A DNA stretch of 64,000 nucleotides from Aequorivita antarctica. GTDB taxonomy: Bacteria; Bacteroidota; Bacteroidia; Flavobacteriales; Flavobacteriaceae. The notes under the pieces were generated by a model. It was not told the origin of the DNA and searched no databases. It worked only from the letters and a program-made list of their open reading frames with translations. Below, in pieces: positions 1-64,000 of the stretch; the first letter of the stretch is position 1, and every line of letters starts with the position of its first letter. Made by a program: the position numbers and the translations under genes. Location: positions 62,001 to 126,000 of the forward strand of contig NZ_VORT01000004.1 in the NCBI RefSeq assembly GCF_007997155.1, written 5' to 3'.

Positions 1-601
1 TGCTTAATTTATAAACCGTATAAGTATTGTCCTTTTCACGCACAGCAATAAGATTATCATTGATAAAGGTGGAGCGAATGATTGGTGGATTTTGCTTTAA
101 TTTTAGCTCGTCGAACAGTAAATTGTTAGGTCCCCTTAGGAGTTGTATTGTTGCATTCTTCGTGTCTATTACCAATTCATTGTAGCTATAGTTTACAATA
201 TGCTTTCCCAGTACATTGGTGGTGCCTGTATCTTCTTTATAGTATTTAATAACTCTGGCATAACCGTTTTCAAAAGGGGTAGCAGCAAGATAATCTGCAG
301 GAATCACTTTTTCCCCCTTAGTGTTAATATAACCATAGAAGGTAATGCCGTCTCTCACTTCTTGAACTAAACAGTATCCCTCACTAAAAACAGGGGCTCC
401 ATTAGGTGAAACAACTATATCTTTTCTGTAAGCTATAGTAAGTGTTCCAGTATCATTAACAAATCCCCAAGAATTACCTTTTTTAACTCCTGCTAGCCCT
501 TCTTGAAAAGGGGCTATTTCATCAACCTCTGTAAGTACCTGTGCGGTTGAAAGAAAGGATAAACTTGTTAGCAGCAGCGTAATTAATATTGCAAGTTTCA
601 T
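1..601 (-). CDS. WG-repeat secreted protein, C-terminus outside window
   Basis: The minus strand is open from an ATG at 601 to the left edge (about 200 residues seen). Residues 1-20 form a Sec signal peptide ending STAQ. The rest has KKG/WGFVND and YGYINTKGEKVIPADY units spaced like WG (KWG) repeats, in which a short beta segment with W/Y-G-x-I/V-N/D recurs. Such proteins are exported and of unknown function, possibly binding ligands or surfaces. The start is supported by the signal peptide and by a Crp/Fnr-type promoter just upstream (641-683). The C-terminal end is not visible. Confidence 0.8.
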   Translation of the reverse strand, partial: MKLAILITLLLTSLSFLSTAQVLTEVDEIAPFQEGLAGVKKGNSWGFVNDTGTLTIAYRKDIVVSPNGAPVFSEGYCLVQEVRDGITFYGYINTKGEKVIPADYLAATPFENGYARVIKYYKEDTGTTNVLGKHIVNYSYNELVIDTKNATIQLLRGPNNLLFDELKLKQNPPIIRSTFINDNLIAVREKDNTYTVYKLS

Positions 602-640
602 AATAAATCTATTTAACTTCCTTATTACCAATGATATTCA

Positions 641-683
641 TAAAATTAACTGTTGTTTTAGCATTTTAAAATGATATTTATCA
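641..683 (-). promoter_or_regulatory. Crp/Fnr-type box and -7 element for the WG-repeat gene
   Basis: TGATATTTATCA at 672-683 is a perfect TGAT-N4-ATCA palindrome. On the minus strand TAATTTTA (641-648) matches the Bacteroidota -7 consensus TAnnTTTG except at the last base. The centre-to-centre distance is 33 bp, which puts the palindrome near -41.5 from the expected start, the class II activator position. Four other sites in this window have the same geometry. Confidence 0.5.
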
Positions 684-704
684 GTTTAGCTAAAAATTAT
701 TAAA

Positions 705-747
705 TGACAAATGTCATTGTATTGATAAAGTTTGAAGTTTAACTTAG
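705..747 (+). promoter_or_regulatory. Crp/Fnr-type box and -7 element for the stress protein gene
   Basis: TGACAAATGTCA (705-716) sits inside a 16-bp inverted repeat (703-718). TAACTTAG (740-747) differs from TAnnTTTG at one base and is centred 33 bp from the box. Transcription would start near 753, giving a leader of about 185 nt before the universal stress protein ATG at 938. Nothing else is apparent in the 602-937 intergenic stretch. Confidence 0.45.
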
Positions 748-937
748 TTACTTAAAATGATAGTAGTGGTAAAAGCCGTATTATAAAAATGTGAAATGAA
801 CAATTTGTATGTGTTCCAAGCTATAGGGGTTCTACTTTGAAAATATTATGCCTTGCACCACTATAGAAAAATAGGGCAAAAGATGTAGCCTTTATTAGAT
901 CTTTTAAAAGAATGGTATTAATTAAAATTCTTCAAAA

Positions 938-1792
938 ATGAAAAATATTTTACTTCCCACAGATTTTTCCTTAAACGCTTTAAATGCCATAGAATACGCA
1001 ATACAGCTTTTTAAAGATGAAGATTGTACATTCCATTTGCTCAATACATTTACACCGATGGCATATAATGTTGCAACATTGGCAGATAGCTATTCAACCA
1101 TGATGATTGAGGAAATTAACAGACAAAATTCCGAAACCGGACTATTGGAAATTGAAAAACAGCTAAAAAAGAAATTTAATAACCCCAAACACGCTTTTCA
1201 AACATTAGCCTCTTTTAACTTGCTGGTCAGCGAAATTAAAGCGGTGGTCAAAGAACGCAATATTGATTTAATAGTAATGGGCACTAAAGGAGCAACAGGG
1301 GCACAAGAAGTTTTCCTGGGCACAAATACCATGTATACAATTAAAAAGGTGAAATGTGCTGTAATCGCAGTTCCTGCGAATATGAAATATGAAAAACCAA
1401 AGGAGATTTTATTCCCAACAGACTTTAAGTTTTCTATGGAAAATAAATATCTGAAACTTCTTAAATCTATTTGTACAAAACATATATCCCGACTAAATAT
1501 CTTAAATATATACTTCGGCGTACCTCTAGACTCCTCCCAAGAAAAAGTAAAAGACCAATTTGAAGTTTTTTTTAAAGATAACGCCCACCTTTTTCATACA
1601 GCTGAATATGAGGATATAACCGAGGCCGTGGCGCAATTTCAGATAAAATACAAAGCCAATTTCTTAGTGATGATTAATAATAAACATTCCTTTTTTGAAA
1701 ACCTATTTTTTAAACAAGTCATTAAAGAAATGGTATATCATACCAATGTGCCTTTTATGGTAATCCCTTCCACAAAATTAATGAAATCTTAA
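938..1792 (+). CDS. Tandem-domain universal stress protein
   Basis: This 284-residue cytoplasmic protein has two UspA-like domains in tandem, the usual form in Bacteroidota. The first opens with MKNILLPTDFSLNALNA and carries the nucleotide-binding signature GTKGATGAQEVFLG (around residues 110-123). The second opens with PKEILFPTDFKFS (about residue 150) but lacks a clear G-x2-G-x9-G signature, so only the N-terminal domain is likely to bind ATP. Such proteins act in survival under starvation or low oxygen, which fits the Crp/Fnr-type box upstream. A second Usp is at 18003-18833. Confidence 0.9.
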   Translation: MKNILLPTDFSLNALNAIEYAIQLFKDEDCTFHLLNTFTPMAYNVATLADSYSTMMIEEINRQNSETGLLEIEKQLKKKFNNPKHAFQTLASFNLLVSEIKAVVKERNIDLIVMGTKGATGAQEVFLGTNTMYTIKKVKCAVIAVPANMKYEKPKEILFPTDFKFSMENKYLKLLKSICTKHISRLNILNIYFGVPLDSSQEKVKDQFEVFFKDNAHLFHTAEYEDITEAVAQFQIKYKANFLVMINNKHSFFENLFFKQVIKEMVYHTNVPFMVIPSTKLMKS

Positions 1793-2039
1793 ACTCTCTA
1801 AGTGACCTTTGTTTTTTTTTTGATTTTTTAGACAACTTGTTTTTAAATCATTGACATAAATATTTACAATCAATTTTGAAAATGTGCATGGGGTGTATAT
1901 AGAATTCAATTGCATAATTTGCCTGTAAGGCAATATTGTAAACCAAATTGTGGAGGAAAATTTTAGGGATAACATTATTCCTATCAACAACATTTTTGTT
2001 TACCCGGTTTATACATTTAAATAACCAAAATAGAGCATT

Positions 2040-2573
2040 ATGAAAAAACTTAAAAGAATATCTCTTGCCATAATTTCCCTAATGCTGGTATTGTTTGCTC
2101 TTGGCTTTTGGTACAAAGCGACTTATTCAATGGAAGATACGGCTCCAAAGCAAGTAAATTTGGCAGATCTCGACACCAAGATTTTGATTGCTACCCAAGG
2201 AAGTGATTTTAAAAGGGCTATTGTAACCAACATTGTTAACCACTTTAAATTGGATTCTACCTTCCTTAATATCATTGATGTTAAAGAACTCAACACTAAA
2301 AATATCAATGATTACAAAGCCATTGTGATACTACATACCTGGGAATACGGAAATCCACCTCCATCGGTCATGGTTTTTATTGCCAAAAATCTAAAATATA
2401 AAAGTAAATTAATTGTCATGGCAACTTCAGGGAAAGGTACCAATAAAATTGGCGGAATCGATGCGCTCTCTGGAGAATCACTTATTGAAGATGCCAGTGA
2501 TTATTCCGATGAGATAATTGAGCGGATCAATAGAATATTAAAGACTAACACCATTTTAAATCAACCGGAATGA
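2040..2573 (+). CDS. Membrane-anchored protein, possible flavodoxin-like fold
   Basis: There are 177 residues. Residues 5-27 form one N-terminal membrane segment or uncleaved signal. The remainder alternates beta strands and helices: KILIATQGSDFKRAIV near residue 47, DYKAIVILHTWEYGNPPP near 92 and KLIVMATSGKGTNKIGG near 123. This order of a T/S-rich loop, an aromatic-rich loop and a third glycine loop resembles flavodoxins, but the phosphate-binding T/S-x-T-G-x-T motif is not canonical. It is a lone gene between intergenic regions of about 250-280 bp. The function assignment is inference. Confidence 0.55.
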   Translation: MKKLKRISLAIISLMLVLFALGFWYKATYSMEDTAPKQVNLADLDTKILIATQGSDFKRAIVTNIVNHFKLDSTFLNIIDVKELNTKNINDYKAIVILHTWEYGNPPPSVMVFIAKNLKYKSKLIVMATSGKGTNKIGGIDALSGESLIEDASDYSDEIIERINRILKTNTILNQPE

Positions 2574-2788
2574 TAAAGTTTTATATCCAATCCCCTTTTA
2601 AGTTGTTCCAGTATACATGTTGTGGATATTGTATTGAAACCTTTGTCATTAAAATTAATGAACAATTGGTAGCGATAGTTTTTCAACCTTTAAAAACAAG
2701 CGACCGAACTTAAAAAATAAAGAGCTGAAAAATCAAAAAAGAGTATGTCAATATTTTTTTAGTTTCACTTAAAATAGCCCTTTCAGTA

Positions 2789-2832
2789 ATGATATAAATC
2801 ATATTTAATTTAAGGGGTATAATGTAAATTTG
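2789..2832 (+). promoter_or_regulatory. Class II Crp/Fnr-type promoter
   Basis: ATGATATAAATCAT (2789-2802) is a perfect palindrome containing TGAT-N4-ATCA. TAAATTTG (2825-2832) matches the Bacteroidota -7 box TAnnTTTG exactly. Centres are 33 bp apart, placing the palindrome near -41.5. It lies 54 bp before the ATG at 2856 and would drive 2856-3242 and perhaps the following two genes. This is the clearest of the five such sites. Confidence 0.65.
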
Positions 2833-2855
2833 AATTATCCAATATTCTAGAAACT

Positions 2856-3242
2856 ATGGAAACATCTATTGTCTTAGCTAAGTTTTGGGGCTGGTACCTT
2901 CTTATTTTCTTTTTTATTTTAAGCTATAATCCAACCCGTATAAAGCAGATTTTTGATGATCTTAAAGATCGAAAATTTTCAGTTTTGGTAGCATTTATAT
3001 CAATTATAATAGGGTTGCTAAATGTCATATTCCATAATATATGGGATTCAAACTGGACAATTATCATTACCCTAATCGGCTGGATAGCTCTAGTTATGGG
3101 CTTGCTGTTATTTATTCTACCAAATCAAACAGCTAAATGGATTGAATATATAAATGTTAAACTGATACAAGTTATATACGTATTGCTTTTCTTGGTCGGA
3201 TTTTATTTGCTAAATGCAGGTTATCAATTGCTAGATTATTGA
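2856..3242 (+). CDS. Four-helix inner-membrane protein of unknown function
   Basis: A 128-residue, strongly hydrophobic protein with four predicted membrane helices (about residues 10-25, 42-62, 69-88 and 102-122) and short loops. No catalytic motif is visible. It follows the best Crp/Fnr-type promoter in the window and precedes a phosphatidyltransferase and a metallophosphoesterase on the same strand with a 64-bp gap, so it may share their transcript. A role in oxygen or energy stress is suggested only by the promoter. Confidence 0.6.
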   Translation: METSIVLAKFWGWYLLIFFFILSYNPTRIKQIFDDLKDRKFSVLVAFISIIIGLLNVIFHNIWDSNWTIIITLIGWIALVMGLLLFILPNQTAKWIEYINVKLIQVIYVLLFLVGFYLLNAGYQLLDY

Positions 3243-3306
3243 ATCGCTACTATCAATGTTTTTGATTTAACCCTATTTTAAAGATTTTCAATTGTTTAAA
3301 TAAATT

Positions 3307-3918
3307 ATGCTGACCTTCAAGAATTTTAATATTGCCGACTGGTTTTCGTTTTATCGGGTGGCAGTCGCGCCTTTTCTTTTCTTATTGATATTTCTCGATT
3401 TTCGCATACTTTTTACTTGGTTTCTTCTAGTCAGCTATTTAACCGATGCAATTGATGGCTATTTAGCGAGAAAATTAAAAATAACCAGCGCTAGGGGTTC
3501 TCAATTGGATTCATTTGGTGACCAAGTTACACTCATAATTGGAATCATTGGATTGTTTTTCTTTGAGCCTGATTTTATTCAACAAAATCTAACGTTACTG
3601 CTAATTGTATTTGTTCCTTATGGAATACAAATGTTCATTGCTTATAAGAAATATGGAAAAGCGACGGCTTTTCATACATACTTGGCAAAGCTATCAGCAA
3701 TAACACAGGCTGTCTTTATATTGTGGCTTTTATTTTTTGGCCCTGTTTACTGGTTGTTCTATTTTATGGTAGTGCTTGGTTTAATAGAAACCGCCGAAGA
3801 AATAACACTTATTTTCCTATACGATAAATGGGTGGCAGGAGTAAAAGGTTTGTATTGGGCATTAAGAGATAAACGGAGGCTTGAAAAAAGTGATAACACC
3901 AGTAATAAAAAGCAATAA
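3307..3918 (+). CDS. CDP-alcohol phosphatidyltransferase family protein
   Basis: The 203-residue integral membrane enzyme carries the full family signature DG-x2-AR-x8-G-x3-D-x3-D, starting DGYLARKL near residue 50 and ending LDSFGD. The aspartates bind the divalent cation and the CDP-alcohol. About six hydrophobic segments surround it. The family moves a phosphatidyl or diacylglycerol-phosphate group from CDP-diacylglycerol to an alcohol such as glycerol phosphate (PgsA-like); the acceptor cannot be told from sequence. Its stop overlaps the next ATG (TAATG at 3917-3920), so it is translationally coupled to the phosphoesterase. Confidence 0.88.
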   Translation: MLTFKNFNIADWFSFYRVAVAPFLFLLIFLDFRILFTWFLLVSYLTDAIDGYLARKLKITSARGSQLDSFGDQVTLIIGIIGLFFFEPDFIQQNLTLLLIVFVPYGIQMFIAYKKYGKATAFHTYLAKLSAITQAVFILWLLFFGPVYWLFYFMVVLGLIETAEEITLIFLYDKWVAGVKGLYWALRDKRRLEKSDNTSNKKQ

Positions 3919-5138
3919 TGCGATCCTATTCACTTTTTGCGGTTTTTTTACTCTGTATCGCTATTGTTTTGGTTGACGTACTTGCCTTTTATTGGTTGCA
4001 ATCAATCACACAACTTTTTGTTTCTTCAGCAGTAAAAACAATCATTGATATCTTGTTTTGGTCTTTTACTATTGGCCTGGTATCCGTTATTTTAATCCTG
4101 AAAATCCGAATGGAAACTGTACCAATAACCCAAAGGCAGTCCTTGATATCCTCTTTGTATGGATTGACGATTTCTTCTATTATACCTAAATTAATATTTA
4201 CCGTCGTTATCAGTATATTGTATTTTACAAATTATGTTTTTTCTGAAACAGATTCCTTCTTTATTGTTCCTATAGTGGGTTTAATCGCTGGTTTTCTTCC
4301 CTTTTTTATTATTCTATATGCAATTTCTAAGGCAGTCTATAACTTTAAGATCCATCGTGTTATCATTAAACACGAAAATTTACCCGATTCTTTTGAAGAT
4401 TTAAAGATTGTACATATATCCGACCTTCACCTCGGAAGCTTCGGTTATCGATATCGTATTTTGGAAAGAGCGGTTGCCAAAATTAATAAACTTGATGCCG
4501 ACCTTATTTTATTTACAGGCGATCTAGTAAATAACTTTGCATGGGAATTGAATGGATGGGATGCTGTATTAAAAAATTTATCAGCCAAAAAGGGGAAATA
4601 TGCAGTTCTGGGAAATCATGATTATGGCGATTATAGCAAATGGGATTCCCCAGTAGCCAAAAGAGAAAATTTTGAAAAAATAAAAAACTTTTACCAACAG
4701 ATTGGTTTCACATTACTTCTTAATGAAGCAGAACTGCTTATAGAAAACAACCAAAGCATTGCAATTGTAGGCGTTGAAAACTGGGGGCTTCCACCTTTTA
4801 GACAAGATGGCGATCTATTTAAAGCATTGAAAGAAGTAAAGGATATTCCATTTAAAATCTTACTATCCCACGATCCTTCCCATTGGGATGCAGAAGTTGC
4901 AAATCATACTAATATCGCTCTTACACTTTCGGGTCATACCCACGGAATGCAAGCAGGTATAAACTTTATGGGAAAAAAATGGAGTCCCATTAAATATAAA
5001 TACAAACGTTGGGCCGGATTGTATAACTGTAAAAAACAATTCTTATACGTTACTAGGGGACTGGGCTGGCTGGGATTTCCTGGAAGGCTGGGTATGCGAC
5101 CAGAAATCACTTTTATAACTTTAAAAAAGCCAGCCTAA
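3918..5138 (+). CDS. Membrane-anchored metallophosphoesterase
   Basis: There are 406 residues: four hydrophobic segments in the first 140, then a calcineurin-like phosphoesterase domain. Metal-binding motifs appear in order: ISDLHLG (about 168), LFTGDLVNN (about 197), LGNHDYGDY (about 232), LLSHDPSHW (about 314) and LSGHTHGMQAG (about 338). This arrangement resembles YkuE/LpxH-like enzymes. Start overlap with the phosphatidyltransferase suggests a shared job in phospholipid or head-group turnover, for instance dephosphorylating the product; that link is inference. Confidence 0.9.
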   Translation: MRSYSLFAVFLLCIAIVLVDVLAFYWLQSITQLFVSSAVKTIIDILFWSFTIGLVSVILILKIRMETVPITQRQSLISSLYGLTISSIIPKLIFTVVISILYFTNYVFSETDSFFIVPIVGLIAGFLPFFIILYAISKAVYNFKIHRVIIKHENLPDSFEDLKIVHISDLHLGSFGYRYRILERAVAKINKLDADLILFTGDLVNNFAWELNGWDAVLKNLSAKKGKYAVLGNHDYGDYSKWDSPVAKRENFEKIKNFYQQIGFTLLLNEAELLIENNQSIAIVGVENWGLPPFRQDGDLFKALKEVKDIPFKILLSHDPSHWDAEVANHTNIALTLSGHTHGMQAGINFMGKKWSPIKYKYKRWAGLYNCKKQFLYVTRGLGWLGFPGRLGMRPEITFITLKKPA

Positions 5139-5203
5139 ACAAAATTTCATCTTTCCATTTCATTAATGGATAAAATCGGAATGATACTTAAATCTAAAAC
5201 AAA

Positions 5204-5241
5204 CCGCCCAATCAATATCTAATTAAATATTGCTTGAGCGG
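5204..5241. terminator. Bidirectional hairpin between convergent genes
   Basis: CCGCCCAATCAATA (5204-5217) pairs with TATTGCTTGAGCGG (5228-5241), 12 of 14 positions, around a 10-nt loop. It sits between the convergent genes ending at 5138 (+) and 5251 (-), where a shared terminator is expected. The U-tract is weak in both directions. Confidence 0.55.
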
Positions 5242-5250
5242 TATAAACTT

Positions 5251-6168
5251 TTAGTTGCCCCTCTTACTGCTAGTGGTTTTGTCTCTTGCAGGCGATTGTC
5301 TTACTGGTAATCGCTGAACATTTTGTTTCTGTTGAACTCTATTCGTATTAAATTTATCAGAATTTACACGCACAGGATTTGGACTAACCTTATCAATACT
5401 TCTATAAGTGCTCGGTTCTGGATTGTTTATCCTAGGACGGTAAACCTGTAGCTCATCTTGATTTCGAGCTACCGAGGGTATTTTTTTCACCTCCCTAAGA
5501 GGAACTGACTCAATTTTCCTATCGGTATATTTTTCTACCTCATTAACATCAGGCCCTTTCGCATAATATTGGTTGTGATACCGAGTTGTACCATAGTTGT
5601 TATTTATTCTAATCCGACTTGTAAAACGATCATCCAGATTGCTTCGGCCTCTATTGCTAAGGTCTCTGTCGTAAATATAAATATGATCTACCACGTTCCA
5701 GTAAATTATTGGCGGTCTCCAGGTACCATACCAAACAACCACATTCACTGAAGGCATTAAAGGAGCCCAGGCGTAATAATCATCTATATCTCCCCAAAGT
5801 ACCCATGCGGGCGACCACTCATATCCAGGAATCCATAACCATCCGTATAAATCATCATATAACCAACGCCCGTAGTGAAAAGGAGCCCAACCCCAACTGT
5901 AATTCGAAATCCAAATCCATCCATCAACAGAATAATTCCAATGCCCATTTGTCAAATAAGGCCTAAAATCACCCTCAACAGAAGGCTGCCAAACATGTCC
6001 ATATCCAGGATAATCAATCCATATGCCATAAGGAGAGAGCCCGTCATAGAAACTTTGATAAGTTATTGTAGTTACAACTCTTTGAGCCGCCACCTTATCT
6101 ATTGTTATACTGCCAATGAATAAAAATAAACAAGTCAACAGCACTTTATAATTGTGATTCTTTTTCAT
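5251..6168 (-). CDS. DUF6600-like YxWxP-repeat secreted protein
   Basis: A 305-residue exported protein with a signal peptide (residues 1-28, ending KVAAQ). Residues 35-165 hold tryptophan/tyrosine-rich units, beginning FYDGLSPYGIWIDYPGYG and continuing with YSWGWAPFHYGRW, GWLWIPGYEWSPAW and YYAWAP. This matches DUF6600-type YxWxP repeats seen in Bacteroidota and Proteobacteria. The C-terminal third is basic and low complexity (N, R, Q, P), possibly binding a polyanion. The molecular role is unknown. A Crp/Fnr-type box at 6323-6334 sits 155 bp upstream of its ATG. Confidence 0.8.
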   Translation of the reverse strand: MKKNHNYKVLLTCLFLFIGSITIDKVAAQRVVTTITYQSFYDGLSPYGIWIDYPGYGHVWQPSVEGDFRPYLTNGHWNYSVDGWIWISNYSWGWAPFHYGRWLYDDLYGWLWIPGYEWSPAWVLWGDIDDYYAWAPLMPSVNVVVWYGTWRPPIIYWNVVDHIYIYDRDLSNRGRSNLDDRFTSRIRINNNYGTTRYHNQYYAKGPDVNEVEKYTDRKIESVPLREVKKIPSVARNQDELQVYRPRINNPEPSTYRSIDKVSPNPVRVNSDKFNTNRVQQKQNVQRLPVRQSPARDKTTSSKRGN

Positions 6169-6291
6169 TTTTTATATCATTTAAGTTAGTAATCAAGTTA
6201 TTTCAACACTGAAACATCCAAGGATTTAACTATCTAGGATATTGCAGCTGTCTATTTGCTTTTAGTAGTTAGGAAAATAGTAGATAGTAAT

Positions 6292-6334
6292 GAAAGATAA
6301 AAAAGGATGAAAATAAATACTATGATATATATCA
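6292..6334 (-). promoter_or_regulatory. Class II Crp/Fnr-type promoter of the DUF6600 gene
   Basis: TGATATATATCA (6323-6334) is a perfect TGAT-N4-ATCA palindrome. Reading leftward, TATCTTTC (complement of 6292-6299) matches TAnnTTTG except at the last base and is centred 33 bp away, the same spacing as at 2789-2832. A leader of roughly 115 nt would precede the ATG at 6168. Confidence 0.5.
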
Positions 6335-6392
6335 GTTAGTTGGGAGTTTGAGAAAGTAGAATTATGGCTGAAAGCTTTGTCGAATTTTGATA

Positions 6393-6470
6393 AAACATGA
6401 AATAGACAAATTGGTTTATGAGTTGTATGGGTTAACGGAGGAGGAGATTGCTATTGTGGGAGCATCTTAA
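6393..6470 (+). pseudogene. C-terminal remnant of a restriction-modification enzyme
   Basis: A short frame reads KHEIDKLVYELYGLTEEEIA and ends IVGAS before TAA at 6468-6470. A tail with D-x-L-V-Y-x-L-Y-G-L-T-E-E-E-I is typical of the last residues of Eco57I-type and other type II/BREX-like restriction-methylation proteins. No upstream part of such a gene is present, so this is a leftover 3' end, pointing to a deletion or a past insertion boundary here. Confidence 0.55.
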
Positions 6471-6513
6471 GCTTTTATTTTTGATGATATTATTTTAGAA
6501 TTGAAGAAAATAA

Positions 6514-6546
6514 AAAACCCGAAAAACATAATATTTATCGGGTTTT
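6514..6546 (-). terminator. Rho-independent terminator of the small-protein operon
   Basis: AAAACCCGA (6514-6522) pairs with TCGGGTTTT (6538-6546) around a 15-nt loop, and the A-run on the left gives a U-tract for leftward transcription. It lies 38 bp beyond the stop of the TIGR03643 gene. Confidence 0.7.
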
Positions 6547-6583
6547 GGTGAAATTTGATAATCTCTAAGAGGAAAAAGTGGGA

Positions 6584-6868
6584 CTATCTTTTACTTATTT
6601 TATTTCCTGAAATTGCTTTTTGTCGTGAGCATTTAAAACGGCTAATTTCAGAACTTCTCATTTTGAGGTGTTTCTTGCTTACGCCACTATTTACGCGTTT
6701 TCGCCAAAGTTTGAAACTACTTTCCTTTAGGTTACCCCGCATTATTTTAATTACTTCCTTCTCCGGAAACCCAAATTGAAATTCAATTGCTTCAAACGGG
6801 GTACGATCTTCCCAGGCCATTTCTATTATTCGGTCTAATTGTCTTTCTGTTAAATCGCTTCCAATCAT
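6584..6868 (-). CDS. TIGR03643 / DUF2805 family protein
   Basis: The 94-residue protein opens MIGSDLTERQLDRIIEMAWE and contains TPFEAIEFQFGFPEKEVIKI and ESSFKLWRKRV, the conserved core of TIGR03643 (DUF2805). The core looks like a helix-turn-helix-like fold, and the C-terminal 25 residues are very basic (SSEISRFKCSRQKA), suggesting nucleic-acid binding. No function is established. Its start overlaps the stop of the DUF2452 gene by 4 bp, so the two are coupled. Confidence 0.85.
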   Translation of the reverse strand: MIGSDLTERQLDRIIEMAWEDRTPFEAIEFQFGFPEKEVIKIMRGNLKESSFKLWRKRVNSGVSKKHLKMRSSEISRFKCSRQKAISGNKISKR

Positions 6869-7275
6869 ATTTCATTTACTTTTTCCCAGGTTTGGTCTAC
6901 ATTTAGATAGAAGCTGCCAATATGCTTAAAATTGCATTGCTCTGGAGCGATTAGGGATAGAAAACTGTTGCCCTCTTTTCTTTTGTACAGATGATAGACT
7001 TCGCCAATTACAGGTTCAAAACTAAATTCGGAGCTAAAAATGAGTCTGTTGTACTCAAACTCACTTATCATTTTTTCATATTCGGCTTTCAGCTCTAAAT
7101 ATTTGGCATTTATTTTATGATTGGTTTTATTGATGCTCCTATTTTTCCAAGCCGTAGTGTCAGTTATTGAAATTACTGGAGCTCCCACAGAAGTTGCATA
7201 CGGTTTTAGAGAAGCATCGTAACGTTTAGTTTTAGTATTGAAAACTACATTGTCTGGTTTTTTTTCTTCGGTCAT
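6865..7275 (-). CDS. DUF2452 domain-containing protein
   Basis: This 136-residue soluble protein matches DUF2452: KPDNVVFNTKTKRYDASLKPY at the N-terminus (about residue 7), the VGAPVI segment near 31, and the C-terminal block GEVYHLYKRKEGNSFLSLI followed by a W/F-rich end. The family has no assigned function and no membrane or signal segment. It is the middle gene of a three-gene leftward operon (Lacal_2735-type, DUF2452, TIGR03643) ended by the terminator at 6514-6546. Confidence 0.85.
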   Translation of the reverse strand: MTEEKKPDNVVFNTKTKRYDASLKPYATSVGAPVISITDTTAWKNRSINKTNHKINAKYLELKAEYEKMISEFEYNRLIFSSEFSFEPVIGEVYHLYKRKEGNSFLSLIAPEQCNFKHIGSFYLNVDQTWEKVNEI

Positions 7276-7290
7276 TATGATTTATTCGGG

Positions 7291-7455
7291 TCAGTTCAAC
7301 TTTTCGAGTTGTTTCATAATTTCTTCAGCTTCAAAAGCTTTTTGATCGCTTAGTTTTCTGTTGGTGGTAGAGAGGTTAAATGATTCTTTCTGTAGTTTCT
7401 GATATTTTTCCTGCAATTTTTCTTTTTGTGTTTTCTTTTTGAAGATTCCAAACAT
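7291..7455 (-). CDS. Lacal_2735 family small protein
   Basis: A 54-residue frame from ATG 7455 to TGA 7291-7293 begins MFGIFKKKTQKEKLQEKY and contains LSTTNRKLSDQKAFEAEEI. This pattern (MFGIFKKK, a charged helix, LST-x-NR-x-x-SD-x-K) is the Lacal_2735 family of tiny flavobacterial proteins. It is mostly coiled helix. It sits 15 bp upstream of the DUF2452 start and probably heads that operon. Function unknown. Confidence 0.8.
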   Translation of the reverse strand: MFGIFKKKTQKEKLQEKYQKLQKESFNLSTTNRKLSDQKAFEAEEIMKQLEKLN

Positions 7456-7604
7456 GGTATTTTTTTATAGGGTTATGTAGCAATTTTTTTTTGGAAAGAT
7501 ACAAAATGTTTAATAAATATATAAATAAGTTAAACAAAATGTTTTAATTAGATATATACTTCGCATTAGCTTCTAATCTTAAATTAAAGGACTTAAACTA
7601 TGTA

Positions 7605-7633
7605 AAACTATAAAGATATGTTGTCTATAGTTT
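7605..7633 (+). promoter_or_regulatory. Inverted repeat upstream of the tail-tube gene
   Basis: AAACTATA (7605-7612) and TATAGTTT (7626-7633) form a perfect 8-bp inverted repeat with a 13-bp spacer. The right arm followed by G resembles a -7 element with one extra spacer base. It lies 64 bp before the ATG at 7697 and could be an operator. Evidence is sequence symmetry only. Confidence 0.25.
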
Positions 7634-7696
7634 GTTTCTGAATTTATAATTACTTTTAAACATGGCTTAACTATTACAAACAGTTAAATAATCTCT

Positions 7697-8149
7697 ATGT
7701 CAGTTGTCTCCCAAGAAAACTATATCCCGCCCACAGCGTTTTACTTTCGTGTCCAGTTTAATGGAAGCCCAGAAATGGACAGCAGTTTTCAAGAAGTGTC
7801 TGGTCTTAAGCTCAAACCTAGCAACATACAAAGATCAGAAGGCGGAGAGAACAGCTTTGTTCATGAATTACCTGCACCGCACACATATTCAAATCTGATT
7901 TTAAAACGGTGTTTAATACTGAATTCCAATTTCGACAAGTGGTGTAAAAATGCAATAGAAAATTTTGAATTTGATCCAAAGAATATTAGGCTATCATTAT
8001 TAGGAGCAAATGGAAGTGTTCTTGCATCCTGGAATATTGAAAAAGCATATCCGGTATCTTGGGAGCTTTCTTCAATAAATAGTACGTCAAATAAGTTGGC
8101 GATTGAAACCCTTGAACTTAAGTACCGCCTTTTTAGAAAAGAACAATAA
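7697..8149 (+). CDS. gp19-like contractile tail tube protein (orphan)
   Basis: The 150-residue protein begins with IPPTAFYFRVQFNGSPEMDS and has FQEVSGLKLK, FVHELPAPHTYSNLILKRC and the C-terminal IETLELKYRLFRK. This is the pattern of the T4 gp19-like tail tube family used in phage tails and in extracellular contractile injection systems (Afp1/Pvc1). The fold is a beta barrel that stacks into hexameric rings. No sheath, baseplate, spike or ATPase gene is nearby, so it is an orphan: a remnant of a lost cluster, or a domesticated subunit that works with a cluster elsewhere. Confidence 0.82.
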   Translation: MSVVSQENYIPPTAFYFRVQFNGSPEMDSSFQEVSGLKLKPSNIQRSEGGENSFVHELPAPHTYSNLILKRCLILNSNFDKWCKNAIENFEFDPKNIRLSLLGANGSVLASWNIEKAYPVSWELSSINSTSNKLAIETLELKYRLFRKEQ

Positions 8150-8295
8150 ACTTTCCCTTATAAAATTACCCTGGGCAGAAACCATTACAAATGGAGTGGT
8201 TGTAAAAAATGTAACCTTCATATGCCTTAGAATTTTAGTAGATAAAGATTATAATATTAGTAGAATTGCCAATGATTCTGACACCCCAAAAAAAC

Positions 8296-8328
8296 AAAGC
8301 CCCGTCATCATTACGATAACGGGGCTTT
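8296..8328. terminator. Strong GC-rich terminator
   Basis: AAAGCCCCGT (8296-8305) pairs perfectly with ACGGGGCTTT (8319-8328) around a 13-nt loop, followed by further Ts on the right and preceded by an A-run on the left, so it can act in both directions. On the plus strand it ends the tube gene transcript; on the minus strand it lies immediately after the putative tRNA 3' end at 8331-8343. Confidence 0.8.
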
Positions 8329-8330
8329 TT

Positions 8331-8343
8331 GCGGAGAAAGAGG
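8331..8343 (-). other. Possible 3' end of a serine tRNA left at an att site
   Basis: Read leftward the bases are CCTCTTTCTCCGC directly followed by AAAAAGCCCCG of the terminator. This looks like the T-arm end, acceptor strand and discriminator of a serine tRNA followed by its terminator. The sequence to the right (8344 onward) has no T-loop or rest of a tRNA. Integrative elements that target tRNA 3' ends leave such stubs, so the start of the metal island may lie here. It rests on a 13-base match from memory and is tentative. Confidence 0.3.
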
Positions 8344-8723
8344 AACTATCCATTTTTCGTGAAATATAGGGTTTATAGTACTTGCCAATAGAGCAATATT
8401 TTATACGCACCGAATTACGCACCTCAATAAGAATTTTAACATATTGCATCTAGTCAATGTTGGGTTTTCTTCAATCCTCCTTGTACCTCTTTAAAGAATA
8501 AAGACTCAATGCGTATGGAAAAATTGGTAATCACATTTCCGTAAGTTATCCTCGTCACTCTAATATAGGAATTTTAAATATTATTCTAGTGTTTGACCAA
8601 ACAGCGCTTTTATGCTTATTTAACATCGGTTGTTTCTAACCATACAGTATCGGGTCGGCCTCCTTCAACTTTCATCACTCATTGTAATTATCTTATACGG
8701 AATATTTCAGCTTTAAATCTGGG
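8344..8723. other. 380-bp stretch without a convincing gene
   Basis: No frame here has coding character. Two copies of ACGCACC lie 12 bp apart at 8407-8425 in an otherwise unstructured AT-rich sequence. A leftward 66-residue frame from 8449 runs through the terminator and is not credible as a whole. It is the junction between the tube gene and the MFS carrier. Confidence 0.5.
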
Positions 8724-9980
8724 TTAGTTATCAATAAGTGCAACACTTGATCGGTCTTTTTTATGTTTGTAGGGGTACTTAATAAAGAACACAAGGCCAA
8801 TAGCAACCAAGGTTATGCTTCCAGAAATTATGAATGGATAGTAAAAACCACCAGCAAGAAGCCAAGTTCCTAAAACGGGACCTAAAATCTGACCAATACT
8901 ATTGGTCGAGCTTTGTATGGATATATTTCGACCCGTATTTTTTTTAGAAGTTAATGAAACTGCTGATAATAAATTAGGTATTACCATAGCAATACCAGCA
9001 GCAAAAATAACGATTAGTCCATATACGAAAAATTCATTCTTAAAAAATGGAAAGATGATCAAGGAAATTCCAGATATGAATAATCCTAGAGTGATTTGTT
9101 TCTTTGTGGATAAAACTTTCTCTCCATAAGTAGCAAAAACGGGCTGTAAAACAGCCATTATAGCGCCGCATAACATAAAGCCAATACCCACTTGATTACT
9201 GTTAAAACCTAAGTCATCTTTTCCGTAAATTGAAAAAACCGTTTCAAATAGGGTCAATATAAATTGGATTACAAAGGATAGTATCAGTAATACGATAAAG
9301 TATTTGGAAAATATGAATCGCAACCCCACTTTACGTGCCGTGAACTTATTTACACGAGCGGTGTTTTTAAGCCATTTCAACACAATGGATAGAACAATAA
9401 ATCCGAGTAGGGCAGCGAATAAAAATGGTATTGAAAATCGGTCTAAATGTAGCAGACCTATAGAATATTGTAAATGAAAATCCGTTTGGGAAAGAAAGCT
9501 TCCAATAACAGGGCCGAAAATAACTCCTGAACTAATGGCTACACCAGACCAAGCCATCATTTTTGTTCTTCGTTTTTCTGAAGTAATGTCGCTTAAATAT
9601 GCGTTGCTGACAGGAATAACCGAAGAAGTGAAAATACCGCCAAAAATTCGAGCTACATATAGCATTGTCAGAGATGTGGCTAGACCCGTAAGTAATTGCA
9701 TAACTACAAAACCAATGAGTCCACAGATGATAATAGGTTTTCGACCATATTTGTCTGAAAGCTTTCCCCAAACTACTACAAAGAGAAGTTGAAAAAAAGG
9801 ATAAATACTAGTGAGCAATCCTATATGAAAATTGATACGGTCCGGATCGAGATTATCTGCTAATGCTAATCTTTCGGTATAGTAGGGCAGGGTTGGCAAC
9901 AATATGCCATAGCCCAACATCACTACAAATAAACTCAACAGGATTAAAAATATTCTGTTGAGTTTTTCTTTTCTATTCAT
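8724..9980 (-). CDS. MFS drug/metal efflux carrier
   Basis: A 418-residue inner-membrane protein with twelve hydrophobic segments. Helix 1 has GYGILLPTLPYYTERLA. The loop between helices 2 and 3 carries WGKLSDKYGRKPII, the major facilitator motif A, and helix 5 has GPVIGSFLS, the antiporter motif C. This makes it a proton-driven exporter of the TetA/Bcr-like DHA1 group; the substrate is not known. Its ATG abuts the stop of the copper ATPase gene with no gap, so the two are co-transcribed, suggesting a role in metal or oxidant detoxification. Confidence 0.88.
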   Translation of the reverse strand: MNRKEKLNRIFLILLSLFVVMLGYGILLPTLPYYTERLALADNLDPDRINFHIGLLTSIYPFFQLLFVVVWGKLSDKYGRKPIIICGLIGFVVMQLLTGLATSLTMLYVARIFGGIFTSSVIPVSNAYLSDITSEKRRTKMMAWSGVAISSGVIFGPVIGSFLSQTDFHLQYSIGLLHLDRFSIPFLFAALLGFIVLSIVLKWLKNTARVNKFTARKVGLRFIFSKYFIVLLILSFVIQFILTLFETVFSIYGKDDLGFNSNQVGIGFMLCGAIMAVLQPVFATYGEKVLSTKKQITLGLFISGISLIIFPFFKNEFFVYGLIVIFAAGIAMVIPNLLSAVSLTSKKNTGRNISIQSSTNSIGQILGPVLGTWLLAGGFYYPFIISGSITLVAIGLVFFIKYPYKHKKDRSSVALIDN

Positions 9981-12074
9981 TTATTTTTTACCGATTTTTC
10001 GCTTTAATAATTGGGCATTAATAGCAACAATTATGGTGCTCAAACTCATTAACACAGCTCCTACCGCTGGGCCTAAAACAAAGCCTGAAGAATATAGTAC
10101 ACCAGCAGCTAGTGGAATGGCTACAACATTATATCCTGTTGCCCATATCAAGTTTTGAATCATTTTATTGTAGGTTGCTTTACCAAATAATATTAGGTTG
10201 GCAATATCCTGTGGATTGCTATTTACCAAAATAATATCGGCAGTTTCAGCAGCTACATCTGTACCAGAGCCAACTGCAATACCAACGTTTGCTTGTGCCA
10301 AGGCAGGCGCATCGTTTACACCATCTCCCGTCATAGCCACAAACTCGCCTTTTCCTTGTAATTCTTTAACTAGCTCAACTTTCTGATGAGGTAAAACTTC
10401 GGCATAATAACCGTCCAAGCCAAGTTTATCACTAACAGCTTTTGCCGTAATTTCATTATCTCCAGTTGCCATCAAAACTTTGATATTGTTCTTTTTGAAT
10501 ATTTTTATAGCTTCAGCAGATTCTGGTCTTATTTCATCAGCAAGAGCTATATATCCAACTAGTTGCCCATCAATTAATACAAATACAACCGTTTCAGCAG
10601 CATTACTAAAAGCATCTTTTGGAATTTCTATTTTTTCGTCTCTTAAGAAGCCTGGACTAACCACTTTTACTTGCTTCCCTTCTACATCTGCCTCAACACC
10701 TTTACCAGTAATCGCATTAAAGTTTTCAAGTTTTGGGATGTCAATTTTGTCTTCTCTAACTTTTTTAATAATTCCTACGGCAATGGGATGTTCTGAACTT
10801 TGTTCCAAGGCACTGGACAGTCGCAAAATTTCTTCGGTTGAATAGGATTCATTTACAGATTCAATTCTGGTAACGCCAAAATCTCCTTTGGTCAATGTTC
10901 CTGTTTTGTCAAATAACAAAACGGATATTTTACGTGATTCCTCAAAAGCCGTTCTATTACGAATCAATAATCCATTTTGTGCGGATACTGAGGTAGAAAT
11001 AGCAACTACTAAAGGAATTGCAAGACCAAGTGCGTGTGGACAAGCAATGACCATAACAGTAACCATTCGTTCCAATGCATATACAAATGGGAAGCCTAAA
11101 AGCAACCAAACTGCCAATGTTCCAAAACCGATACCCAAAGCAATATATGTCAACCATTTTGCAGCCCTATCGGAAAGGTTTTGCATTTTGGACTTGGTTT
11201 TTTGAGCTTCCTCAACCATTGTGATTACTTTGTTGAGATAGCTGTCTTTACCTGTATGCTCTACTTTTACCTTTATGCTGCCATTACCGTTAACTGACCC
11301 TCCAATTACTTTATCTTTTTCCTCTTTTTTTACTGGTTTCGATTCTCCAGTAAGCATAGATTCGTTTAAATAGCTTGAGCCTTCTACAATAATCCCATCT
11401 GCAGGAACTTTCTCTCCGGGCTTAACCAAAATGATATCGTCTATTAATAAATCTTCCAATGAAATATCTTCAATAGTATCGCCTTTTACGCGATGTGCTT
11501 CGGCTGGCATCATACTTACGAGAAGCTGTAGGGCTTTTGAAGCACCCAAAACACTCTTCATTTCTATCCAATGCCCAATGAGCATAATTGCGATTAGGGT
11601 AGCAAGTTCCCAGAAAAAGTCGACACCTTCTAAACCAAATACCGTGGCGGAACTATATACATAAGCTACGGTAATTGCCATAGATATAAGCGTCATCATT
11701 CCTGGTGCACCACTCTTTATTTCTGAAACAATACCTTTAAGAAAAGGCCATCCACCATAGAAATACACAATAGTAGAAAGAGCAAAAAGTATATATGGAT
11801 TACCCGGAAGTAAAAATTCATATCCGAAAAATCCTTGGATCATTGGCGAGAATATCAATATGGGAATTGTAAGTACAAGCGTTACCCAAAAGCGTTTCTT
11901 GAAGTCGGCAATCATCATTTTATGATGGTCGTGTCCAGCCATTCCCATGGGCGCATTACCGTCATGATTGGAATGATCCATTTTTGAATGGTTCTCCTTT
12001 TTGTTTTTCATCTTTGAATGGTCCATCTTTGAGTGATCCATTTTTTTGTTTTTGTGATGTTCGTGATTTTCCAT
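9981..12074 (-). CDS. copB: CopB-type copper-exporting P1B ATPase
   Basis: A 697-residue heavy-metal P-type ATPase. The first 50 residues are a His/Met-rich tail with repeated MDHSK units in place of a CxxC HMA domain. The transmembrane metal motif is CPH (IACPHALGLAIP, about 344-355), which defines the P1B-3/CopB subgroup. The TGES actuator motif (LTGESKPV), DKTGTLT phosphorylation site (about 390), HP locus (SSEHPIAVG) and GDGVNDAPAL hinge are all present. CopB-type pumps export copper, and in some members silver, to the periplasm, feeding the oxidases and RND systems further right. Confidence 0.93.
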   Translation of the reverse strand: MENHEHHKNKKMDHSKMDHSKMKNKKENHSKMDHSNHDGNAPMGMAGHDHHKMMIADFKKRFWVTLVLTIPILIFSPMIQGFFGYEFLLPGNPYILFALSTIVYFYGGWPFLKGIVSEIKSGAPGMMTLISMAITVAYVYSSATVFGLEGVDFFWELATLIAIMLIGHWIEMKSVLGASKALQLLVSMMPAEAHRVKGDTIEDISLEDLLIDDIILVKPGEKVPADGIIVEGSSYLNESMLTGESKPVKKEEKDKVIGGSVNGNGSIKVKVEHTGKDSYLNKVITMVEEAQKTKSKMQNLSDRAAKWLTYIALGIGFGTLAVWLLLGFPFVYALERMVTVMVIACPHALGLAIPLVVAISTSVSAQNGLLIRNRTAFEESRKISVLLFDKTGTLTKGDFGVTRIESVNESYSTEEILRLSSALEQSSEHPIAVGIIKKVREDKIDIPKLENFNAITGKGVEADVEGKQVKVVSPGFLRDEKIEIPKDAFSNAAETVVFVLIDGQLVGYIALADEIRPESAEAIKIFKKNNIKVLMATGDNEITAKAVSDKLGLDGYYAEVLPHQKVELVKELQGKGEFVAMTGDGVNDAPALAQANVGIAVGSGTDVAAETADIILVNSNPQDIANLILFGKATYNKMIQNLIWATGYNVVAIPLAAGVLYSSGFVLGPAVGAVLMSLSTIIVAINAQLLKRKIGKK

Positions 12075-12092
12075 TATAGTGTTGTTTAAGTG

Positions 12093-12386
12093 TTATCGTA
12101 ATTTTTTTCGCATTGCTTCTGAAATGTTTTCTGCATACACTCCGTAGGCATCTACCAAAAGTCCTTTAACTCCGTCTTTGGAAGATATAACATAAAGAAT
12201 GCTATTGTCATCTGTGCTGCTCATGCCTTCAAAGCGATAGGTTTTATCTACTTTAAAATCTTCAGGATGAATCTCAATTTTCAGCGAAGCACATTTCAAA
12301 CATTCAGGCGTTAAATTGAAGTCATAGGGATATTCGTTTGCCTGTAAATCGTTAATAGCTTCTGAAAGTGTATCGTAGTTTTTCAT
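12093..12386 (-). CDS. Small conserved protein named for PRPP synthetase
   Basis: The 97-residue cytoplasmic protein begins with NYDTLSEAINDLQANEYPYD, has a conserved LTPECLKCASLKIEIHPEDF with two cysteines, and ends with DNSILYVISSKDGVKGLLVD. Close relatives in Bacteroidota carry the name phosphoribosylpyrophosphate synthetase in databases, but the protein has no PRPP loop and is far too short to be that enzyme; the name probably comes from neighbouring genes. It sits 19 bp upstream of the copper ATPase start, in the same leftward run. Real function unknown. Confidence 0.75.
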   Translation of the reverse strand: MKNYDTLSEAINDLQANEYPYDFNLTPECLKCASLKIEIHPEDFKVDKTYRFEGMSSTDDNSILYVISSKDGVKGLLVDAYGVYAENISEAMRKKLR

Positions 12387-12393
12387 TTTGTAT

Positions 12394-13038
12394 TTATTTA
12401 TAGTTCATAGTAAAATAACTACCATCGGCTTCGGTAAATTTCTGAGAGGTCAATAAACCTTTTTCATTTAATTTCTCGTTAACGATATAGTTGAGTTGCT
12501 TAATGCGAATACCCAAAGTATAGGCTTTTATATTGATTTTTGATTTGATATTATCTTTGTTATAGTTCAATTTTCTCTCGTAAATTTTGATACTGCTTTT
12601 TGAACCAAAAAAATTTAATAAGCCTGAATCAAAACTCATTTCTAGTTCTATATCCTCTAGATTATCTAAATCGTACAATACTTTAAAATTTGTGGAAGTG
12701 GTGTTAATTTCAGTCTCTAGTGATTTTGGATCTGAAAACGGAAATGCCATTACCATTATACTGGCTTCATCTGGTTTACAGCGATAGGTTGTTGTGTATT
12801 TGTCGGTAGATTTTTTGTTTTTGTCAAACAGCTCTGTGATTACTTCAATTTCATAATATCCATTTATAGCGATAACTTTTCCAGATTCAAAAGTTTGTTT
12901 GTTGAGAAAAGCACCTTTTTCATCAAAATTCTCGCGAACCACAAACCTCCCTGAAATCTGCCCAATGAGCATTTCGGTCTGGCTAGTCATTGTGATACTG
13001 AATAAGATAATTATTAGTATGAAGCCTTGTTTTCTCAT
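12394..13038 (-). CDS. Exported protein of unknown function
   Basis: There are 214 residues with a signal peptide (about residues 1-20, MRKQGFILIIILFSITMTSQ). The mature part is beta-rich, with blocks ISGRFVVRENFDEKGAFLNK and KKSTDKYTTTYRCKPDEASI and a single cysteine. No family is recognised. Its start overlaps the stop of the PRPP-synthetase-like gene by 4 bp, so it is translationally coupled to it, which is unusual for an exported protein in a nucleotide-metabolism operon. Confidence 0.65.
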   Translation of the reverse strand: MRKQGFILIIILFSITMTSQTEMLIGQISGRFVVRENFDEKGAFLNKQTFESGKVIAINGYYEIEVITELFDKNKKSTDKYTTTYRCKPDEASIMVMAFPFSDPKSLETEINTTSTNFKVLYDLDNLEDIELEMSFDSGLLNFFGSKSSIKIYERKLNYNKDNIKSKINIKAYTLGIRIKQLNYIVNEKLNEKGLLTSQKFTEADGSYFTMNYK

Positions 13039-13928
13039 ATATGATGCATCAATTTCTTTACTTCTTTTGCCATTATATCACTCAAATCAATAGCATTTGA
13101 AGGATGGGGAATGGTGTTGCAGGTTACTATTTTTTCTACAACGGAATCCAACAAATCCTGATAGGCATTGCCCGAAAAAACTGCGTGAATACCAACACAA
13201 ATTGGTGGTTTCATCCCTGCTTTTTTTAGGTGTTTCACAGTTTCAATCATTGTTCGTGCAGTCGAGATAATATCATCTACCAAAATAGGTGTGGCATCTT
13301 TGTATTTATCTACATCTGGAACCGAGACTTCCACATCACGGTCGCCGTGACGCACTTTCTGTAATACCGTAAATGGTACTCCAGCATTTTTGGCAACTTC
13401 CGATACCCATTGCTCACTTTCAGAATCGGGACCGATAAGAACAGGATTTTCAACATTTTCCTTTATCCATTCTGAAATAGCATTGGCTGCGTGAATGACT
13501 TTGTTTGGAATTTGATAGACTTCGCCCAAAGAGCTTATTCTATGCAAGTGCGGGTCAACCGTGGTAATGCTATCGGCAAAACCAGAAATCAATTTCCCGA
13601 AGAAGCCTGAAGTAACGCCTTCGCCTTCATTAAATACTTTGTCCTGACGCATATAGGCGAGATATGGTGCTACCAGACAGGTACACATCGCTCCGAGCGA
13701 TTTTGCAGTATGGCTTAAAAAATAGAGCGGTAACAGTTTTTCGTCTGGTTCGTGCAGGGTGCAGACCAGTACTACACATTTATCTTTAACATCAGATAGA
13801 ATACGTGTGTAAGATTCTCCATCAGGGAAGTTGCGCAAAGTAGCTTTGCCCACTTCAGCATCCATTTTCGCTGCCAAAAGTTCTGTGAGTTCTTCATTTC
13901 CGGGAAGGCTGAATAATATCGTTTGCAT
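13035..13928 (-). CDS. Ribose-phosphate diphosphokinase-like enzyme
   Basis: The 297-residue protein has both halves of a PRPP synthetase: RNFPDGESYTRI near residue 36, PYLAYMRQDKVFNEGEG near 88, TVDPHLHR near 123, IGPDSESEQWV near 160, and the PRPP loop VDDIISTART near 215. Compared with canonical Prs, the loop reads START rather than DTAGT, and DPHLHR replaces the usual DLHADQ-like segment; the archaeal class is closest. It would make PRPP from ribose 5-phosphate and ATP, or run in reverse. It is 10 bp downstream of an AMP-phosphorylase-like gene, hinting at a shared ribose-phosphate pathway. Confidence 0.82.
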   Translation of the reverse strand: MQTILFSLPGNEELTELLAAKMDAEVGKATLRNFPDGESYTRILSDVKDKCVVLVCTLHEPDEKLLPLYFLSHTAKSLGAMCTCLVAPYLAYMRQDKVFNEGEGVTSGFFGKLISGFADSITTVDPHLHRISSLGEVYQIPNKVIHAANAISEWIKENVENPVLIGPDSESEQWVSEVAKNAGVPFTVLQKVRHGDRDVEVSVPDVDKYKDATPILVDDIISTARTMIETVKHLKKAGMKPPICVGIHAVFSGNAYQDLLDSVVEKIVTCNTIPHPSNAIDLSDIMAKEVKKLMHHI

Positions 13929-13938
13929 AGTATATTTT

Positions 13939-15441
13939 TTAAATTATGGTTATAATATCGTTGTGGTTATTTTTATAGTCCATAGCATAATTAAGTTCGC
14001 CTATGGATTCTGCATAAAGCGTGTACAGTAATTGGTTTTTTTCAATTTTGTCGTTTAAATGGACATTCAATGAAATCCCTGCTGATTTAGATTGAGGTGC
14101 ACCTGAAAGTTTGGCGAGTTTTGCAATTTTTCTGTTATCGATTCTTTCTAAAATTCCTGAATTTTCTGCTCTAATCTCAATTTTATAGGGTGCTAAAACA
14201 GGTTTTGAAAAGCGACCTTGGGCTTTACAAATGGCGATAAATTTTTTATAAGCTTTTCCAGATTGGAGTACTTTTTGTGCAGTCTTATATCCTTTCCCTT
14301 TTTCAACTTTCCCAGAAAGTTCCAATAGTTCCCCTGCCAAAAACAACGCTCTTTCCAATAGGTCTTTGGGTGCATCAGCTTCATTTTTTAAGACCTTTAA
14401 TATATCGATCGCTTCTAATGTAGGACCAATACCTCTCCCAACGGGCTGCGTACCATCTGTAATAACAACTTTCACTTTTAGACCAACAGCTTTGCCCACG
14501 GTTTCCAAATGTTCTTTTAATTGCTGTGCCATTTCCGTACTGCGTACCTTGGCGGTTTCTCCTACAGGAATATCAATAATAACGTGTGTGGATCCTGCCG
14601 CAGCTTTTTTTGAAAGTACAGAAGCAATCAATTGTCCTTCGCTATCAATATCCAAAGCTTTTTCAATTTTAATGAGCACATCATCCGCAGGACTTAATTG
14701 CGCCGTTCCTCCCCACACGATGCAACCACCTTCATTTTCCACCACATTTTTTATTTCTTCGGAAGAAAGTGTAACATTGGTCAATACTTCCATTGTATCT
14801 GCTGTACCTGCTGGCGAAGTGATGGCACGGGAAGACGTTTTGGGCATTGTAAGCCCATAAGCGGCAACGATGGCAACTATCAATGGCGTTGTTCTATTGC
14901 CAGGTAATCCACCAATACAATGCTTATCGACCACGATTTCTTTGTTCCAATTCAATTGCTTACCGGAAGCAATCATAGCTTTCGTGAGGTCGGATATTTC
15001 GTTAATATCCATCCTGCCACCTGCACAGGCTGTAATGAATGCCGAGAGGTGGATGTTGGAATAATCTCCCTGAACAATATCTGTGATGATTTCTTTATAA
15101 GCGTTATAATCCAATTTTTGATTATAGATTTTTGCCCTTACGTGGCTTAAGGATTCAATAGGTTCCAAATGTGAAACATATAAGGTTTCATTTGGGGAAA
15201 CATTCAGTTTTTCGGCAGCTGAATCTGAAAGTCCAATTTCATCGGGCAACAGCATATCTGAATTTATCACATTGAGGCTTGCCACAATGGAAATGTTGAG
15301 ATTTGAAACCCGAATTCGGGTAAGTGCCTCAAAACCTTCTGAAACACACACATGGCAATCTTCGTGCATATACACCACATTCTCGTTTTGGGTATAGATG
15401 CCAAGATGCTTGTATTTAAGGATATTTGATTGCTGTGCCAT
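13939..15441 (-). CDS. deoA: AMP/thymidine phosphorylase, archaeal type
   Basis: This 500-residue enzyme matches the long, archaeal-type branch of the thymidine phosphorylase family (about 500 residues against 440 for bacterial DeoA). It has the N-terminal double-barrel extension (residues 1-85), the phosphate-site region KHCIGGLPGNRTTPLIVAI (about 168-186), then KTSSRAITSPAGTADTMEV and a C-terminal GISLNVHLNDKI domain. In archaea this branch converts AMP and phosphate to adenine and ribose 1,5-bisphosphate. No ribose-1,5-bisphosphate isomerase or RuBisCO gene is visible, so the product must go elsewhere. Substrate remains inference. Confidence 0.85.
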   Translation of the reverse strand: MAQQSNILKYKHLGIYTQNENVVYMHEDCHVCVSEGFEALTRIRVSNLNISIVASLNVINSDMLLPDEIGLSDSAAEKLNVSPNETLYVSHLEPIESLSHVRAKIYNQKLDYNAYKEIITDIVQGDYSNIHLSAFITACAGGRMDINEISDLTKAMIASGKQLNWNKEIVVDKHCIGGLPGNRTTPLIVAIVAAYGLTMPKTSSRAITSPAGTADTMEVLTNVTLSSEEIKNVVENEGGCIVWGGTAQLSPADDVLIKIEKALDIDSEGQLIASVLSKKAAAGSTHVIIDIPVGETAKVRSTEMAQQLKEHLETVGKAVGLKVKVVITDGTQPVGRGIGPTLEAIDILKVLKNEADAPKDLLERALFLAGELLELSGKVEKGKGYKTAQKVLQSGKAYKKFIAICKAQGRFSKPVLAPYKIEIRAENSGILERIDNRKIAKLAKLSGAPQSKSAGISLNVHLNDKIEKNQLLYTLYAESIGELNYAMDYKNNHNDIITII

Positions 15442-15467
15442 AGTGTTTATATTAAAAATTTCGAAGC

Positions 15468-16844
15468 TTATTCTATTTCTTCAATGTTGTAGAGTTGTGG
15501 GATTTCAGAATCCCATCCATAGGTTTCTTTGATGCCTTTTTGAAGTGCTTCCGCACTTTCTTTTTCTCCGTGTACAATGAAAATCCGTTCGGGCCTATTT
15601 TTTATCTTACTCATCCAATCCATAAGTTCTGCGTGGTCAGCGTGTGCCGAGAGACCTTCAACTTCAGCTACCTGCATTTTAAAAGGCACCCATTTTCCGT
15701 ACACTTTTAGTTCCTTTTCGCCTTCCAACAATTTTCTTCCACGAGTTCCTTCAGCTTGATAACCCACAAAAAGCAACGTATTATTTGGGTTTTGCGCCTG
15801 TGTTTCAAGATAGTTGAGAATTCTCCCACCTGTTAGCATTCCACTCCCTGCAATCACGATTTTTGGTTTGTTGTCGGTTCGCAATTCCATTGTTTCACGA
15901 TAACTGCTTACGACCGTGAAGTGGGAACACATTTCATCACATTCATTGTCTTCTAATCTGTGCCAATCCCTTGTGCGGTGGAACAGTTCCAATACACTAG
16001 CGCCCATTGGGCTGTCCATTATCATTTGTACTTTGGGTATTTTGTTCTCCTTGAGTAATTTCCAAAAAATCAACATCATAAGTTGGGCACGTTCTACCGA
16101 AAAGCTTGGAACAAATAGGCTACCGCCTCTATCAAAAGTGTCTTTGACTAATTTTTCAATCTGCGGAATAGCTTCCACTTCATCAGGATGAAACCTTCCG
16201 CCATAAGTAGATTCTATGAATAGTACATCTGCCTTTTTTGGTTTTAGAGGTGGATACAATAGTAAGTCGTTCGTTCTTCCTATATCGCCTGAAAAAACAA
16301 AGCGTTTGCCGTTTAAATCCAATTCAATATAAGTAGCGCCGAGAATATGTCCGTTGTATTGAAATCGAGCTCTTATGCCATCAAATAATGGAATCCATTG
16401 TGCCTGCGGAACGCCCTTAAAATGTGGAATGGTTTTTTCTACATCTTTTAAATCGTAGAGTGGTTCTGCTGGGCTATGCTTGGAATAACCTTCCTTGTTG
16501 GCACGTTCGGCTTCCTGTTCCTGTATTTTACCACTATCATTAAGTATGATTTCTGCGATGTCCAACGTTGGATTGGTGCCATATATAGGTCCCTTAAATC
16601 CTTGTTTTACCAACCTTGGCAGATATCCAGTATGGTCCAAATGGCCGTGTGTTAGCAAAACCATATCAATTTCTGAAACTTCCACAGGTGGATGTTCCCA
16701 GTTTTTAAGGCGTAATTCCTTTAGCCCTTGAAAAAGCCCGCAGTCTATGAGTATCTTTCTCTCTCCTGTGTCCACTAAATATTTTGAGCCGGTTACTGTA
16801 CCTGCTGCGCCCAAAAAGTGGATGTTTATTTTATTGTTTTTCAT
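15468..16844 (-). CDS. Beta-CASP metallo-beta-lactamase RNase-type protein
   Basis: The 458-residue protein has the metallo-beta-lactamase core with THGHLDHTGYLPRL (HxHxDH, about 65-78), FSGDIGR (about 181), then a beta-CASP domain (about 210-370) with SVERAQLMMLIF and GSGMLTGGR, and the terminal RMMBL block GLSAHADHAELMDW. This is the architecture of KH-less CPSF73/YsiA-like RNA-processing nucleases. Such genes commonly neighbour phosphorylase, Prs and stress-protein genes in low-energy operons. It lies 26 bp upstream of the AMP phosphorylase start. Confidence 0.88.
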   Translation of the reverse strand: MKNNKINIHFLGAAGTVTGSKYLVDTGERKILIDCGLFQGLKELRLKNWEHPPVEVSEIDMVLLTHGHLDHTGYLPRLVKQGFKGPIYGTNPTLDIAEIILNDSGKIQEQEAERANKEGYSKHSPAEPLYDLKDVEKTIPHFKGVPQAQWIPLFDGIRARFQYNGHILGATYIELDLNGKRFVFSGDIGRTNDLLLYPPLKPKKADVLFIESTYGGRFHPDEVEAIPQIEKLVKDTFDRGGSLFVPSFSVERAQLMMLIFWKLLKENKIPKVQMIMDSPMGASVLELFHRTRDWHRLEDNECDEMCSHFTVVSSYRETMELRTDNKPKIVIAGSGMLTGGRILNYLETQAQNPNNTLLFVGYQAEGTRGRKLLEGEKELKVYGKWVPFKMQVAEVEGLSAHADHAELMDWMSKIKNRPERIFIVHGEKESAEALQKGIKETYGWDSEIPQLYNIEEIE

Positions 16845-16859
16845 TTTTATAGAATTTAT

Positions 16860-17114
16860 TTAGTGTCCACTACAACAAGATGACGTGTTTCCTTTGTCTT
16901 GGCTAGATTCGTTCATTTCCGCTATTTCATTGTATAGCTCGCGGGAATCCTCTTTGATAAGAAGCGCCAACTTCTTTACTGATTTGGGTTCAAAATTTAC
17001 CATCCCCAATAATATTTCAAGGGCCTCTTCAAGTAATTTTGGGTCATCTTCCAAGGCTTGATAAAATGGTTCGAAATTTATGCTGTTCTGTTGTTTCAAT
17101 TCTTCAGTTTTCAT
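16860..17114 (-). CDS. Small acidic protein with C-terminal CC motif
   Basis: An 84-residue, helix-rich, acidic protein that ends SSCCSGH. The body has LEEALEILLGMVNFEPKSVK and LALLIKEDSRELYNEI. The terminal Cys-Cys-x-x-His could bind a metal or be redox-active. No family is recognised. It is located between the beta-CASP nuclease (15 bp gap) and the ATP-cone protein (43 bp gap) in the same direction. Confidence 0.6.
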   Translation of the reverse strand: MKTEELKQQNSINFEPFYQALEDDPKLLEEALEILLGMVNFEPKSVKKLALLIKEDSRELYNEIAEMNESSQDKGNTSSCCSGH

Positions 17115-17157
17115 AAGATTTGTTTTTAAGTATTGTTAAACCTTTTATTATTAGAGG

Positions 17158-18000
17158 TTAAGTGCTTTTGCATAACGCCTTAGAATCTTCTAAAATCTTT
17201 TTGTGTCTTTTTTTACTAATTCCTATTTGGTTTAATAGCACTGGGTTTTCGTGAAGCTCTTTGCAGAGCACAATGTTTTTATCTAATAACTTTGTTTTCT
17301 CGGCTTTGGTGAGAGTTGTTAAGGCGGTTAGTGGGTGAAAGCCAGATTTATCTATTCGTTCTTTTAAACCGTTTCCTATTGGGTAATCCCAACTTGTCAA
17401 TAATAAACCTACACATTTACCATATTGAATCGCGTCAGTTGTGAATCGCGTATTGGTGTACACACCTCCTTTATGAAGTTTAGTTTCGTGGCCTTTTTGA
17501 TGTTCCCATTGTTTCTCAACATCCAAAAATCTTGAGTGGATATATAATGGAGTTTTCACACTGCAAAACCGTCCTTGGTGACTATGATATTTACATTCAA
17601 TCATATAATGTTTATTATCTTTTTGCGCTATTACATCTATTTCATGCTGCACACAACTACCTTGTACAATCACACCAACTTTTGTTGTATACCCTTCGTG
17701 CGCAAATAGTTTGCCCACTAGATTTTCAAAAGGAAAACCCGTTGGGCCCAGTTCCATCAAGGCTTTTTTGAGTTTGTATTTTGAAGCACTTACTCTCGAT
17801 TTGCTCTTTAGCATCTTGAATGCCAATTGATAGATTTTTTTAGTAGTCATTCCTTCTTCGAGTTGCTCTTGTACCTTACGGGCTATATCCTGAACAATGT
17901 CTTCCTCTGCTTTTGAACGGCGTAAGGAGTTGATGAGTTTGTTAACATCAAAGGCCTGAAGCTCACCGGAATATTTTGTTATTAAGACTGATTTATTCAT
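17158..18000 (-). CDS. ATP-cone plus Mrr-like nuclease fusion protein
   Basis: Residues 1-90 form an ATP-cone (VLITKYSGELQAFDVNKLIN, then EEDIVQDIARKVQEQL and MTTKKIYQLAFKML), the nucleotide-sensing module of ribonucleotide reductases and NrdR. Residues 95-190 form a restriction-endonuclease-like fold with EIDVIAQKD and MIECKYH, giving E-x-D-x(n)-E-x-K, the PD-(D/E)xK catalytic core of the Mrr branch. The C-terminal 60 residues contain an HhH-like LNQIGISKKRHKKIL. A nuclease gated by ATP/dATP level is a reasonable inference. It sits 2 bp from the Usp gene, in the stress module. Confidence 0.8.
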   Translation of the reverse strand: MNKSVLITKYSGELQAFDVNKLINSLRRSKAEEDIVQDIARKVQEQLEEGMTTKKIYQLAFKMLKSKSRVSASKYKLKKALMELGPTGFPFENLVGKLFAHEGYTTKVGVIVQGSCVQHEIDVIAQKDNKHYMIECKYHSHQGRFCSVKTPLYIHSRFLDVEKQWEHQKGHETKLHKGGVYTNTRFTTDAIQYGKCVGLLLTSWDYPIGNGLKERIDKSGFHPLTALTTLTKAEKTKLLDKNIVLCKELHENPVLLNQIGISKKRHKKILEDSKALCKST

Positions 18001-18002
18001 CG

Positions 18003-18833
18003 TTATACTTTAATGGTCATCACGGGCAATTCGGAATGATTGGTTACACCTTCAGCTATACTCTTGGAGAACAGGCTTAAAAAACCTGTGCGTCCGTTGG
18101 TACACATAGCGATCAAATCGGCATTTTTATACTTTAAAAAGTTGTTTATACCGGTTTCTACGTCCGGCTCATTATATACATTCATTGAATACTTATTTAA
18201 ATCGGGAAATTTTTTCAGGAATTCCTTGATGGGGTTTAAACCTTGTTCAATACTATTAAAGTCTGTGTCAGTATTGATTCTCAATAAATGGACATTTGCT
18301 CCTGATTTTTCGGCAATTGAAATAACCTTCTTAAATGCTTCGTTCACATCTTGAAGGAAATCTGAAACAAATACGATATCCTTGAAAGGAAAGGATACTT
18401 CTTGGTCCTTAACAACAATTACTGGGACATCGACTTTTCTTACAATTTTCTCTACGTTGCTTCCAAGTAACTCACGTACTCCGCCTCTGGCACCACTACT
18501 TCCGGTAACAATAAAATCGTGATGGAAGTGACCAGAATGTTTAAGGATATTTTCCTGTCCGACATCAAATGTCAAAAAAGTTCTGCATTCAAGTCCTTCA
18601 CGTTCCGCTGCTTTTTCCAGTTCGCGTAAAGCTGCTTTAGCGCTCCCAATTTGCTTCACTGTTTCGGGATACTGCATTTCTTTTTGTTTATCCAACTTTA
18701 CCCAGTCAACAGGGGTTTTCATCAAATGAAAAAAATGGATTTCGGAATTATAAAGCTTAGCTAATTTAATTCCGAGTTCTGCAGCTTTATTGCAGTTTTC
18801 TGAAAAGTCTGTAGGTACGAGTATGTTTTTCAT
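18003..18833 (-). CDS. Tandem-domain universal stress protein
   Basis: A 276-residue, two-domain Usp. The first domain begins MKNILVPTDFSENCNKAA and has the nucleotide signature VTGSSGARGGVRELLGSNVEKIV (G-x2-G-x9-G-[ST], about 112-127). The second begins FKDIVFVSDFLQDV (about 150) and has MCTNGRTGFLSLFSKS near the end, itself close to a G-x2-G-type signature. Gaps are 2 bp to the ATP-cone gene downstream and about 50 bp to the aldolase upstream. Its place in this run marks the whole module as stress-related. Confidence 0.9.
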   Translation of the reverse strand: MKNILVPTDFSENCNKAAELGIKLAKLYNSEIHFFHLMKTPVDWVKLDKQKEMQYPETVKQIGSAKAALRELEKAAEREGLECRTFLTFDVGQENILKHSGHFHHDFIVTGSSGARGGVRELLGSNVEKIVRKVDVPVIVVKDQEVSFPFKDIVFVSDFLQDVNEAFKKVISIAEKSGANVHLLRINTDTDFNSIEQGLNPIKEFLKKFPDLNKYSMNVYNEPDVETGINNFLKYKNADLIAMCTNGRTGFLSLFSKSIAEGVTNHSELPVMTIKV

Positions 18834-18884
18834 AGTTTATTGATTTTTAGGTGTAATGCGATACTTAATTTTTTTAGATTATTA

Positions 18885-19946
18885 TTAGGCTACTGTGATG
18901 CTATTTTCCAGGTATACCTGTTGCACCGTTTGCAATAATTCAATTCCTTTGCTAAAAGGTTTTTGAAATGCTTTTCTTCCCATAATTAACCCAGAACCAC
19001 CAGCTCTTTTATTGATGACAGCCGTTGTCACCGCTTCGGTGAAATCTGATTCACCTTTAGAACCTCCACCCGAATTTATTAATCCTATTTTACCCATATA
19101 ACAATTGGCTACTTGCAATCTGCATAGGTCAATGGGATGATCTGTTGTGAGCGTTTTGTACATTTCATCATCATATTTTCCAAACCCAATTTCCTTAAAT
19201 CCGAAATTATTGGTTGGTAATTTTTGTTTGATGATATCTGCCTGAATGGTAACGCCCAAATGGTTGGCCTGCCCTGTAATATCCGCAGCCGCGTGATAAT
19301 CTTCTTTTTCAGTTTTAAAAGCTTCGTTTCGGGTATAGCACCATAAGATGGTGGCCATTCCTAAATTATGTGCTTCTTCGAAGGCTTCAGCTATTTCTTT
19401 AAGCTGTCTGTTACTTTCCTCCGAACCGAAATAAATGGTAGCTCCAACTGCAATCGCTCCCATATCCCACGCTGCCTTTACCTTGCCAAATAATGTTTGG
19501 TTATATTTATTGGGATAGGTAAGTAGTTCATTATGATTAATCTTGACGATGAAGGGAATTTTATGGGCGTATTTTCTGGCGTTCAATCCCAAAACACCAA
19601 ATGTGGAAGCCACACCATTGCAACCAGCTTCAATTGCGAGTTTTATAATGTTTTCTGGGTCGAAATAGTCCGGATTTTTATAGAATGAATAAGCTGCGCT
19701 ATGCTCAATGCCTTGGTCTACAGGTAGGATACTTAAATATCCAGTACCTCCCAGATTTCCGTGCTTGTATAATTGGGCAAGACTTCGCAGTACCTGTGGA
19801 TTTCTGTTACTATTGCCAAATACCGTTTCAAGACTATTCTTGCTTGGAGTTTGCAATTCATCCTTTGTTATTTTTTCACAAACGTGATCCAAATAGAAGG
19901 ATGCTTTTTTTCCTAAAAGTTCTGTGATATTCTTTTCTGTTTTCAT
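18885..19946 (-). CDS. Class I fructose-bisphosphate aldolase, DhnA type
   Basis: The 353-residue enzyme belongs to the archaeal-type class I aldolases (DhnA/FbaB): [18 protein letters not shown] (about 75-92), [15 protein letters not shown] with the Schiff-base-side lysine region (about 130), [16 protein letters not shown] and [11 protein letters not shown]. It splits fructose 1,6-bisphosphate to two triose phosphates by a lysine Schiff base. It lies 11 bp downstream of the GAPDH gene, and the pair makes a small glycolytic or gluconeogenic unit, atypical for flavobacteria, which mostly use class II aldolase. Confidence 0.9.
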
Positions 19947-19957
19947 TTCAATAAAGA

Positions 19958-20971
19958 TTAATTTATTCCTAGACTTTCATTGGTTTTGGAAATTGACTTT
20001 GCTCCATCCGTTTCAATTCCAGTAAGTGCGCGAATGGCATCGATAGTTTCAGGTATAACAATAGCTTGGTTATCGACTACATAGGCATAGAATAGTTCAT
20101 CGCCAACTACTTTCAGCATATCTTCCCAAAGGGCAACTTCATACATATCGCCCCAAGGCCTTCCCATATCCAAGAACATTTCCTTAATCGTATTGTTGGA
20201 AACCAAACCTTGGTCATATTGAATTAGTTTAATACGGCTGGACGTTTTAAAAGCATTAAGCACTTCATCCTTCGTGGCATGCTTTTTCAATTTTACATTC
20301 CAGTAATGCATATGGCTTAGGGTTTCTGGAACTTTTACTGCGGCAGTGATGACATCCAAATCGGGATCGACACTTTGAGCATCAGGACCTTGATGGCTTG
20401 GAATATCTCTTTCGGGAACCATTGTGTTCATAATACCGCCTAAATGGCTTTCCCAGGGATCTGTAGCTCTTCTTAAAAGTGTACCTCTGGCATAATCCAA
20501 TAAACCGGCGCTTTTTAATGCAGTCAGCGTTCTTAAAATAGAGGTGGTGTTACAGGAAACTACTCTAGTAGAATTTAGATTTATAGCTGATTTGTAATTG
20601 TTTTCGGCACTAAAAGAATGGCCGGTAGTTTCATGCTTTTCGCCTCCCTGCACAATGAACTTTATTCCCTTTTGCTTGTAGTATTCAACATTTTTTGTCG
20701 ATATTTTTTTAGGGGTGCAATCCACTACAATGTCCGCTTTAGCCAATAGATCTTGCACATTTCCCTTTACCGAAATGCCCACAGCCTTCATTTCATTTCC
20801 GGCCTCGGGTGTGGCTGCATAGATGCTGTACCCTTTTCTTACCGCGTTTTGAATGCGCCAATCGCTGACAACATCACAAACCCCCGCAAGGTTCATATCA
20901 TCTTGTACTTTAACTGCGTCGGCCACTCTTTTGCCAATGACTCCGTATCCTATAACCGCTATATTTTTCAT
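19958..20971 (-). CDS. Type II (archaeal-type) glyceraldehyde-3-P dehydrogenase
   Basis: The 337-residue protein starts with a Rossmann motif, [16 protein letters not shown], and has the catalytic SCNTTS (C near residue 140) and [10 protein letters not shown] (about 105). [11 protein letters not shown] and WEDMLKV follow. This is the type II GAPDH of archaea, about 340 residues, distinct from the bacterial GapA family. It oxidises glyceraldehyde 3-phosphate with phosphate and NAD(P). Transcription runs from the permease through this gene into the aldolase. The pair was probably gained as a unit by transfer. Confidence 0.9.
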
Positions 20972-20988
20972 ATAAATTTCTTTTTTAA

Positions 20989-22338
20989 TTAATTATTTTC
21001 ATTACTTGTAGTTTCCATTCCCATTGGCATTTTACCTTCATCGTCTGTATGGGAAATCATAAATAGTCGTTCCGCAACAATTATTAAAATAATTCCAATA
21101 GCTGCAACGATAAGCACCAAAGGGTCATTTAAGTATTTTAAATAAAGAAAGGCAGTGAGCACCGCGATATCCATTACAATGGCTATTAAGGGAATGAGAG
21201 GTTGAAATTTCACTTCTTTTTTTAGGTGGCGGAAAAGCCCCCAGTGAATTGCAATGTCCATAATGAGATAGAATATAGCTCCTATGGACGCAATCCTTGT
21301 TAAATCAAGTAGCGCAGTGAGTAAAATGGCAAGTGAAACCGTGAATATGAGGGCGGGATTTTTAAAGTTCCCCATTCTTTTTAGAGATGGAATCTGCTTC
21401 ATATTACTCAACATAGCCAGTAAGCGTGATGCCGAAAATACACTTGCGATAACGCCTGAAACTGTTGCTACAATGGCTATAGCTATGGTAATCCAAGAAC
21501 CCCATTCCCCAAAAACAGGTTGTGCAGCAGCCGCCAATGCATAATCTTTTGCTTCGATTATTTCAGGAATGCTTAAACCTCCTGCAACAGCCAATGCCAA
21601 AGCGACATATATGACCGTACAGATAAGAATGGAAAACACAATGGATTTCCCGAGGTTCTTGTGTGGATTTTTAATATCTCCACCCTGATTTGTAATAGTA
21701 GTGAACCCTTTATAAGCAAGAATCGCCAATGCCAATGCAGCAACAAACCCGAATCCTTGTGGCAATGCTTCGGTATTTTTTGGGATATAGTTTCCAGTAA
21801 TATCTGCAAATCCAGAAACTATTAGACCAGCAATGGCAAGTATTGCTATACCCGCAACTTTAATAATTGCCGTAAAGGTGGCGGTTGTGCCAATTACTTT
21901 ATTACCTAGAATATTCACGATATAAGCTGTTACCAAAAGTAGAATACCAAGAACGGATGCGTAACCAGCAAAACTATCTGGGAACAAGCGAAGTGTATAG
22001 GCGCCGAAAGTGCCTGCTACCAAACTTTCTGAAACTACCATTGAGACATACATCAATAAAGAAAAGACACCTGTTGTAGTTCCTGGGCCATAGGATTTAT
22101 TTAAAAATTTAACGACACCTCCAGAAGAAGGAAAAGCGTTTGAGAACTTTACATAGGAATAAGAACTGAAACCCACCACAATGGCACCTGCAATAAAGGC
22201 AATCGGGAATAAATCGCCTACCAACTCTGCTATTTGCCCCATAAGCACGAATATGCCAGCGCCAATCATTACGCCTGTACCAAGAGATATGGAACCTATT
22301 AGGGATAGCTTATTATTTTCGCCTTTGCTTTTTTTCAT
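20989..22338 (-). CDS. APC-family amino acid permease
   Basis: A 449-residue membrane protein with about twelve hydrophobic segments. Helix 1 has SLGTGVMIGAGIFVLMG, the APC motif with unwound GxG, and helix 6 has AILAYKGFTTITNQGGDIKNP. The last residues are polar (KMPMGMETTSNENN). Such carriers take up amino acids or polyamines by proton symport or exchange; the substrate is not predictable. It is the first gene of the leftward run ending with the MFS carrier, 17 bp upstream of the GAPDH start. Confidence 0.85.
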   Translation of the reverse strand: MKKSKGENNKLSLIGSISLGTGVMIGAGIFVLMGQIAELVGDLFPIAFIAGAIVVGFSSYSYVKFSNAFPSSGGVVKFLNKSYGPGTTTGVFSLLMYVSMVVSESLVAGTFGAYTLRLFPDSFAGYASVLGILLLVTAYIVNILGNKVIGTTATFTAIIKVAGIAILAIAGLIVSGFADITGNYIPKNTEALPQGFGFVAALALAILAYKGFTTITNQGGDIKNPHKNLGKSIVFSILICTVIYVALALAVAGGLSIPEIIEAKDYALAAAAQPVFGEWGSWITIAIAIVATVSGVIASVFSASRLLAMLSNMKQIPSLKRMGNFKNPALIFTVSLAILLTALLDLTRIASIGAIFYLIMDIAIHWGLFRHLKKEVKFQPLIPLIAIVMDIAVLTAFLYLKYLNDPLVLIVAAIGIILIIVAERLFMISHTDDEGKMPMGMETTSNENN

Positions 22339-22489
22339 AGTTAAATTATTTCGAATGAAAAGATTAAGCTCTCAACATCAAAACCTATTTTATCTGCCAA
22401 ACTGAATTGCAACATTGGCAACCGATATTCTGGCACAAACAACGATTCTGTTAAACCAAAGAGCATCGTAATAAGGCTCATTTTGAGCA

Positions 22490-22645
22490 TTATCTGCACT
22501 TTTTAAGAATATCCAGTGGGCTTTCTTTCTTTGATTTTTGATATGGGATATCTGCTGGGATAAAGAATATCCAAGCGATTAATATGACCCAGATAATCCA
22601 CCATATTAGGTGCATTCCTCCAAAACTTCCATTGTAATAGTGCAT
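22490..22645 (-). pseudogene. Truncated SHOCT membrane protein copy
   Basis: The frame from ATG 22645 encodes MHYYNGSFGGMHLIWWIIWV and on to LDILKKCR then TAA, 51 residues. It is almost identical over its first 48 residues to the intact protein at 29141-29377, including the PADIPYQKSKK segment, but the SHOCT half (RFAKGEISKEDFE) is lost. A decayed duplicate; the truncated peptide might still insert in the membrane. Confidence 0.75.
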
Positions 22646-22681
22646 AATTTTTAGTTCTAAATTGTTATTAATTTATTTTCC

Positions 22682-22882
22682 TTAATTGTATAGCCCAAGC
22701 CCATTGAGTTGTTTTTGTAACTCGTCAACTGAAATAGGTTTTTTATAGTAATAAATGCCGCGCCTTTTGGATTAAAAAAAAACTTCTGTTTTTTCTATGG
22801 AAGAATGGGCTTTCAAATTTTTTTTAACCCTGAAAACAAGACCTCCACAACCCATAGAGTCTATTTGAAATTTTCTTTTCAC
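22682..22882 (-). pseudogene. Decayed HMA-domain protein copy
   Basis: Read leftward from GTG 22882, the frame resembles the intact HMA protein at 29396-29614: RKFQIDSMGCGGL, then IEKTEVFF, an in-frame TAA (22772-22774), and PISVDELQKQLNGL. The first metal-site cysteine survives but CSGC has become CGGL, so the copper site is lost. The reading frame is otherwise kept. It lies beside the truncated SHOCT copy in the same order as the intact pair. Confidence 0.7.
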
Positions 22883-22980
22883 AACTCTTTTACTATAAAC
22901 CTATATAGCATCAGCCTTAAAACCAGCATTTTTCCCTTCTATCTTTTCATTTTCAATAATTACTTGTCTTCACTATTTCT

Positions 22981-23274
22981 TTAGATGATGTAACGGTCAA
23001 AAGTTCCATAGCTTTCGCTGATTTTACCTTTACTAAAACTTAAACCTATCAGCAGAATACCGGAAGCTATTGCTATCCATAGCTCATTGCCGGATGGGTC
23101 TTTTAATATAATGCTTGCTGCAATGAGCCAAATTGCAAATGCTATATTTAAAAACCATAGGGAGCGACCTACCTCAGCCATGGCAATTACTGTAAATGTT
23201 ACAATCAGTGGAGTTGTTGAGGCTTGTAATCATTCTGATGCATCCTTTTTAAGACCTTGTTTTCGTGTAAGCAT
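22981..23274 (-). pseudogene. C-terminal fragment of a SPW/VKOR protein
   Basis: The last 66 residues (from 23181) read MAEVGRSLWFLNIAFAIWL through LSFSKGKISESYGTFDRYII, matching the C-terminus of the intact protein at 23361-24896 (MAEVLRSFRYFNV to GLWDKYVF). Upstream in the same frame come LIVTFTVIA and an in-frame TGA (23230-23232), preceded by unrelated codons from ATG 23274. It is a 3' fragment of a duplicated gene. Confidence 0.75.
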
Positions 23275-23360
23275 TGATTAATTTTTAATAATACCAGAAA
23301 CGCTTTTAAACTTTATTGGTCCTTGCAAATGCGCTACCGTATTAACAATACAAATCTTTT

Positions 23361-24896
23361 TTAAAACACATATTTATCCCAAAGGCCATATTTTTCCTTG
23401 ATTTTCCCTTTTGAAAAGGAAAGGGCTACTACGAAAAGCCCGGCCAGGCTACTGCTAATAGTTAGCGACATATTGCTATCTTTTATTATCCAGGGCATCA
23501 CAGCCAGTGCCAGACCTAACAATACGTTGAAATAACGAAAACTTCTCAGTACTTCAGCCATGGCCACTACGGCAAAAACGATCACGAGTGCTCCTCCCAA
23601 ATGGTTCAAATTGGCTGCGGATGTTTCTATTCCCATCCGGAAAACGAACGGAGAAATCATCAACCAAAAGCCAATAATTACAGAAACTGTTAATTGCCAA
23701 GGGGCAGTCATTCCCCATATTGATGATTTGAAAACCTTCCATGGGTTTTCAACAAATGTTACCAATTCAGGGGAACGTTGATCGTTTTCAGTGGAAATTG
23801 CATCTCCACCTTTCCAAAACACTTTCCATAACGAATCCCCTTTTTGTTTTCGTTGCACCATGTGTTGCCACATGGCAATAACTTCATCAATTTGCAAGGG
23901 AATCATAGGAAGCATAATAATGGCAGAAAACAGGCAAAGGGCACACCAAGCGCCAACAGTAAGTGGCTGGGAAATCACTAAGAATATACTCACCAAACCT
24001 AGTGGAATGACCAAAATACCAAAAAAAGTAACCATCCAGGGCATAGTACGCCATCGGGAAGTGCCTCCCATAAATCCCATCAGAAATTCCAGAGTATAGG
24101 CGAGCGTGCCAAGTGCAGCATCTGAAATGGGCCAGCTATGCGACATTTTGGAGTTCAAAACGTTTAAGGTTCCTTCCCCAAAAAATGGATCCCACGCAAT
24201 ATCTTTATAGCCCAATTGAAATGCTCCCAAATAGCGGGAAGCCAGCCACCCTATAAATGCCAGACCAATCATAATAGAGCGCTGTGGCCAGCTAGAGGGG
24301 TTGTAACTCCAACCAGTAGGCACATTTCCTCCCATTTTCATAAACAGGATCATATTTGGCATGCCGGGTATGAGGATGGATAAAGCAATAATTAAGACCC
24401 CAACCATGGTGCCGTTATAATAGGCTACAGCAGTTGGTGCCCAAAATATGAGCGGGGCCATGCTAATCCATATCCCGATAAAACAAGTGATCCAAACACT
24501 ATAAGGACGGTTAGGCTTAAGGGATCGCCAACCAAAAATAATCAGTAACAATCCACTGATGATATCACTCCAATACATGGCGGCGATACGATCACTAAGC
24601 GACAACCAGACAGGTCTTCCTCCGGCAGGTGCTACTACATTCTTTCCATAATCAAAAGTGAGTGGTGAAGCGATCATCCAAAAACCTAACAATACAATCA
24701 CCCAGTAGACCCAGAGTGTTTGATTGTGGTGATCCTTCAGCATTTTCATGCGATCATCTGCACTCATTTTCATGGCACCCATGTCCATATCCATGTGCTC
24801 ATGCCCTTTTTTGTGTTCGTGGCTTTCCATGTCCATCATTGGACGGGTGACGCCTCGTGATCCCATGCCTTCCATTTTGTGTGGTTTATCTGTCAT
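23361..24896 (-). CDS. SPW-repeat membrane protein with VKOR-like CxxC
   Basis: A 511-residue membrane protein with about 11 helices. The first 60 residues are a His/Met-rich cytoplasmic or periplasmic tail (KKGHEHMDMDMGAM). Helical SPW-type repeats follow, with SPLTFDYGK and ISPFVFRMG as the SP-x(n)-[FY] signatures. In the middle is WCALCLFSAIIML, the CxxC of a vitamin K epoxide reductase-like domain (about residue 318). VKOR-type CxxC proteins drive periplasmic disulphide formation; the His/Met-rich tail suggests metal binding. Located 12 bp downstream of the epimerase gene. Confidence 0.75.
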   Translation of the reverse strand: MTDKPHKMEGMGSRGVTRPMMDMESHEHKKGHEHMDMDMGAMKMSADDRMKMLKDHHNQTLWVYWVIVLLGFWMIASPLTFDYGKNVVAPAGGRPVWLSLSDRIAAMYWSDIISGLLLIIFGWRSLKPNRPYSVWITCFIGIWISMAPLIFWAPTAVAYYNGTMVGVLIIALSILIPGMPNMILFMKMGGNVPTGWSYNPSSWPQRSIMIGLAFIGWLASRYLGAFQLGYKDIAWDPFFGEGTLNVLNSKMSHSWPISDAALGTLAYTLEFLMGFMGGTSRWRTMPWMVTFFGILVIPLGLVSIFLVISQPLTVGAWCALCLFSAIIMLPMIPLQIDEVIAMWQHMVQRKQKGDSLWKVFWKGGDAISTENDQRSPELVTFVENPWKVFKSSIWGMTAPWQLTVSVIIGFWLMISPFVFRMGIETSAANLNHLGGALVIVFAVVAMAEVLRSFRYFNVLLGLALAVMPWIIKDSNMSLTISSSLAGLFVVALSFSKGKIKEKYGLWDKYVF

Positions 24897-24908
24897 AATT
24901 TTCAGGGT

Positions 24909-26003
24909 TTAGCCTAGTTTATTGTCTTTGTAAAATTTCTCTGGATTGGCCTTTAAGTTGTCAATCATTTTTGGCAAGGTATCTCGCAAACCGTGTTTAG
25001 GTTGCCAGCCCAACAACTTTTTAGCCTTGGAACTATCCATTTCAAAATGGTCATCGGCCAGATCTATCATCCAGGGTTTTATAAAGGCTTTGCCAAACAG
25101 GTTCTGCATAAATGCCCCAGCTTTGGCAAACCACTTTGGTATGGCGATGATGGGCATTTTTTTGCCATGAATTTCTGTGCTGATAATGTCTTGGAGTTCC
25201 TGATAGGTAAGCGTCTCATCATCACCAATATTAATAACCACTTCTGCTTGTAGGTCTTTCCGTTTGTCTATGGTCAATGCTATCGCATTGATGAGATCAT
25301 CCCGGTGTACATAGGTGCTGCCATGGGCGGTGTTGGCAGGATAGAGTCGTGCTGAAAGTTGTTTTTCATAGATGCGCTGAACCTGATTGGTGATGGGGAT
25401 TGAACTGCCTACTTCACTGTACACGCCCGCTATACGCATCATCACTACGGGAATTTTGCCCCGTTTTTCATGCATTACTTTTTCGGTCGTGACTTTAGAT
25501 TTAGGATAATCCCATTTGGGTTCCAAAGGTGATTCTTCCGTAATCAGCACCCCAGGTGAAGAAGGTTTGTACACCAGCATACTGCTTGAAAAAATGAATT
25601 GCTCCACTTCAAAATCCTGCAAGTATTTCAGCATCCGCTCTGTGCCTTTCACTGTGACTTTATCATACAGATCAGAGGGTTCCCCCAGAAAATCATAATA
25701 AGCCGCCAGGTGCACTACCGAAGCTATTTTGTTGCCGTAGGCGTAGCGGATTCTTTTAAAGGCAAAGTCCATTCGTGCGTCACTGGTGAGGTCTACACAT
25801 ACACATTCTGCCTCTACCGGTGGAAAAGGATAGCCATCTTGGTCAAATCCAACCACATGGTATTTTTCAGAAAGCTTATGAATTAAGGCTGAGCCTATCA
25901 TTCCGCTGCTTCCCGTAATAATTATTACTTCCTTATTGGGTTTTTGGGCTCCAATATCCGTTTGTGAATTCTGATTCTGTATATTTTTGTTGCTTGTTTC
26001 CAT
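24909..26003 (-). CDS. NAD-dependent epimerase/dehydratase (extended SDR)
   Basis: The 364-residue protein has the Rossmann motif IITGSSGMIGSALI (GxxGxxG, about 28-41), SVVHLAAYYD (about 98), catalytic serine in FSSSMLVYKPS and YPKSK (YxxxK, about 178). It is therefore an active extended SDR. Substrate may be a nucleotide sugar, but the C-terminal half is not specific. The order ALDH, epimerase, SPW/VKOR is one leftward unit, interrupted only by the hairpin at 26026-26067, pointing to detoxification of aldehydes or lipid modification under stress. Confidence 0.85.
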   Translation of the reverse strand: METSNKNIQNQNSQTDIGAQKPNKEVIIITGSSGMIGSALIHKLSEKYHVVGFDQDGYPFPPVEAECVCVDLTSDARMDFAFKRIRYAYGNKIASVVHLAAYYDFLGEPSDLYDKVTVKGTERMLKYLQDFEVEQFIFSSSMLVYKPSSPGVLITEESPLEPKWDYPKSKVTTEKVMHEKRGKIPVVMMRIAGVYSEVGSSIPITNQVQRIYEKQLSARLYPANTAHGSTYVHRDDLINAIALTIDKRKDLQAEVVINIGDDETLTYQELQDIISTEIHGKKMPIIAIPKWFAKAGAFMQNLFGKAFIKPWMIDLADDHFEMDSSKAKKLLGWQPKHGLRDTLPKMIDNLKANPEKFYKDNKLG

Positions 26004-26025
26004 TGCTTTATTTTTTTAATTTAAA

Positions 26026-26067
26026 ATATGACAATAGCCGACACTTTGTAATCGGCTACTGTCATAT
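26026..26067 (-). terminator. Intercistronic hairpin after the aldehyde dehydrogenase gene
   Basis: ATATGACAATAGCCGA (26026-26041) and TCGGCTACTGTCATAT (26052-26067) pair at 15 of 16 positions around a 10-nt loop. Reading leftward the stem is followed by an A/T-rich run with a weak U-tract. It lies in the 71-bp gap between the dehydrogenase stop and the epimerase start and may attenuate transcription of the two distal genes or protect the upstream message. Confidence 0.7.
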
Positions 26068-26074
26068 CATTCTT

Positions 26075-27562
26075 TTAAAATGGATCTGATATTCCACTTA
26101 CACGGATGAGTTTTTTATTTACAAATTCCTGTATCCCTAATTCAGAAAGTTCACGACCGATGCCTGAACGCTTTGTTCCACCAAAAGGAAGATCGGCTTG
26201 TGTCCAGGTAGGATGATTGATAAAGACCATTCCGGTAACTATCTGATCGGCAACTTTTTTTCCACGTTCAATATCATTGGTGAATACGGAACCACCTAAT
26301 CCAAATGGGGAATCGTTTGCAAGTTCAATCGCTGCCGCTTCATCTTTTACGCGATAAAAAGAGGCAACTGGTCCAAACAATTCTTCATAGTAAGCTGGCA
26401 CATCTGGTGTTATGTCTGTAAGAATGGTGGCTTCCATATAAGCGCCTTTGCGGTCGATCCGTTTTCCTCCCAATAAAATTTTTGCCCCCGCTGCAACAGA
26501 ACGTTTCACCTGGTCATCTAAATGAACTGCCGCTTCCTCGCTTGATACAGGTCCGAGCTGCGTATCTTTGTCCATTGGGTCGCCAGCTTTTAATGCGCTT
26601 AGTTTTTCTTTGAATTTTTCCAGAAATTCATCGGCCACAGTTTCCACTACAATAAAGCGTTTGGCAGCCACACAACTTTGACCAGTATTGTTCATCCTGC
26701 CAATCACGGCCCATTCAACTGTTTTATCCATATCGGCATCTTCCAAAACAATAAACGCATCACTGCCCCCTAATTCTAGAACAACTTTTTTAAGATTTTT
26801 TCCTGCAGCTTCGGCAAGGCTTGCACCTGCTTTTTCACTTCCTGTTAAGGAAACACCTTTTATTCTTTTGTCAGAAGCTAATGCTGATGCATGTTTGCCT
26901 GTGATGAATAAATTGGTATATAGTCCTTCAGGAGCTTCAGCCTCTTTGAACAGTTTTTCAATAGCAGCAGCACATTGTGGTACATTAGAGGCATGTTTAA
27001 GCAATATAGTATTGCCCACCATAATGTTGGGAGCTGCAAAACGAGCTACCTGATAAAAGGGGAAATTCCAGGGCATCACACCAAACAATACACCAATGGG
27101 ACTATTTCGTATTATAGCCTCTCCATATTCAGGTTCAAGGACTTTATCGGCAAGAAAAGTTTCTCCGTGATCGGCATAGTAATCTAAGATATCGGCACTC
27201 AAGTCAATTTCACCTTCGCTTTGTTTGAGCAGTTTGCCCATCTCCAAAGTAATTAGTTTGGCCAGAGAGTCTTTTTTCTTACGCATCAACGAGGCGACTT
27301 TATGTAAAAGATTTGCCCGCTCCTTATAAGAAGTTTTTTTCCAATCCTTATAGGCATTGTCTGCACCAGATATTGCTGATTCAATTTCATGTTCTGTCAT
27401 TTCTTCAAACGACTTCACCACTTCGTTAGTGGCGGGATTTACTGTTTTGATAGAAGCTTTTTTTTGTTTGTCGCTTCCGTTTTCTTTTTTATCAGCACTG
27501 TTTTTTCCCTGTTCTGATTTATTTTCTAAACCTGTTGGTTCATTTTCGATTGTTGTTGACAT
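26075..27562 (-). CDS. NAD(P)-dependent succinate-semialdehyde dehydrogenase-like ALDH
   Basis: The 495-residue protein is an aldehyde dehydrogenase: [16 protein letters not shown] (about 158), [10 protein letters not shown] (about 235), general base in [14 protein letters not shown] (about 259) and the catalytic cysteine in [15 protein letters not shown] (about 294). The C-terminal [15 protein letters not shown] is typical of the succinate-semialdehyde group. The first 40 residues are a charged, low-complexity extension ([15 protein letters not shown]) not seen in GabD. The genes that follow suggest handling of toxic aldehydes rather than GABA catabolism; substrate is inference. Confidence 0.85.
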
Positions 27563-27687
27563 TTTATTTGAATTTTAATTATTAGTGAGATTTTTTAAAT
27601 CTTAAATTATAAATAGCCGCCACACAAGCACCGATTTACAACCCAGAATTAATGTTTGTTCATTCGTTTAATTTATCTGTTTATTTA

Positions 27688-27924
27688 TTAATCATTCTCT
27701 TTTGACAAATCTTTTTCAAGAAGTGCTTTATGTTCCTGATAATTTTCTTTTGTTATTTGTCCGGCAGCAAAACGCTTTTGCAAAATATCAAGAGGAGAAT
27801 CTTTCTTTTTTCTTTGTCCGGGAATGTCGAAGGGTGTTGCGAAAATCCAGAATATAAAAATCATCCAAATAAACCACCATATAAGGTGCATCCCTCCGAT
27901 GTGATAACCGTCATACATATACAT
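27688..27924 (-). CDS. SHOCT-domain small membrane protein
   Basis: The 78-residue protein has a His-containing N-terminus (MYMYDGYHIGGMHLIWW), one membrane helix (about 15-32), an FDIPGQRKKK linker, and a SHOCT module (SPLDILQKRFAAGQITKENYQEHKALL). SHOCT domains are oligomerisation modules. It is one of six intact such genes in the window, all among metal-resistance genes, plus one decayed copy. Confidence 0.85.
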   Translation of the reverse strand: MYMYDGYHIGGMHLIWWFIWMIFIFWIFATPFDIPGQRKKKDSPLDILQKRFAAGQITKENYQEHKALLEKDLSKEND

Positions 27925-28013
27925 AATTTTTGCAATTTAAATTGGCCCTTCAGTTCCGCTGTTACCCGATTTTTTACTAACCAAAATTTTTAAACGGGAC
28001 ATAATAAGTTTAA

Positions 28014-28241
28014 TTAAGCTGTCCTAAATTCCGTAATGGTGTAATGCGTATTCTTTAATGCATCTTGAAGTGTATCGGCTTTAATTACTGCGGAAGAAGT
28101 AATTTCTGCTTCCTTCTTTGCCAAGTCAACTTGCACGGATGTTACACCAGGAGTAGCAGACAATTTATTTTTAACTGTTGTAACGCACCCGCCACAACTC
28201 ATACCACCAATGTGGTAAGTATGCTTGATTGAATTCTCCAT
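28014..28241 (-). CDS. HMA-domain copper chaperone (CopZ-like)
   Basis: The 75-residue cytosolic protein is a single heavy-metal-associated domain: YHIGGMSCGGCVTTVKNKL has the GM-x-C-x2-C metal loop, followed by TPGVTSVQVDLAKKEAEI and a terminal HYTITEF beta strand. It would bind Cu(I) through the two cysteines and pass it to a P1B ATPase such as the one at 9981-12074, which lacks its own HMA domain. Confidence 0.9.
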   Translation of the reverse strand: MENSIKHTYHIGGMSCGGCVTTVKNKLSATPGVTSVQVDLAKKEAEITSSAVIKADTLQDALKNTHYTITEFRTA

Positions 28242-28311
28242 GATTTTTAATTTGTTTATTTATTCAGATACACTGTTTCCCGTTCTTCAGTCTCGCTGTT
28301 GCCCGGTATAA

Positions 28312-28467
28312 TTAATTTTTCTTTACTAAAGTCATTCCACACTAATGGTATTTGCCCAGCTTATCTGAGATTGCTTTGGGATGCATTGGGCAGGTAAATG
28401 TTCCTGCACTCATGTTTTCTTGTGAGCCTTGATTTGAGCTATGAAGCAATAAATCATTTCGACTCAT
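28312..28467 (-). pseudogene. Heavy-metal-binding domain gene with an in-frame amber stop
   Basis: From ATG 28467 the frame encodes 41 residues ending FTCPMHPKAISDKLGKYH, then TAG (28342-28344), then CGMTLVKKN and TAA (28312-28314) in the same frame. The standard heavy-metal-binding domain is TCPMHPE-x(n)-GKCPKCGM; here the first C of CPKC is Y and the position before CGM is a stop. The domain is therefore broken at its second metal ligand pair. Confidence 0.65.
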
Positions 28468-28629
28468 TTTTAGTTTTGAGGCTTTTCATTTTTAAAGGCT
28501 TATGAACTTTCAGTATAGCGATTTTCTCAATCCAAAAGTTTTATTTCCAAACCGTTTGTTACATGCCCCCACAGAGAGATATAGATTAAAATGAATTGGA
28601 TAAAATCAATATTCTGGGGAAATTATAGC

Positions 28630-28905
28630 TTATCGTCTTTTGATTTGAGCATTGTAAAATGCTCCAATACAAGCACCAATCAACCAGCCCAGAATGAAGG
28701 TTTGAACGATACCAAAAAATGCTTCCAATAAGGGCACGTCCATTCTAATGAGACTAGTAGTGTCCAAGCCGTGCAATAGACTGTTGAAAAAGATGATTGA
28801 ACCTTCCTGTCCTGCTGTTGCCATTACTATCATACAGCCTAAATAAATTATAGCACCTGTTAGCCCGAAGGCAAAACCGAGCTTTTTTATGTTTAATCGA
28901 TACAT
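28630..28905 (-). CDS. DUF5676 membrane protein
   Basis: A 91-residue membrane protein with three hydrophobic segments (about 10-29, 34-45 with the following loop, and 63-84). It begins LNIKKLGFAFGLTGAIIYLG and ends LIGACIGAFYNAQIKRR, the DUF5676 pattern. Members are frequent beside copper and silver resistance genes, with function unknown. It is part of the series of small metal-linked genes on the minus strand, 18 bp from the SHOCT gene at 28923. Confidence 0.8.
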   Translation of the reverse strand: MYRLNIKKLGFAFGLTGAIIYLGCMIVMATAGQEGSIIFFNSLLHGLDTTSLIRMDVPLLEAFFGIVQTFILGWLIGACIGAFYNAQIKRR

Positions 28906-28922
28906 AGTTTTATATTTTTGAG

Positions 28923-29129
28923 TTAGTTTTCTGATTTTAAAATCGTTTTTGATTCTTCAAATTCTTCCTTGGATATTTTGCCTTGCACAAATCTTTTTTT
29001 TAAAATATCCAATGGGCTTTCCTTCTTTGTTTTTTGATAAGGTATGTCTGTGGGAATAAAAAATATCCAGGCCAAGAAAATGAACCAGACAATCCACCAT
29101 ATAAAATGCATACCGCCGTAGTGATCCAT
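28923..29129 (-). CDS. SHOCT-domain small membrane protein
   Basis: The 68-residue protein reads MDHYGGMHFIWWIVWFIFLA (membrane helix 8-25), IPTDIPYQKTKKES, then SHOCT (LDILKKRFVQGKISKEEFEES). It is very similar to the neighbour at 29141-29377, with a gap of only 11 bp, so it is a tandem duplicate. Confidence 0.85.
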   Translation of the reverse strand: MDHYGGMHFIWWIVWFIFLAWIFFIPTDIPYQKTKKESPLDILKKRFVQGKISKEEFEESKTILKSEN

Positions 29130-29140
29130 AATATTAGTTT

Positions 29141-29377
29141 TTAAGAATTAATGTTTTTAGTACTGTCTGAAGTCAAAATCTTTTTTGACACTTCAAAATC
29201 TTCCTTGGATATTTCGCCCTTGGCAAAACGCATTTTCAAAATATCCAGTGGGCTGTCTTTCTTTGATTTTTGATAAGGGATGTCTGCTGGAATAAAGAAT
29301 ATCCAAGCGATTAATATGACCCATATAATCCACCATATTAGGTGCATTCCCCAAAAACTTCCGTCGTAATAGTGCAT
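29141..29377 (-). CDS. SHOCT-domain small membrane protein
   Basis: A 78-residue protein with an aromatic His-Met N-terminus (MHYYDGSFWGMHLIWW), one helix (about 12-30), the linker PADIPYQKSKKDS and a SHOCT module (LDILKMRFAKGEISKEDFE). It is the intact source or sister of the truncated copy at 22490-22645, and the tandem sister of 28923-29129. Confidence 0.85.
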   Translation of the reverse strand: MHYYDGSFWGMHLIWWIIWVILIAWIFFIPADIPYQKSKKDSPLDILKMRFAKGEISKEDFEVSKKILTSDSTKNINS

Positions 29378-29395
29378 AATTTTAGTTTTAAATTG

Positions 29396-29614
29396 TTAAA
29401 GATTTATTTCAGTTATTGTATATCCCTCCAATGCATTGAGCTGCTTTTGTAGCTCGTCCACTGAAAGGGTTTCCTTCATTGTGATAAGTGTAGCTCCTTT
29501 AGGTGCTAGGAAAATTTCTGCTTTTTCAATATCAGGATGCGCTTCCAAGGTCTTTTTGACCATTGCCACACAACCGCTACAACTGATTCCGTCTATTTGA
29601 TATTTTTGTTTCAT
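29396..29614 (-). CDS. HMA-domain metal chaperone
   Basis: The 72-residue cytosolic domain reads QIDGISCSGCVAMVKKTL (G-I-S-C-x2-C metal loop at 9-14), HPDIEKAEIFLAPKG and SVDELQKQLNALEG. The usual M before C is S, which slightly changes the loop. It likely carries Cu(I). Its decayed twin is at 22682-22882, next to the decayed SHOCT twin. Confidence 0.88.
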   Translation of the reverse strand: MKQKYQIDGISCSGCVAMVKKTLEAHPDIEKAEIFLAPKGATLITMKETLSVDELQKQLNALEGYTITEINL

Positions 29615-29634
29615 CTGTATATAATATTTGTTTT

Positions 29635-29874
29635 TTAATGGTGATGACCTTTGTGTTCTGAGTCACCTTCCTTTCTTTTTCTGTTCAAATTTTCATCAGA
29701 CAGCCCGTGGGTATGGCCGCCGTGCTTCATAGGCATCAGTAAGTGAAAGGCAAACATTACTATAAAAAAAGTAAATAGTGCCGTACCCCCTCCAATACCC
29801 AAGGATGGTGCAAAGAATATAAATAGGAGTGGTAACCCACAACCAAGAACCATCCATAACCAATGATTTTTCAT
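29635..29874 (-). CDS. DUF2933 membrane protein with His-rich tail
   Basis: There are 79 residues. Two helices (about 5-24 and 29-47) include WMVLGCGLPLLFIFF and FHLLMPMKHGGHTHG, the DUF2933 pattern, followed by a charged tail ending EHKGHHH. The histidines (nine in the last 34 residues) probably bind metal. Such proteins are commonly found with copper and silver efflux genes; the role is unknown. Confidence 0.8.
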   Translation of the reverse strand: MKNHWLWMVLGCGLPLLFIFFAPSLGIGGGTALFTFFIVMFAFHLLMPMKHGGHTHGLSDENLNRKRKEGDSEHKGHHH

Positions 29875-29900
29875 AATTTTAATTTTTAAGTTGTTATGAA

Positions 29901-30380
29901 TTAGTGATGTTCTTTATAGTCATCTTTAGTTGGAGTATCCATATTGCCCAACTTATTCATTCCCTGCATATCCATTCCTTTATCGCCCATCATCTTTGAG
30001 CAGGATTCCATACAGTCCTCACTCATCATCCCTTTTTGGTGCATCATTTTCATCATTGTTCCCATCATTTTTCCGTCATTCATCATTCCGTTCATCATTG
30101 AGCGCATCATTGTACTGTCTTTCATCATCATTTGCATGTTTTCTCCCTTTATCATGGAGCCCATCATCTTGTTGTTGCCCTGCATCATTTCCATGGCATT
30201 TTCGTCGTTTTGCAAATTTGCCATAAACTCTGTCATATAACCCTCATTCTGGGCAATGGCATTATAAACCTCTGTGCGGGATTCATGAGTTTCCATTAAT
30301 GCTTGAGGATTTGTTTCTTGCATGCAACTGTTCAGGCTTAAAAGCCCAATTGTAGATAAAATAATTACTAGTGTTTTCAT
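29901..30380 (-). CDS. Met-rich lipoprotein
   Basis: The 159-residue protein begins MKTLVIILSTIGLLSLNSCM, a lipoprotein signal with cysteine at residue 19, so it is probably anchored in the outer or inner membrane. The mature part has over 30 Met residues in GMMNDGKMMGTMMKMMHQKG-type runs, with MESCSKMM. Met clusters bind Cu(I) and Ag(I) in oxidising compartments, so it probably stores or passes copper in the periplasm. Its leader is almost identical to that of 33759-33962. Confidence 0.75.
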   Translation of the reverse strand: MKTLVIILSTIGLLSLNSCMQETNPQALMETHESRTEVYNAIAQNEGYMTEFMANLQNDENAMEMMQGNNKMMGSMIKGENMQMMMKDSTMMRSMMNGMMNDGKMMGTMMKMMHQKGMMSEDCMESCSKMMGDKGMDMQGMNKLGNMDTPTKDDYKEHH

Positions 30381-30551
30381 AATATTTAATTTTTAGATTA
30401 CTATTTATTTAATTTAAGTTTGTGATTATTTTTAGTTGTATGTTCATACTATTGTTTCGTTTAAGTTCTCGATACAAAGAGCATGAATTGAAGTTTTCAG
30501 GATCACGACGAAAACCTCAGTTCTTTATAGCTCTTTTAGACCGAAAAACTA

Positions 30552-30791
30552 TTAAACCCGTACTAACTCAAGTTTTAAAGGGAAGCCTAGTTCAATTAAG
30601 AGAAGTTTAAAAGAATCTAAATTGAAAAGTATTGGGTTAAATTCAACATATAGTTCCTTAGCTTCAAGGCATAGTGCCATAATTCCGGATAATTCTAATA
30701 AAGGTTTAAATTTTTGACGAAAAGTTTCTTGTTCTTCTGCTGTGAGATTTTTATTTATTTTCAATATCTCAAGGTTAAATGAATTTTTCAT
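30552..30791 (-). CDS. Small protein of unknown function
   Basis: A 79-residue soluble protein: NLEILKINKNLTAEEQETF, then FKPLLELSGIMALCLEAKELYVEFN and FKLLLIELGFPLKLELVRV. The beta-alpha-beta pattern with a final ELVRV strand could be a ferredoxin-like, HMA-like fold lacking CxxC, with single Cys at about 41. No family is recognised. It heads the interval between the DUF302 pair and the Met-rich lipoprotein. Confidence 0.5.
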   Translation of the reverse strand: MKNSFNLEILKINKNLTAEEQETFRQKFKPLLELSGIMALCLEAKELYVEFNPILFNLDSFKLLLIELGFPLKLELVRV

Positions 30792-30827
30792 GACTATCTA
30801 TTTTTAAGATTTATTAAATATTTTCAA

Positions 30828-31301
30828 TTATAGTTTTACGTTAAGTTGCTCGATATTATCAAGTACTTTTTTTAATGTTTCCTTCGTGTTTTTTGCCACC
30901 TCCATTACATCTTTTTTCATGGAGGACGACCAAGTAGTTTCGGTATCCTCTATGGACACTTCTATAATGGAATTATCTCCCACATCTTTGATGGTTAAAT
31001 TGCACGGAAAAAGAATGCTCATTTGAATGTCGCTAGAGATCAGTTTTGATGCCATTTCTGTTTCACACACCATTAGAATGAGGTGCCGTGGCATCTTGTT
31101 AAACCTAGAGTTCAGATACTGTTTTACGTCAAATTCACCAACAAGGTCAATGCCGAATTTCGCAAGGCTATTTTTTACGTTTTGCACTGTTTCTTCAAAA
31201 GTCATGCTACCAAACCTCCTCGTAATACAGTAAGGGGTGTTTTGACTTTCTGAATAATTTTGTTGCGAAACCTGTTTGTTTTTTTCATTGTCATTTTCCA
31301 T
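30828..31301 (-). CDS. DUF302 domain protein
   Basis: The 157-residue protein has a charged, low-complexity N-terminus, then the DUF302 core from about residue 25: ITRRFGSMTFEETVQNVKNSL, FGIDLVGEFDVKQYLNSR, LILMVCETEMASKLI and MSILFPCNLTIKDVG. The conserved C of FPC matches the family signature of [FL]PC. DUF302 has a swapped-dimer fold and no proven activity; many copies neighbour copper genes. Adjacent to a second DUF302 gene with an 11-bp gap. Confidence 0.85.
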   Translation of the reverse strand: MENDNEKNKQVSQQNYSESQNTPYCITRRFGSMTFEETVQNVKNSLAKFGIDLVGEFDVKQYLNSRFNKMPRHLILMVCETEMASKLISSDIQMSILFPCNLTIKDVGDNSIIEVSIEDTETTWSSSMKKDVMEVAKNTKETLKKVLDNIEQLNVKL

Positions 31302-31312
31302 CGTTTCCTTTT

Positions 31313-31699
31313 CTAAAGTTTCTCGATTACATGTTCCAATTTGTCCGAAATATCACTTGCGATTTCTGCCAGAATATTATTTTCGACCGCCTGCATGGAT
31401 GCCATTGGATTTACCGCTGCAACTTCTATGACCCCTTTTGATACTTCCTGGACAATAACGTTACAGGGCAACATGGTGCCTATCTTATCTTCGGCTTCCA
31501 ATGCCTTATGGGCATAGGGTGGGTTACAAGCTCCAAGTATCCTATACTTTTTAAAGTCTACATCCAGTTTTTGCTTTAGGGTTTCAGTTACATCAATCTC
31601 TGTGAGTATCCCAAAGCCTTCTTCTTTCAATCCTATTGTGACCTTATCGATAACCTCTTCAAAAGTGCCTTTGATTGTTTTATTAAAATAATACTTCAT
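31313..31699 (-). CDS. DUF302 domain protein
   Basis: A 128-residue single DUF302 domain: FEEVIDKVTIGLKEEGFGIL, DVTETLKQKLDVDFKKYRIL, GACNPPYAHKALEAE and the hallmark TMLPCNVIVQEVS. No signal peptide is apparent. It is the better match of the two DUF302 neighbours. It lies 4 bp from the next SHOCT gene upstream (31704-31895), so translation is probably coupled. Confidence 0.88.
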   Translation of the reverse strand: MKYYFNKTIKGTFEEVIDKVTIGLKEEGFGILTEIDVTETLKQKLDVDFKKYRILGACNPPYAHKALEAEDKIGTMLPCNVIVQEVSKGVIEVAAVNPMASMQAVENNILAEIASDISDKLEHVIEKL

Positions 31700-31703
31700 T
31701 GTT

Positions 31704-31895
31704 TTAATTTTTAGTGTTCAACGTTTGTTTTTGTTCTTCATATTCTTCTTTGGATATTTCGCCCTTGGCGAATCGGTTGTCCAGAATATTCTCAGGATTT
31801 TCTCTCTTCTCGTTATTTTGTCTATTTCTTCCATTGTACAGAAATACGCCCAATACAAGTACAACCGGTATCAATATCCACCACCACATCATCAT
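31704..31895 (-). CDS. SHOCT-domain small membrane protein, duplicated copy
   Basis: The 63-residue protein reads MMMWWWILIPVVLVLGVFLY (membrane helix), NGRNRQNNEKRENPENILDNR, and SHOCT (FAKGEISKEEYEEQKQTL). It is near-identical to 32574-32765: both coding region and upstream flank match over about 170 bp, so one copy is a recent duplicate. Confidence 0.85.
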   Translation of the reverse strand: MMMWWWILIPVVLVLGVFLYNGRNRQNNEKRENPENILDNRFAKGEISKEEYEEQKQTLNTKN

Positions 31896-31910
31896 AATTT
31901 TATAGATTTA
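31741..31910. repeat. Direct repeat, copy 1 (SHOCT gene and flank)
   Basis: The stretch from TATTCTTCTTTGGATATTTC through the start region and ATAATTTTATAG nearly repeats at 32611-32780, with a few substitutions and no large indels. The repeats are in the same orientation and flank the Met-rich lipoprotein gene. Confidence 0.85.
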
Positions 31911-31966
31911 ATAGTTAACTAATTGTTTTATTTGTAGTTATCCCAATCTTAAGAGCAGGAATTTTA

Positions 31967-32524
31967 TTATTCTTCATTTTTCATTTTCCCTTTCATCTTC
32001 TTCATCATTTCAGGATTTTTTTCTATCATTTTCTGCATCATTTCTTCCATCATTTCAGGGTTGTCATTCATCATTTCCATCATCTTTGGTTTCATCTCCT
32101 TTTTCATCATTTCGTTATTATGGATTTCATCCATAAGCATTTTACGACCCTTTTCACTCTCCATCATTTTATCGAGCATTTTGGATTGCATCTTTTGCAT
32201 CATTTCCGGATTTTTTTCCATCATCATCTGCATATGGGATTGCATTTTTTCTTTCATTTCAGGGTTTTTTTCCATCATCATTTTCATATTTCCAGTTTCC
32301 ATCATTTGCATATGGTTCTGCATTATTATCTTTCTTGCTCCTGCATCTTGTTGTGCTAGGTCGATAAATTCGCTAAGTTGGCTTGGGTTCGCAATTATTT
32401 CCTGGTACACAGCATTTCGATTAGCTTGAGCTCCCATTGTTTCAGTAGCGTTAAATGCTGATTTACAGCTAAATAATGTACCCACTGCACCGATAATCAT
32501 TAAGGTTTTTACTATTGTTTTCAT
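31967..32524 (-). CDS. Met-rich lipoprotein with MMEKNPEM repeats
   Basis: The 185-residue protein begins MKTIVKTLMIIGAVGTLFSC, a lipoprotein signal with cysteine at residue 20. After QSEFIDLAQQD-like helix, residues 70-180 hold recurrent MMEKNPEMMKKM-type heptads, an alternating Met, Lys and Glu pattern expected to form long amphipathic helices with Met faces. It is likely a periplasmic Cu(I)/Ag(I) sponge. It is bracketed by near-identical SHOCT genes and could be lost or duplicated by recombination between them. Confidence 0.75.
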   Translation of the reverse strand: MKTIVKTLMIIGAVGTLFSCKSAFNATETMGAQANRNAVYQEIIANPSQLSEFIDLAQQDAGARKIIMQNHMQMMETGNMKMMMEKNPEMKEKMQSHMQMMMEKNPEMMQKMQSKMLDKMMESEKGRKMLMDEIHNNEMMKKEMKPKMMEMMNDNPEMMEEMMQKMIEKNPEMMKKMKGKMKNEE

Positions 32525-32573
32525 TTTGATTTGAATTTAGATTAATACTCGTTTATATAAAATTGTTGTTTAT

Positions 32574-32765
32574 TCATTTTTTTGAATCAATGTCCCGTTT
32601 TATTTCTTCGTATTCTTTTTTGGATATTTCGCCCTTGGCGAATCGGTTGTCCAGAATATTCACAGGATTTTCTCTCTTCTCTGTATTTTGTTTATTTCTT
32701 CCATTGTACAGAAATACGCCCAATACAAGTACAACCGGTATCAATATCCACCACCACATCATCAT
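32574..32765 (-). CDS. SHOCT-domain small membrane protein, duplicated copy
   Basis: A 63-residue near-duplicate of 31704-31895: MMMWWWILIPVVLVLGVFLY helix, NGRNKQNTEKRENPVNILDNR, SHOCT FAKGEISKKEYEEIKRDI. Only the last ten codons differ much, showing that divergence is concentrated at the C-terminus. Confidence 0.85.
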   Translation of the reverse strand: MMMWWWILIPVVLVLGVFLYNGRNKQNTEKRENPVNILDNRFAKGEISKKEYEEIKRDIDSKK

Positions 32766-32780
32766 AATCGTATAGTTTTA
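32611..32780. repeat. Direct repeat, copy 2 (SHOCT gene and flank)
   Basis: Mate of the repeat at 31741-31910. The two copies are about 870 bp apart start to start and flank the Met-rich lipoprotein gene, so recombination between them would delete one SHOCT gene plus the lipoprotein. Confidence 0.85.
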
Positions 32781-32834
32781 ATAGTTAATAATCCCTAAAA
32801 TTCATTACCCAACTGGGAATAGTCATTACTACTT

Positions 32835-33515
32835 TCATAATTTTTGTACCGGAAGACCTAATGTAATCCAGTCATGCATTCCTCCCCTGTAATATAAAAT
32901 TCTATCAGCAGGATAACCTGCACCCAAGAGATTCTTTATAGCTGTTGATGACTGTGGGCATTGTGGGCCATTGCAAAAAAATATGCTGGGGTTGCTCTCG
33001 TCCAATTCCTCCATTCTTCCTACCAACTCGTCATAAGGAATATTTTTTGAGCCTGGAATAGTTACTCCATCAGAGGTATCGGGTTTTCGCGCATCGATAA
33101 TGGGCAAACCCTTCATGTGGTGCTGATATACTTCTACCTCACCAACCGTATGCACGGATTGTGCTGCCTTTATTGATTGAATACTGCCCCATGTTACATC
33201 AACTTCCACTAAGCCAAGTTCTGTTCCTATATTTTTGGGAATCATATGGTTCTTATCTCTTTTAGGGATTCTAATCTCTGATATATCCGTATTTCTTGCC
33301 TTTAGATCATTTATTATATCTATTTCGGGCATACCAACAGATGCTACTTTTTCATCTACAATCAATAACGGTGAGTGTTTCAATTGATATTTTTCAAATA
33401 TTTCGGGATGTTCTTCAAAATAATTTACTTTGTAGGGCAACCAAGCTTTTTGAAGCACTTTCTCTAGCGAAGGCCTATGTTGACAACTTTTGGTTGCCGC
33501 TATTATAATTTCCAT
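32835..33515 (-). CDS. Thioredoxin-like plus rhodanese fusion protein
   Basis: The 226-residue cytosolic protein starts with a thioredoxin/glutaredoxin-like segment (IIAATKSCQHRPSLEKVLQ, HSPLLIVDEKVASVG, about 1-75) with a single cysteine instead of CxxC. Residues 115-226 are a rhodanese: LPIIDARKPDTSDGVTIPGS, and the active loop FFCNGPQCPQSSTAI with catalytic Cys. Rhodaneses transfer sulphane sulphur, and near metal genes they may relieve thiol damage. The single-Cys N-terminal domain suggests a persulphide relay; that is inference. Confidence 0.75.
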   Translation of the reverse strand: MEIIIAATKSCQHRPSLEKVLQKAWLPYKVNYFEEHPEIFEKYQLKHSPLLIVDEKVASVGMPEIDIINDLKARNTDISEIRIPKRDKNHMIPKNIGTELGLVEVDVTWGSIQSIKAAQSVHTVGEVEVYQHHMKGLPIIDARKPDTSDGVTIPGSKNIPYDELVGRMEELDESNPSIFFCNGPQCPQSSTAIKNLLGAGYPADRILYYRGGMHDWITLGLPVQKL

Positions 33516-33758
33516 AAGAATTTTCTTTAATTATTTTTAGTGTTAAAAACTGTTTTAAATTTTATATCTCTAGTATTTCGATGAATAGTGTATTTTGGCT
33601 TTCAAGAATTATACATTTATAAGAATTGATACCGCCTATTTTCTTTAATTGGTGTTTGTATGATAATTCCTTTCGTAACGTCATTATTTCAAATTTTCAG
33701 CCATCATATGATTTTTGAGGCCATTCTATCCATGGAATGTCTTTTTCAATATCAAAAG

Positions 33759-33962
33759 CTATTTGTTGTTTTTTCTGGAATTAAAAAATATTACCATCAA
33801 TATTATTAAAATTAGAGGTATGGCAATCCACCAGCCCGTATGCATTCCCCAATAATAGTAATCTCCGTTATTGTGCATCATTGTGTTTACACCTGAATCT
33901 TGTTTGCAACTGTTTAAGCTTAAAAGCCCGATTGCGGATAAAATAATTAGTAGTGTTTTCAT
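33759..33962 (-). CDS. Small lipoprotein with membrane helix
   Basis: The 67-residue protein begins MKTLLIILSAIGLLSLNSCK, with lipobox cysteine at 19, nearly the same leader as 29901-30380. The mature part has MMHNNGDYYYWGMHTGWWIA and one C-terminal helix ending RKNNK. The YWGMHTGWW segment resembles the aromatic N-termini of the SHOCT proteins, so this may be a leader fused to a SHOCT-type N-terminus, with the SHOCT module lost. Confidence 0.65.
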   Translation of the reverse strand: MKTLLIILSAIGLLSLNSCKQDSGVNTMMHNNGDYYYWGMHTGWWIAIPLILIILMVIFFNSRKNNK

Positions 33963-34009
33963 AATTTTCTATTTTTATTGATTTAAACATTTATTTATAT
34001 TTTATAAAT

Positions 34010-34048
34010 CCATTCCCAACAATCCATAAACCGTAGTTGAGGGAATGG
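34010..34048 (-). terminator. Hairpin between the lipoprotein and the fragment gene
   Basis: CCATTCCC (34010-34017) pairs with GGGAATGG (34041-34048), extended by CAAC/GTTG with a one-base bulge, around a 15-nt loop. It lies beyond the stop of the 34162-34419 frame in the leftward direction. The U-tract is weak. Terminator or processing site. Confidence 0.4.
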
Positions 34049-34161
34049 CTTATTAGCTATTAACTATCAGATTTAAAAAGGTTTTCAATCTTTTTTAATT
34101 TCTTATTTGTTGAGTACGTTTTCATTATCATTCAATTTTTTTAATACGCCATTTCTTGTTA

Positions 34162-34419
34162 TTACCTTCTAACTCCTGCCAAATTCTCCGAAATCAATTT
34201 GGATGTTATGGTAGGTGGATTTTTGCTGTCGTTTGCTGAAGGAGGGATATGAATGGCCAATTGTGTTAATTGGTCCATGGTATTTCCATCCTGATCTACT
34301 ACTACCTCAAAATAGTGATAGTTCACTACGTCCTTGTTAAAGATATCGTTATGACCAATCGTTTCTTTTTCAACTTTTAGTACCAATGCCTTAACAGATT
34401 CAAAGTTGGTGGCATTCAA
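34162..34419 (-). CDS. Possible gene fragment of unknown family
   Basis: An 85-residue frame with a TTG at 34419; no ATG or GTG is found upstream although the frame is open to a stop at 34483-34485, overlapping the end of the HYC_CC_PP gene. The open extension reads FKISTSQVKINLHNFVITPQ, and the body has HYFEVVVDQDGNTMD and TITSKLISENLAGVRR. It has coding character but no start or family, so it may be the 3' end of a gene whose 5' part was lost. Confidence 0.4.
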   Translation of the reverse strand: MNATNFESVKALVLKVEKETIGHNDIFNKDVVNYHYFEVVVDQDGNTMDQLTQLAIHIPPSANDSKNPPTITSKLISENLAGVRR

Positions 34420-34477
34420 GAATTGAGGCGTAATGACGAAGTTGTGCAGATTAATTTTAACCTGCGATGTAGAAATT

Positions 34478-34900
34478 TTAAATTAAGAAGGTCTCGTTGA
34501 GAATAATTATATCTGTAGATAGGAGAGGAGGCCTATAGGTTTGAAAAGAAATTACATTTTCCTCTAGTCCCTCAAAAAGATTAATATAGGTATAAAAGAA
34601 AGTATTGATGAAAACAAGATTCTCATTTTCTAATATGATATTGGATTTTTTGAAGGTATCATCTCCTTCTTTGACAATGGTTTGGTTGCTACAGCAATCT
34701 TTCTCTTGTAGGGTAGTGCATTGTTTGGAAGTATTATCTTTTTTATGAACTATGTCCTTACAAGATTCTGTTTTACCAAAAAAAGCTATATCCACCAATT
34801 CATTACAACAAAAGTGCATATCTACCGAAAAAGAAGAGGTAGAAAACAGTATGAAAACTGCTAAAAAGAAGGATAATATTCTAGTAAATAAAGGTTTCAC
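34478..34900 (-). CDS. HYC_CC_PP family exported protein (GTG start)
   Basis: A 140-residue exported protein starting with GTG at 34900. The signal peptide (about 1-27) is followed by VDMHFCCNELVDIAFFG, then EKDCCSN and near the C-terminus YRPPLL, the HYC, CC and PP landmarks of the family (HFC here). The cysteines and histidine probably bind copper. Paralogue of 35171-35587 on the other strand; the two face away from each other across a shared promoter region. Confidence 0.8.
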   Translation of the reverse strand: MKPLFTRILSFFLAVFILFSTSSFSVDMHFCCNELVDIAFFGKTESCKDIVHKKDNTSKQCTTLQEKDCCSNQTIVKEGDDTFKKSNIILENENLVFINTFFYTYINLFEGLEENVISFQTYRPPLLSTDIIILNETFLI

Positions 34901-35011
34901 GTTTTAAAGGTATGGAATTATATTAAACATTCAGTGTTTTTAAGTTTCCGAGTAATTTTCCAATTAATTAATTGTCAATAGTTTATGGTTTTTTTATAAT
35001 TTAAGTGCTTG

Positions 35012-35054
35012 CTAAGATAATTTTAAAGTTTCTTCAAGAATATGACTTTTGTCA
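35012..35054 (-). promoter_or_regulatory. Crp/Fnr-type promoter of the leftward HYC_CC_PP gene
   Basis: TGACTTTTGTCA (35043-35054), inside ATGAC-N4-GTCAT, is a TGA-N6-TCA palindrome. On the minus strand TATCTTAG (complement of 35012-35019) is a one-mismatch TAnnTTTG, centred 33 bp away, as at the four other sites. It predicts a start near 35005 and a leader of about 105 nt before the GTG at 34900. Confidence 0.4.
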
Positions 35055-35154
35055 TATTAATTTTATTTATCAAAAGTATAGAAGTGCTCCGAGAGAATTC
35101 TTATATTTCAAATCCAAAAAAATATTAAACGTTCACTGTGTTGTTTTTTTTATA

Positions 35155-35162
35155 TATATTTG
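35155..35162 (+). promoter_or_regulatory. -7 element immediately before the rightward HYC_CC_PP start
   Basis: TATATTTG (35155-35162) exactly matches TAnnTTTG and ends 8 bp before the ATG at 35171. A start of transcription 6-8 bp downstream would coincide with the ATG, so the message may be leaderless. No Shine-Dalgarno-like sequence is visible, which is usual in this phylum. Confidence 0.45.
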
Positions 35163-35170
35163 TGGCATTA

Positions 35171-35587
35171 ATGAAAAAGGTTCTCCATAAAATATTATCT
35201 TTTTGTATGGCACTTATAGTGCTATTATCAACTGTGTCTTTTACTGTTGCTAGCCATTATTGTGGCGATATTTTAGTGGATTCTTCCTTATTTGGACACG
35301 TTGAGACCTGCGGCATGGAGAAACAACAATCCAAGAATGATTGTAAAAGTGAAGTTCAGGATGATTCTTGCTGTTCAGATAAGCAAGTAGTTGTTGAAGG
35401 TCAGGATGACTTAAAAATATCTTTTAACACCTTAATTTTTGAGCAACAAGTCTTTGTTGCAAGTTTTTTCCATTCTTATATTAATCTCTTTGACACTCTA
35501 GATACGAACATCGTTTCTTTTAGAGATTATGCAGCTCCCTTTCTCATACGGGATATACAAAAGCTACACGAGACGTATTTAATTTGA
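35171..35587 (+). CDS. HYC_CC_PP family exported protein
   Basis: 138 residues from the ATG at 35171; an in-frame ATG at 35138 would add 11 residues upstream but lies before the -7 element, so the inner start is chosen. After the signal peptide (about 1-25) come SHYCGDILVDSSLFG, DSCCSDKQVVVEG and near the end YAAPFLIRDI. The family's PP is AP here. The protein is likely a periplasmic copper-binding factor. It leads the rightward copper region, 135 bp before the RND permease gene. Confidence 0.82.
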   Translation: MKKVLHKILSFCMALIVLLSTVSFTVASHYCGDILVDSSLFGHVETCGMEKQQSKNDCKSEVQDDSCCSDKQVVVEGQDDLKISFNTLIFEQQVFVASFFHSYINLFDTLDTNIVSFRDYAAPFLIRDIQKLHETYLI

Positions 35588-35722
35588 TTTTAAACAGTTT
35601 CCGATAAATATCGGGAAGATTTGCCCTATGGATACAACCATTTTGGGCTCATTTTGTTGTGTTTAATTTTCTGAGTTGATCAGAATGTTGCACCAAGTAT
35701 AACTGTTTAAAAATCAATACCA

Positions 35723-38700
35723 ATGCTAAATAAAAGCATAAAATTTCTCATAGAGAATAAACTTGTAGCTGTTTTACTACTTGTTTTATTTGTGGGTTGG
35801 GGTGTTATAAATGCCCCGTTTGAATGGAATACTGGCTCGTTTCCACGTAACCCTGTAGCTGTTGATGCCATCCCTGATATAGGCGAAAATCAACAAATTG
35901 TATTTACAAAATGGGATGGTCGTTCCCCACAAGATATTGAGGACCAAATTACCTATCCGTTGACTACATCGCTTCTAGGTATTCCGGGAGTTAAGACTAT
36001 ACGTAGTTCTTCTATGTTTGGCTTTTCTAGTATCTACATCATTTTTGAAGAAGATATTGAATTTTACTGGAGCCGAAGCCGTATTCTCGAAAAATTGAAT
36101 TCATTGCCATCCGGTTTACTTCCTGAAGGTGTTAACCCAGCTCTGGGACCAGATGCGACTGGTTTGGGACAAATTTATTGGTACACCCTTGAAGGTCGTG
36201 ATAAAGACGGAAATGTAACTGGTGGATGGGATTTACAGGAATTGCGAAGTATCCAAGATTTCTATGTGAAATACGCATTGTCTTCAGCAAGCGGTGTTTC
36301 TGAAGTAGCTTCTATTGGTGGCTATGTTTTGGAATACCAAGTAGATGTCAACCCAGAGTTGATGAAACAGTATAAGATTGGTTTAAACGAAGTAGTTAAA
36401 GCAGTTAAACAAAGTAATAAAGATGTAGGGGCGCAAACCCTAGAAATCAATCAAGCGGAATATCTTATACGGGGCTTGGGATATATTAAATCCATAGCTG
36501 ATCTTGAAAACGCTGTGGTTTCATCAGAAAATTTTACCTCAATACGGTTAAAGGACATTGCCAAAGTTTCTCATGGGCCTGCAACTAGAAGAGGGATTTT
36601 AGATAAAGAAGGAGCAGAAGTGGTTGGTGGTGTTGTGGTAGCACGCTATGGTGCAAACCCGATGGAGGTTATTAATAACGTCAAGGAGAAAATAAATGAA
36701 TTAAGTTCTGGTTTACCTTCTAAAACATTGAGTGATGGTAGAACGTCGCAGCTTACAGTTGTCCCCTTTTATGACAGAACAGAACTTATTCAAGAAACAT
36801 TGGGAACGCTGGACGAGGCGCTATCATTAGAGATCTTAATTACCATTTTCGTAATTGTCATAATGGTATTTAATTTAAGAGCTTCGGTTTTAATATCTGG
36901 TCTCTTGCCAGTAGCGGTATTAATGGTTTTTATTTCGATGAAGCTATTTAATGTAGATGCCAATATAGTTGCCTTATCTGGTATTGCAATTGCTATTGGT
37001 ACCATGGTAGATGTTGGTGTTATTCTCACTGAAAATATACTGCGGCATATCGATGAAAATGATGAGGACGTGCCAATGAACACCGTCGTTTATAATGCGA
37101 CTTCCGAGGTCTCTGGGGCTATATTGACGGCGGTAATGACTACAATTATAAGTTTCATTCCTGTATTCACAATGATTGGTGCTGAAGGTAAATTGTTTAG
37201 GCCATTGGCATTTACCAAAACTTCAGCCTTAACAGCATCCTTAATTGTGGCTTTATTTTTAATTCCACCGTTTGCAGCTTATTTGTTTAAAAAGCGCAAC
37301 ATAAAAACTTCCTTTAGTTATATGTTAAATGGGGCATTGGTCATTCTAGGTATTTTGGCAGTTGTTTTTGGATACCCCCTGGGATTAATATTAGTGGCAT
37401 TTGGTGTAGTAGGTATCCTCTCGCTAAAAGAAAAGATTACCCCTAAACGTGCTAATATCATTAACATATTTGTGTCTGCCTTTGCTATTATATTTTTATT
37501 GGCAGAATATTGGAGGCCATTGGGAGTAGACCGAAGCATCTTTATAAATTTTATTTTTGTCGGTCTTATTTGTTTTGGTCTTCTTGGAGTGTTTACACTT
37601 TTTAGAAATTATTATGTGCGAATTTTAAATTGGGCATTACGCAATAAACTGTTATTTCTTTCCGTACCTACTGTCATTATAATTTTAGGGGTGTTGATTA
37701 TGCGCGATACTGGTGAGGAATTTATGCCATCTCTTAATGAAGGTTCCTTTCTGTTGATGCCCACGTCTATGCCTCACGCTGGTGTTGAAGAGAATAAACG
37801 GGTATTGCAACAATTGGATATGGCGGTAGCTAGCCTCCCAGAGATTGAAACAGTCGTTGGTAAAGCCGGTCGTACAGAATCGGCATTAGATCCAGCACCT
37901 TTATCAATGTATGAAAACATAATTCAATACAAATCAGAATACAAACTAAACGACAAAAGGAAAAGACAGCGCTTTAAAGTAAATGAAGATGGATTATTTG
38001 TTCTCAAGGATGGAAGTTTGGTTACAAATCCAAATAACGAAATAGAGGATAACAATTCTAATTACGAAGCATCCAAAATTAAAAACCCGTTCTCTGTGAC
38101 TAATTCACAACTTATTCCAGATGATGATGGGGAATACTTTAGAAACTGGAGGCCAGAAATTAAATCCCCAGATGATATTTGGAAGGAAATTGTTAGGGTT
38201 ACAAAGCTTCCCGGAGTTACTTCAGCACCTAAGTTACAACCTATTGAAACACGATTAGTGATGTTGCAAACAGGAATGCGAGCACCAATGGGAATTAAGG
38301 TAAAAGGGCAGGATCTAAAAGAGATTGAAGCCTTTGGATTGCAATTGGAAGGCTTGTTGAAACAATCAGAAGGGGTTAAGAATGAAGCCGTATTTGCTGA
38401 TCGTATTGTAGGTAAACCCTATCTATTATTGGATATAGATAGAGACCGACTTGCCCGATATGGAATTACCGTAGAACAGGTGCAGCAAGTTATACAGGTG
38501 TCCGTGGGAGGGATGGTACTAACACAAACCGTGGAAGGAAGAGAGCGCTATGGTATCCGAGTGCGCTATCCAAGGGAGTTACGTGCCAATCCAAATGATC
38601 TGAATGACATTTATGTTCCTGTGGAAAATGGAAGTCCGGTTCCACTAAGTGAGCTTGTTACTATTAGATATGAGAAAGGGCCGCAAGTAATAAAGAGTGA

Positions 38701-39463
38701 GGACACTTTCCTAGTTGGGTACGTTCTTTTTGATAAAATTGATGGTTTTGCTGAAGTGGATGTAGTGGAAAATGCACAAGCTCTTATCCAAGGAAAAATC
38801 GATTCTGGAGAATTGATTGTGCCTAAAGGTATCAATTATAAGTTCACGGGGACGTATGAAAACCAGTTACGAGCAGAGAAAACCTTATCAGTTGTTGTGC
38901 CTTTAGCGTTGGCGATTATCTTCTTGATTTTGTATTTCCAATTCCGTTCGGTAGCTACATCCTTGATGGTTTTTACTGGAATTGCTGTTGCCTTTGCAGG
39001 TGGATTTTTAATGATTTGGTTTTATGGTCAGGATTGGTTCTTAAATTTTAACTTCTTTGGAGAAAATTTACGAGACCTGTTTCAAATGCACACCATCAAT
39101 TTAAGTGTTGCTGTTTGGGTTGGGTTTATTGCTCTGTTTGGTATTGCTACCGATGATGGTGTGGTAATGGCAACATACCTCACACAAACCTTTGATAGAA
39201 ATACACCAGAAACAAAACAGGAAATTAGAGCTTCTGTAGTGGAAGCAGGAGAAAAACGTATTCGCCCGTGTTTAATGACAACTGCAACTACAATTCTTGC
39301 TTTACTGCCTGTACTAACATCAACTGGTCGTGGTAGTGATATAATGATTCCAATGGCAATCCCTTCATTTGGTGGGATGTTAATTGCACTTGTAACCCTA
39401 TTTGTTGTACCAGTCTTATTTAGCTGGAAACAAGAATTTCAATTAAAAAGAGCTACAAAATGA
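35723..39463 (+). CDS. cusA: CusA/CzcA-type RND heavy-metal efflux permease (long form)
   Basis: A 1246-residue inner-membrane RND pump. N-terminal INAPFEWNTGSF, DAIPDIGENQ, then helix-4 proton path GIAIAIGTMVDVGVILTEN (acidic residue as in CusA) and the C-terminal FGIATDDGVVMATYLTQTF. It drives metal out using the proton gradient. At 1246 residues it is about 200 longer than E. coli CusA: about 100 extra residues with hydrophobic segments near 530-640 and a roughly 70-residue insertion before WRPEIKSPDDIWKEI. It overlaps the TolC gene by 4 bp. The adaptor partner is at 46752. Confidence 0.92.
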   Translation: MLNKSIKFLIENKLVAVLLLVLFVGWGVINAPFEWNTGSFPRNPVAVDAIPDIGENQQIVFTKWDGRSPQDIEDQITYPLTTSLLGIPGVKTIRSSSMFGFSSIYIIFEEDIEFYWSRSRILEKLNSLPSGLLPEGVNPALGPDATGLGQIYWYTLEGRDKDGNVTGGWDLQELRSIQDFYVKYALSSASGVSEVASIGGYVLEYQVDVNPELMKQYKIGLNEVVKAVKQSNKDVGAQTLEINQAEYLIRGLGYIKSIADLENAVVSSENFTSIRLKDIAKVSHGPATRRGILDKEGAEVVGGVVVARYGANPMEVINNVKEKINELSSGLPSKTLSDGRTSQLTVVPFYDRTELIQETLGTLDEALSLEILITIFVIVIMVFNLRASVLISGLLPVAVLMVFISMKLFNVDANIVALSGIAIAIGTMVDVGVILTENILRHIDENDEDVPMNTVVYNATSEVSGAILTAVMTTIISFIPVFTMIGAEGKLFRPLAFTKTSALTASLIVALFLIPPFAAYLFKKRNIKTSFSYMLNGALVILGILAVVFGYPLGLILVAFGVVGILSLKEKITPKRANIINIFVSAFAIIFLLAEYWRPLGVDRSIFINFIFVGLICFGLLGVFTLFRNYYVRILNWALRNKLLFLSVPTVIIILGVLIMRDTGEEFMPSLNEGSFLLMPTSMPHAGVEENKRVLQQLDMAVASLPEIETVVGKAGRTESALDPAPLSMYENIIQYKSEYKLNDKRKRQRFKVNEDGLFVLKDGSLVTNPNNEIEDNNSNYEASKIKNPFSVTNSQLIPDDDGEYFRNWRPEIKSPDDIWKEIVRVTKLPGVTSAPKLQPIETRLVMLQTGMRAPMGIKVKGQDLKEIEAFGLQLEGLLKQSEGVKNEAVFADRIVGKPYLLLDIDRDRLARYGITVEQVQQVIQVSVGGMVLTQTVEGRERYGIRVRYPRELRANPNDLNDIYVPVENGSPVPLSELVTIRYEKGPQVIKSEDTFLVGYVLFDKIDGFAEVDVVENAQALIQGKIDSGELIVPKGINYKFTGTYENQLRAEKTLSVVVPLALAIIFLILYFQFRSVATSLMVFTGIAVAFAGGFLMIWFYGQDWFLNFNFFGENLRDLFQMHTINLSVAVWVGFIALFGIATDDGVVMATYLTQTFDRNTPETKQEIRASVVEAGEKRIRPCLMTTATTILALLPVLTSTGRGSDIMIPMAIPSFGGMLIALVTLFVVPVLFSWKQEFQLKRATK

Positions 39464-40677
39464 GATATATAATTTTAATAGCACTTGGTTTTTTCGCTTT
39501 CGCGGAAGTAAATGCACAAGATTTAGCATCCTATATTCAGGAAGCTGAAAAGAACAATCCCGAAATTCAGGCTTTTGAACTTCGCTACAATATAGCGGAA
39601 GAAAAGGTAAATGAAGCTGATTGGATACCGAATACAGAAATTGGCGCAGGCTACTTTGTAAGTGAACCTGAAACCCGAACAGGAGCGCAACGTGCACGTT
39701 TTTCGGTAAAACAAATGTTGCCGTGGTTTGGAACCATATCAGCAAGGGAAAATTATGCCTCGTCAATGGCCGAAGCCCAATTTGTGGAAGTGACCATCGC
39801 AAAACGAAAGCTCGCGCTTTCTGTTTCCCAATTCTATTACCAGCTCTATGAAATTAGGGCAAAGCAGGAAGTACTTGATGAAAATATAGCACTCTTGCAA
39901 ACCTATGAACGCCTTGCACTCACTTCCTTGGAAGTAGGAAAGGCATCAGCTGTAGACGTGTTGCGTTTACAGATTAGGCAGAACGAATTACAACAGGAGA
40001 AAGACGTTTTGATTCAGCAAGACAAGGGCATACAAGCAGCCATAAACGGTTTGCTGAACAGGGAATACGATAAAGATGCGTTAGTGGTTTCTTCTTTGGA
40101 AATTCCAGAAGAGGACAATTTTTATAGTTACGAAGCCTTGTCTGTAAACCCAGAATTGCTCAAATATGATAAGCTTTACGAATCAGTCGTTCAATCGGAA
40201 CTTTTGAATCAACGGGAGGCCTTGCCAATGCTCGGTTTTGGATTGGATTATATACCCGTTTCTGAAAGAACGGATATGAGTCTAATTGACAATGGGAAAG
40301 ACATCGTGATGCCAATGGTTTCAATTACTATTCCCATTTTCAATAATCGGTATAAGTCAATTTCAAAACAAAATGAACTGCGTAAACAGGAAATAGAATT
40401 CCAAAAAGATGAGAGGTTGAATGTGCTAGTGGCTGAATTATCAAAGGCAATTTCTCAACGCAATCAGTCGCGAATTAAATTTAACACACAAGAGAAAAAC
40501 CTAAAACAAGCTGAAAATGCCGAAGAAATTCTCATTAAGAATTATGAAACAGGAACTATTAATTTCAACGACGTCCTAGACATTCAGGAATTGCAATTGA
40601 AGTTTCAAATGGGACAGATTGAGACAACAAAGCTTTATTATGTTCAAACCGCTCTTATTAATTATTTAACTAATTAA
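39460..40677 (+). CDS. cusC: TolC-family outer-membrane channel (CusC-like)
   Basis: The 405-residue protein has a signal peptide (1-19, ending VNAQ), then two OEP repeats with long coiled-coil helices (LASYIQEAEKNNPEIQAFEL; IAKRKLALSVSQFYYQLYEI; VVSSLEIPEEDNF; SITIPIFNNRYKSIS). This is the trimeric outer-membrane tunnel of RND systems. The start overlaps the pump gene stop (ATGA), so pump and channel are made together. The inner half has no metal-site motif. Confidence 0.9.
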   Translation: MRYIILIALGFFAFAEVNAQDLASYIQEAEKNNPEIQAFELRYNIAEEKVNEADWIPNTEIGAGYFVSEPETRTGAQRARFSVKQMLPWFGTISARENYASSMAEAQFVEVTIAKRKLALSVSQFYYQLYEIRAKQEVLDENIALLQTYERLALTSLEVGKASAVDVLRLQIRQNELQQEKDVLIQQDKGIQAAINGLLNREYDKDALVVSSLEIPEEDNFYSYEALSVNPELLKYDKLYESVVQSELLNQREALPMLGFGLDYIPVSERTDMSLIDNGKDIVMPMVSITIPIFNNRYKSISKQNELRKQEIEFQKDERLNVLVAELSKAISQRNQSRIKFNTQEKNLKQAENAEEILIKNYETGTINFNDVLDIQELQLKFQMGQIETTKLYYVQTALINYLTN

Positions 40678-40726
40678 TTATGAGTATAGTATAATAAATG
40701 AAACATAAATAAATAAAATTTTTAAA

Positions 40727-43093
40727 ATGAAAAATATACAGCTTATTATAATTCTTATCGTAACCAGTAGTCAGACACTTTTCGCACAGTCTGTGGAAGG
40801 CAACGTTGATAATTTACCGGTAAAGGAATATACCATTACTCTTCGTGAAGAAATGGTTAATAAAGCTGGTAAGGAAGTAAAGGGTATGACTGTAAATGGA
40901 ACAATTCCTGGCCCAATACTCGAATTTACTGAAGGCGAGTATGCGGTCATTTATGTGAAAAACGAAATGAGCGTTGAAACTTCGGTGCATTGGCACGGAA
41001 TTCTTTTACCGAATTTTAACGATGGCGTTCCTTATTTAACTACGCCACCCATAAAGGCAGGAACTACTTTTAAATATGAGTTTGCAATCAATCAAAATGG
41101 AACATATTGGTATCACTCGCACACAATGCTACAGGAACAAAGCGGTGTTTTTGGCTCAATTGTCATCCATCCAAAAGAAGAAAACTTGGATTACGATAAA
41201 GAATTGGTGTTGATGCTGTCTGACTGGACAAATGAAAAACCAATGAATGTGCTACGAAACCTTAAGCGAGGCAATGAGTGGTACCAAATGAAGAAAGGCA
41301 CATCTACACCTTTAAATCAAGTAATAGCAAGAGGTGCTTTTGGCGCACAATTAGATTTCTGGCGCCAACGTATGGAAGGTGCGGATATAGCAGATATTTA
41401 TTATCCTGCGTTTTTAGTGAATGGAAAAGAAGTAGCGGAATATCCTGAATTTCAACCGGGCGAAAAAATACGGTTACGGATTATCAACGGTGCTGCCTCT
41501 TCACAGTTTTGGATGACTTTTGGTGGGCAATCACCAACAATGGTTTCGGCTGACGGAAAGGACATTGTTCCTGTAAAACGAAGCAAAACCTTTATAGCCA
41601 TTGCAGAAACCTACGATTTTATTATTACAGTTCCCGAAAATGGCAAAATTGAGTTTCGATCAATGGCACAAGACGGTTCTGGTACTGCGTTGGCATACAT
41701 TGGTAATGGTAAAATTCTTCCTGCGGAAATTGTACCGAAACCTGACAAAATCCAAATGATGCAGAAAATGGCGAAAATGAAAATGAAAATGGGTGCGCAC
41801 GCTCTTAAATTTCAACCAGGTAAAGACGAACGTTTTGAAATGAAAGAGGAATATGGAATGCAGATGGATGATATGAAAAGGATGGAAATGGATGGTACTA
41901 TGAAAATGGATCATTCCAATATGAAAAAAGATAAGATGTCTGACGGTATGAAGATGGATTCTACAATGACACATATGGATCATAATAAAATGGAAAATAG
42001 TGATATGAAAATGGAAGAACCTGCAAAGTCTAAAACAATGGATATGAATGGTAAGGACTCAAACACTATGCAGGGAATGGATATGTTTTCAGAATATAAT
42101 TATGATTATTTGAAGTCCCCTGAAAAAACAACCTATGCGCCAGATATACCTGTAAATGAAATTTTATTGAACCTCACAGGGAATATGAGCCGATATATAT
42201 GGAGTATGAATGGGGTCCCGCTAGCCGAAACTGATAAGATAAAGATAAAAGGAAATCAAGTTACCCGAATCAAATTGAATAACCTAACAATGATGCACCA
42301 TCCAATGCATTTACACGGTCATTTTTTTAGAGTCATTAATAAAAATGGGGAATACTCGCCTTTGAAACATACCGTGAATGTTCCGCCAATGCAAGAAGTA
42401 ACTATTGAGTTTTATGGAGATGAATACGGAGACTGGTTTTTCCATTGTCATATTTTATATCATTTGGTGGGTGGTATGGCTAGGGTAATGAGCTACGATA
42501 CGCCTAGAGATACTAGAATGGAAGCATATCCTGTTTCAAAATTAATTCACGAAACAAATCAATGGTATTCGTGGGGAATGGTTGATGCTGCTTCTCATAT
42601 GACCGGTGCGACTTTAATGACGTCCAATATTAGAAACCAGTTTACGCTATCGGCGGAATACGGATGGAATGAAAACATTGAGGCGGAATTTACATACGAA
42701 CGCTATCTGCACGATTATTTCCGTGTTTTTGGTGGTGTGAATGTCGAAAATGAAGGAGAAAATAGTCTTGATGAGATTAGTACAACTGCAATAGCGGGAA
42801 TACGATACTTAACACCCTACCTGTTTAATCTGGATGTTCGTATGGATAGTAAGTTACGTCCACAAATTAGTTTGAGTCGTGCGATAACTATTTTTCCGAG
42901 AACTGTTGTTTTTGGAGTGTACGAGTATCAAGCAGACTTTGGATGGGTGGACGACTTACCACAAGATATTAATTTTAAAAAAGAAGTAGTCTGGAGTGCT
43001 GGAATTGAGTATTTCCTGTCGATTAATTTATCAATTATGGGTAGCTATGACAACCGTTTTGGTGCAGGTGGAGGACTATCGGCAAGATTTTAA
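40727..43093 (+). CDS. copA: CopA-type multicopper oxidase with CopB-like barrel
   Basis: 788 residues. Signal peptide 1-21; cupredoxin domains with VHWHG (88-91), WYHSH (128-132), later HPMHLHGHFF and the T1 site FFHCHILYHLVGGM (about 570). Met/His-rich region (about 340-460) with MKMDHSNM-type repeats. From about 610 to the end the sequence is beta-rich, EFTYERYLHDYFRVFGG to GGGLSARF, with the terminal F of outer-membrane barrels and CopB/PcoB-like character. A CopA-CopB fusion would tether Cu(I) oxidation to the outer membrane. It is the first of two such genes (see 50809). Confidence 0.85.
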   Translation: MKNIQLIIILIVTSSQTLFAQSVEGNVDNLPVKEYTITLREEMVNKAGKEVKGMTVNGTIPGPILEFTEGEYAVIYVKNEMSVETSVHWHGILLPNFNDGVPYLTTPPIKAGTTFKYEFAINQNGTYWYHSHTMLQEQSGVFGSIVIHPKEENLDYDKELVLMLSDWTNEKPMNVLRNLKRGNEWYQMKKGTSTPLNQVIARGAFGAQLDFWRQRMEGADIADIYYPAFLVNGKEVAEYPEFQPGEKIRLRIINGAASSQFWMTFGGQSPTMVSADGKDIVPVKRSKTFIAIAETYDFIITVPENGKIEFRSMAQDGSGTALAYIGNGKILPAEIVPKPDKIQMMQKMAKMKMKMGAHALKFQPGKDERFEMKEEYGMQMDDMKRMEMDGTMKMDHSNMKKDKMSDGMKMDSTMTHMDHNKMENSDMKMEEPAKSKTMDMNGKDSNTMQGMDMFSEYNYDYLKSPEKTTYAPDIPVNEILLNLTGNMSRYIWSMNGVPLAETDKIKIKGNQVTRIKLNNLTMMHHPMHLHGHFFRVINKNGEYSPLKHTVNVPPMQEVTIEFYGDEYGDWFFHCHILYHLVGGMARVMSYDTPRDTRMEAYPVSKLIHETNQWYSWGMVDAASHMTGATLMTSNIRNQFTLSAEYGWNENIEAEFTYERYLHDYFRVFGGVNVENEGENSLDEISTTAIAGIRYLTPYLFNLDVRMDSKLRPQISLSRAITIFPRTVVFGVYEYQADFGWVDDLPQDINFKKEVVWSAGIEYFLSINLSIMGSYDNRFGAGGGLSARF

Positions 43094-43110
43094 TAACTAA
43101 AAATAGAACT

Positions 43111-43305
43111 ATGGACTACAAATGGGATTTTATAATCGTTTTCGGTGTAATAATATTAGGCATTTTCATCTATGCAGGAAGAAAGAAAATAAAGAGTGCC
43201 AAGAGTTCAAAGGCTATGGATGTATTGAATAAAAGGTACGCACAAGGAGAAATAACCAAAGAGGAATATGATGAAATCAAGCAAAATATAAACTCAAATA
43301 AATAA
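43111..43305 (+). CDS. SHOCT-domain small membrane protein
   Basis: A 64-residue protein: one membrane helix (DFIIVFGVIILGIFIY, about 6-21), basic linker KKIKSAKSS, then SHOCT AMDVLNKRYAQGEITKEEYDEI. The only intact member on the plus strand. Situated 18 bp after the multicopper oxidase, probably on the same transcript. Confidence 0.85.
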   Translation: MDYKWDFIIVFGVIILGIFIYAGRKKIKSAKSSKAMDVLNKRYAQGEITKEEYDEIKQNINSNK

Positions 43306-43440
43306 GAATAAGAGACAATGCAGTAGTTTGAAAGACATATAACTAGAGTATAAGTAGATAATTAAGCGGTATAAACAGTTATTTCAATAGAGTAAACAAT
43401 GAATTTAAATCAAATATCAACAATTAAAATCAAAAACAAA

Positions 43441-44073
43441 ATGAGCAAATTAAAATCAACATTAGGTATAGTTGCAATTGCATTTATAACCTTAACCGCA
43501 GTGTCTTGTAAAGACAACAAAAAGGAACAAAATAATACTGAAGGAAACCATTCTGAAATGAATGCAGATGAAGATCATTCAAAAATGGATCACGACAATA
43601 GTGATGGTCATCACGATAGTGATAAAAAAGAAATGGCAATGAGTGGAGACGGCGATTCAGAATTGATATTGAAAGATTACTTCAATCTTAAAGATGCCTT
43701 GGTTGCAGATAATAACGCTAAAGCCAAAGACCTGGGGGCAAATCTTGTGACGAGTTTAGGAAATCTTGATATTTCATCAAATTTTTCGGATACCCAAAAA
43801 ATCGAATTAAAGGATATCATAGAAGACGCTGTAGAGCACGCAGAACATATTTCTGAAAGTGACATAGACCATCAGCGAGAGCATTTCAAAATATTGAGCA
43901 AGGACGTAACCGATATGGTTGCCATTACGGGAACTGAAAACACTCTGTACCAGCTGTTTTGCCCAATGTACGATGGGGGTAGTGCTTGGTTGAGTATGAG
44001 CAAGGAAATTAAGAATCCTTATTACGGAAGTAAAATGCTGGATTGTGGCGAGGTACAAAAGGAGATTAAATAA
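43441..44073 (+). CDS. DUF3347 lipoprotein
   Basis: The start at 43441 is chosen because [20 protein letters not shown] plus VSC is a clean lipoprotein signal; an in-frame ATG at 43399 would add 14 polar residues. The mature part has a His/Met/Asp-rich spacer ([16 protein letters not shown]), then DUF3347: [33 protein letters not shown] and the hallmark [13 protein letters not shown] followed by [14 protein letters not shown]. The conserved Cys, Met and His suggest copper binding in the periplasm. Paralogues: 44550, 46752 (C-terminal domain), 49892. Confidence 0.85.
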
Positions 44074-44526
44074 ATGAGGATTGTTAAGATCATAGTATTA
44101 GTATTACTGGTAGCATTTGTGGGAATTCAATTTATTCCGGCTGAACGCAATCAAAGTGACACTGAACCGTCAACTGATTTTATGCTGGTCAATAATGTAC
44201 CAGAAAAAATTCAAAAAAAGTTACAGGTATCCTGCTATGATTGCCACAGTAATAATACTCAATACCCTTGGTATAATAAGATTCAACCAGCTGCTTGGTT
44301 TTTGGAGGATCATATCAAAGAAGGGAAGGCTGAACTTAATTTCAATGAATGGGATTCATTATCAAGCCGAAGAAAAGCAAGTAAATTAAGGTCTATTATC
44401 AAGCAGATTGAAAGTGGCGAAATGCCTTTGGATTCTTACACTTTGATTCATACAGATGCAACCTTTTCAGAAGCTGAAGCAGCAGAAATGATCAATTTTA
44501 TCACACAATTAAAAGACAGTTTATAA
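44074..44526 (+). CDS. Haem-binding domain (c-type) membrane protein
   Basis: The 150-residue protein has an N-terminal helix (about 3-20, IVKIIVLVLLVAFVGIQF), then SCYDCHSNNTQYPWYNK (CxxCH c-type haem site, about 53-57), and FNEWDSLSSRRKASKLRSI. This is the haem-binding domain of DUF (Haem_bd) proteins, anchored and facing the periplasm. It abuts the DUF3347 lipoprotein stop and probably moves electrons during oxidation of copper or sulphur species. The role is inference; the domain is confident. Confidence 0.85.
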   Translation: MRIVKIIVLVLLVAFVGIQFIPAERNQSDTEPSTDFMLVNNVPEKIQKKLQVSCYDCHSNNTQYPWYNKIQPAAWFLEDHIKEGKAELNFNEWDSLSSRRKASKLRSIIKQIESGEMPLDSYTLIHTDATFSEAEAAEMINFITQLKDSL

Positions 44527-44549
44527 ATAATAATTAAATATAATAAAAA

Positions 44550-45110
44550 ATGAAAAATCTAAAAATGAGTATAGCAGCAGTGCTATTGTTAGCAGTTTCT
44601 TTTACCAACGCACAGGAAAAGGAAAAAATGAACCACGATCACGGAGATATGAAAATGGACCATAGTAAAATGACAAATATGAAAAGTGATGCAAAAGCAG
44701 AAGCAATTTTAAGCGATTACTTCAATTTGAAAGATGCTTTAGTAGGAGATGACACCAAAAAAGCAGCCCAAGAAGGGTCAAAATTGGTAGCTTCTCTTAA
44801 AGCTTTTGATGCCAGTAGTTATTCAAAAGAAAATCAAGAAGAATTGGCAGATATTATAGAAGATGCGACCGAGCACGCCGAGCATATTTCTGAAAGTGCA
44901 ATAGACCATCAACGCGAACATTTTAAAACCTTAAGTAAGGATATAACAGATTTGGTTGCCATTACGGGAACAAAAAGCACGCTTTACGAACAGTTTTGCC
45001 CAATGTATGATAAAGGTAGTGCGTGGTTGAGTACAAGTAAAGAAGTGAAAAATCCATATTACGGCAGTAGAATGCTTAAATGCGGAAAAGTTCAAAAAAC
45101 TATTCAATAG
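44550..45110 (+). CDS. DUF3347 exported protein
   Basis: 186 residues with a Sec signal (1-21, ending TNAQ). The short spacer [14 protein letters not shown] is followed by DUF3347 ([60 protein letters not shown]). It is a close tandem paralogue of 43441-44073 but soluble, since it has no lipobox. Confidence 0.88.
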
Positions 45111-45510
45111 ACAATCCCTTGTAAAAAAATCTTTTCGATGTTTTGGTTATGAGTTAACAGAAAGATGGAAGATGATAAGGATCTCTGAATAGTTATTAAG
45201 TCCTGTCCTGGGAAGGAAAACAAGTTTAATAGTTAGTGAAATCCTTCCCGTGTCAGGCACAATGAAATTTGAAAAAGAAAAGTTGATTTGATTAATAGCA
45301 GTCTGAACAAGGGGGATAGATTAAATCCCTAAAATATTAACGTATCTCTTCCTATGTTAGGCAATAACAAACTTATGATGAAGAGAAGTTTAGTGAAGAG
45401 TACTTGATTTTGAGGGGTGAATATTTTAGTTAAACGGTTAGTTTACCTCTCATTTTCAAGTGTTATTGATAGAGTTTTGCACATAAAAAAAGAAATATGA
45501 ATTTAGACCA
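45111..45510. other. 400-bp stretch with no gene found
   Basis: No convincing frame in either direction. Short inverted elements TCCTGGGAAGGA and TCCTTCCCGT near 45205-45250 could pair loosely. The TAGAGTTTTG near 45470 resembles a -7 box with two extra bases, 35-40 bp before the small gene at 45511. Otherwise unremarkable AT-rich DNA. Confidence 0.4.
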
Positions 45511-45645
45511 ATGAAAGAATGTTGCAAAAACGGTTACCAAAACACAACAGAAAAATCAGTTGTTAAAAAATGGCTCAATTATGTAGTATATACAATCCTC
45601 ATCTTAATAGTTGGCGGTGCATTGGCGCTTCAATTATTTAGTTAA
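45511..45645 (+). CDS. Small single-helix membrane protein
   Basis: A 44-residue frame: MKECCKNGYQNTTEKSVVKK then WLNYVVYTILILIVGGALALQ, one membrane helix. A CC pair sits near the N-terminus. It ends 14 bp before the ion-channel ATG at 45660. No family is recognised; its position suggests a partner of the channel or metal system. Confidence 0.55.
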   Translation: MKECCKNGYQNTTEKSVVKKWLNYVVYTILILIVGGALALQLFS

Positions 45646-45659
45646 GAGAATAAATTAAA

Positions 45660-46217
45660 ATGGATAAAGAAAACAAAAAAGAAAAATCTAAAAGCACAGG
45701 CTTTTACAAGCGACTGTTTAAAAAGGTATTGCTTACTGCGAGTGTAGTGATTGCGCTATCCTTAAGCTATATACTATGGGCAGATGTAGATTCAGATGAC
45801 CTATTTCTATCTCTTTTAATTGTTGGTTTAGCCTTGGTCAAAACCGTTTTTATCGTCAGGCTCACTTTTATACAGTTGAGTAAAATAATAGGGGAAAGTC
45901 ATCAGCTTACACACGTTCTCACTTTATTTAGTGTATTAATTATTCTAATTATCCTTTCGTTTTCAGCAGATTATCAGGCATTATATATTTTAAGTTCAGA
46001 AAATTTTAAATCCACAGCATTACTCAATAGTTCATTTTCATTGCAGTTTTTTGAGTTTCTATATTTCAGCTTAATCACTTTTTCATCAGTTGGCTTTGGA
46101 GATGTAGTACCATTAACTGTCGCAGGTAAACTTTTGGTAATGATGGAAGTTTTCTTGAGCTTTTTAGTATTGGTATTTGGTATTGCCAATATTAATAGAA
46201 TTCACGTTAATAATTGA
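45660..46217 (+). CDS. Two-helix potassium-channel-like protein
   Basis: 185 residues with four hydrophobic segments (about 22-42, 48-62, 82-100 and 150-180). The pore loop ITFSSVGFGDVVPLTVAGK has SVGFGD, close to the TVGYGD selectivity filter, followed by a last helix (LLVMMEVFLSFLVLVFGIAN). This is an ion-channel (Ion_trans_2) protein with no regulatory domain. It may set membrane potential under metal load. The long polar N-terminus (MDKENKKEKSKSTGF) is cytosolic. Confidence 0.75.
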   Translation: MDKENKKEKSKSTGFYKRLFKKVLLTASVVIALSLSYILWADVDSDDLFLSLLIVGLALVKTVFIVRLTFIQLSKIIGESHQLTHVLTLFSVLIILIILSFSADYQALYILSSENFKSTALLNSSFSLQFFEFLYFSLITFSSVGFGDVVPLTVAGKLLVMMEVFLSFLVLVFGIANINRIHVNN

Positions 46218-46260
46218 AATGGTTAAAACAAAAAATAAGTAACTCTAAAAACAACATAAA

Positions 46261-46740
46261 ATGGAAAAATCAAGTCAACACAAGAAAAATAGTTATACAA
46301 AATTCGTAGGAATGCTAGCGGCATCCTTCGTGGCAATGTACATTACAATGTACCTAAACACCTATGAAATAGATCACGTCTATTTTAGCCTTACACGATT
46401 TTATATGACCTGCTTGGGTATCGCTGCGATGGCCATTATAATGTTTGTGGTTATGCGCAATATGTACCAAAACAAAAAGAAGAATATAGCAATTGTTTTG
46501 GGCAGTATTATTCTTTTTGCTGGTGCGCTAGGTCTTGTGAGAGCCCAAGCACCAATTATTGGCGATGTACTGTGGATGAAGGCTATGATTCCGCATCATT
46601 CTATCGCCATTTTGACCAGTAAGCGCGCTGATATAGAGGATCCAGAAGTTAAGAAATTAGCAGAAGATATAATTAAAGCGCAAGAAAAGGAAATTGCAGA
46701 AATGAAAACAATGATAAAACGATTAGAAAATAATAAATAA
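46261..46740 (+). CDS. DUF305 membrane protein
   Basis: 159 residues with three membrane helices (about 14-32, 48-66 and 76-94), then a helix-rich C-terminal domain with MIPHHSIAILTSKRADIEDP, the DUF305 signature MIPHH-S/Q-A. DUF305 proteins have a ferritin-like four-helix fold with His/Met that can bind copper. It is situated 11 bp before the adaptor gene and 43 bp after the channel. Confidence 0.85.
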   Translation: MEKSSQHKKNSYTKFVGMLAASFVAMYITMYLNTYEIDHVYFSLTRFYMTCLGIAAMAIIMFVVMRNMYQNKKKNIAIVLGSIILFAGALGLVRAQAPIIGDVLWMKAMIPHHSIAILTSKRADIEDPEVKKLAEDIIKAQEKEIAEMKTMIKRLENNK

Positions 46741-46751
46741 AAATATACACG

Positions 46752-48542
46752 ATGAAAAAGAATATCATTTACATAGGTATTGCCTTAATTATTGGTCTGT
46801 TAGGAGGTTTTCTGCTATTCAGTAGTGTGACTACAAATAATGCCAAAGACAACCACGATCATTCAGAAGAAATTGCATCTAACCAAATATGGACTTGTTC
46901 AATGCATCCACAAATTATGCAACCAGAACCAGGGGATTGTCCTATTTGTGGAATGGACTTGATTCCAGCCGAAACTGGTGCCGATGGTCTCAATGCTAAC
47001 GAAATAAAAATGACAGATAATGCAATGGCTCTGGCCAATATCCAAACTTCGGTCGTAGGACAAGGACAAATGGGAAATAATACCTTAAAATTGTCTGGTA
47101 AGATAAAAGCTAATGAAGAGTCAAATGCTGTACAGGTCACGTATTTTGGTGGAAGAATAGAAAAACTATATGTTAATTCTACAGGAGAGCGCGTAGGCGC
47201 AGGTCAACGATTGGCAACTATTTATTCGCCAGAATTGGTTGCGGCACAGCAAGAACTACTTACCGCTTCATCCTTAAAAGAATCGCAACCTGAATTATAC
47301 AAGGCAGTAAGAAATAAGCTAAAACTTTGGAAGCTTTCAGAAAAGCAGATTAACGCTATAGAATCTGCTGGAAAGATCCAAGAAAACTTTCCAGTATACG
47401 CAACAGTATCGGGAACTGTAACAGAGAAAATGGTAGAGGAGGGGGACTATTTAAAGCAAGGACAACCCTTGTACAAAATTGCCAATCTCAATACTGTATG
47501 GGCAGAATTTGATGCCTACGAAAATCAAATCGCTTCCTTAAAAAAAGGACAGACCATCAAAGTGACGACCAATGCTTATCGCAATAAAGTTTTTGATGCA
47601 AAAGTTTCATTTGTTGACCCCATATTAAATTCAGCAACTCGAACTATCATTGTTCGGGCGGTTCTGGATAATAAGAATGACCTCTTTAAACCGGGAATGT
47701 TTGTAGAAGGTATTATCGAAGGCACCCAAACGAGAACCGAGAATACAGTTTCTGTACCGGCAACGGCTGTTATGTGGACTGGTGAACGCTCTGTAGTATA
47801 TGTAAAAACAAATCCTAACGAGGCTATTTTTGAAATGAGGGAAGTTCTATTGGGCAACGCTAATGGAGACTCCTATGTTATACTAGGAGGTCTGGAAAAT
47901 GGTGACGTAGTAGTAACTAACGGAACCTTTACAGTAGATGCCGCAGCACAGTTGCAGGGCAAAAAATCAATGATGAACAAAGAAGGAGGAAAATCAACGA
48001 CAGGTCACGAAGGTCATTTGGGAATGCAGGAAGATAGCGCGGGAGAAAATGCTGGTAAAACAGATCATTCAGAAATGAAAGAAAGGATAGATGTTTCCAA
48101 CAAATTTAAAAACCAGTTAAAGCAGGTTTTTGATGGCTATATCCTTTTAAAAAATGCTTTGGTAAATGATGATGCCAAAACTGCACAACAAGCAGGAAAG
48201 CAAATAAGCGAATCGTTGAAAAAAGTAGATATGAAGTTGTTGTCTGACGAAGAAGCCCATAATCATTGGATGACTATACAGAAGGAATTAAAGAACTCTG
48301 CTAATGCCATTGGGAACAGAGCGGATATTGCAACGCAAAGGGGACATTTCAAGCATCTTTCTGCCCACTTAATTAGTAGTGTTCAGCTTTTTGGGATTAA
48401 CCAAAAGGTGTACATCGCGTTTTGCCCTATGGCTGATGGTAACAAAGGTGCTTACTGGCTAAGTTTAGAAACTGAAATTCGCAACCCCTATTATGGAGAA
48501 GCAATGCTAACCTGTGGGGAAGTAAAGGCAACCTTGCAATAA
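46752..48542 (+). CDS. cusB: CusB-type RND adaptor fused to DUF3347
   Basis: 596 residues. N-terminal helix (1-27), a heavy-metal-binding domain (WTCSMHPQIMQPEPGDCPICGMDLIP, first 20 positions of it about 50-69), then lipoyl/beta-barrel adaptor (GQRLATIYSPELVAAQQELL, VSGTVTEKMVEEGDYLKQG, VPATAVMWTGERSVVYV), and from about 440 a DUF3347 domain with FCPMADGNKGAYWLS and NPYYGEAMLTCGEV. The adaptor hands metal to the pump; both added domains probably load copper. Partner of the pump at 35723 by content, although the genes between them separate the two. Confidence 0.9.
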   Translation: MKKNIIYIGIALIIGLLGGFLLFSSVTTNNAKDNHDHSEEIASNQIWTCSMHPQIMQPEPGDCPICGMDLIPAETGADGLNANEIKMTDNAMALANIQTSVVGQGQMGNNTLKLSGKIKANEESNAVQVTYFGGRIEKLYVNSTGERVGAGQRLATIYSPELVAAQQELLTASSLKESQPELYKAVRNKLKLWKLSEKQINAIESAGKIQENFPVYATVSGTVTEKMVEEGDYLKQGQPLYKIANLNTVWAEFDAYENQIASLKKGQTIKVTTNAYRNKVFDAKVSFVDPILNSATRTIIVRAVLDNKNDLFKPGMFVEGIIEGTQTRTENTVSVPATAVMWTGERSVVYVKTNPNEAIFEMREVLLGNANGDSYVILGGLENGDVVVTNGTFTVDAAAQLQGKKSMMNKEGGKSTTGHEGHLGMQEDSAGENAGKTDHSEMKERIDVSNKFKNQLKQVFDGYILLKNALVNDDAKTAQQAGKQISESLKKVDMKLLSDEEAHNHWMTIQKELKNSANAIGNRADIATQRGHFKHLSAHLISSVQLFGINQKVYIAFCPMADGNKGAYWLSLETEIRNPYYGEAMLTCGEVKATLQ

Positions 48543-48616
48543 AATGCATTATGGATTAATCGAGTAAGCTTATTTAAGCCATAAAGTACTCTTGGTTTTA
48601 TAAAGTAGGAACGAGC

Positions 48617-48781
48617 ATGAGTGAAAGCAGAAGAAAGAGAAGGAAAAAGCATCAATCTAAAAATGATATTTCAAAAAAAGATAAAATTATAGCTGTGATT
48701 GTGATGATACTAATTTTTATAGTTACGGCTTTAGCTGCTATTTATTACTCACTATATAAAGCAGGGCTAAAATTGTTTTAA
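48617..48781 (+). CDS. Small basic single-helix membrane protein
   Basis: 54 residues: a very basic cytosolic tail (MSESRRKRRKKHQSKNDISK) and one helix (IIAVIVMILIFIVTALAA), ending YKAGLKLF. A paralogue with an in-frame amber stop is at 61208-61378, which supports that this is a real, translated gene. No database family is recalled. Its role is unknown. Confidence 0.6.
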   Translation: MSESRRKRRKKHQSKNDISKKDKIIAVIVMILIFIVTALAAIYYSLYKAGLKLF

Positions 48782-48793
48782 AGAAAAAAAAAT

Positions 48794-49360
48794 ATGACTA
48801 GAACCATCTACATAAAAAATATGGTCTGTCCGAGATGTATATCAGCAGTAACTCAGATTTTGGCAGAATTAAACGTTGCGTACAAAGCCGTCAAGTTAGG
48901 AGAAGTAGATATGGTTTCAATACTCAATGAATCGGATAAAGAGAAAATATCCAATAAGCTACAAGATGCAGGTTTTAGTTTGATCGATGACCGTAAAAGT
49001 CAGTTTATTGAACAAATAAAAACATTAGTTGTAGATAAAATCCATCACTCATCCGAAGAATTGCATATTAAATGGGCAGATTAAATAGGCGACAATATTC
49101 ATCTTGATTATAAATATTTAAGTTCTCTATTCTCGTCAGTAGAAAGTATTACGTTTGAGCAATACATAATCAACCAAAAAATTGAACACGCAAAAGAACT
49201 TATGGTTTATGACGAATTTTCCTTGAGTGAAATAGCCTTTAAGATGAATTATAGGAGTGTGGCATAGTTGAGCAATCAGTTCAAAAAGATAACTGGGATG
49301 GCACCGACACAGTTTAAAAATAGTATGGTTAAAAACAGAAAGTCTTTACATGATATTTAA
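48794..49360 (+). pseudogene. AraC-family regulator with two in-frame stops
   Basis: The frame from ATG 48794 starts as an HMA-like sensor domain (IYIKNMVCPRCISAVTQIL), continues FIEQIKTLVVDKIHHSSEEL, then TAA (49082-49084), then the AraC DNA-binding domain in the same frame: LSSLFSSVESITFEQYI, ELMVYDEFSLSEIAFKM, TAG (49265-49267) and LSNQFKKITGMAPTQFK, ending TAA at 49358-49360. Expected residues at both stops are non-stop (tyrosine or serine, and histidine). The sensor part (48794-49084, 96 residues) may be made alone. Confidence 0.85.
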
Positions 49361-49425
49361 GCTACTTTCTTGTGTAATTGTAAAAACAAATCTGAAATAA
49401 TATTAGTATCTTTAAATTGGAAAAG

Positions 49426-49794
49426 ATGAAAATCAAAATCTATCTAATTGCCCTATTTAGCCTGTTATTGGTATTTTCTACCAGTACAGTTCTGGCATTT
49501 GGAAATTCATCTAAAACATATTATACAGTAAGTCACTTTTGTTCAAACCAAGGTACACATCCTGAAAAAGAATCGTGCTGTGACAATGACCGAAATAACG
49601 ATAATGGTTGTAGTGGTTTGTGTAATAACAACTATTGCTATTTCTCAAGTTGGATAGTTATTCCTTCCTATATAAAAGATACTGACCAGGTAAATACTAC
49701 GTATGTGTATGTTTTGAAAGTTAATCATAACTACGTTCAGAACACACTAAAAAAAGTATATCTCTCCATCTGGCAACCGCCTGAATTCTACTAA
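49426..49794 (+). CDS. Cysteine-rich exported protein
   Basis: 122 residues from ATG 49426 (an in-frame TTG lies 9 bp earlier at 49417). Signal peptide about 1-22 (MKIKIYLIALFSLLLVFSTS). The mature part has eight cysteines in HFCSNQGTHPEKESCCDND and NGCSGLCNNNYC, then ends WQPPEFY. CC and PP echo the HYC_CC_PP family, but the HYC motif is HFC here; it may be a distant relative. A periplasmic metal-binding role is inferred. Confidence 0.55.
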   Translation: MKIKIYLIALFSLLLVFSTSTVLAFGNSSKTYYTVSHFCSNQGTHPEKESCCDNDRNNDNGCSGLCNNNYCYFSSWIVIPSYIKDTDQVNTTYVYVLKVNHNYVQNTLKKVYLSIWQPPEFY

Positions 49795-49832
49795 ACTGTT
49801 TTTTTTCAACAGTGTTTATACAGTCGTTTTTT

Positions 49833-49858
49833 GAATACAAGTTATTGGTCTTGTATTC
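49833..49858 (+). promoter_or_regulatory. Hairpin in the gap before the HMA-DUF3347 gene
   Basis: GAATACAAG (49833-49841) pairs perfectly with CTTGTATTC (49850-49858) around an 8-nt loop. It lies in the 97-bp gap before ATG 49892. Could be the end of the preceding transcript or a leader structure; no U-tract is present. Confidence 0.35.
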
Positions 49859-49891
49859 GCTCCTTTCATTAATAATCTAAAATTTGTAAAA

Positions 49892-50776
49892 ATGAAATCA
49901 TTAAAAAATATAGTGATTGCACTTATGGTGCTATCATCAACCGCCTTTACCGCTCAAATAAAAAACGCACAAACAGAAACCGTAAAAATTTTCGGTAATT
50001 GCGATATGTGCAAAACTGCCATTGAAAACGCAGGAAATATTAAAAACACGGCCAGCGTTCATTGGAACAAAGACACCAGAATGGCTGAAATAACCTTCGA
50101 TTCCAAAAAAACAAATCGAGACGAAATATTAAAGCGAATTGCCCTGGCAGGTTATGACAATGACCAATATTTGGCTCCGGACAATGCGTATGCAAAGCTT
50201 GCGGAATGTTGCAAATATGAAAGGCAGAAAAAAGAGCCTGCAATGGCAATGGTAGAATCCAAATCGGAAATGGTTATGCCCGAATCAAAAAAAGATATGC
50301 CATCTTCTGAAAACCATACAGATGTGGTTATGCCTGAAACGATGGAATCAAACCCATTGGATGCAGTTTTCGATAATTATTTTGCGATCAATGATGCCTT
50401 GGTAAAAACCAATGCCACAACGGTAAAGGCCAAAGCCGTAGAATTGTTGAATGTCCTAAAAGCTCTGAAAATAGAAATACTTAACGCGGAAGAGCAAACC
50501 GCTGTAACCAAAGTTTTGCCCTCTATAATGGATGCCGCAAAAAGCATTTCAGAAACCAAGGATATCGTTAAGCAACGGGAAAAACACAAAGTTTTGTCAA
50601 AAAATATGCACGAAATTATAACTTTTTACAGTTCCACCGATACCCTTTATTATCAATACTGTCCAATGCAGGATGCCAATTGGTTGAGCAAGGACAAGGC
50701 CATTAAAAATCCCTATTACGGTTCACAGATGTTAAGCTGTGGCTCAGCTGTGGAAACCATTGACAATAAAAACTGA
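49892..50776 (+). CDS. HMA plus DUF3347 exported protein
   Basis: 294 residues. Signal 1-21 (TAQ). Residues 28-95 form an HMA-like domain with TVKIFGNCDMCKTAIENAG (C-x2-C). A Met/Glu-rich linker (MAMVESKSEMVMPESKK) leads to DUF3347: VFDNYFAINDALVKTNA, QREKHKVLSKNMHEII, YCPMQDANWLSKD, NPYYGSQMLSCGSA. It ties a periplasmic copper-transfer domain to the DUF3347 module. Base composition of this gene and the next is more GC-rich than its neighbours. Confidence 0.85.
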   Translation: MKSLKNIVIALMVLSSTAFTAQIKNAQTETVKIFGNCDMCKTAIENAGNIKNTASVHWNKDTRMAEITFDSKKTNRDEILKRIALAGYDNDQYLAPDNAYAKLAECCKYERQKKEPAMAMVESKSEMVMPESKKDMPSSENHTDVVMPETMESNPLDAVFDNYFAINDALVKTNATTVKAKAVELLNVLKALKIEILNAEEQTAVTKVLPSIMDAAKSISETKDIVKQREKHKVLSKNMHEIITFYSSTDTLYYQYCPMQDANWLSKDKAIKNPYYGSQMLSCGSAVETIDNKN

Positions 50777-50808
50777 AGTACTTCTAAAATCTAATTTTCG
50801 ATAACGAA

Positions 50809-53100
50809 ATGAAAAAAATAATCTTGGTGCTTTTATTTCTTGGGACACTTTCCCTACAGGCACAAAACATAGTGCGTTACGACCTATTTGTACGCGATAC
50901 CATTGTCAATTTTACCGGTAAAGAAAAACGCGCCATTGCCGTAAACGGACAAATACCAATGCCAACGCTCACTTTTACGGAAGGCGACATCGCCGAAATT
51001 TATGTTCACAATGAATTGGATGAAGAAACTTCCCTGCACTGGCACGGCCTGTTTTTGCCCAATAAGGAAGATGGCGTTCCCTACCTCACCCAAATGCCCA
51101 TACCGCCGCACACCGTCCATAAATACACTTTCCCCATCATACAACACGGAACCCATTGGTACCACAGCCATTTTGGGCTTCAGGAACAGATAGGGATGTA
51201 TGGTTCTATGATTTTGAATAAAAGACTGGATGATAAAACATTCAGGAAAGGCATAGACGACTTGCCCACCATTCCGATAGTTTTGAGTGAATGGACAGAT
51301 TACAAACCCGAAAATGTACACAGAATGCTTCACAATGCCTCGGATTGGTTTGCCATAAAAAAAGGGACTACACAAAGTTATGCAGAAGCCATAAAATCAG
51401 GACATCTCAAAACAAAACTTCACAATGAATGGAAACGAATGCTTGCAATGGATGTAAGTGATGTTTATTATGACAAATTTTTCATCAATGGCAAAAGTGA
51501 AAATGAAGATACATCTCTGAAAGGCTTGAAAGCCGGAGATAAAGTACGGCTTCGAATTTCAAACGGAGGTGCCTCAAGCTATTTTTGGCTTACATACGCC
51601 GGCGGAAAAATAACCGTGGTCGCCAATGATGGTAATGATGTGGAACCCGTGGAGGTAGATAGAATGCTTATTGCCGTGTCAGAAACCTACGATGTAGTGG
51701 TCACCATACCTGCTGATAATATGGCCTTTGAATTTTTGGCAACCCCGGAAGACCGCACAAAGTCGGCTTCCATCTATTTGGGCGATGGAATTAAACAGCT
51801 CACGTCGCCACTACCAAAATTGAAATACTTTGAAGGAATGGAAATGATGAACGGAATGATGAAAATGAACGGCGACCTGGACCAAATGGGTATGAATATG
51901 AGTATGCAGCAAATGGATATGAACGTGGTAATGTATCCTGAAATTACAGGTCCCGCAGATAACGGAAAGGATAAGAAAATGGAAATAGATACTGAAAAAC
52001 CATCAGGCGATAAAATGAAGGAAATGGATGGGATGGAAGGAATGAATATGAGTGTAAATATGTACAAAAGCAATGAGCTTTCAGAAATCACAACGCTCAA
52101 CTACGCTATGCTGAAGTCACCTACCGTAACTACACTTCCTGATGATGCACCTGTCAAGGAACTGCATTTTACGCTTACGGGCAATATGAACCGATATGTT
52201 TGGAGTTTGGACAATAAGGTTATTTCCGAAAGCGATAAAATCTTGATTAAAAAGGGCGAAAAAGTGAGGATTACTATGTACAACAATTCGATGATGCGCC
52301 ACCCAATGCACTTGCACGGTCACGATTTTAGGTTGCTAAACGGCCAAGGCGAATACGCTCCTTTAAAAAACGTGGTGGATATTATGCCCATGGAAACCGA
52401 TGTCATCGAGTTTGAGGCGAATGTTGAAGGTGATTGGTTTTTTCACTGCCACATTCTGTACCATATGATGAGCGGTATGGGTAGGGTGTTCAGTTATGAA
52501 AACCAAGAACCTAATCCTTTGATTCCGAACCCGGCACTTGCATTGAGAAAACTAAAAGGTGATGATAGGGAATTCCACTTAATGGCAGAAAACGATTTTG
52601 CGACCAATGGAAATGATGGACAACTGATGATTCAAAGTACGCGATGGAGTTTTGGCACCGAATGGCGGTTGGGGTATAATGATATGCACGGTTATGAAAC
52701 AGAAACCCACATAGGCCGATATATTGGAAAAATGCAATGGTTGATGCCATTTGTAGGTTTTGATTGGCGGTATCGAAAATTGGGTCACAATGAGGTCGAG
52801 GAAAACCTTTTCGGTCAAAAAAACACCAAGGATGAGCGCTCATTATTCAGTGTAGGAGTCAATTATACCTTGCCAATGCTAGTAATGGCTCAGGCCGAAA
52901 TATACACGAATGGTAATGTCAGGTTACAATTTGAGCGTAATGACATTCCAATCACACAAAGGATACGTATGAATATTATGTGGAATACGGACAAGGAGTA
53001 TATGGGAGGATTACGATATATAGTAACACGCAATGTTGGAATTACCACACATTACGACAGCGATATGGGTTTTGGTATTGGTGCAATGCTAAACTATTGA
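50809..53100 (+). CDS. copA: CopA-type multicopper oxidase with CopB-like barrel, second copy
   Basis: 763 residues. Signal 1-18, cupredoxin motifs LHWHGLFLPN (about 78), HWYHSHFGLQ, then HPMHLHGHDF (about 505) and FFHCHILYHMMSGM (about 548). Met-rich inserts near 345-410 (MEMMNGMMKMNG). The C-terminal 170 residues are beta-rich with TRWSFGTEWRLGYNDMHGYE to GIGAMLNY, resembling CopB. It is diverged from 40727, so a duplicate is old or independently gained; the more GC-rich codon use supports a separate origin. Confidence 0.85.
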   Translation: MKKIILVLLFLGTLSLQAQNIVRYDLFVRDTIVNFTGKEKRAIAVNGQIPMPTLTFTEGDIAEIYVHNELDEETSLHWHGLFLPNKEDGVPYLTQMPIPPHTVHKYTFPIIQHGTHWYHSHFGLQEQIGMYGSMILNKRLDDKTFRKGIDDLPTIPIVLSEWTDYKPENVHRMLHNASDWFAIKKGTTQSYAEAIKSGHLKTKLHNEWKRMLAMDVSDVYYDKFFINGKSENEDTSLKGLKAGDKVRLRISNGGASSYFWLTYAGGKITVVANDGNDVEPVEVDRMLIAVSETYDVVVTIPADNMAFEFLATPEDRTKSASIYLGDGIKQLTSPLPKLKYFEGMEMMNGMMKMNGDLDQMGMNMSMQQMDMNVVMYPEITGPADNGKDKKMEIDTEKPSGDKMKEMDGMEGMNMSVNMYKSNELSEITTLNYAMLKSPTVTTLPDDAPVKELHFTLTGNMNRYVWSLDNKVISESDKILIKKGEKVRITMYNNSMMRHPMHLHGHDFRLLNGQGEYAPLKNVVDIMPMETDVIEFEANVEGDWFFHCHILYHMMSGMGRVFSYENQEPNPLIPNPALALRKLKGDDREFHLMAENDFATNGNDGQLMIQSTRWSFGTEWRLGYNDMHGYETETHIGRYIGKMQWLMPFVGFDWRYRKLGHNEVEENLFGQKNTKDERSLFSVGVNYTLPMLVMAQAEIYTNGNVRLQFERNDIPITQRIRMNIMWNTDKEYMGGLRYIVTRNVGITTHYDSDMGFGIGAMLNY

Positions 53101-53377
53101 TTGATGACAAGACAAGCTAAATAGGTAATATGAGATGAATTAAAATTAATATTAATTCTATAAAATGATAACAGTTTAGAAATTTCATTCTGTTAAATAG
53201 AGTATTTATAAAATGCTGTCGGCATATTCGCATTTTTAATCATATTGCTGATGTAGTCAAAAAAGTAGATGTGCAGCCCTAATTCTAGAGACGTGATGGA
53301 AGCAATAGTATTATTTACTGATGAATTTCAATAAAAAGCTTCTTATTAGTCTAAATATTATTTAAATTCGTCGGATA

Positions 53378-53815
53378 ATGCAAAAGCACAATCACATAAA
53401 AGCACTTTTCTTTTTAGGCGTATTTAGCCTATTGCTATTGCATAACATAATTCCTCATACACATCATCAGCACAAAGCTGAACACTCACACAAAGCTGTT
53501 GCACATAGCGATAGTAATGGTCATCATCACGGTATTTCAGAAAACGAAAATGCTCAAGAAGGCTTTTTAGGATTGCTTTTGGAGGTGCACGAACACTCTG
53601 TATCGTCTAATGAAACAGTAGTAGCTCACGAAAGTAGTGTCAAACAAATCAATGTTAAAAAGGATGTAAAAACATCTATTTTTCTTAATCGTTATAGTAT
53701 TTCTATAAATTATGATGATGAAGACGAAAAGATTACGGGGTATCATCCACCCAATAATTATTTTAATTCTTATCTCTCTTCCCTCGACTCAAGAGGTCCA
53801 CCATCTTTAGGTTAA
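53378..53815 (+). CDS. His-rich exported or membrane protein
   Basis: 145 residues: N-terminal helix or signal (IKALFFLGVFSLLLLHNI), then a His cluster (PHTHHQHKAEHSHKAVAHSD; NGHHHGIS) and a C-terminal block HPPNNYFNSYLSSLDSRGPP. The clustered histidines suggest metal binding. The YHPPN-x(n)-GPPSL ending is common to small genes upstream of CusC-CusB-CusA operons in Bacteroidota. It begins the second RND operon. Confidence 0.65.
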   Translation: MQKHNHIKALFFLGVFSLLLLHNIIPHTHHQHKAEHSHKAVAHSDSNGHHHGISENENAQEGFLGLLLEVHEHSVSSNETVVAHESSVKQINVKKDVKTSIFLNRYSISINYDDEDEKITGYHPPNNYFNSYLSSLDSRGPPSLG

Positions 53816-53888
53816 TCGTCTAGGAATACTTTACCTCTGCGTGAAAATTCCATCTTAAAAATTTAGATTAAACCTAAAATTTCAAACA

Positions 53889-55073
53889 ATGAATAAACAC
53901 ATCGTGTTCGCAATTTGCGGATGCCTGTTCTTTGTTAATGCTTTCTCCCAAACTAAAAATGTGGCGGAACTGCTAAACGAAATAGAACAGAATAATACAG
54001 AGTTAAAAGGCTATCAAGCGTTTATTGAAAGCCAGCAACTCGAAAACAAGAGCACTAATAATTTGCCAGATCCACAGCTATCTGGGTATTATATGCCTTT
54101 TGGCGATAATTTAACCGGAGATTATACTGAATATGAAATTTCACAATCCTTCGAATTTCCTACGGTATATGCATCGCGTAACAAATGGAACGAATCTAAA
54201 TCGCAACAGTTAGCATCAGCCTATTCAGCAAAGAGACAAGACGTCTTATTGCGAGCAAAGGGAATTTTTATAGAACTCGCTTCTTTACAAAAACAAAAGG
54301 AGATTATTACCGAAAGAAGAACCCAGAGTAAGCAGGTTTTCGACCAGATTCAAGAACTTTTTGATAAAGAACAAGTAGGGATTTTAGATTTGAATAAGGC
54401 GAAAATTGCGTGGATTCAAGAGCAATTTGTTGTTCAACAAATTGATAGCGATATCCAAGTTCAACTAATAAAACTTAAAACATTGAACGGTGGAATTCCT
54501 ATTGACGGTGTTTCAAGTCAATTAATTTTGCCTATTGAAATTGGGACTGTCGAAAATCTCTGGCAGAAAAAATTAACAAGCGACCCTGCATTGCAAGAGC
54601 TAAAAGCGAATGAGGCTGCATCTTTTCAAAAAATAAAATTGGAGAAAAATAAGGTGTTGCCCAATTTGGCACTTGGCTATAATTATCAAGGAGTAAGCGG
54701 AAGTAACTATTCAGGATTTTACGGTGGTGTTTCAATTCCGTTATGGAGTAGCAAAAACAAAGTGAAAGCTGCCGAGGCAAATTATGAGTATCAGCAAAGC
54801 AATACCCAAGTAATCACTACCTCGGTTTACGCACAGTTTCAAGAAACCTATTATCAATATGAATTGATGCTCGAAAAATTCAATGAATATCAAACCACAA
54901 TGGGCAATTTAGATAGTGAGCAATTACTGTTTAAGGCATATCAATTGGGCGAATATTCGTTTATGGTGTATTATCTGGAACTTCAGTTTTATCGAAATGC
55001 TTCAGATAAAATGCTGCAAATGGAAAAGGAATTACAACTGCTTCAAGCACAATTATTAAAACATCAATTATAA
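53889..55073 (+). CDS. cusC: TolC-family outer-membrane channel (second system)
   Basis: The 394-residue protein has a signal (1-20, NAFSQ), then OEP repeats: LLNEIEQNNTELKGYQAFIE, YEISQSFEFPTVYASRNKW, LALGYNYQGVSGSNYSGF and GGVSIPLWSSKNKVKAAEAN. It is the outer-membrane exit of the second RND system and precedes its adaptor and pump. Sequence is clearly different from the channel at 39460. Confidence 0.9.
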   Translation: MNKHIVFAICGCLFFVNAFSQTKNVAELLNEIEQNNTELKGYQAFIESQQLENKSTNNLPDPQLSGYYMPFGDNLTGDYTEYEISQSFEFPTVYASRNKWNESKSQQLASAYSAKRQDVLLRAKGIFIELASLQKQKEIITERRTQSKQVFDQIQELFDKEQVGILDLNKAKIAWIQEQFVVQQIDSDIQVQLIKLKTLNGGIPIDGVSSQLILPIEIGTVENLWQKKLTSDPALQELKANEAASFQKIKLEKNKVLPNLALGYNYQGVSGSNYSGFYGGVSIPLWSSKNKVKAAEANYEYQQSNTQVITTSVYAQFQETYYQYELMLEKFNEYQTTMGNLDSEQLLFKAYQLGEYSFMVYYLELQFYRNASDKMLQMEKELQLLQAQLLKHQL

Positions 55074-55133
55074 AATTTAAAACATACAATTATGAAATCG
55101 AAGATTCACGAATTCCAAAACAAATATTTAGCA

Positions 55134-55373
55134 ATGAGTAAAATTTCTAAAATAATATTCGCAATAGCAATCGCATCAACCGTTTTCTTAACCTCTTGTA
55201 GAGATACAAAAACCGAAGCAACTGATGACCACGGCCACGAACACGGTGCAGATGGAAGCCATATGAACGAGGATACTGTTGAACAAGAAGAATTTGAAGT
55301 AACAACAGATTCTATGCAAATGAAGGAGGATTCACACTCGCATGATAATGGTTCAGAACATCACGACCACTAG
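55134..55373 (+). CDS. His-rich lipoprotein
   Basis: 79 residues from ATG 55134; an in-frame ATG at 55092 would add 14 polar residues before a clean lipoprotein signal (MSKISKIIFAIAIASTVFLT then SC). The mature part is DDHGHEHGADGSHMNED and SHSHDNGSEHHDH, His-rich and acidic. It probably binds Cu, Zn or Ni at the membrane surface next to the adaptor. The gap to the adaptor is 20 bp. Confidence 0.65.
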   Translation: MSKISKIIFAIAIASTVFLTSCRDTKTEATDDHGHEHGADGSHMNEDTVEQEEFEVTTDSMQMKEDSHSHDNGSEHHDH

Positions 55374-55393
55374 ATAACAATAAATATAAATAC

Positions 55394-56896
55394 ATGAAAT
55401 ATATAATCATAGTGCTTGCATTTTTGGCAATGTCTTGTAACAACAAGGCAGAAGACGCACACGCACACAACGAAGATGGAACTCACGCTGGAGAAGAAAT
55501 TCCTCGCTTGAGCCACACCATTTGGACAGATAAAACCGAATTATTTGTAGAATTTCCTGCATTAATTGTTGGTAATTCAAGCAGGTTTGCTGCCCACTTT
55601 ACGGTATTGAATAAACACCAACCCGTGCGTGAAGGTTCTGTTACAGTGAGTTTAATTAAAGGCGACAAGGGATTGCGCAATACGGTTGATGCACCTTCAT
55701 CACCAGGCATATTTGCGCCAACCATACAACCAAAAGAAGCGGGAACATACCAACTTGTTTTTGAATTGAAAACCCCTGAATATTCAGATAAGATTACGAT
55801 TGATAACGTTACCGTTTACGCAAGTACTGATGAAGCAATAAAAGCATTAGGAACTGCCGAAGAAGATGGAAGCATATCGTTTTTGAAAGAACAGGCTTGG
55901 AAACTCGACTTTCAAACTGCAGCTGTAGTTTCGGGTAAAATCTACGATGTCATCAATACTTCTGGGGTTTGGATGCCATCATCAGGATCCGTAAAGTCTT
56001 TGGCAGCAAAATCTAATGGCGTGGTCGATTTTAAAGTGAACAATCTCACCGAAGGTACAGCGGTAAAAAAAGGTCAGCTATTGATGAGTTTAAACAGTCA
56101 AGGATTGGCGTCTAACAATTTGAGTACTGAAATAGCCAATGCACGTTCCAATTTCGAACAAGCAAAATCTGAATACGAACGCAAAAAGGAATTATACAAT
56201 TCTAAAATTATTCCGAAGTCAGAATTTGAAAAAGTAGAAAGCAATTTTTCAATAGCGAAGTCTAATTATCAATCCTTAACATCAGGAGTTTCAGGCGGTA
56301 GCAAACAAATTGTTGCACCTTTTGATGGGTTCGTACAATCTATTGCGGTATCAAATGGCGACTATGTAGAACAAGGTGTGGCATTGGTTTCCATCGGCAC
56401 ACAACAATCCAAAGTACTAAAAACCCAATTAGCACCAAGTTATGGTCTAACAATGGAAAATGTACAAGGTATTTGGTATCAAACTAAAGACGGAGAGTGG
56501 AAAAACGTAAGTGATGCCGAAGGTTCGATTCTTTCTATCGGAAAAGTTGTGGAATTTGAAAAACCATTGATTTCAGTTTTTGCACAGGTAAATGCAGATG
56601 TAGATATGCCTGAAGGAAGCTTAACACCAGTTCAAATTGCGATGGGAACTGCCACTCAAAACACAATGATTCCTGTAAATGCTTTATTGGAAGACTACGG
56701 AAGTTATTCGGTTATCGTACAACTTTCAGGTGAAAGCTTTGAAAGACGACCTGTGAAAATTGGAAAACGCAATGGCGAAAATGTAGAAATTCTTCAAGGT
56801 TTAGAAGTAGGCGAAGTGGTTGTTACTACAGGTGCTTACCAAGTTAAAATGGCTTCAATGTCGGGTTCAACACCTGCTCACGGTCACGAACATTAA
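55394..56896 (+). CDS. cusB: RND periplasmic adaptor (second system)
   Basis: 500 residues. A lipoprotein signal (MKYIIIVLAFLAMSC, Cys at 15), a His-rich start (EDAHAHNEDGTHAGEE), a beta-sandwich segment (TVLNKHQPVREGSVTVSL), then barrel-sandwich hybrid GVVDFKVNNLTEGTAVKKGQ and alpha-hairpin (ARSNFEQAKSEYERKKELY). It ends His-rich (GSTPAHGHEH). It links channel and pump and probably binds metal via the His segments. The C-terminal adaptor domains contain the usual VPVNALLED-like TMIPVNALLED. Confidence 0.9.
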   Translation: MKYIIIVLAFLAMSCNNKAEDAHAHNEDGTHAGEEIPRLSHTIWTDKTELFVEFPALIVGNSSRFAAHFTVLNKHQPVREGSVTVSLIKGDKGLRNTVDAPSSPGIFAPTIQPKEAGTYQLVFELKTPEYSDKITIDNVTVYASTDEAIKALGTAEEDGSISFLKEQAWKLDFQTAAVVSGKIYDVINTSGVWMPSSGSVKSLAAKSNGVVDFKVNNLTEGTAVKKGQLLMSLNSQGLASNNLSTEIANARSNFEQAKSEYERKKELYNSKIIPKSEFEKVESNFSIAKSNYQSLTSGVSGGSKQIVAPFDGFVQSIAVSNGDYVEQGVALVSIGTQQSKVLKTQLAPSYGLTMENVQGIWYQTKDGEWKNVSDAEGSILSIGKVVEFEKPLISVFAQVNADVDMPEGSLTPVQIAMGTATQNTMIPVNALLEDYGSYSVIVQLSGESFERRPVKIGKRNGENVEILQGLEVGEVVVTTGAYQVKMASMSGSTPAHGHEH

Positions 56897-56908
56897 AAAC
56901 GAAGCGGA

Positions 56909-59900
56909 ATGTTAAACAAAATATTATCAATTTCACTTCACAATAGACTTCTAATTTTATTGGGAGCGGTTGCATTGAGTGTGTTGGGCATTTATTATGC
57001 GCGCACAATGAATGTAGATGTATTCCCCGACCTTACAGCGCCAACGGTAACAATACTTACCGAAGCGCACGGAATGGAATCTGAAGAAGTAGAAAAATTA
57101 GTAACCTATCAACTGGAAACAGCCTTAAATGGTTCGCCGAATGTAAGACGTATTCGTTCTTCATCGGCAGCGGGTGTTTCTATTGTTTGGATAGAATTTG
57201 AATGGGGAACAGATATTTATCTGGCACGTCAAATTGTTAGTGAACGCATCCCGATGGTTCGTGAAAACTTACCTGAAGGTATCGGAGCACCAACAATGGC
57301 GCCTATTTCATCTATTATGGGCGAAATAATGCTCTTGGGCGTAACGTCTGATAGTTTATCGCCAATGGAGTTAAGAACCCTTTCGGATTGGACAATCAGA
57401 CCACGTATAAAAGCGATTGGCGGTATTGCAAATGTGGTGGTAATTGGCGGCGATTTCAAACAATACCAAGTGTTTGCCAACCCTGAAAAGATGAAGCATT
57501 ACAACGTAAGTCTTTTAGAATTGGTAGAAAAGGTTAAAGAATCGAACGTTAATGCGCCGGGAGGCGTTATCAATCAATATGGTAATCAATATATCATAAA
57601 GGGAAGTGGTAGAGCTTATGCGTTGGAAGATTTGCAAGAAGCAGTTTTAAAACAAGTCAACGGGCAAACCATTAAGATAAAAGATGTAGCAACCGTGCAA
57701 ATTGGTGCTGCAGATAAAATTGGTGAAGGTTCTTTAAATGCGAAACCAGCAGTTATTTTGACTATTTCAAAACAACCCGATGTCAACACATTGGAACTGA
57801 CAGACCGATTGGACGAAGCCATTGCTGATTTAGAAAAAACTTTGCCAAAAGGGGTTCAGATCAAAAATCACATCTTTAGGCAAGCTGATTTCATTAATGC
57901 TTCCATCAGTAATTTGAATCAGACCTTATTGGAAGGTGCATTTTTTGTAATGATTATCCTGTTCATCTTTTTAATGAATTGGAGAACGACCTTAATATCC
58001 TTATTGGCAATTCCTATTTCATTGTTAGTATCCATCATCATTTTAAAATGGTTGGGCTATACTATTAATACAATGAGTTTGGGAGGTATGGCAATCGCAA
58101 TTGGCGCTTTGGTAGATGATGCCATTATTGATGTGGAAAATGTTTATAAACGCTTACGTGAAAACATAAGAAAACCAAAAGAGGAACGTGCTTCCACATT
58201 AACTGTTGTTCGTGATGCTTCAGTGGAAATACGAAGCTCAATCATTATTGCTACGTTGATTATTATTGTTTCATTTATCCCTTTATTCTTTTTAAGTGGA
58301 ATGGAAGGGCGTCTGCTACAACCGTTAGGTATTGCTTTTGTAACTTCTGTTTTAACGTCTTTGGTTGTTGCCGTAACTGTAACACCTATTCTGTGCTCCT
58401 ATTTATTGAACAACGAAAAGTTGTTGAACAAACAGGCAGATGGTACAAAAGTGGAACGATGGTTACAAAAACATTATGGCAACCTCTTGGAGCGTGCTAC
58501 TAGAATTCCAAAAACCATTATCGGCACAACTATTATCGCCTTTATCATAAGTCTTTTGGTTTTAACACAATTGGGAAGAAGTTTTCTCCCAGAATTTAAT
58601 GAAGGCTCTTTGGTAATTAGCGTAGTTGGCCCACCATCAATGTCTTTGGAAGAAAGCAACAAAACAGGAAAATTAATAGAGACCATCTTATTGGATTTAC
58701 CAGAAGTAGAAGTTGTAACACGAAGACAAGGTCGTGCCGAATTAGACGAACACGCACAAGGTGTAAATGCTTCGGAAATTGATGTGCCTTTTATTTTAAA
58801 AGACAAAACCAAAGAAGAATTTTTTGAGGAAGTCCGAAATAAATTGAGTATCGCACCGGGTGTCAATATTACTTTAGGCCAGCCTATTGCGCACCGTATT
58901 GACCATATGCTTTCTGGTACACGAGCGAATATTGCTATCAAAATATTTGGTTCAGATTTGCAACGTTTGTTTGAAGTTGGTAAAAGCGTGGAGCAGAATA
59001 TAAAGGAAATAGACGGATTGGCAGATGTTGCGGTTGACCAACAAATTGAAGTGCCACAGATTCGGATTCAACCAAAACGCCAAATTCTTTCAGCGTATGG
59101 AATGACGGTTGGAAACCTAATGGAGCAGGTAGATATCGCTTTTGCAGGTGAAGAAGCTGGCGAAATTTACGAAGGACAGCAGTATTTTGATTTGGTGGTT
59201 CGGTATGAAAAGCCTTTTAGGGATAATATTGAAAACATCGGCAATACCTTGATCAGTTTACCAAATGGTGCACAAACCACTTTGGGCGAATTGGCAACGG
59301 TAGCTTCTGTGAGCAGTCCGAACACCATTAATCGCGAAGATGTTCAACGTAAAATTGTAGTGGCTGCCAATGTACAAGGCAGAGATTTACGAAGTGCGGT
59401 AAACGAAATAAAAGAAGTTGTTGCGAACAATGTGAATATACCTGAAGGCTACCGTGTAGAATATGGTGGCCAGTTTGAGAGTGAATCGAAAGCATCACAA
59501 TTGCTTTTGGCAACAGCAATCATAGCCATAGCCATCATATTTCTATTGCTTTATTACGAATTTAAAGATGTGAAGCTGGCGTTTGTCGTGTTAATTAATT
59601 TGCCTTTGGCTTTAATTGGTGGAATCTTGATTGTTTATTTTACATCGGGTATTATCAGTATTGCAGCAACAATCGGTTTTATTAGTTTGTTTGGTATCGC
59701 CACCCGTAACGGAATTTTATTGGTGTCACGATATGAAGATTTGAGAAAAGAAGGAGTGCAAGGATTTCAGTTGATTAAAACGGGCGCATTGGATAGATTG
59801 AATCCAATCCTTATGACAGCCTTTACAACAGGATTGGCGCTTATTCCTTTAGCATTAAAAGGTGGAGAACCAGGAAGTGAAATTCAAAGTCCGATGGCTG

Positions 59901-60019
59901 TAGTTATTTTGGGAGGTTTGCTTTCGGCTACAATTTTAAATTTGGTAGTTATTCCTTGCGTGTATCAATTGGTGATTCGTAAGAAACGCGATTCAAATGA
60001 AGAAAACCTTATTTCTTAA
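56909..60019 (+). CDS. cusA: RND heavy-metal efflux permease (second system)
   Basis: 1036 residues, the standard length. N-terminal VFPDLTAPTVTILTEAHGME, helix-4 region AIAIGALVDDAIIDVENVYK with two aspartates (the proton path), and C-terminal FGIATRNGILLVSRYEDL. The DD in helix 4 is like CzcA/CnrA pumps, which move divalent Co, Zn and Cd, whereas the first pump is CusA-like; so this system may serve divalent metals. The gene ends the operon channel, lipoprotein, adaptor, pump. Confidence 0.92.
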   Translation: MLNKILSISLHNRLLILLGAVALSVLGIYYARTMNVDVFPDLTAPTVTILTEAHGMESEEVEKLVTYQLETALNGSPNVRRIRSSSAAGVSIVWIEFEWGTDIYLARQIVSERIPMVRENLPEGIGAPTMAPISSIMGEIMLLGVTSDSLSPMELRTLSDWTIRPRIKAIGGIANVVVIGGDFKQYQVFANPEKMKHYNVSLLELVEKVKESNVNAPGGVINQYGNQYIIKGSGRAYALEDLQEAVLKQVNGQTIKIKDVATVQIGAADKIGEGSLNAKPAVILTISKQPDVNTLELTDRLDEAIADLEKTLPKGVQIKNHIFRQADFINASISNLNQTLLEGAFFVMIILFIFLMNWRTTLISLLAIPISLLVSIIILKWLGYTINTMSLGGMAIAIGALVDDAIIDVENVYKRLRENIRKPKEERASTLTVVRDASVEIRSSIIIATLIIIVSFIPLFFLSGMEGRLLQPLGIAFVTSVLTSLVVAVTVTPILCSYLLNNEKLLNKQADGTKVERWLQKHYGNLLERATRIPKTIIGTTIIAFIISLLVLTQLGRSFLPEFNEGSLVISVVGPPSMSLEESNKTGKLIETILLDLPEVEVVTRRQGRAELDEHAQGVNASEIDVPFILKDKTKEEFFEEVRNKLSIAPGVNITLGQPIAHRIDHMLSGTRANIAIKIFGSDLQRLFEVGKSVEQNIKEIDGLADVAVDQQIEVPQIRIQPKRQILSAYGMTVGNLMEQVDIAFAGEEAGEIYEGQQYFDLVVRYEKPFRDNIENIGNTLISLPNGAQTTLGELATVASVSSPNTINREDVQRKIVVAANVQGRDLRSAVNEIKEVVANNVNIPEGYRVEYGGQFESESKASQLLLATAIIAIAIIFLLLYYEFKDVKLAFVVLINLPLALIGGILIVYFTSGIISIAATIGFISLFGIATRNGILLVSRYEDLRKEGVQGFQLIKTGALDRLNPILMTAFTTGLALIPLALKGGEPGSEIQSPMAVVILGGLLSATILNLVVIPCVYQLVIRKKRDSNEENLIS

Positions 60020-60025
60020 AAGAAG

Positions 60026-60370
60026 ATGAACCTGTCAAAACTATTAGAGCCGTTCAAGCCCTTCGCAATATATTATTTGTGAAACTATATTTGGCACAGA
60101 CCACAAGTTTATTGGGAGAAGCCTTTACGTGGGTCGGTTTGGCTTTATTAGCATATCAGTTTTAAAGATAGGGCTGCGGTTATATTGGCCACAGCCCTTA
60201 CTTTACGAGTTACGGCTTTTATTATTTTTTCACCTTTTGCTGGCGTATTGGCAGATAGAGGAGTATCCCGAAAGATTCCCAAATCAAAGTTTTTTGTACG
60301 GAGGTATTATTTCAATAGGACTACTGTTTGTGGTTTTTTTTTAAAAGACCTAAAAATAAACAACTAACAC
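60026..60370 (+). pseudogene. MFS transporter remnant with frameshifts
   Basis: Pieces of one MFS protein appear in different frames: LYLAQTTSLLGEAFTWVGLA and LLAYQF then a stop, then AAVILATALTLRVTAFIIFS and PFAGVLADRGVSRK. The second half of a normal transporter is missing. At least one frameshift lies near 60163. It follows the pump gene by 7 bp. Confidence 0.75.
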
Positions 60371-60429
60371 CTTATTTCAAAAATTAAACCTTGAACTCAT
60401 AAAAATGATTAACGGTAAACAATAACATT

Positions 60430-60678
60430 ATGGAAGATTCTAAAAATAATAAACCTGTCATTTATCAGTGTAACGGTGCAAACTGCCGAAAGAAAAAAGG
60501 AAAGCTTTTAGATTATTATATAAAAAAATATAAACTGAAAAACAAAATTGACGTTGAACAAATGGATTGTAATAATAAATGCGAACAAGCGCCAGTTCTT
60601 CATCTTCATCCAGAGGACATCTGGTTCTCGGAAAAAGATTTAGGTACAATAGTTAAGAAGCATATTTTAAATAAATAG
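60430..60678 (+). CDS. Thioredoxin-like [2Fe-2S] ferredoxin-type protein
   Basis: 82 residues: IYQCNGANCRKKKGKLLDYY and EQMDCNNKCEQAPVLHLHPE. Four cysteines (C-x4-C and C-x3-C) match the thioredoxin-like [2Fe-2S] ferredoxin family (the NuoE-like Cys set). LHPEDIWFSEKDLG follows. Small ferredoxins of this type occur next to metal and siderophore genes. It could pass electrons or sense copper, which attacks its cluster; the role is inference. Confidence 0.75.
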   Translation: MEDSKNNKPVIYQCNGANCRKKKGKLLDYYIKKYKLKNKIDVEQMDCNNKCEQAPVLHLHPEDIWFSEKDLGTIVKKHILNK

Positions 60679-60861
60679 GTATTCAATTCTTGTAGATTTC
60701 ATAATTACACTTCAGAATTTCATTACAATACTACCATAATTGTAAAAGAAAAACAGGATTAGCCAAATCAACAATATCCAAATTATAATCGAATTAAAGT
60801 ATGTTTTATCTCGTATCGATTCTCGTATTGAATGGGAGAATATCATCTTGACATTTGAGGA
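60679..60861. other. Short decayed stretch, nothing recognised
   Basis: No gene, terminator or repeat is visible between the ferredoxin-type stop and the ATPase remnant; AT-rich with many stops in all frames. Confidence 0.4.
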
Positions 60862-60984
60862 AAAGCCGTTCTGTTAGTGTTGAGTGCAGACGGTTCTGCC
60901 ACAATATGGTAAGCGATTTTTGCTGATGTTGGAGTGGCTTTGTTAGCAATTGGCTCTAGTTTCAGATGGCTACCACTTCGGTAA
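60862..60984 (+). pseudogene. C-terminal remnant of a heavy-metal P-type ATPase
   Basis: Frame GKAVLLVLSADGSATIW, in-frame TAA (60910-60912), then AIFADVGVALLAIGSSFRWL and TAA (60982-60984). A/G-x-x-A-T-x-W-x-A-V/I-F-A-D-V-G-V-x-L-L is the conserved last helices of CadA/ZntA-type P1B ATPases, where the stop replaces a residue such as E. Nothing of the upstream enzyme remains. It shows that another metal pump was once here. Confidence 0.7.
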
Positions 60985-61207
60985 CATATCGCTTTTACCC
61001 TGACCCTTCCCCGTGCCGCCGAAGTTTTATCGGAGGAGCAAAGGGAATACTCGGATTTTCTAGGTTCAGACCAATTTTAAACCGTTGTAATTTTGAATTG
61101 AACTAAAATATCAACGCTAGATAAAACTAGAGCCTAGCGATTTTAAATGCTATGAGGTTACATAAAATGGATTGGAAGAAATAGATATAGAAATAAAACT
61201 ATAATGT

Positions 61208-61378
61208 ATGTCAGAAAATCGACGAAATAGACGGAGAAATATTAAAATACGACCCAAAGAGCATAGTACTTTTATAAATAAAATAATAATTTAGATTATT
61301 TTTATAATAGTTTTTATTCTAATAATTTCCTTTGTTCTGTTTTTAAAATTCCTAATCTACTTTGTTTCTGTTGAATGA
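61208..61378 (+). pseudogene. Paralogue of the 54-residue basic membrane protein, amber-broken
   Basis: Frame from ATG 61208: MSENRRNRRRNIKIRPKEHS then FINKIII, TAG (61292-61294), then IIFIIVFILIISFVLF in the same frame, ending TGA 61376-61378. It parallels 48617-48781 (MSESRRKRRKKHQSK, then a helix) in both order and length. The amber stop falls at the beginning of the helix, so only a soluble basic peptide would be made. Confidence 0.6.
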
Positions 61379-61483
61379 TAGATAATATATTATTATTAAG
61401 TGCCATTTGCTTTTTGTTTTAGATTTCTGAAGATTAATGGTAAATAAACAACTTCTTAAGGTTCAGTGTGTCTCAAAATAATA

Positions 61484-61508
61484 TATCTTTGTTTAGAACT
61501 GTTCTAAA
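61484..61508 (+). promoter_or_regulatory. -7 element with an operator-like palindrome at the start site
   Basis: TATCTTTG (61484-61491) matches TAnnTTTG exactly. It is followed directly by TTTAGAAC-T-GTTCTAAA (61492-61508), a perfect 8+1+8 palindrome covering the expected start of transcription. That layout suits a repressor. It lies about 136 bp before the exoprotein ATG at 61644. The binding factor is unknown (Fur, DtxR-type and Rrf2-type families are candidates). Confidence 0.5.
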
Positions 61509-61643
61509 TAATAAATGATTTAGCAATGCAGATGTTGTTACAATCATATGAATTAAGAGTAATTGTTGTCCGATAGAAAAGAAGCCAAGCTTCTTAAAAA
61601 ATCGTGATTTGATTAAAACAGTATATATCCTAAAATATTCGTT

Positions 61644-64000
61644 ATGAAAAGATACACACTTCCCTTTTTCTTGATGGTGCTTTTGCTTGTGCTTTCTACG
61701 TTTTTTATTTCAAGTTATAAAAATAATTCAGAAGCAGGGTCTGCTGTGGGACAGGATAAAATTTTCGAAGAAGAAAATGGAAAAATGGAATATCCTGCAG
61801 AATGGATGTACAATCAGCGTGCCTACCCTAAAAATTATATCAATAAGGAAGCCTATAAAAAAGCCATCATTCAAACAAAACAAATTCTTGCCAACAGATC
61901 GCCTGAAGTTGCCGGCGAGTGGGATTTCGTAGGGCCATTAAACACTGGCGGAAGAATTACAGATGTTGCAATAGCTCCTGACAACGATGACCATCTTTAC
62001 GTTGCCACCGCCACAGGTGGAATTTTTAGAAGTTATGACCGCGGCGCAAACTGGACTCCTATTTTTGACGATGAAGCAAAGCTGTCCATTGGAGATATTG
62101 CCATCGCATCTTCTAACTCGCAACGGATCTATGCAGGAACGGGTGAAGCAAATGGAAGTGCGACCGACGGTGCTTTTTTTGGCGATGGAATTTACAGAAG
62201 TGACAACGCAGGCGATACGTGGACAAACATAGGTTTACCTGAAAGCAACCATATTGGTCGAATTGTAGTGGATCCCATAAACCCAGACCGTGTTTTTGTG
62301 GCAGCCACAGGTCAATTATACGGTAAAAATAGCAATCGAGGAATTTATAGAACTCTAAACGGAGGTGGAAGTTGGGAACAGGTTTTGTTCGTAACTGATT
62401 CTACATCCGCAATAGATGTTGCTATGAACGTGGCAAATACAAACATTATTTATGCTGCAATGTGGGAACGCACCCGTAAACCTTGGGAACGTGATTACGG
62501 CGGGTTAAGCTCCGCGATCCATCGTTCAATGGATGGAGGATCTACTTGGACACAGTTGGGCGCGGTGAATGGACTGCCTGCCCCAAATGTGGATACAGGA
62601 AGAATAGGAATTGCTGTTTCGGAATCCGATCCTTCCACAGTTTATGCGCGTTACACTACCAATAAAGTTACAAACGAATTCAATGGCTTGTACAAAAGCA
62701 CCGACAATGGGAATAATTGGACACTGGTAACGCTAGCAGCTTCTTTAAGTGGCATTGATGCCAATTTTGGTTGGTATTTTGGAAATATTCGTGTAAACCC
62801 AACCAACTCATCAGAAGTATATATTGTAGGTTTTGAGATTGCAAAGTCTGTTGATAGCGGTGACTCTTGGCAGATGTTGCAAGGCATGCACGTAGATCAT
62901 CACGCGCTGGAATTTTCAAAGACGAACAGTGATTTTATGCTCTCTGGTAACGATGGCGGTGCTTATATTTCAAATAATGGAGGTAGCAATTGGACTAAGT
63001 TCTTAAATCTTCCCCTAACGCAGTTTTACAATATTGAAGTTGACAAAACCCAACCGGAAAGACTTTATGGCGGAACACAGGACAACAATACTATAAGGAC
63101 AATTACTGGTGGAGCAAGTGACTGGAGCTCAATATGGGGTGGTGATGGTTTTCATGTAAACGTTGACCCTTTAGACAATAGCTACATTTACGTGGAATCC
63201 CAATATGGAAACTTGGGCCGCAGTACAAATGGTGGAAACAGTTTTAATTACGCTACCAACGGAATTAGTGCAAGCGACAGGAATAACTGGAACACACCGG
63301 TAATCATTTCTCCTTTTGACCACGAAATTCTTTATTATGGAACGAATAGATTATATACTTCCAACAAGGCTTCAAACTGGTCTGTGATTAGTCCTGACTT
63401 GACGGATGGCGTTCATCCCAGCGGTTCTCTGGCATTCGGAACACTTACTGCAATAGCTTCTTCCTATAACAATATTGACGTAATTTATACAGGAAGCGAT
63501 GATGGAAACGTAAACGTAACGTTTGATGGCGGTGCCACTTGGGCAAACGTAAGCACTGGCCTGCCAGATCAATATGTCACTTCCATTGCGATGAGTCCAG
63601 ATGATGATATGATTGCTTATGTAACGGTTTCAGGTTTTAAAAATTTAGAGTATACTCCGCACGTTTTCAAAACCACGGATGGAGGAGAAAATTGGACGGA
63701 CATTTCCTCGAATTTACCAAGTATTCCTGTTAACGATATTATTACATATTCAGAAGAAAATATACTTTTTGTAGCGACAGATTTGAACGTATGGTTTTCC
63801 ATTAATGAGGGTGCAAGTTGGGATATTCTTGGCAATGGCCTACCTCTAACCGTTATTATGGACTTAAAATTGCACGAACCAACGCAAACACTCTACGCGG
63901 GAACTTTTGGACGGGGGATGTTTAGTATTGACAATGTGGTTAACATTTGTCTGGGCGTTGACGACAACGAACTTTCGGCTAGTTCAATCAAACTGTATCC
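61644..64000 (+). CDS. Secreted beta-propeller protein, probable T9SS cargo (C-terminus outside window)
   Basis: 785 complete residues are seen. Signal peptide or lead helix MKRYTLPFFLMVLLLVLSTF. From about residue 95 there are repeated sortilin/BNR-type units such as GIFRSYDRGANWTPIF, GIYRSDNAGDTWTNIG, SAIHRSMDGGSTWTQLG and VFKTTDGGENWTDIS (S/T-x-D-x-G-x-x-W). These fold as beta propellers that bind glycans or proteins. The last visible part, VDDNELSASSIKLYP, looks like the start of a type A T9SS sorting domain. The gene runs off the right edge, and there is a regulated promoter upstream. Confidence 0.9.
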   Translation, partial: MKRYTLPFFLMVLLLVLSTFFISSYKNNSEAGSAVGQDKIFEEENGKMEYPAEWMYNQRAYPKNYINKEAYKKAIIQTKQILANRSPEVAGEWDFVGPLNTGGRITDVAIAPDNDDHLYVATATGGIFRSYDRGANWTPIFDDEAKLSIGDIAIASSNSQRIYAGTGEANGSATDGAFFGDGIYRSDNAGDTWTNIGLPESNHIGRIVVDPINPDRVFVAATGQLYGKNSNRGIYRTLNGGGSWEQVLFVTDSTSAIDVAMNVANTNIIYAAMWERTRKPWERDYGGLSSAIHRSMDGGSTWTQLGAVNGLPAPNVDTGRIGIAVSESDPSTVYARYTTNKVTNEFNGLYKSTDNGNNWTLVTLAASLSGIDANFGWYFGNIRVNPTNSSEVYIVGFEIAKSVDSGDSWQMLQGMHVDHHALEFSKTNSDFMLSGNDGGAYISNNGGSNWTKFLNLPLTQFYNIEVDKTQPERLYGGTQDNNTIRTITGGASDWSSIWGGDGFHVNVDPLDNSYIYVESQYGNLGRSTNGGNSFNYATNGISASDRNNWNTPVIISPFDHEILYYGTNRLYTSNKASNWSVISPDLTDGVHPSGSLAFGTLTAIASSYNNIDVIYTGSDDGNVNVTFDGGATWANVSTGLPDQYVTSIAMSPDDDMIAYVTVSGFKNLEYTPHVFKTTDGGENWTDISSNLPSIPVNDIITYSEENILFVATDLNVWFSINEGASWDILGNGLPLTVIMDLKLHEPTQTLYAGTFGRGMFSIDNVVNICLGVDDNELSASSIKLY

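Follow-up and report, generated by a model that had tools for sequence, protein, structure and literature searches.

Fixed-spacing TGAY-N4-RTCA sites in Aequorivita antarctica point to a large low-oxygen and nitric oxide regulon, probably under a receiver–Crp fusion protein

Palindromic TGAY-N4-RTCA sites at a fixed distance from a flavobacterial −7 box (TAnnTTTG) were found throughout the genome of A. antarctica. We consider it probable that these are operators of one class II-type Crp/Fnr activator governing a low-oxygen/nitric oxide (NO) regulon, the activator being a response regulator in which a receiver is fused to a Crp-type output and which is switched by a histidine kinase. Within the window (the whole 64-kb stretch of DNA analysed), the four palindromes of the original prediction were located at the positions given there, each accompanied, at a centre-to-centre distance of 33 bp, by a −7-like octamer in the orientation of the downstream gene, and three of these four boxes do carry one mismatch. 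A fifth site, absent from that prediction, was also identified, and the features are as follows.

672–683, minus strand: palindrome TGATAAATATCA (read on the minus strand), promoter of the WG-repeat gene
641–648, minus strand: −7 box TAATTTTA of the WG-repeat promoter, gap 23, 5/6 positions
1–601, minus strand: WG-repeat protein gene, 201 aa, extending a few bases beyond the window edge (PF14903 in L042:7996–8601)
705–716, plus strand: palindrome TGACAAATGTCA, promoter of the universal stress protein (Usp) gene
740–747, plus strand: −7 box TAACTTAG of the Usp promoter, 5/6 positions
938–1792, plus strand: universal stress protein gene, 284 aa (PF00582, 1.3e-24)
2790–2801, plus strand: palindrome TGATATAAATCA, promoter of the 128-aa membrane protein gene
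2825–2832, plus strand: −7 box TAAATTTG of the 128-aa gene promoter, 6/6 positions
2856–3242, plus strand: 128-aa membrane protein gene, without a Pfam match
6323–6334, minus strand: palindrome TGATATATATCA, promoter of the DUF6600 gene
6292–6299, minus strand: −7 box TATCTTTC of the DUF6600 promoter, 5/6 positions
5251–6168, minus strand: DUF6600 protein gene (PF20245, 3e-29)
35043–35054, minus strand: fifth palindrome TGACTTTTGTCA, which is TGACAAAAGTCA read on the minus strand
35012–35019, minus strand: −7 box TATCTTAG of the fifth site, centred 33 bp from the palindrome
34478–34900, minus strand: gene for a HYC_CC_PP family protein, downstream of the fifth site (NF047658, 97.4 bits; cut-off 28)

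The last of these genes adjoins a copper-resistance island.

The distance between palindrome and box proved to be constant to the base. At gap 23, five of the seven TGAY-N4-RTCA palindromes in the window have a box of at least 5/6 matches on one strand, the runner-up among 61 gaps tested having two boxes; with random octamers reaching this match at a rate of ∼0.010 per strand, the chance of the window pattern is estimated at roughly 1e-7 for gap 23 and a few 1e-6 when all 61 gaps are allowed for. Across the genome, exact boxes combined with TGAN6TCA at gaps of 8–38 gave 51 matches, 17 of them at gap 23, one at gap 24 and no more than three at any other gap, whilst the backwards pattern gave 34 matches summed over all gaps. 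When one mismatch was allowed, TGAY-N4-RTCA with TAnnTTTG occurred 47 times at gap 23 (backwards control 3), compared with five times at gap 22 (control 13). An ORF start lies downstream of 43 of the 47 matches by a loose rule, with none found for one match, and three of the 14 matches tested for ORF location fall inside ORFs. The genome-wide scoring thus bears out the enrichment upstream of stress genes that had been anticipated; the regulon is far larger than the left 6 kb in which the original prediction described it. The same geometry dominates 80 related loci (1.30 Mb), which are no random genome sample because they were collected via the candidate regulator: these contain 495 TGAY-N4-RTCA palindromes, vs 94 for the reversed motif and 101 for TGAR-N4-YTCA, and boxes of at least 5/6 matches number 432 at gap 23, against a mean of 11.3 and a maximum of 26 at the other 40 gaps. 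The spacing from operator to core promoter is fixed, as for a class II Crp/Fnr promoter.

To our knowledge, activator-dependent promoters have been little charted in Bacteroidota, and among the open-access literature matches listed, in the parts available, neither a precedent for this operator geometry nor a receiver–Crp fusion in Bacteroidota was found. In sequence logos, a TTG within −35 to −28 is present at only 9/41 own sites and 36/427 related sites. Position −48 is mostly A or C (T accounts for 12 % at own sites and 2 % at related ones), and 3′ of TCA there is T rather than A, with a T(A/T)TT stretch; these operators thus lack the outer T/A of the FNR operator TTGAT-N4-ATCAA. For Flavobacterium psychrophilum, the available text of one study places the −7 box at −12 to −5 (PMC9723704); if that position holds here, the palindrome centre is predicted from those start-site data to lie at exactly −41.5, the class II position. 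An activator dimer centred near −41.5 would then recruit the flavobacterial sigma-A polymerase to the TAnnTTTG box, at promoters where the usual −33 TTG is mostly absent.

In order to assess conservation, 27 other Aequorivita genomes were searched, and sites were counted only where the gene itself was found. The Usp gene has a same-strand gap-23 site within ∼240 bases upstream in 6/6 genomes, and the DUF6600 gene has gap-23 sites in 2/2 (G164 and G151). For the 128-aa gene the site is kept in two of four genomes (G166 and G164); the other two, G154 and G172, lack it and have the gene close behind Usp. The WG promoter geometry is retained in both Usp loci where a WG gene is present as well (G166 and G164), such that none of the four window promoters has its geometry conserved in fewer than two further Aequorivita genomes. 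Homologues also occur beside the fusion gene: one of the WG-repeat protein, 38 % identical and with its own site, lies next to the fusion-gene cluster in L050, and those of the 128-aa protein adjoin Usp in two such clusters (L059 and L062; 54 % identity to L062:4233–4619).

The genes behind the sites suggest what the regulon does. By Pfam they include COX1 plus FixO (CcoNO of a cbb3 oxidase), a heavy-metal P-ATPase of CcoI type, a radical SAM protein of HemN type, a NorC-like cytochrome c, ScdA_N plus Hemerythrin (RIC), S30AE (HPF, ribosome hibernation) and Usp. Such a regulon would provide the high-affinity cbb3 oxidase together with its assembly functions and NO reductase, allow heme to be made anaerobically, iron centres to be repaired and ribosomes to hibernate, and supply fermentation enzymes, redox enzymes and universal stress proteins. 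This target list fits, and so supports, the original prediction of an oxygen- or NO-responsive regulon, the response itself being predicted from the genes. As described in the available text, F. psychrophilum raises its cbb3 oxidase and heme synthesis under oxygen limitation (PMC9723704).

The candidate regulator combines PF00072 (4.1e-29) with PF00027 (1.1e-16) and PF13545 (2.8e-13), the latter two exceeding the cut-off and placing it in the Crp/Fnr superfamily, and a HisKA+HATPase gene lies directly upstream, as for a two-component response regulator. Asp52 and Lys104 of the receiver and Glu316 and Arg320 of the recognition helix are invariant in 10 aligned fusions. According to the part available of PMC1274295 (section 8), Glu at the CRP-181 position correlates with a TGA half-site; Glu316 and Arg320, the equivalents of Glu-181 and Arg-185, therefore point to TGA half-site recognition. 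Where FNR proper has its N-terminal Cys motif for [4Fe-4S], the fusion has its receiver domain, and no FNR-like CxxC N terminus was found among PF13545 matches in the own genome (G000). A Crp/Fnr-type regulator, as originally predicted, is supported, and in this genome it is likely to be a receiver–Crp fusion of a two-component system rather than a stand-alone Fnr sensor.

Gene neighbourhood links the fusion to the sites. The own genome has a site ∼25 bases 3′ of the fusion gene, ahead of a Usp gene; a site is found immediately 3′ in 76/80 related loci, and each of the 80 contains one or more sites as well as a Usp motif. A HemN motif occurs in 24/80 loci, mostly of Aquimarina, and CcoI- and HemN-like genes were seen by eye behind the fusion gene of G057; the fusion clusters of two genomes, G105 and G057, showed no Usp. 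In G133, the fusion alone has Glu at 181 among all four PF13545 proteins read, and the motif count is 29 vs 1 in the control. By a uniform rule, a site precedes the kinase gene in 1/77 loci, leaving general autoregulation of that gene unsupported; such sites were seen in G061 and G057.

For the kinase PAS domain, the best solved relatives were DosP (9.5e-19) and FixL (3.9e-15), with the next other match at 1.6e-6. The heme-ligand His is kept in 74/77 PAS segments and the distal Arg in 65/77, at positions that we take from the FixL residue numbers, and the domain is by sequence of the FixL/DosP type with a proximal His. The distal Arg is absent in several relatives, and matches are weaker for the PAS of G130 (FixL on top, at 2.9e-11) and of G133, for which another kinase PAS (1.6e-11) is closer than FixL (3.5e-6), so heme sensing is suggested with caution. 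Because the domain resembles these heme oxygen sensors, the signal by which the kinase would switch the fusion is probably oxygen or NO.

Other Crp/Fnr proteins were considered as readers of the sites. Glu/Arg is likewise present in L003 of the own genome, with helix VETVIR, and in L005, with PESLSR. The L002-type Crp, encoded next to a peroxiredoxin-like gene, was rejected as TGA half-site reader for its Val at the Glu-181 position; this type is present in 7/7 genomes inspected, its nearest representative in G057 (L179) having Glu there. That the stand-alone Crp L003 (C43:267922–268506) activates the same regulon, or shares the sites with the fusion, is a less likely reading to which we give some weight: its helix is suitable, it is encoded divergently from a truncated-hemoglobin-like gene (read by eye), and several genomes of family f4 combine motif excess and up to eight L003-like copies with no fusion Crp-half relative at 1e-20. 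Against it, 14/28 genomes of the window's family have no L003 relative at 1e-20, and the motif excess is equal without and with one (median 31 vs 29, p 0.80); moreover, the nearest of the 47 matches is ∼44 kb from L003, compared with ∼25 bases past the fusion gene for one of them, and in relatives the sites crowd round the fusion. An order-wide profile covered 77/146 genomes, those of ∼2.4 Mb or more (the 69 smaller ones left out include four with a fusion Crp-half relative and three with an L003 relative). Median motif excess was 19 both with and without fusion Crp-half relatives (p 0.43), which means that the sign has to be read by different Crp/Fnr proteins elsewhere; because the excess is general, the profile could not separate the fusion from L003.

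It is improbable that a metabolite-sensing Crp (responding to cAMP, for example) reads the sign in a carbon or energy regulon, as PFK and acetyl-CoA enzymes, also among the targets, might suggest: the core targets are the cbb3 oxidase, CcoI-type ATPase, HemN-type enzyme, NorC-like cytochrome and RIC, and oxygen limitation is what raises the first of these and heme synthesis in F. psychrophilum (PMC9723704). A metagenome study did predict carbon sensing by Flavobacteriales CRP/FNR homologues (PMC8510549), although the matrix given in its available text is that of MalR from Bacteroides, a different motif source. Repressor operators, or fortuitous palindromes near promoters, are very improbable; TGATNNNNATCA is indeed no rarity in a genome this rich in AT (114 vs 43 for the backwards control), yet the single-base fixed spacing, the conservation with a diverged spacer and the scarcity of the −33 TTG together indicate activation.

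Taking the receiver–Crp fusion as activator, its Crp-type cNMP fold and helix-turn-helix would be controlled through the fused receiver, and its closest counterparts may be Cys-containing Fnr-like proteins of 225–240 aa in related genomes (L049, L051, L052 and L172). These share with the fusion a nearly identical recognition helix (GTATES.IR vs GIATES.IR), and their clade neighbours the fusion clade with weak support; unlike the fusion, they have an N-terminal CxxC and no receiver, and the type was not found in the own genome.

The FNR/ANR/DNR regulons of Proteobacteria combine TGA..TCA operators in class II placement with cbb3, HemN, Nor and Usp-type targets. Such operators and targets recur here, with class II placement predicted, whereas no Cys-type FNR was found in the own genome, the TAnnTTTG −7 box replaces the −10, and the operators have a 3′ T(A/T)TT stretch in place of the outer T/A of TTGAT...ATCAA. 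In mycobacteria, DosS/DosT–DosR is a two-component system through which hypoxia and NO control a ribosome-hibernation factor along with many Usp genes; its output is LuxR-type, and the heme domains with which DosS/DosT sense are GAF rather than PAS. The control proposed here is likewise two-component and embraces Usp genes and a ribosome-hibernation factor, with a Crp-type output and PAS instead. Rhizobial FixL–FixJ–FixK, described in the available texts as hFixL–FxkR–FixK of Rhizobium leguminosarum (PMC7888657) and for FixK2 (PMC9104804), similarly joins a PAS-type sensor kinase, a response regulator, a Crp/Fnr output and cbb3 oxidase (FixNOQP) targets. It differs in phylum and core promoter and in the prominence of Usp genes here, and since receiver and Crp output form one protein in the present system, induction of a separate FixK gene is unnecessary. 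We tentatively suggest that marine Flavobacteriia may possess a compressed counterpart of FixL–FixJ–FixK, in which a heme-PAS kinase would phosphorylate a receiver–Crp fusion that directly activates a large hypoxia/NO/dormancy regulon, using operators taken over from those read elsewhere by Cys-type Fnr with a near-identical helix.

The exact operator-to-box rule should allow the low-oxygen regulon to be read from flavobacterial genomes, and it ties several genes without known function to a condition, namely those for the WG-repeat, DUF6600 and 128-aa membrane proteins and a 134-aa gene. If the fusion is indeed the regulator, a Crp/Fnr output can exchange its iron-sulfur cluster for phosphorylation as input whilst its operators are kept.

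We found that the four TGA-N6-TCA palindromes of the original prediction, in the left 6 kb and each 33 bp, measured between centres, from a -7-like box on the strand of the gene that follows, were correct in all coordinates and boxes. Using TGAY-N4-RTCA followed by a TAnnTTTG-like box, five of the seven such palindromes in the window carry a box matching at least 5/6 positions at a gap of 23 bases, with the runner-up among 61 gaps reaching two. The additional site is:

35043-35054, minus strand: fifth palindrome, upstream of an HYC_CC_PP family gene

This site lies at the edge of a copper-resistance island (34478-60019 and 9981-12074) of RND efflux pumps, multicopper oxidases and a Cu P-type ATPase, the last identified by NCBIfam and the others by eye; its position there may point to a connection between copper handling and oxygen limitation.

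Across the whole genome (3.84 Mb, 66 contigs), exact boxes at gaps of 8-38 bases gave 51 matches, 17 of them at gap 23 and no more than three at any other. The proposed check for genome-wide enrichment also bore out, as allowing one mismatch yielded 47 matches versus three for the pattern read backwards; a gap one base shorter gave five, with 13 in the control. By a loose rule, 43 of the 47 matches have an ORF start downstream and one has none, whilst three of the 14 examined for position within ORFs were inside one. A few of the 47 are mismatched within the palindrome itself and may be chance matches.

A logo was generated from 41 sites of the own genome and 427 related ones, all selected for TGAY/RTCA and a box of at least 5/6, meaning that those positions are fixed by the selection. 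It is W-rich within the palindrome, with A/T-rich-(A/C) on the 5' side and T-(A/T)-T-T on the 3' side, and shows no signal from there to the box; TTG is scarce in the -33 region (9/41 own and 36/427 related sites). As PMC9723704 places the TAnnTTTG box of F. psychrophilum at -12 to -5, the palindrome, 33 bp upstream of the box centre, would be centred at -41.5, the class II position.

Genes directly behind sites (identified by Pfam, with NCBIfam for CcoNO)
Fused CcoN-CcoO: NCBIfam and Pfam
CcoI-type P-ATPase: Pfam
Radical-SAM protein, HemN type: Pfam, HemN_C under its cut-off
NorC-like cytochrome c: Pfam; NorB, Q, D and E next, by eye
Second cytochrome c, of a kind resembling the NorC-like one: Pfam
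RIC: Pfam, ScdA_N and hemerythrin
S30AE ribosome-hibernation factor: Pfam
Usp proteins: Pfam
Two sulfide-quinone-reductase-like flavoproteins: by eye, Pfam giving Pyr_redox_2
Acetyl-CoA hydrolase/transferase: Pfam
ADP-forming CoA-ligase-like protein: Pfam
Phosphofructokinase; alcohol dehydrogenase: Pfam
Patatin; MlaE; DUF302: Pfam
WG-repeat and DUF6600 proteins: Pfam

The sites form one regulon with exact geometry. The suggestion that it is an oxygen- or nitric oxide-responsive Crp/Fnr regulon agrees with the genome-wide geometry and the low-oxygen- and NO-type genes behind the sites, the response being predicted. In F. psychrophilum, the cbb3 oxidase and heme-synthesis enzymes are strongly upregulated under oxygen limitation (PMC9723704).

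Conservation was assessed in 27 other Aequorivita genomes, counting only those where the gene was found. The Usp gene (E-value 1e-60 or better) was present in six, all with a gap-23 site with a box of at least 5/6 on the same strand within ~240 bases upstream. The 128-aa gene was found in four, with its own site in G166 and G164, which also retain the WG promoter geometry, and close behind Usp without its own site in G154 and G172. Both genomes with the DUF6600 gene have a gap-23 site despite an altered spacer.

PF13545 has six matches in the genome, three above the cut-off and none with an FNR-like CxxC N-terminus. One, L001, is a 350-aa receiver-cNMP-HTH_Crp fusion encoded behind a PAS-HisKA-HATPase kinase, its closest named relatives among the matches listed, which may omit the own genome, being from Aequorivita (up to 93 % identical). 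Its recognition helix, GIATESLIR, carries Glu and Arg at the required positions and lacks an Arg at position 180, and by sequence would fit an FNR-like, not a CRP-like, half-site as described in PMC1274295. Of the other Crp-type proteins, L002 shows Val at the position of the required Glu-181; both residues are present in L003 and in the weaker match L005. Across the order, the motif excess is equal in genomes that have relatives of the fusion's Crp half and in genomes that lack them, and likewise for L003; the sign therefore predates the fusion or is in broader use. Only the fusion has Glu at 181 among the four PF13545 matches of G133 (motif 29 vs 1) and among the four of five read in G076. 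Related genomes, G061, G105, G110 and G091 among them, encode a CxxC-bearing Fnr-like protein of 225-240 aa whose helix is near-identical to the fusion's. A tree of 27 Crp domains places the 11 fusions in a single group (91/86), which joins the Cys-type group with weak support (80/69). From this helix, the tree and the wider use of the sign, we infer that the fusion may reflect an exchange of sensor in which the operators stayed the same. G105 encodes, besides its Cys-type Fnr, a 1092-aa multi-domain kinase and, in the same order, a fusion regulator that is less closely related (Crp half 34 % identical; L053).

The kinase PAS matches DosP (9.5e-19) and FixL (3.9e-15) above every other solved protein. 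At the positions of FixL His200 and Arg220, His occurs in 74 and Arg in 65 of 77 pattern-picked PAS segments from related loci. The G133 kinase PAS is nearer another kinase PAS than FixL; for that of G130, FixL ranks first with a weaker match than for the own kinase. Heme binding is a plausible prediction for the own kinase.

Kinase and fusion genes are adjacent in 10/10 genomes outside the genus, with Usp genes beside them in eight (L058 by eye) and none seen there in G105 and G057; in G057, CcoI- and HemN-like genes follow the fusion gene. Fusion-gene clusters also include homologues of the window WG-repeat and 128-aa proteins. Of the best 80 of 562 loci (named, strongly redundant by genus), 80/80 contain a Usp motif plus one or more sites and 76/80 have a site immediately 3' of the fusion gene; in these loci, gap 23 has 432 boxes vs a mean of 11.3 at other gaps. 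A 133-144 aa protein is divergent from the kinase in seven of 11 clusters examined, five with their own gap-23 site; the single pair compared is 44 % identical, the remaining copies were matched by eye, and the own-genome copy has no Pfam match.

Copies of the 133-144 aa protein
L038:14057-14461, minus strand
L062:8737-9147
L050:2179-2613
L054:3026-3430
L055:2881-3282
L059:2726-3139
L061:2965-3375

The window also holds a stretch of archaeal-type enzymes that takes in a Usp-like gene.

Archaeal-type run (13035-20971, minus strand)
PRPP synthetase; archaeal-family thymidine/AMP phosphorylase
Class I aldolase; type II GAPDH
Beta-CASP nuclease related to aCPSF1, under the aCPSF1 model cut-off

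Counterparts of the nuclease (56 % identical) and of a 280-aa gene (47 % identical), both from 15468-18000 (minus), occur in G071 (L060:1441-3666), inside a fusion-gene/Usp cluster; a gap-23 site (L060:1351) lies just past them, facing the next gene.

Neither the regulon code nor the receiver-Crp fusion appeared among the open-access papers listed by our literature searches, and both may already be published. The Crp/Fnr low-oxygen regulon is the ordinary, already-known part; what is probably new is the genome-wide putative class II code in Bacteroidota, together with a receiver-Crp fusion that is probably the regulator.
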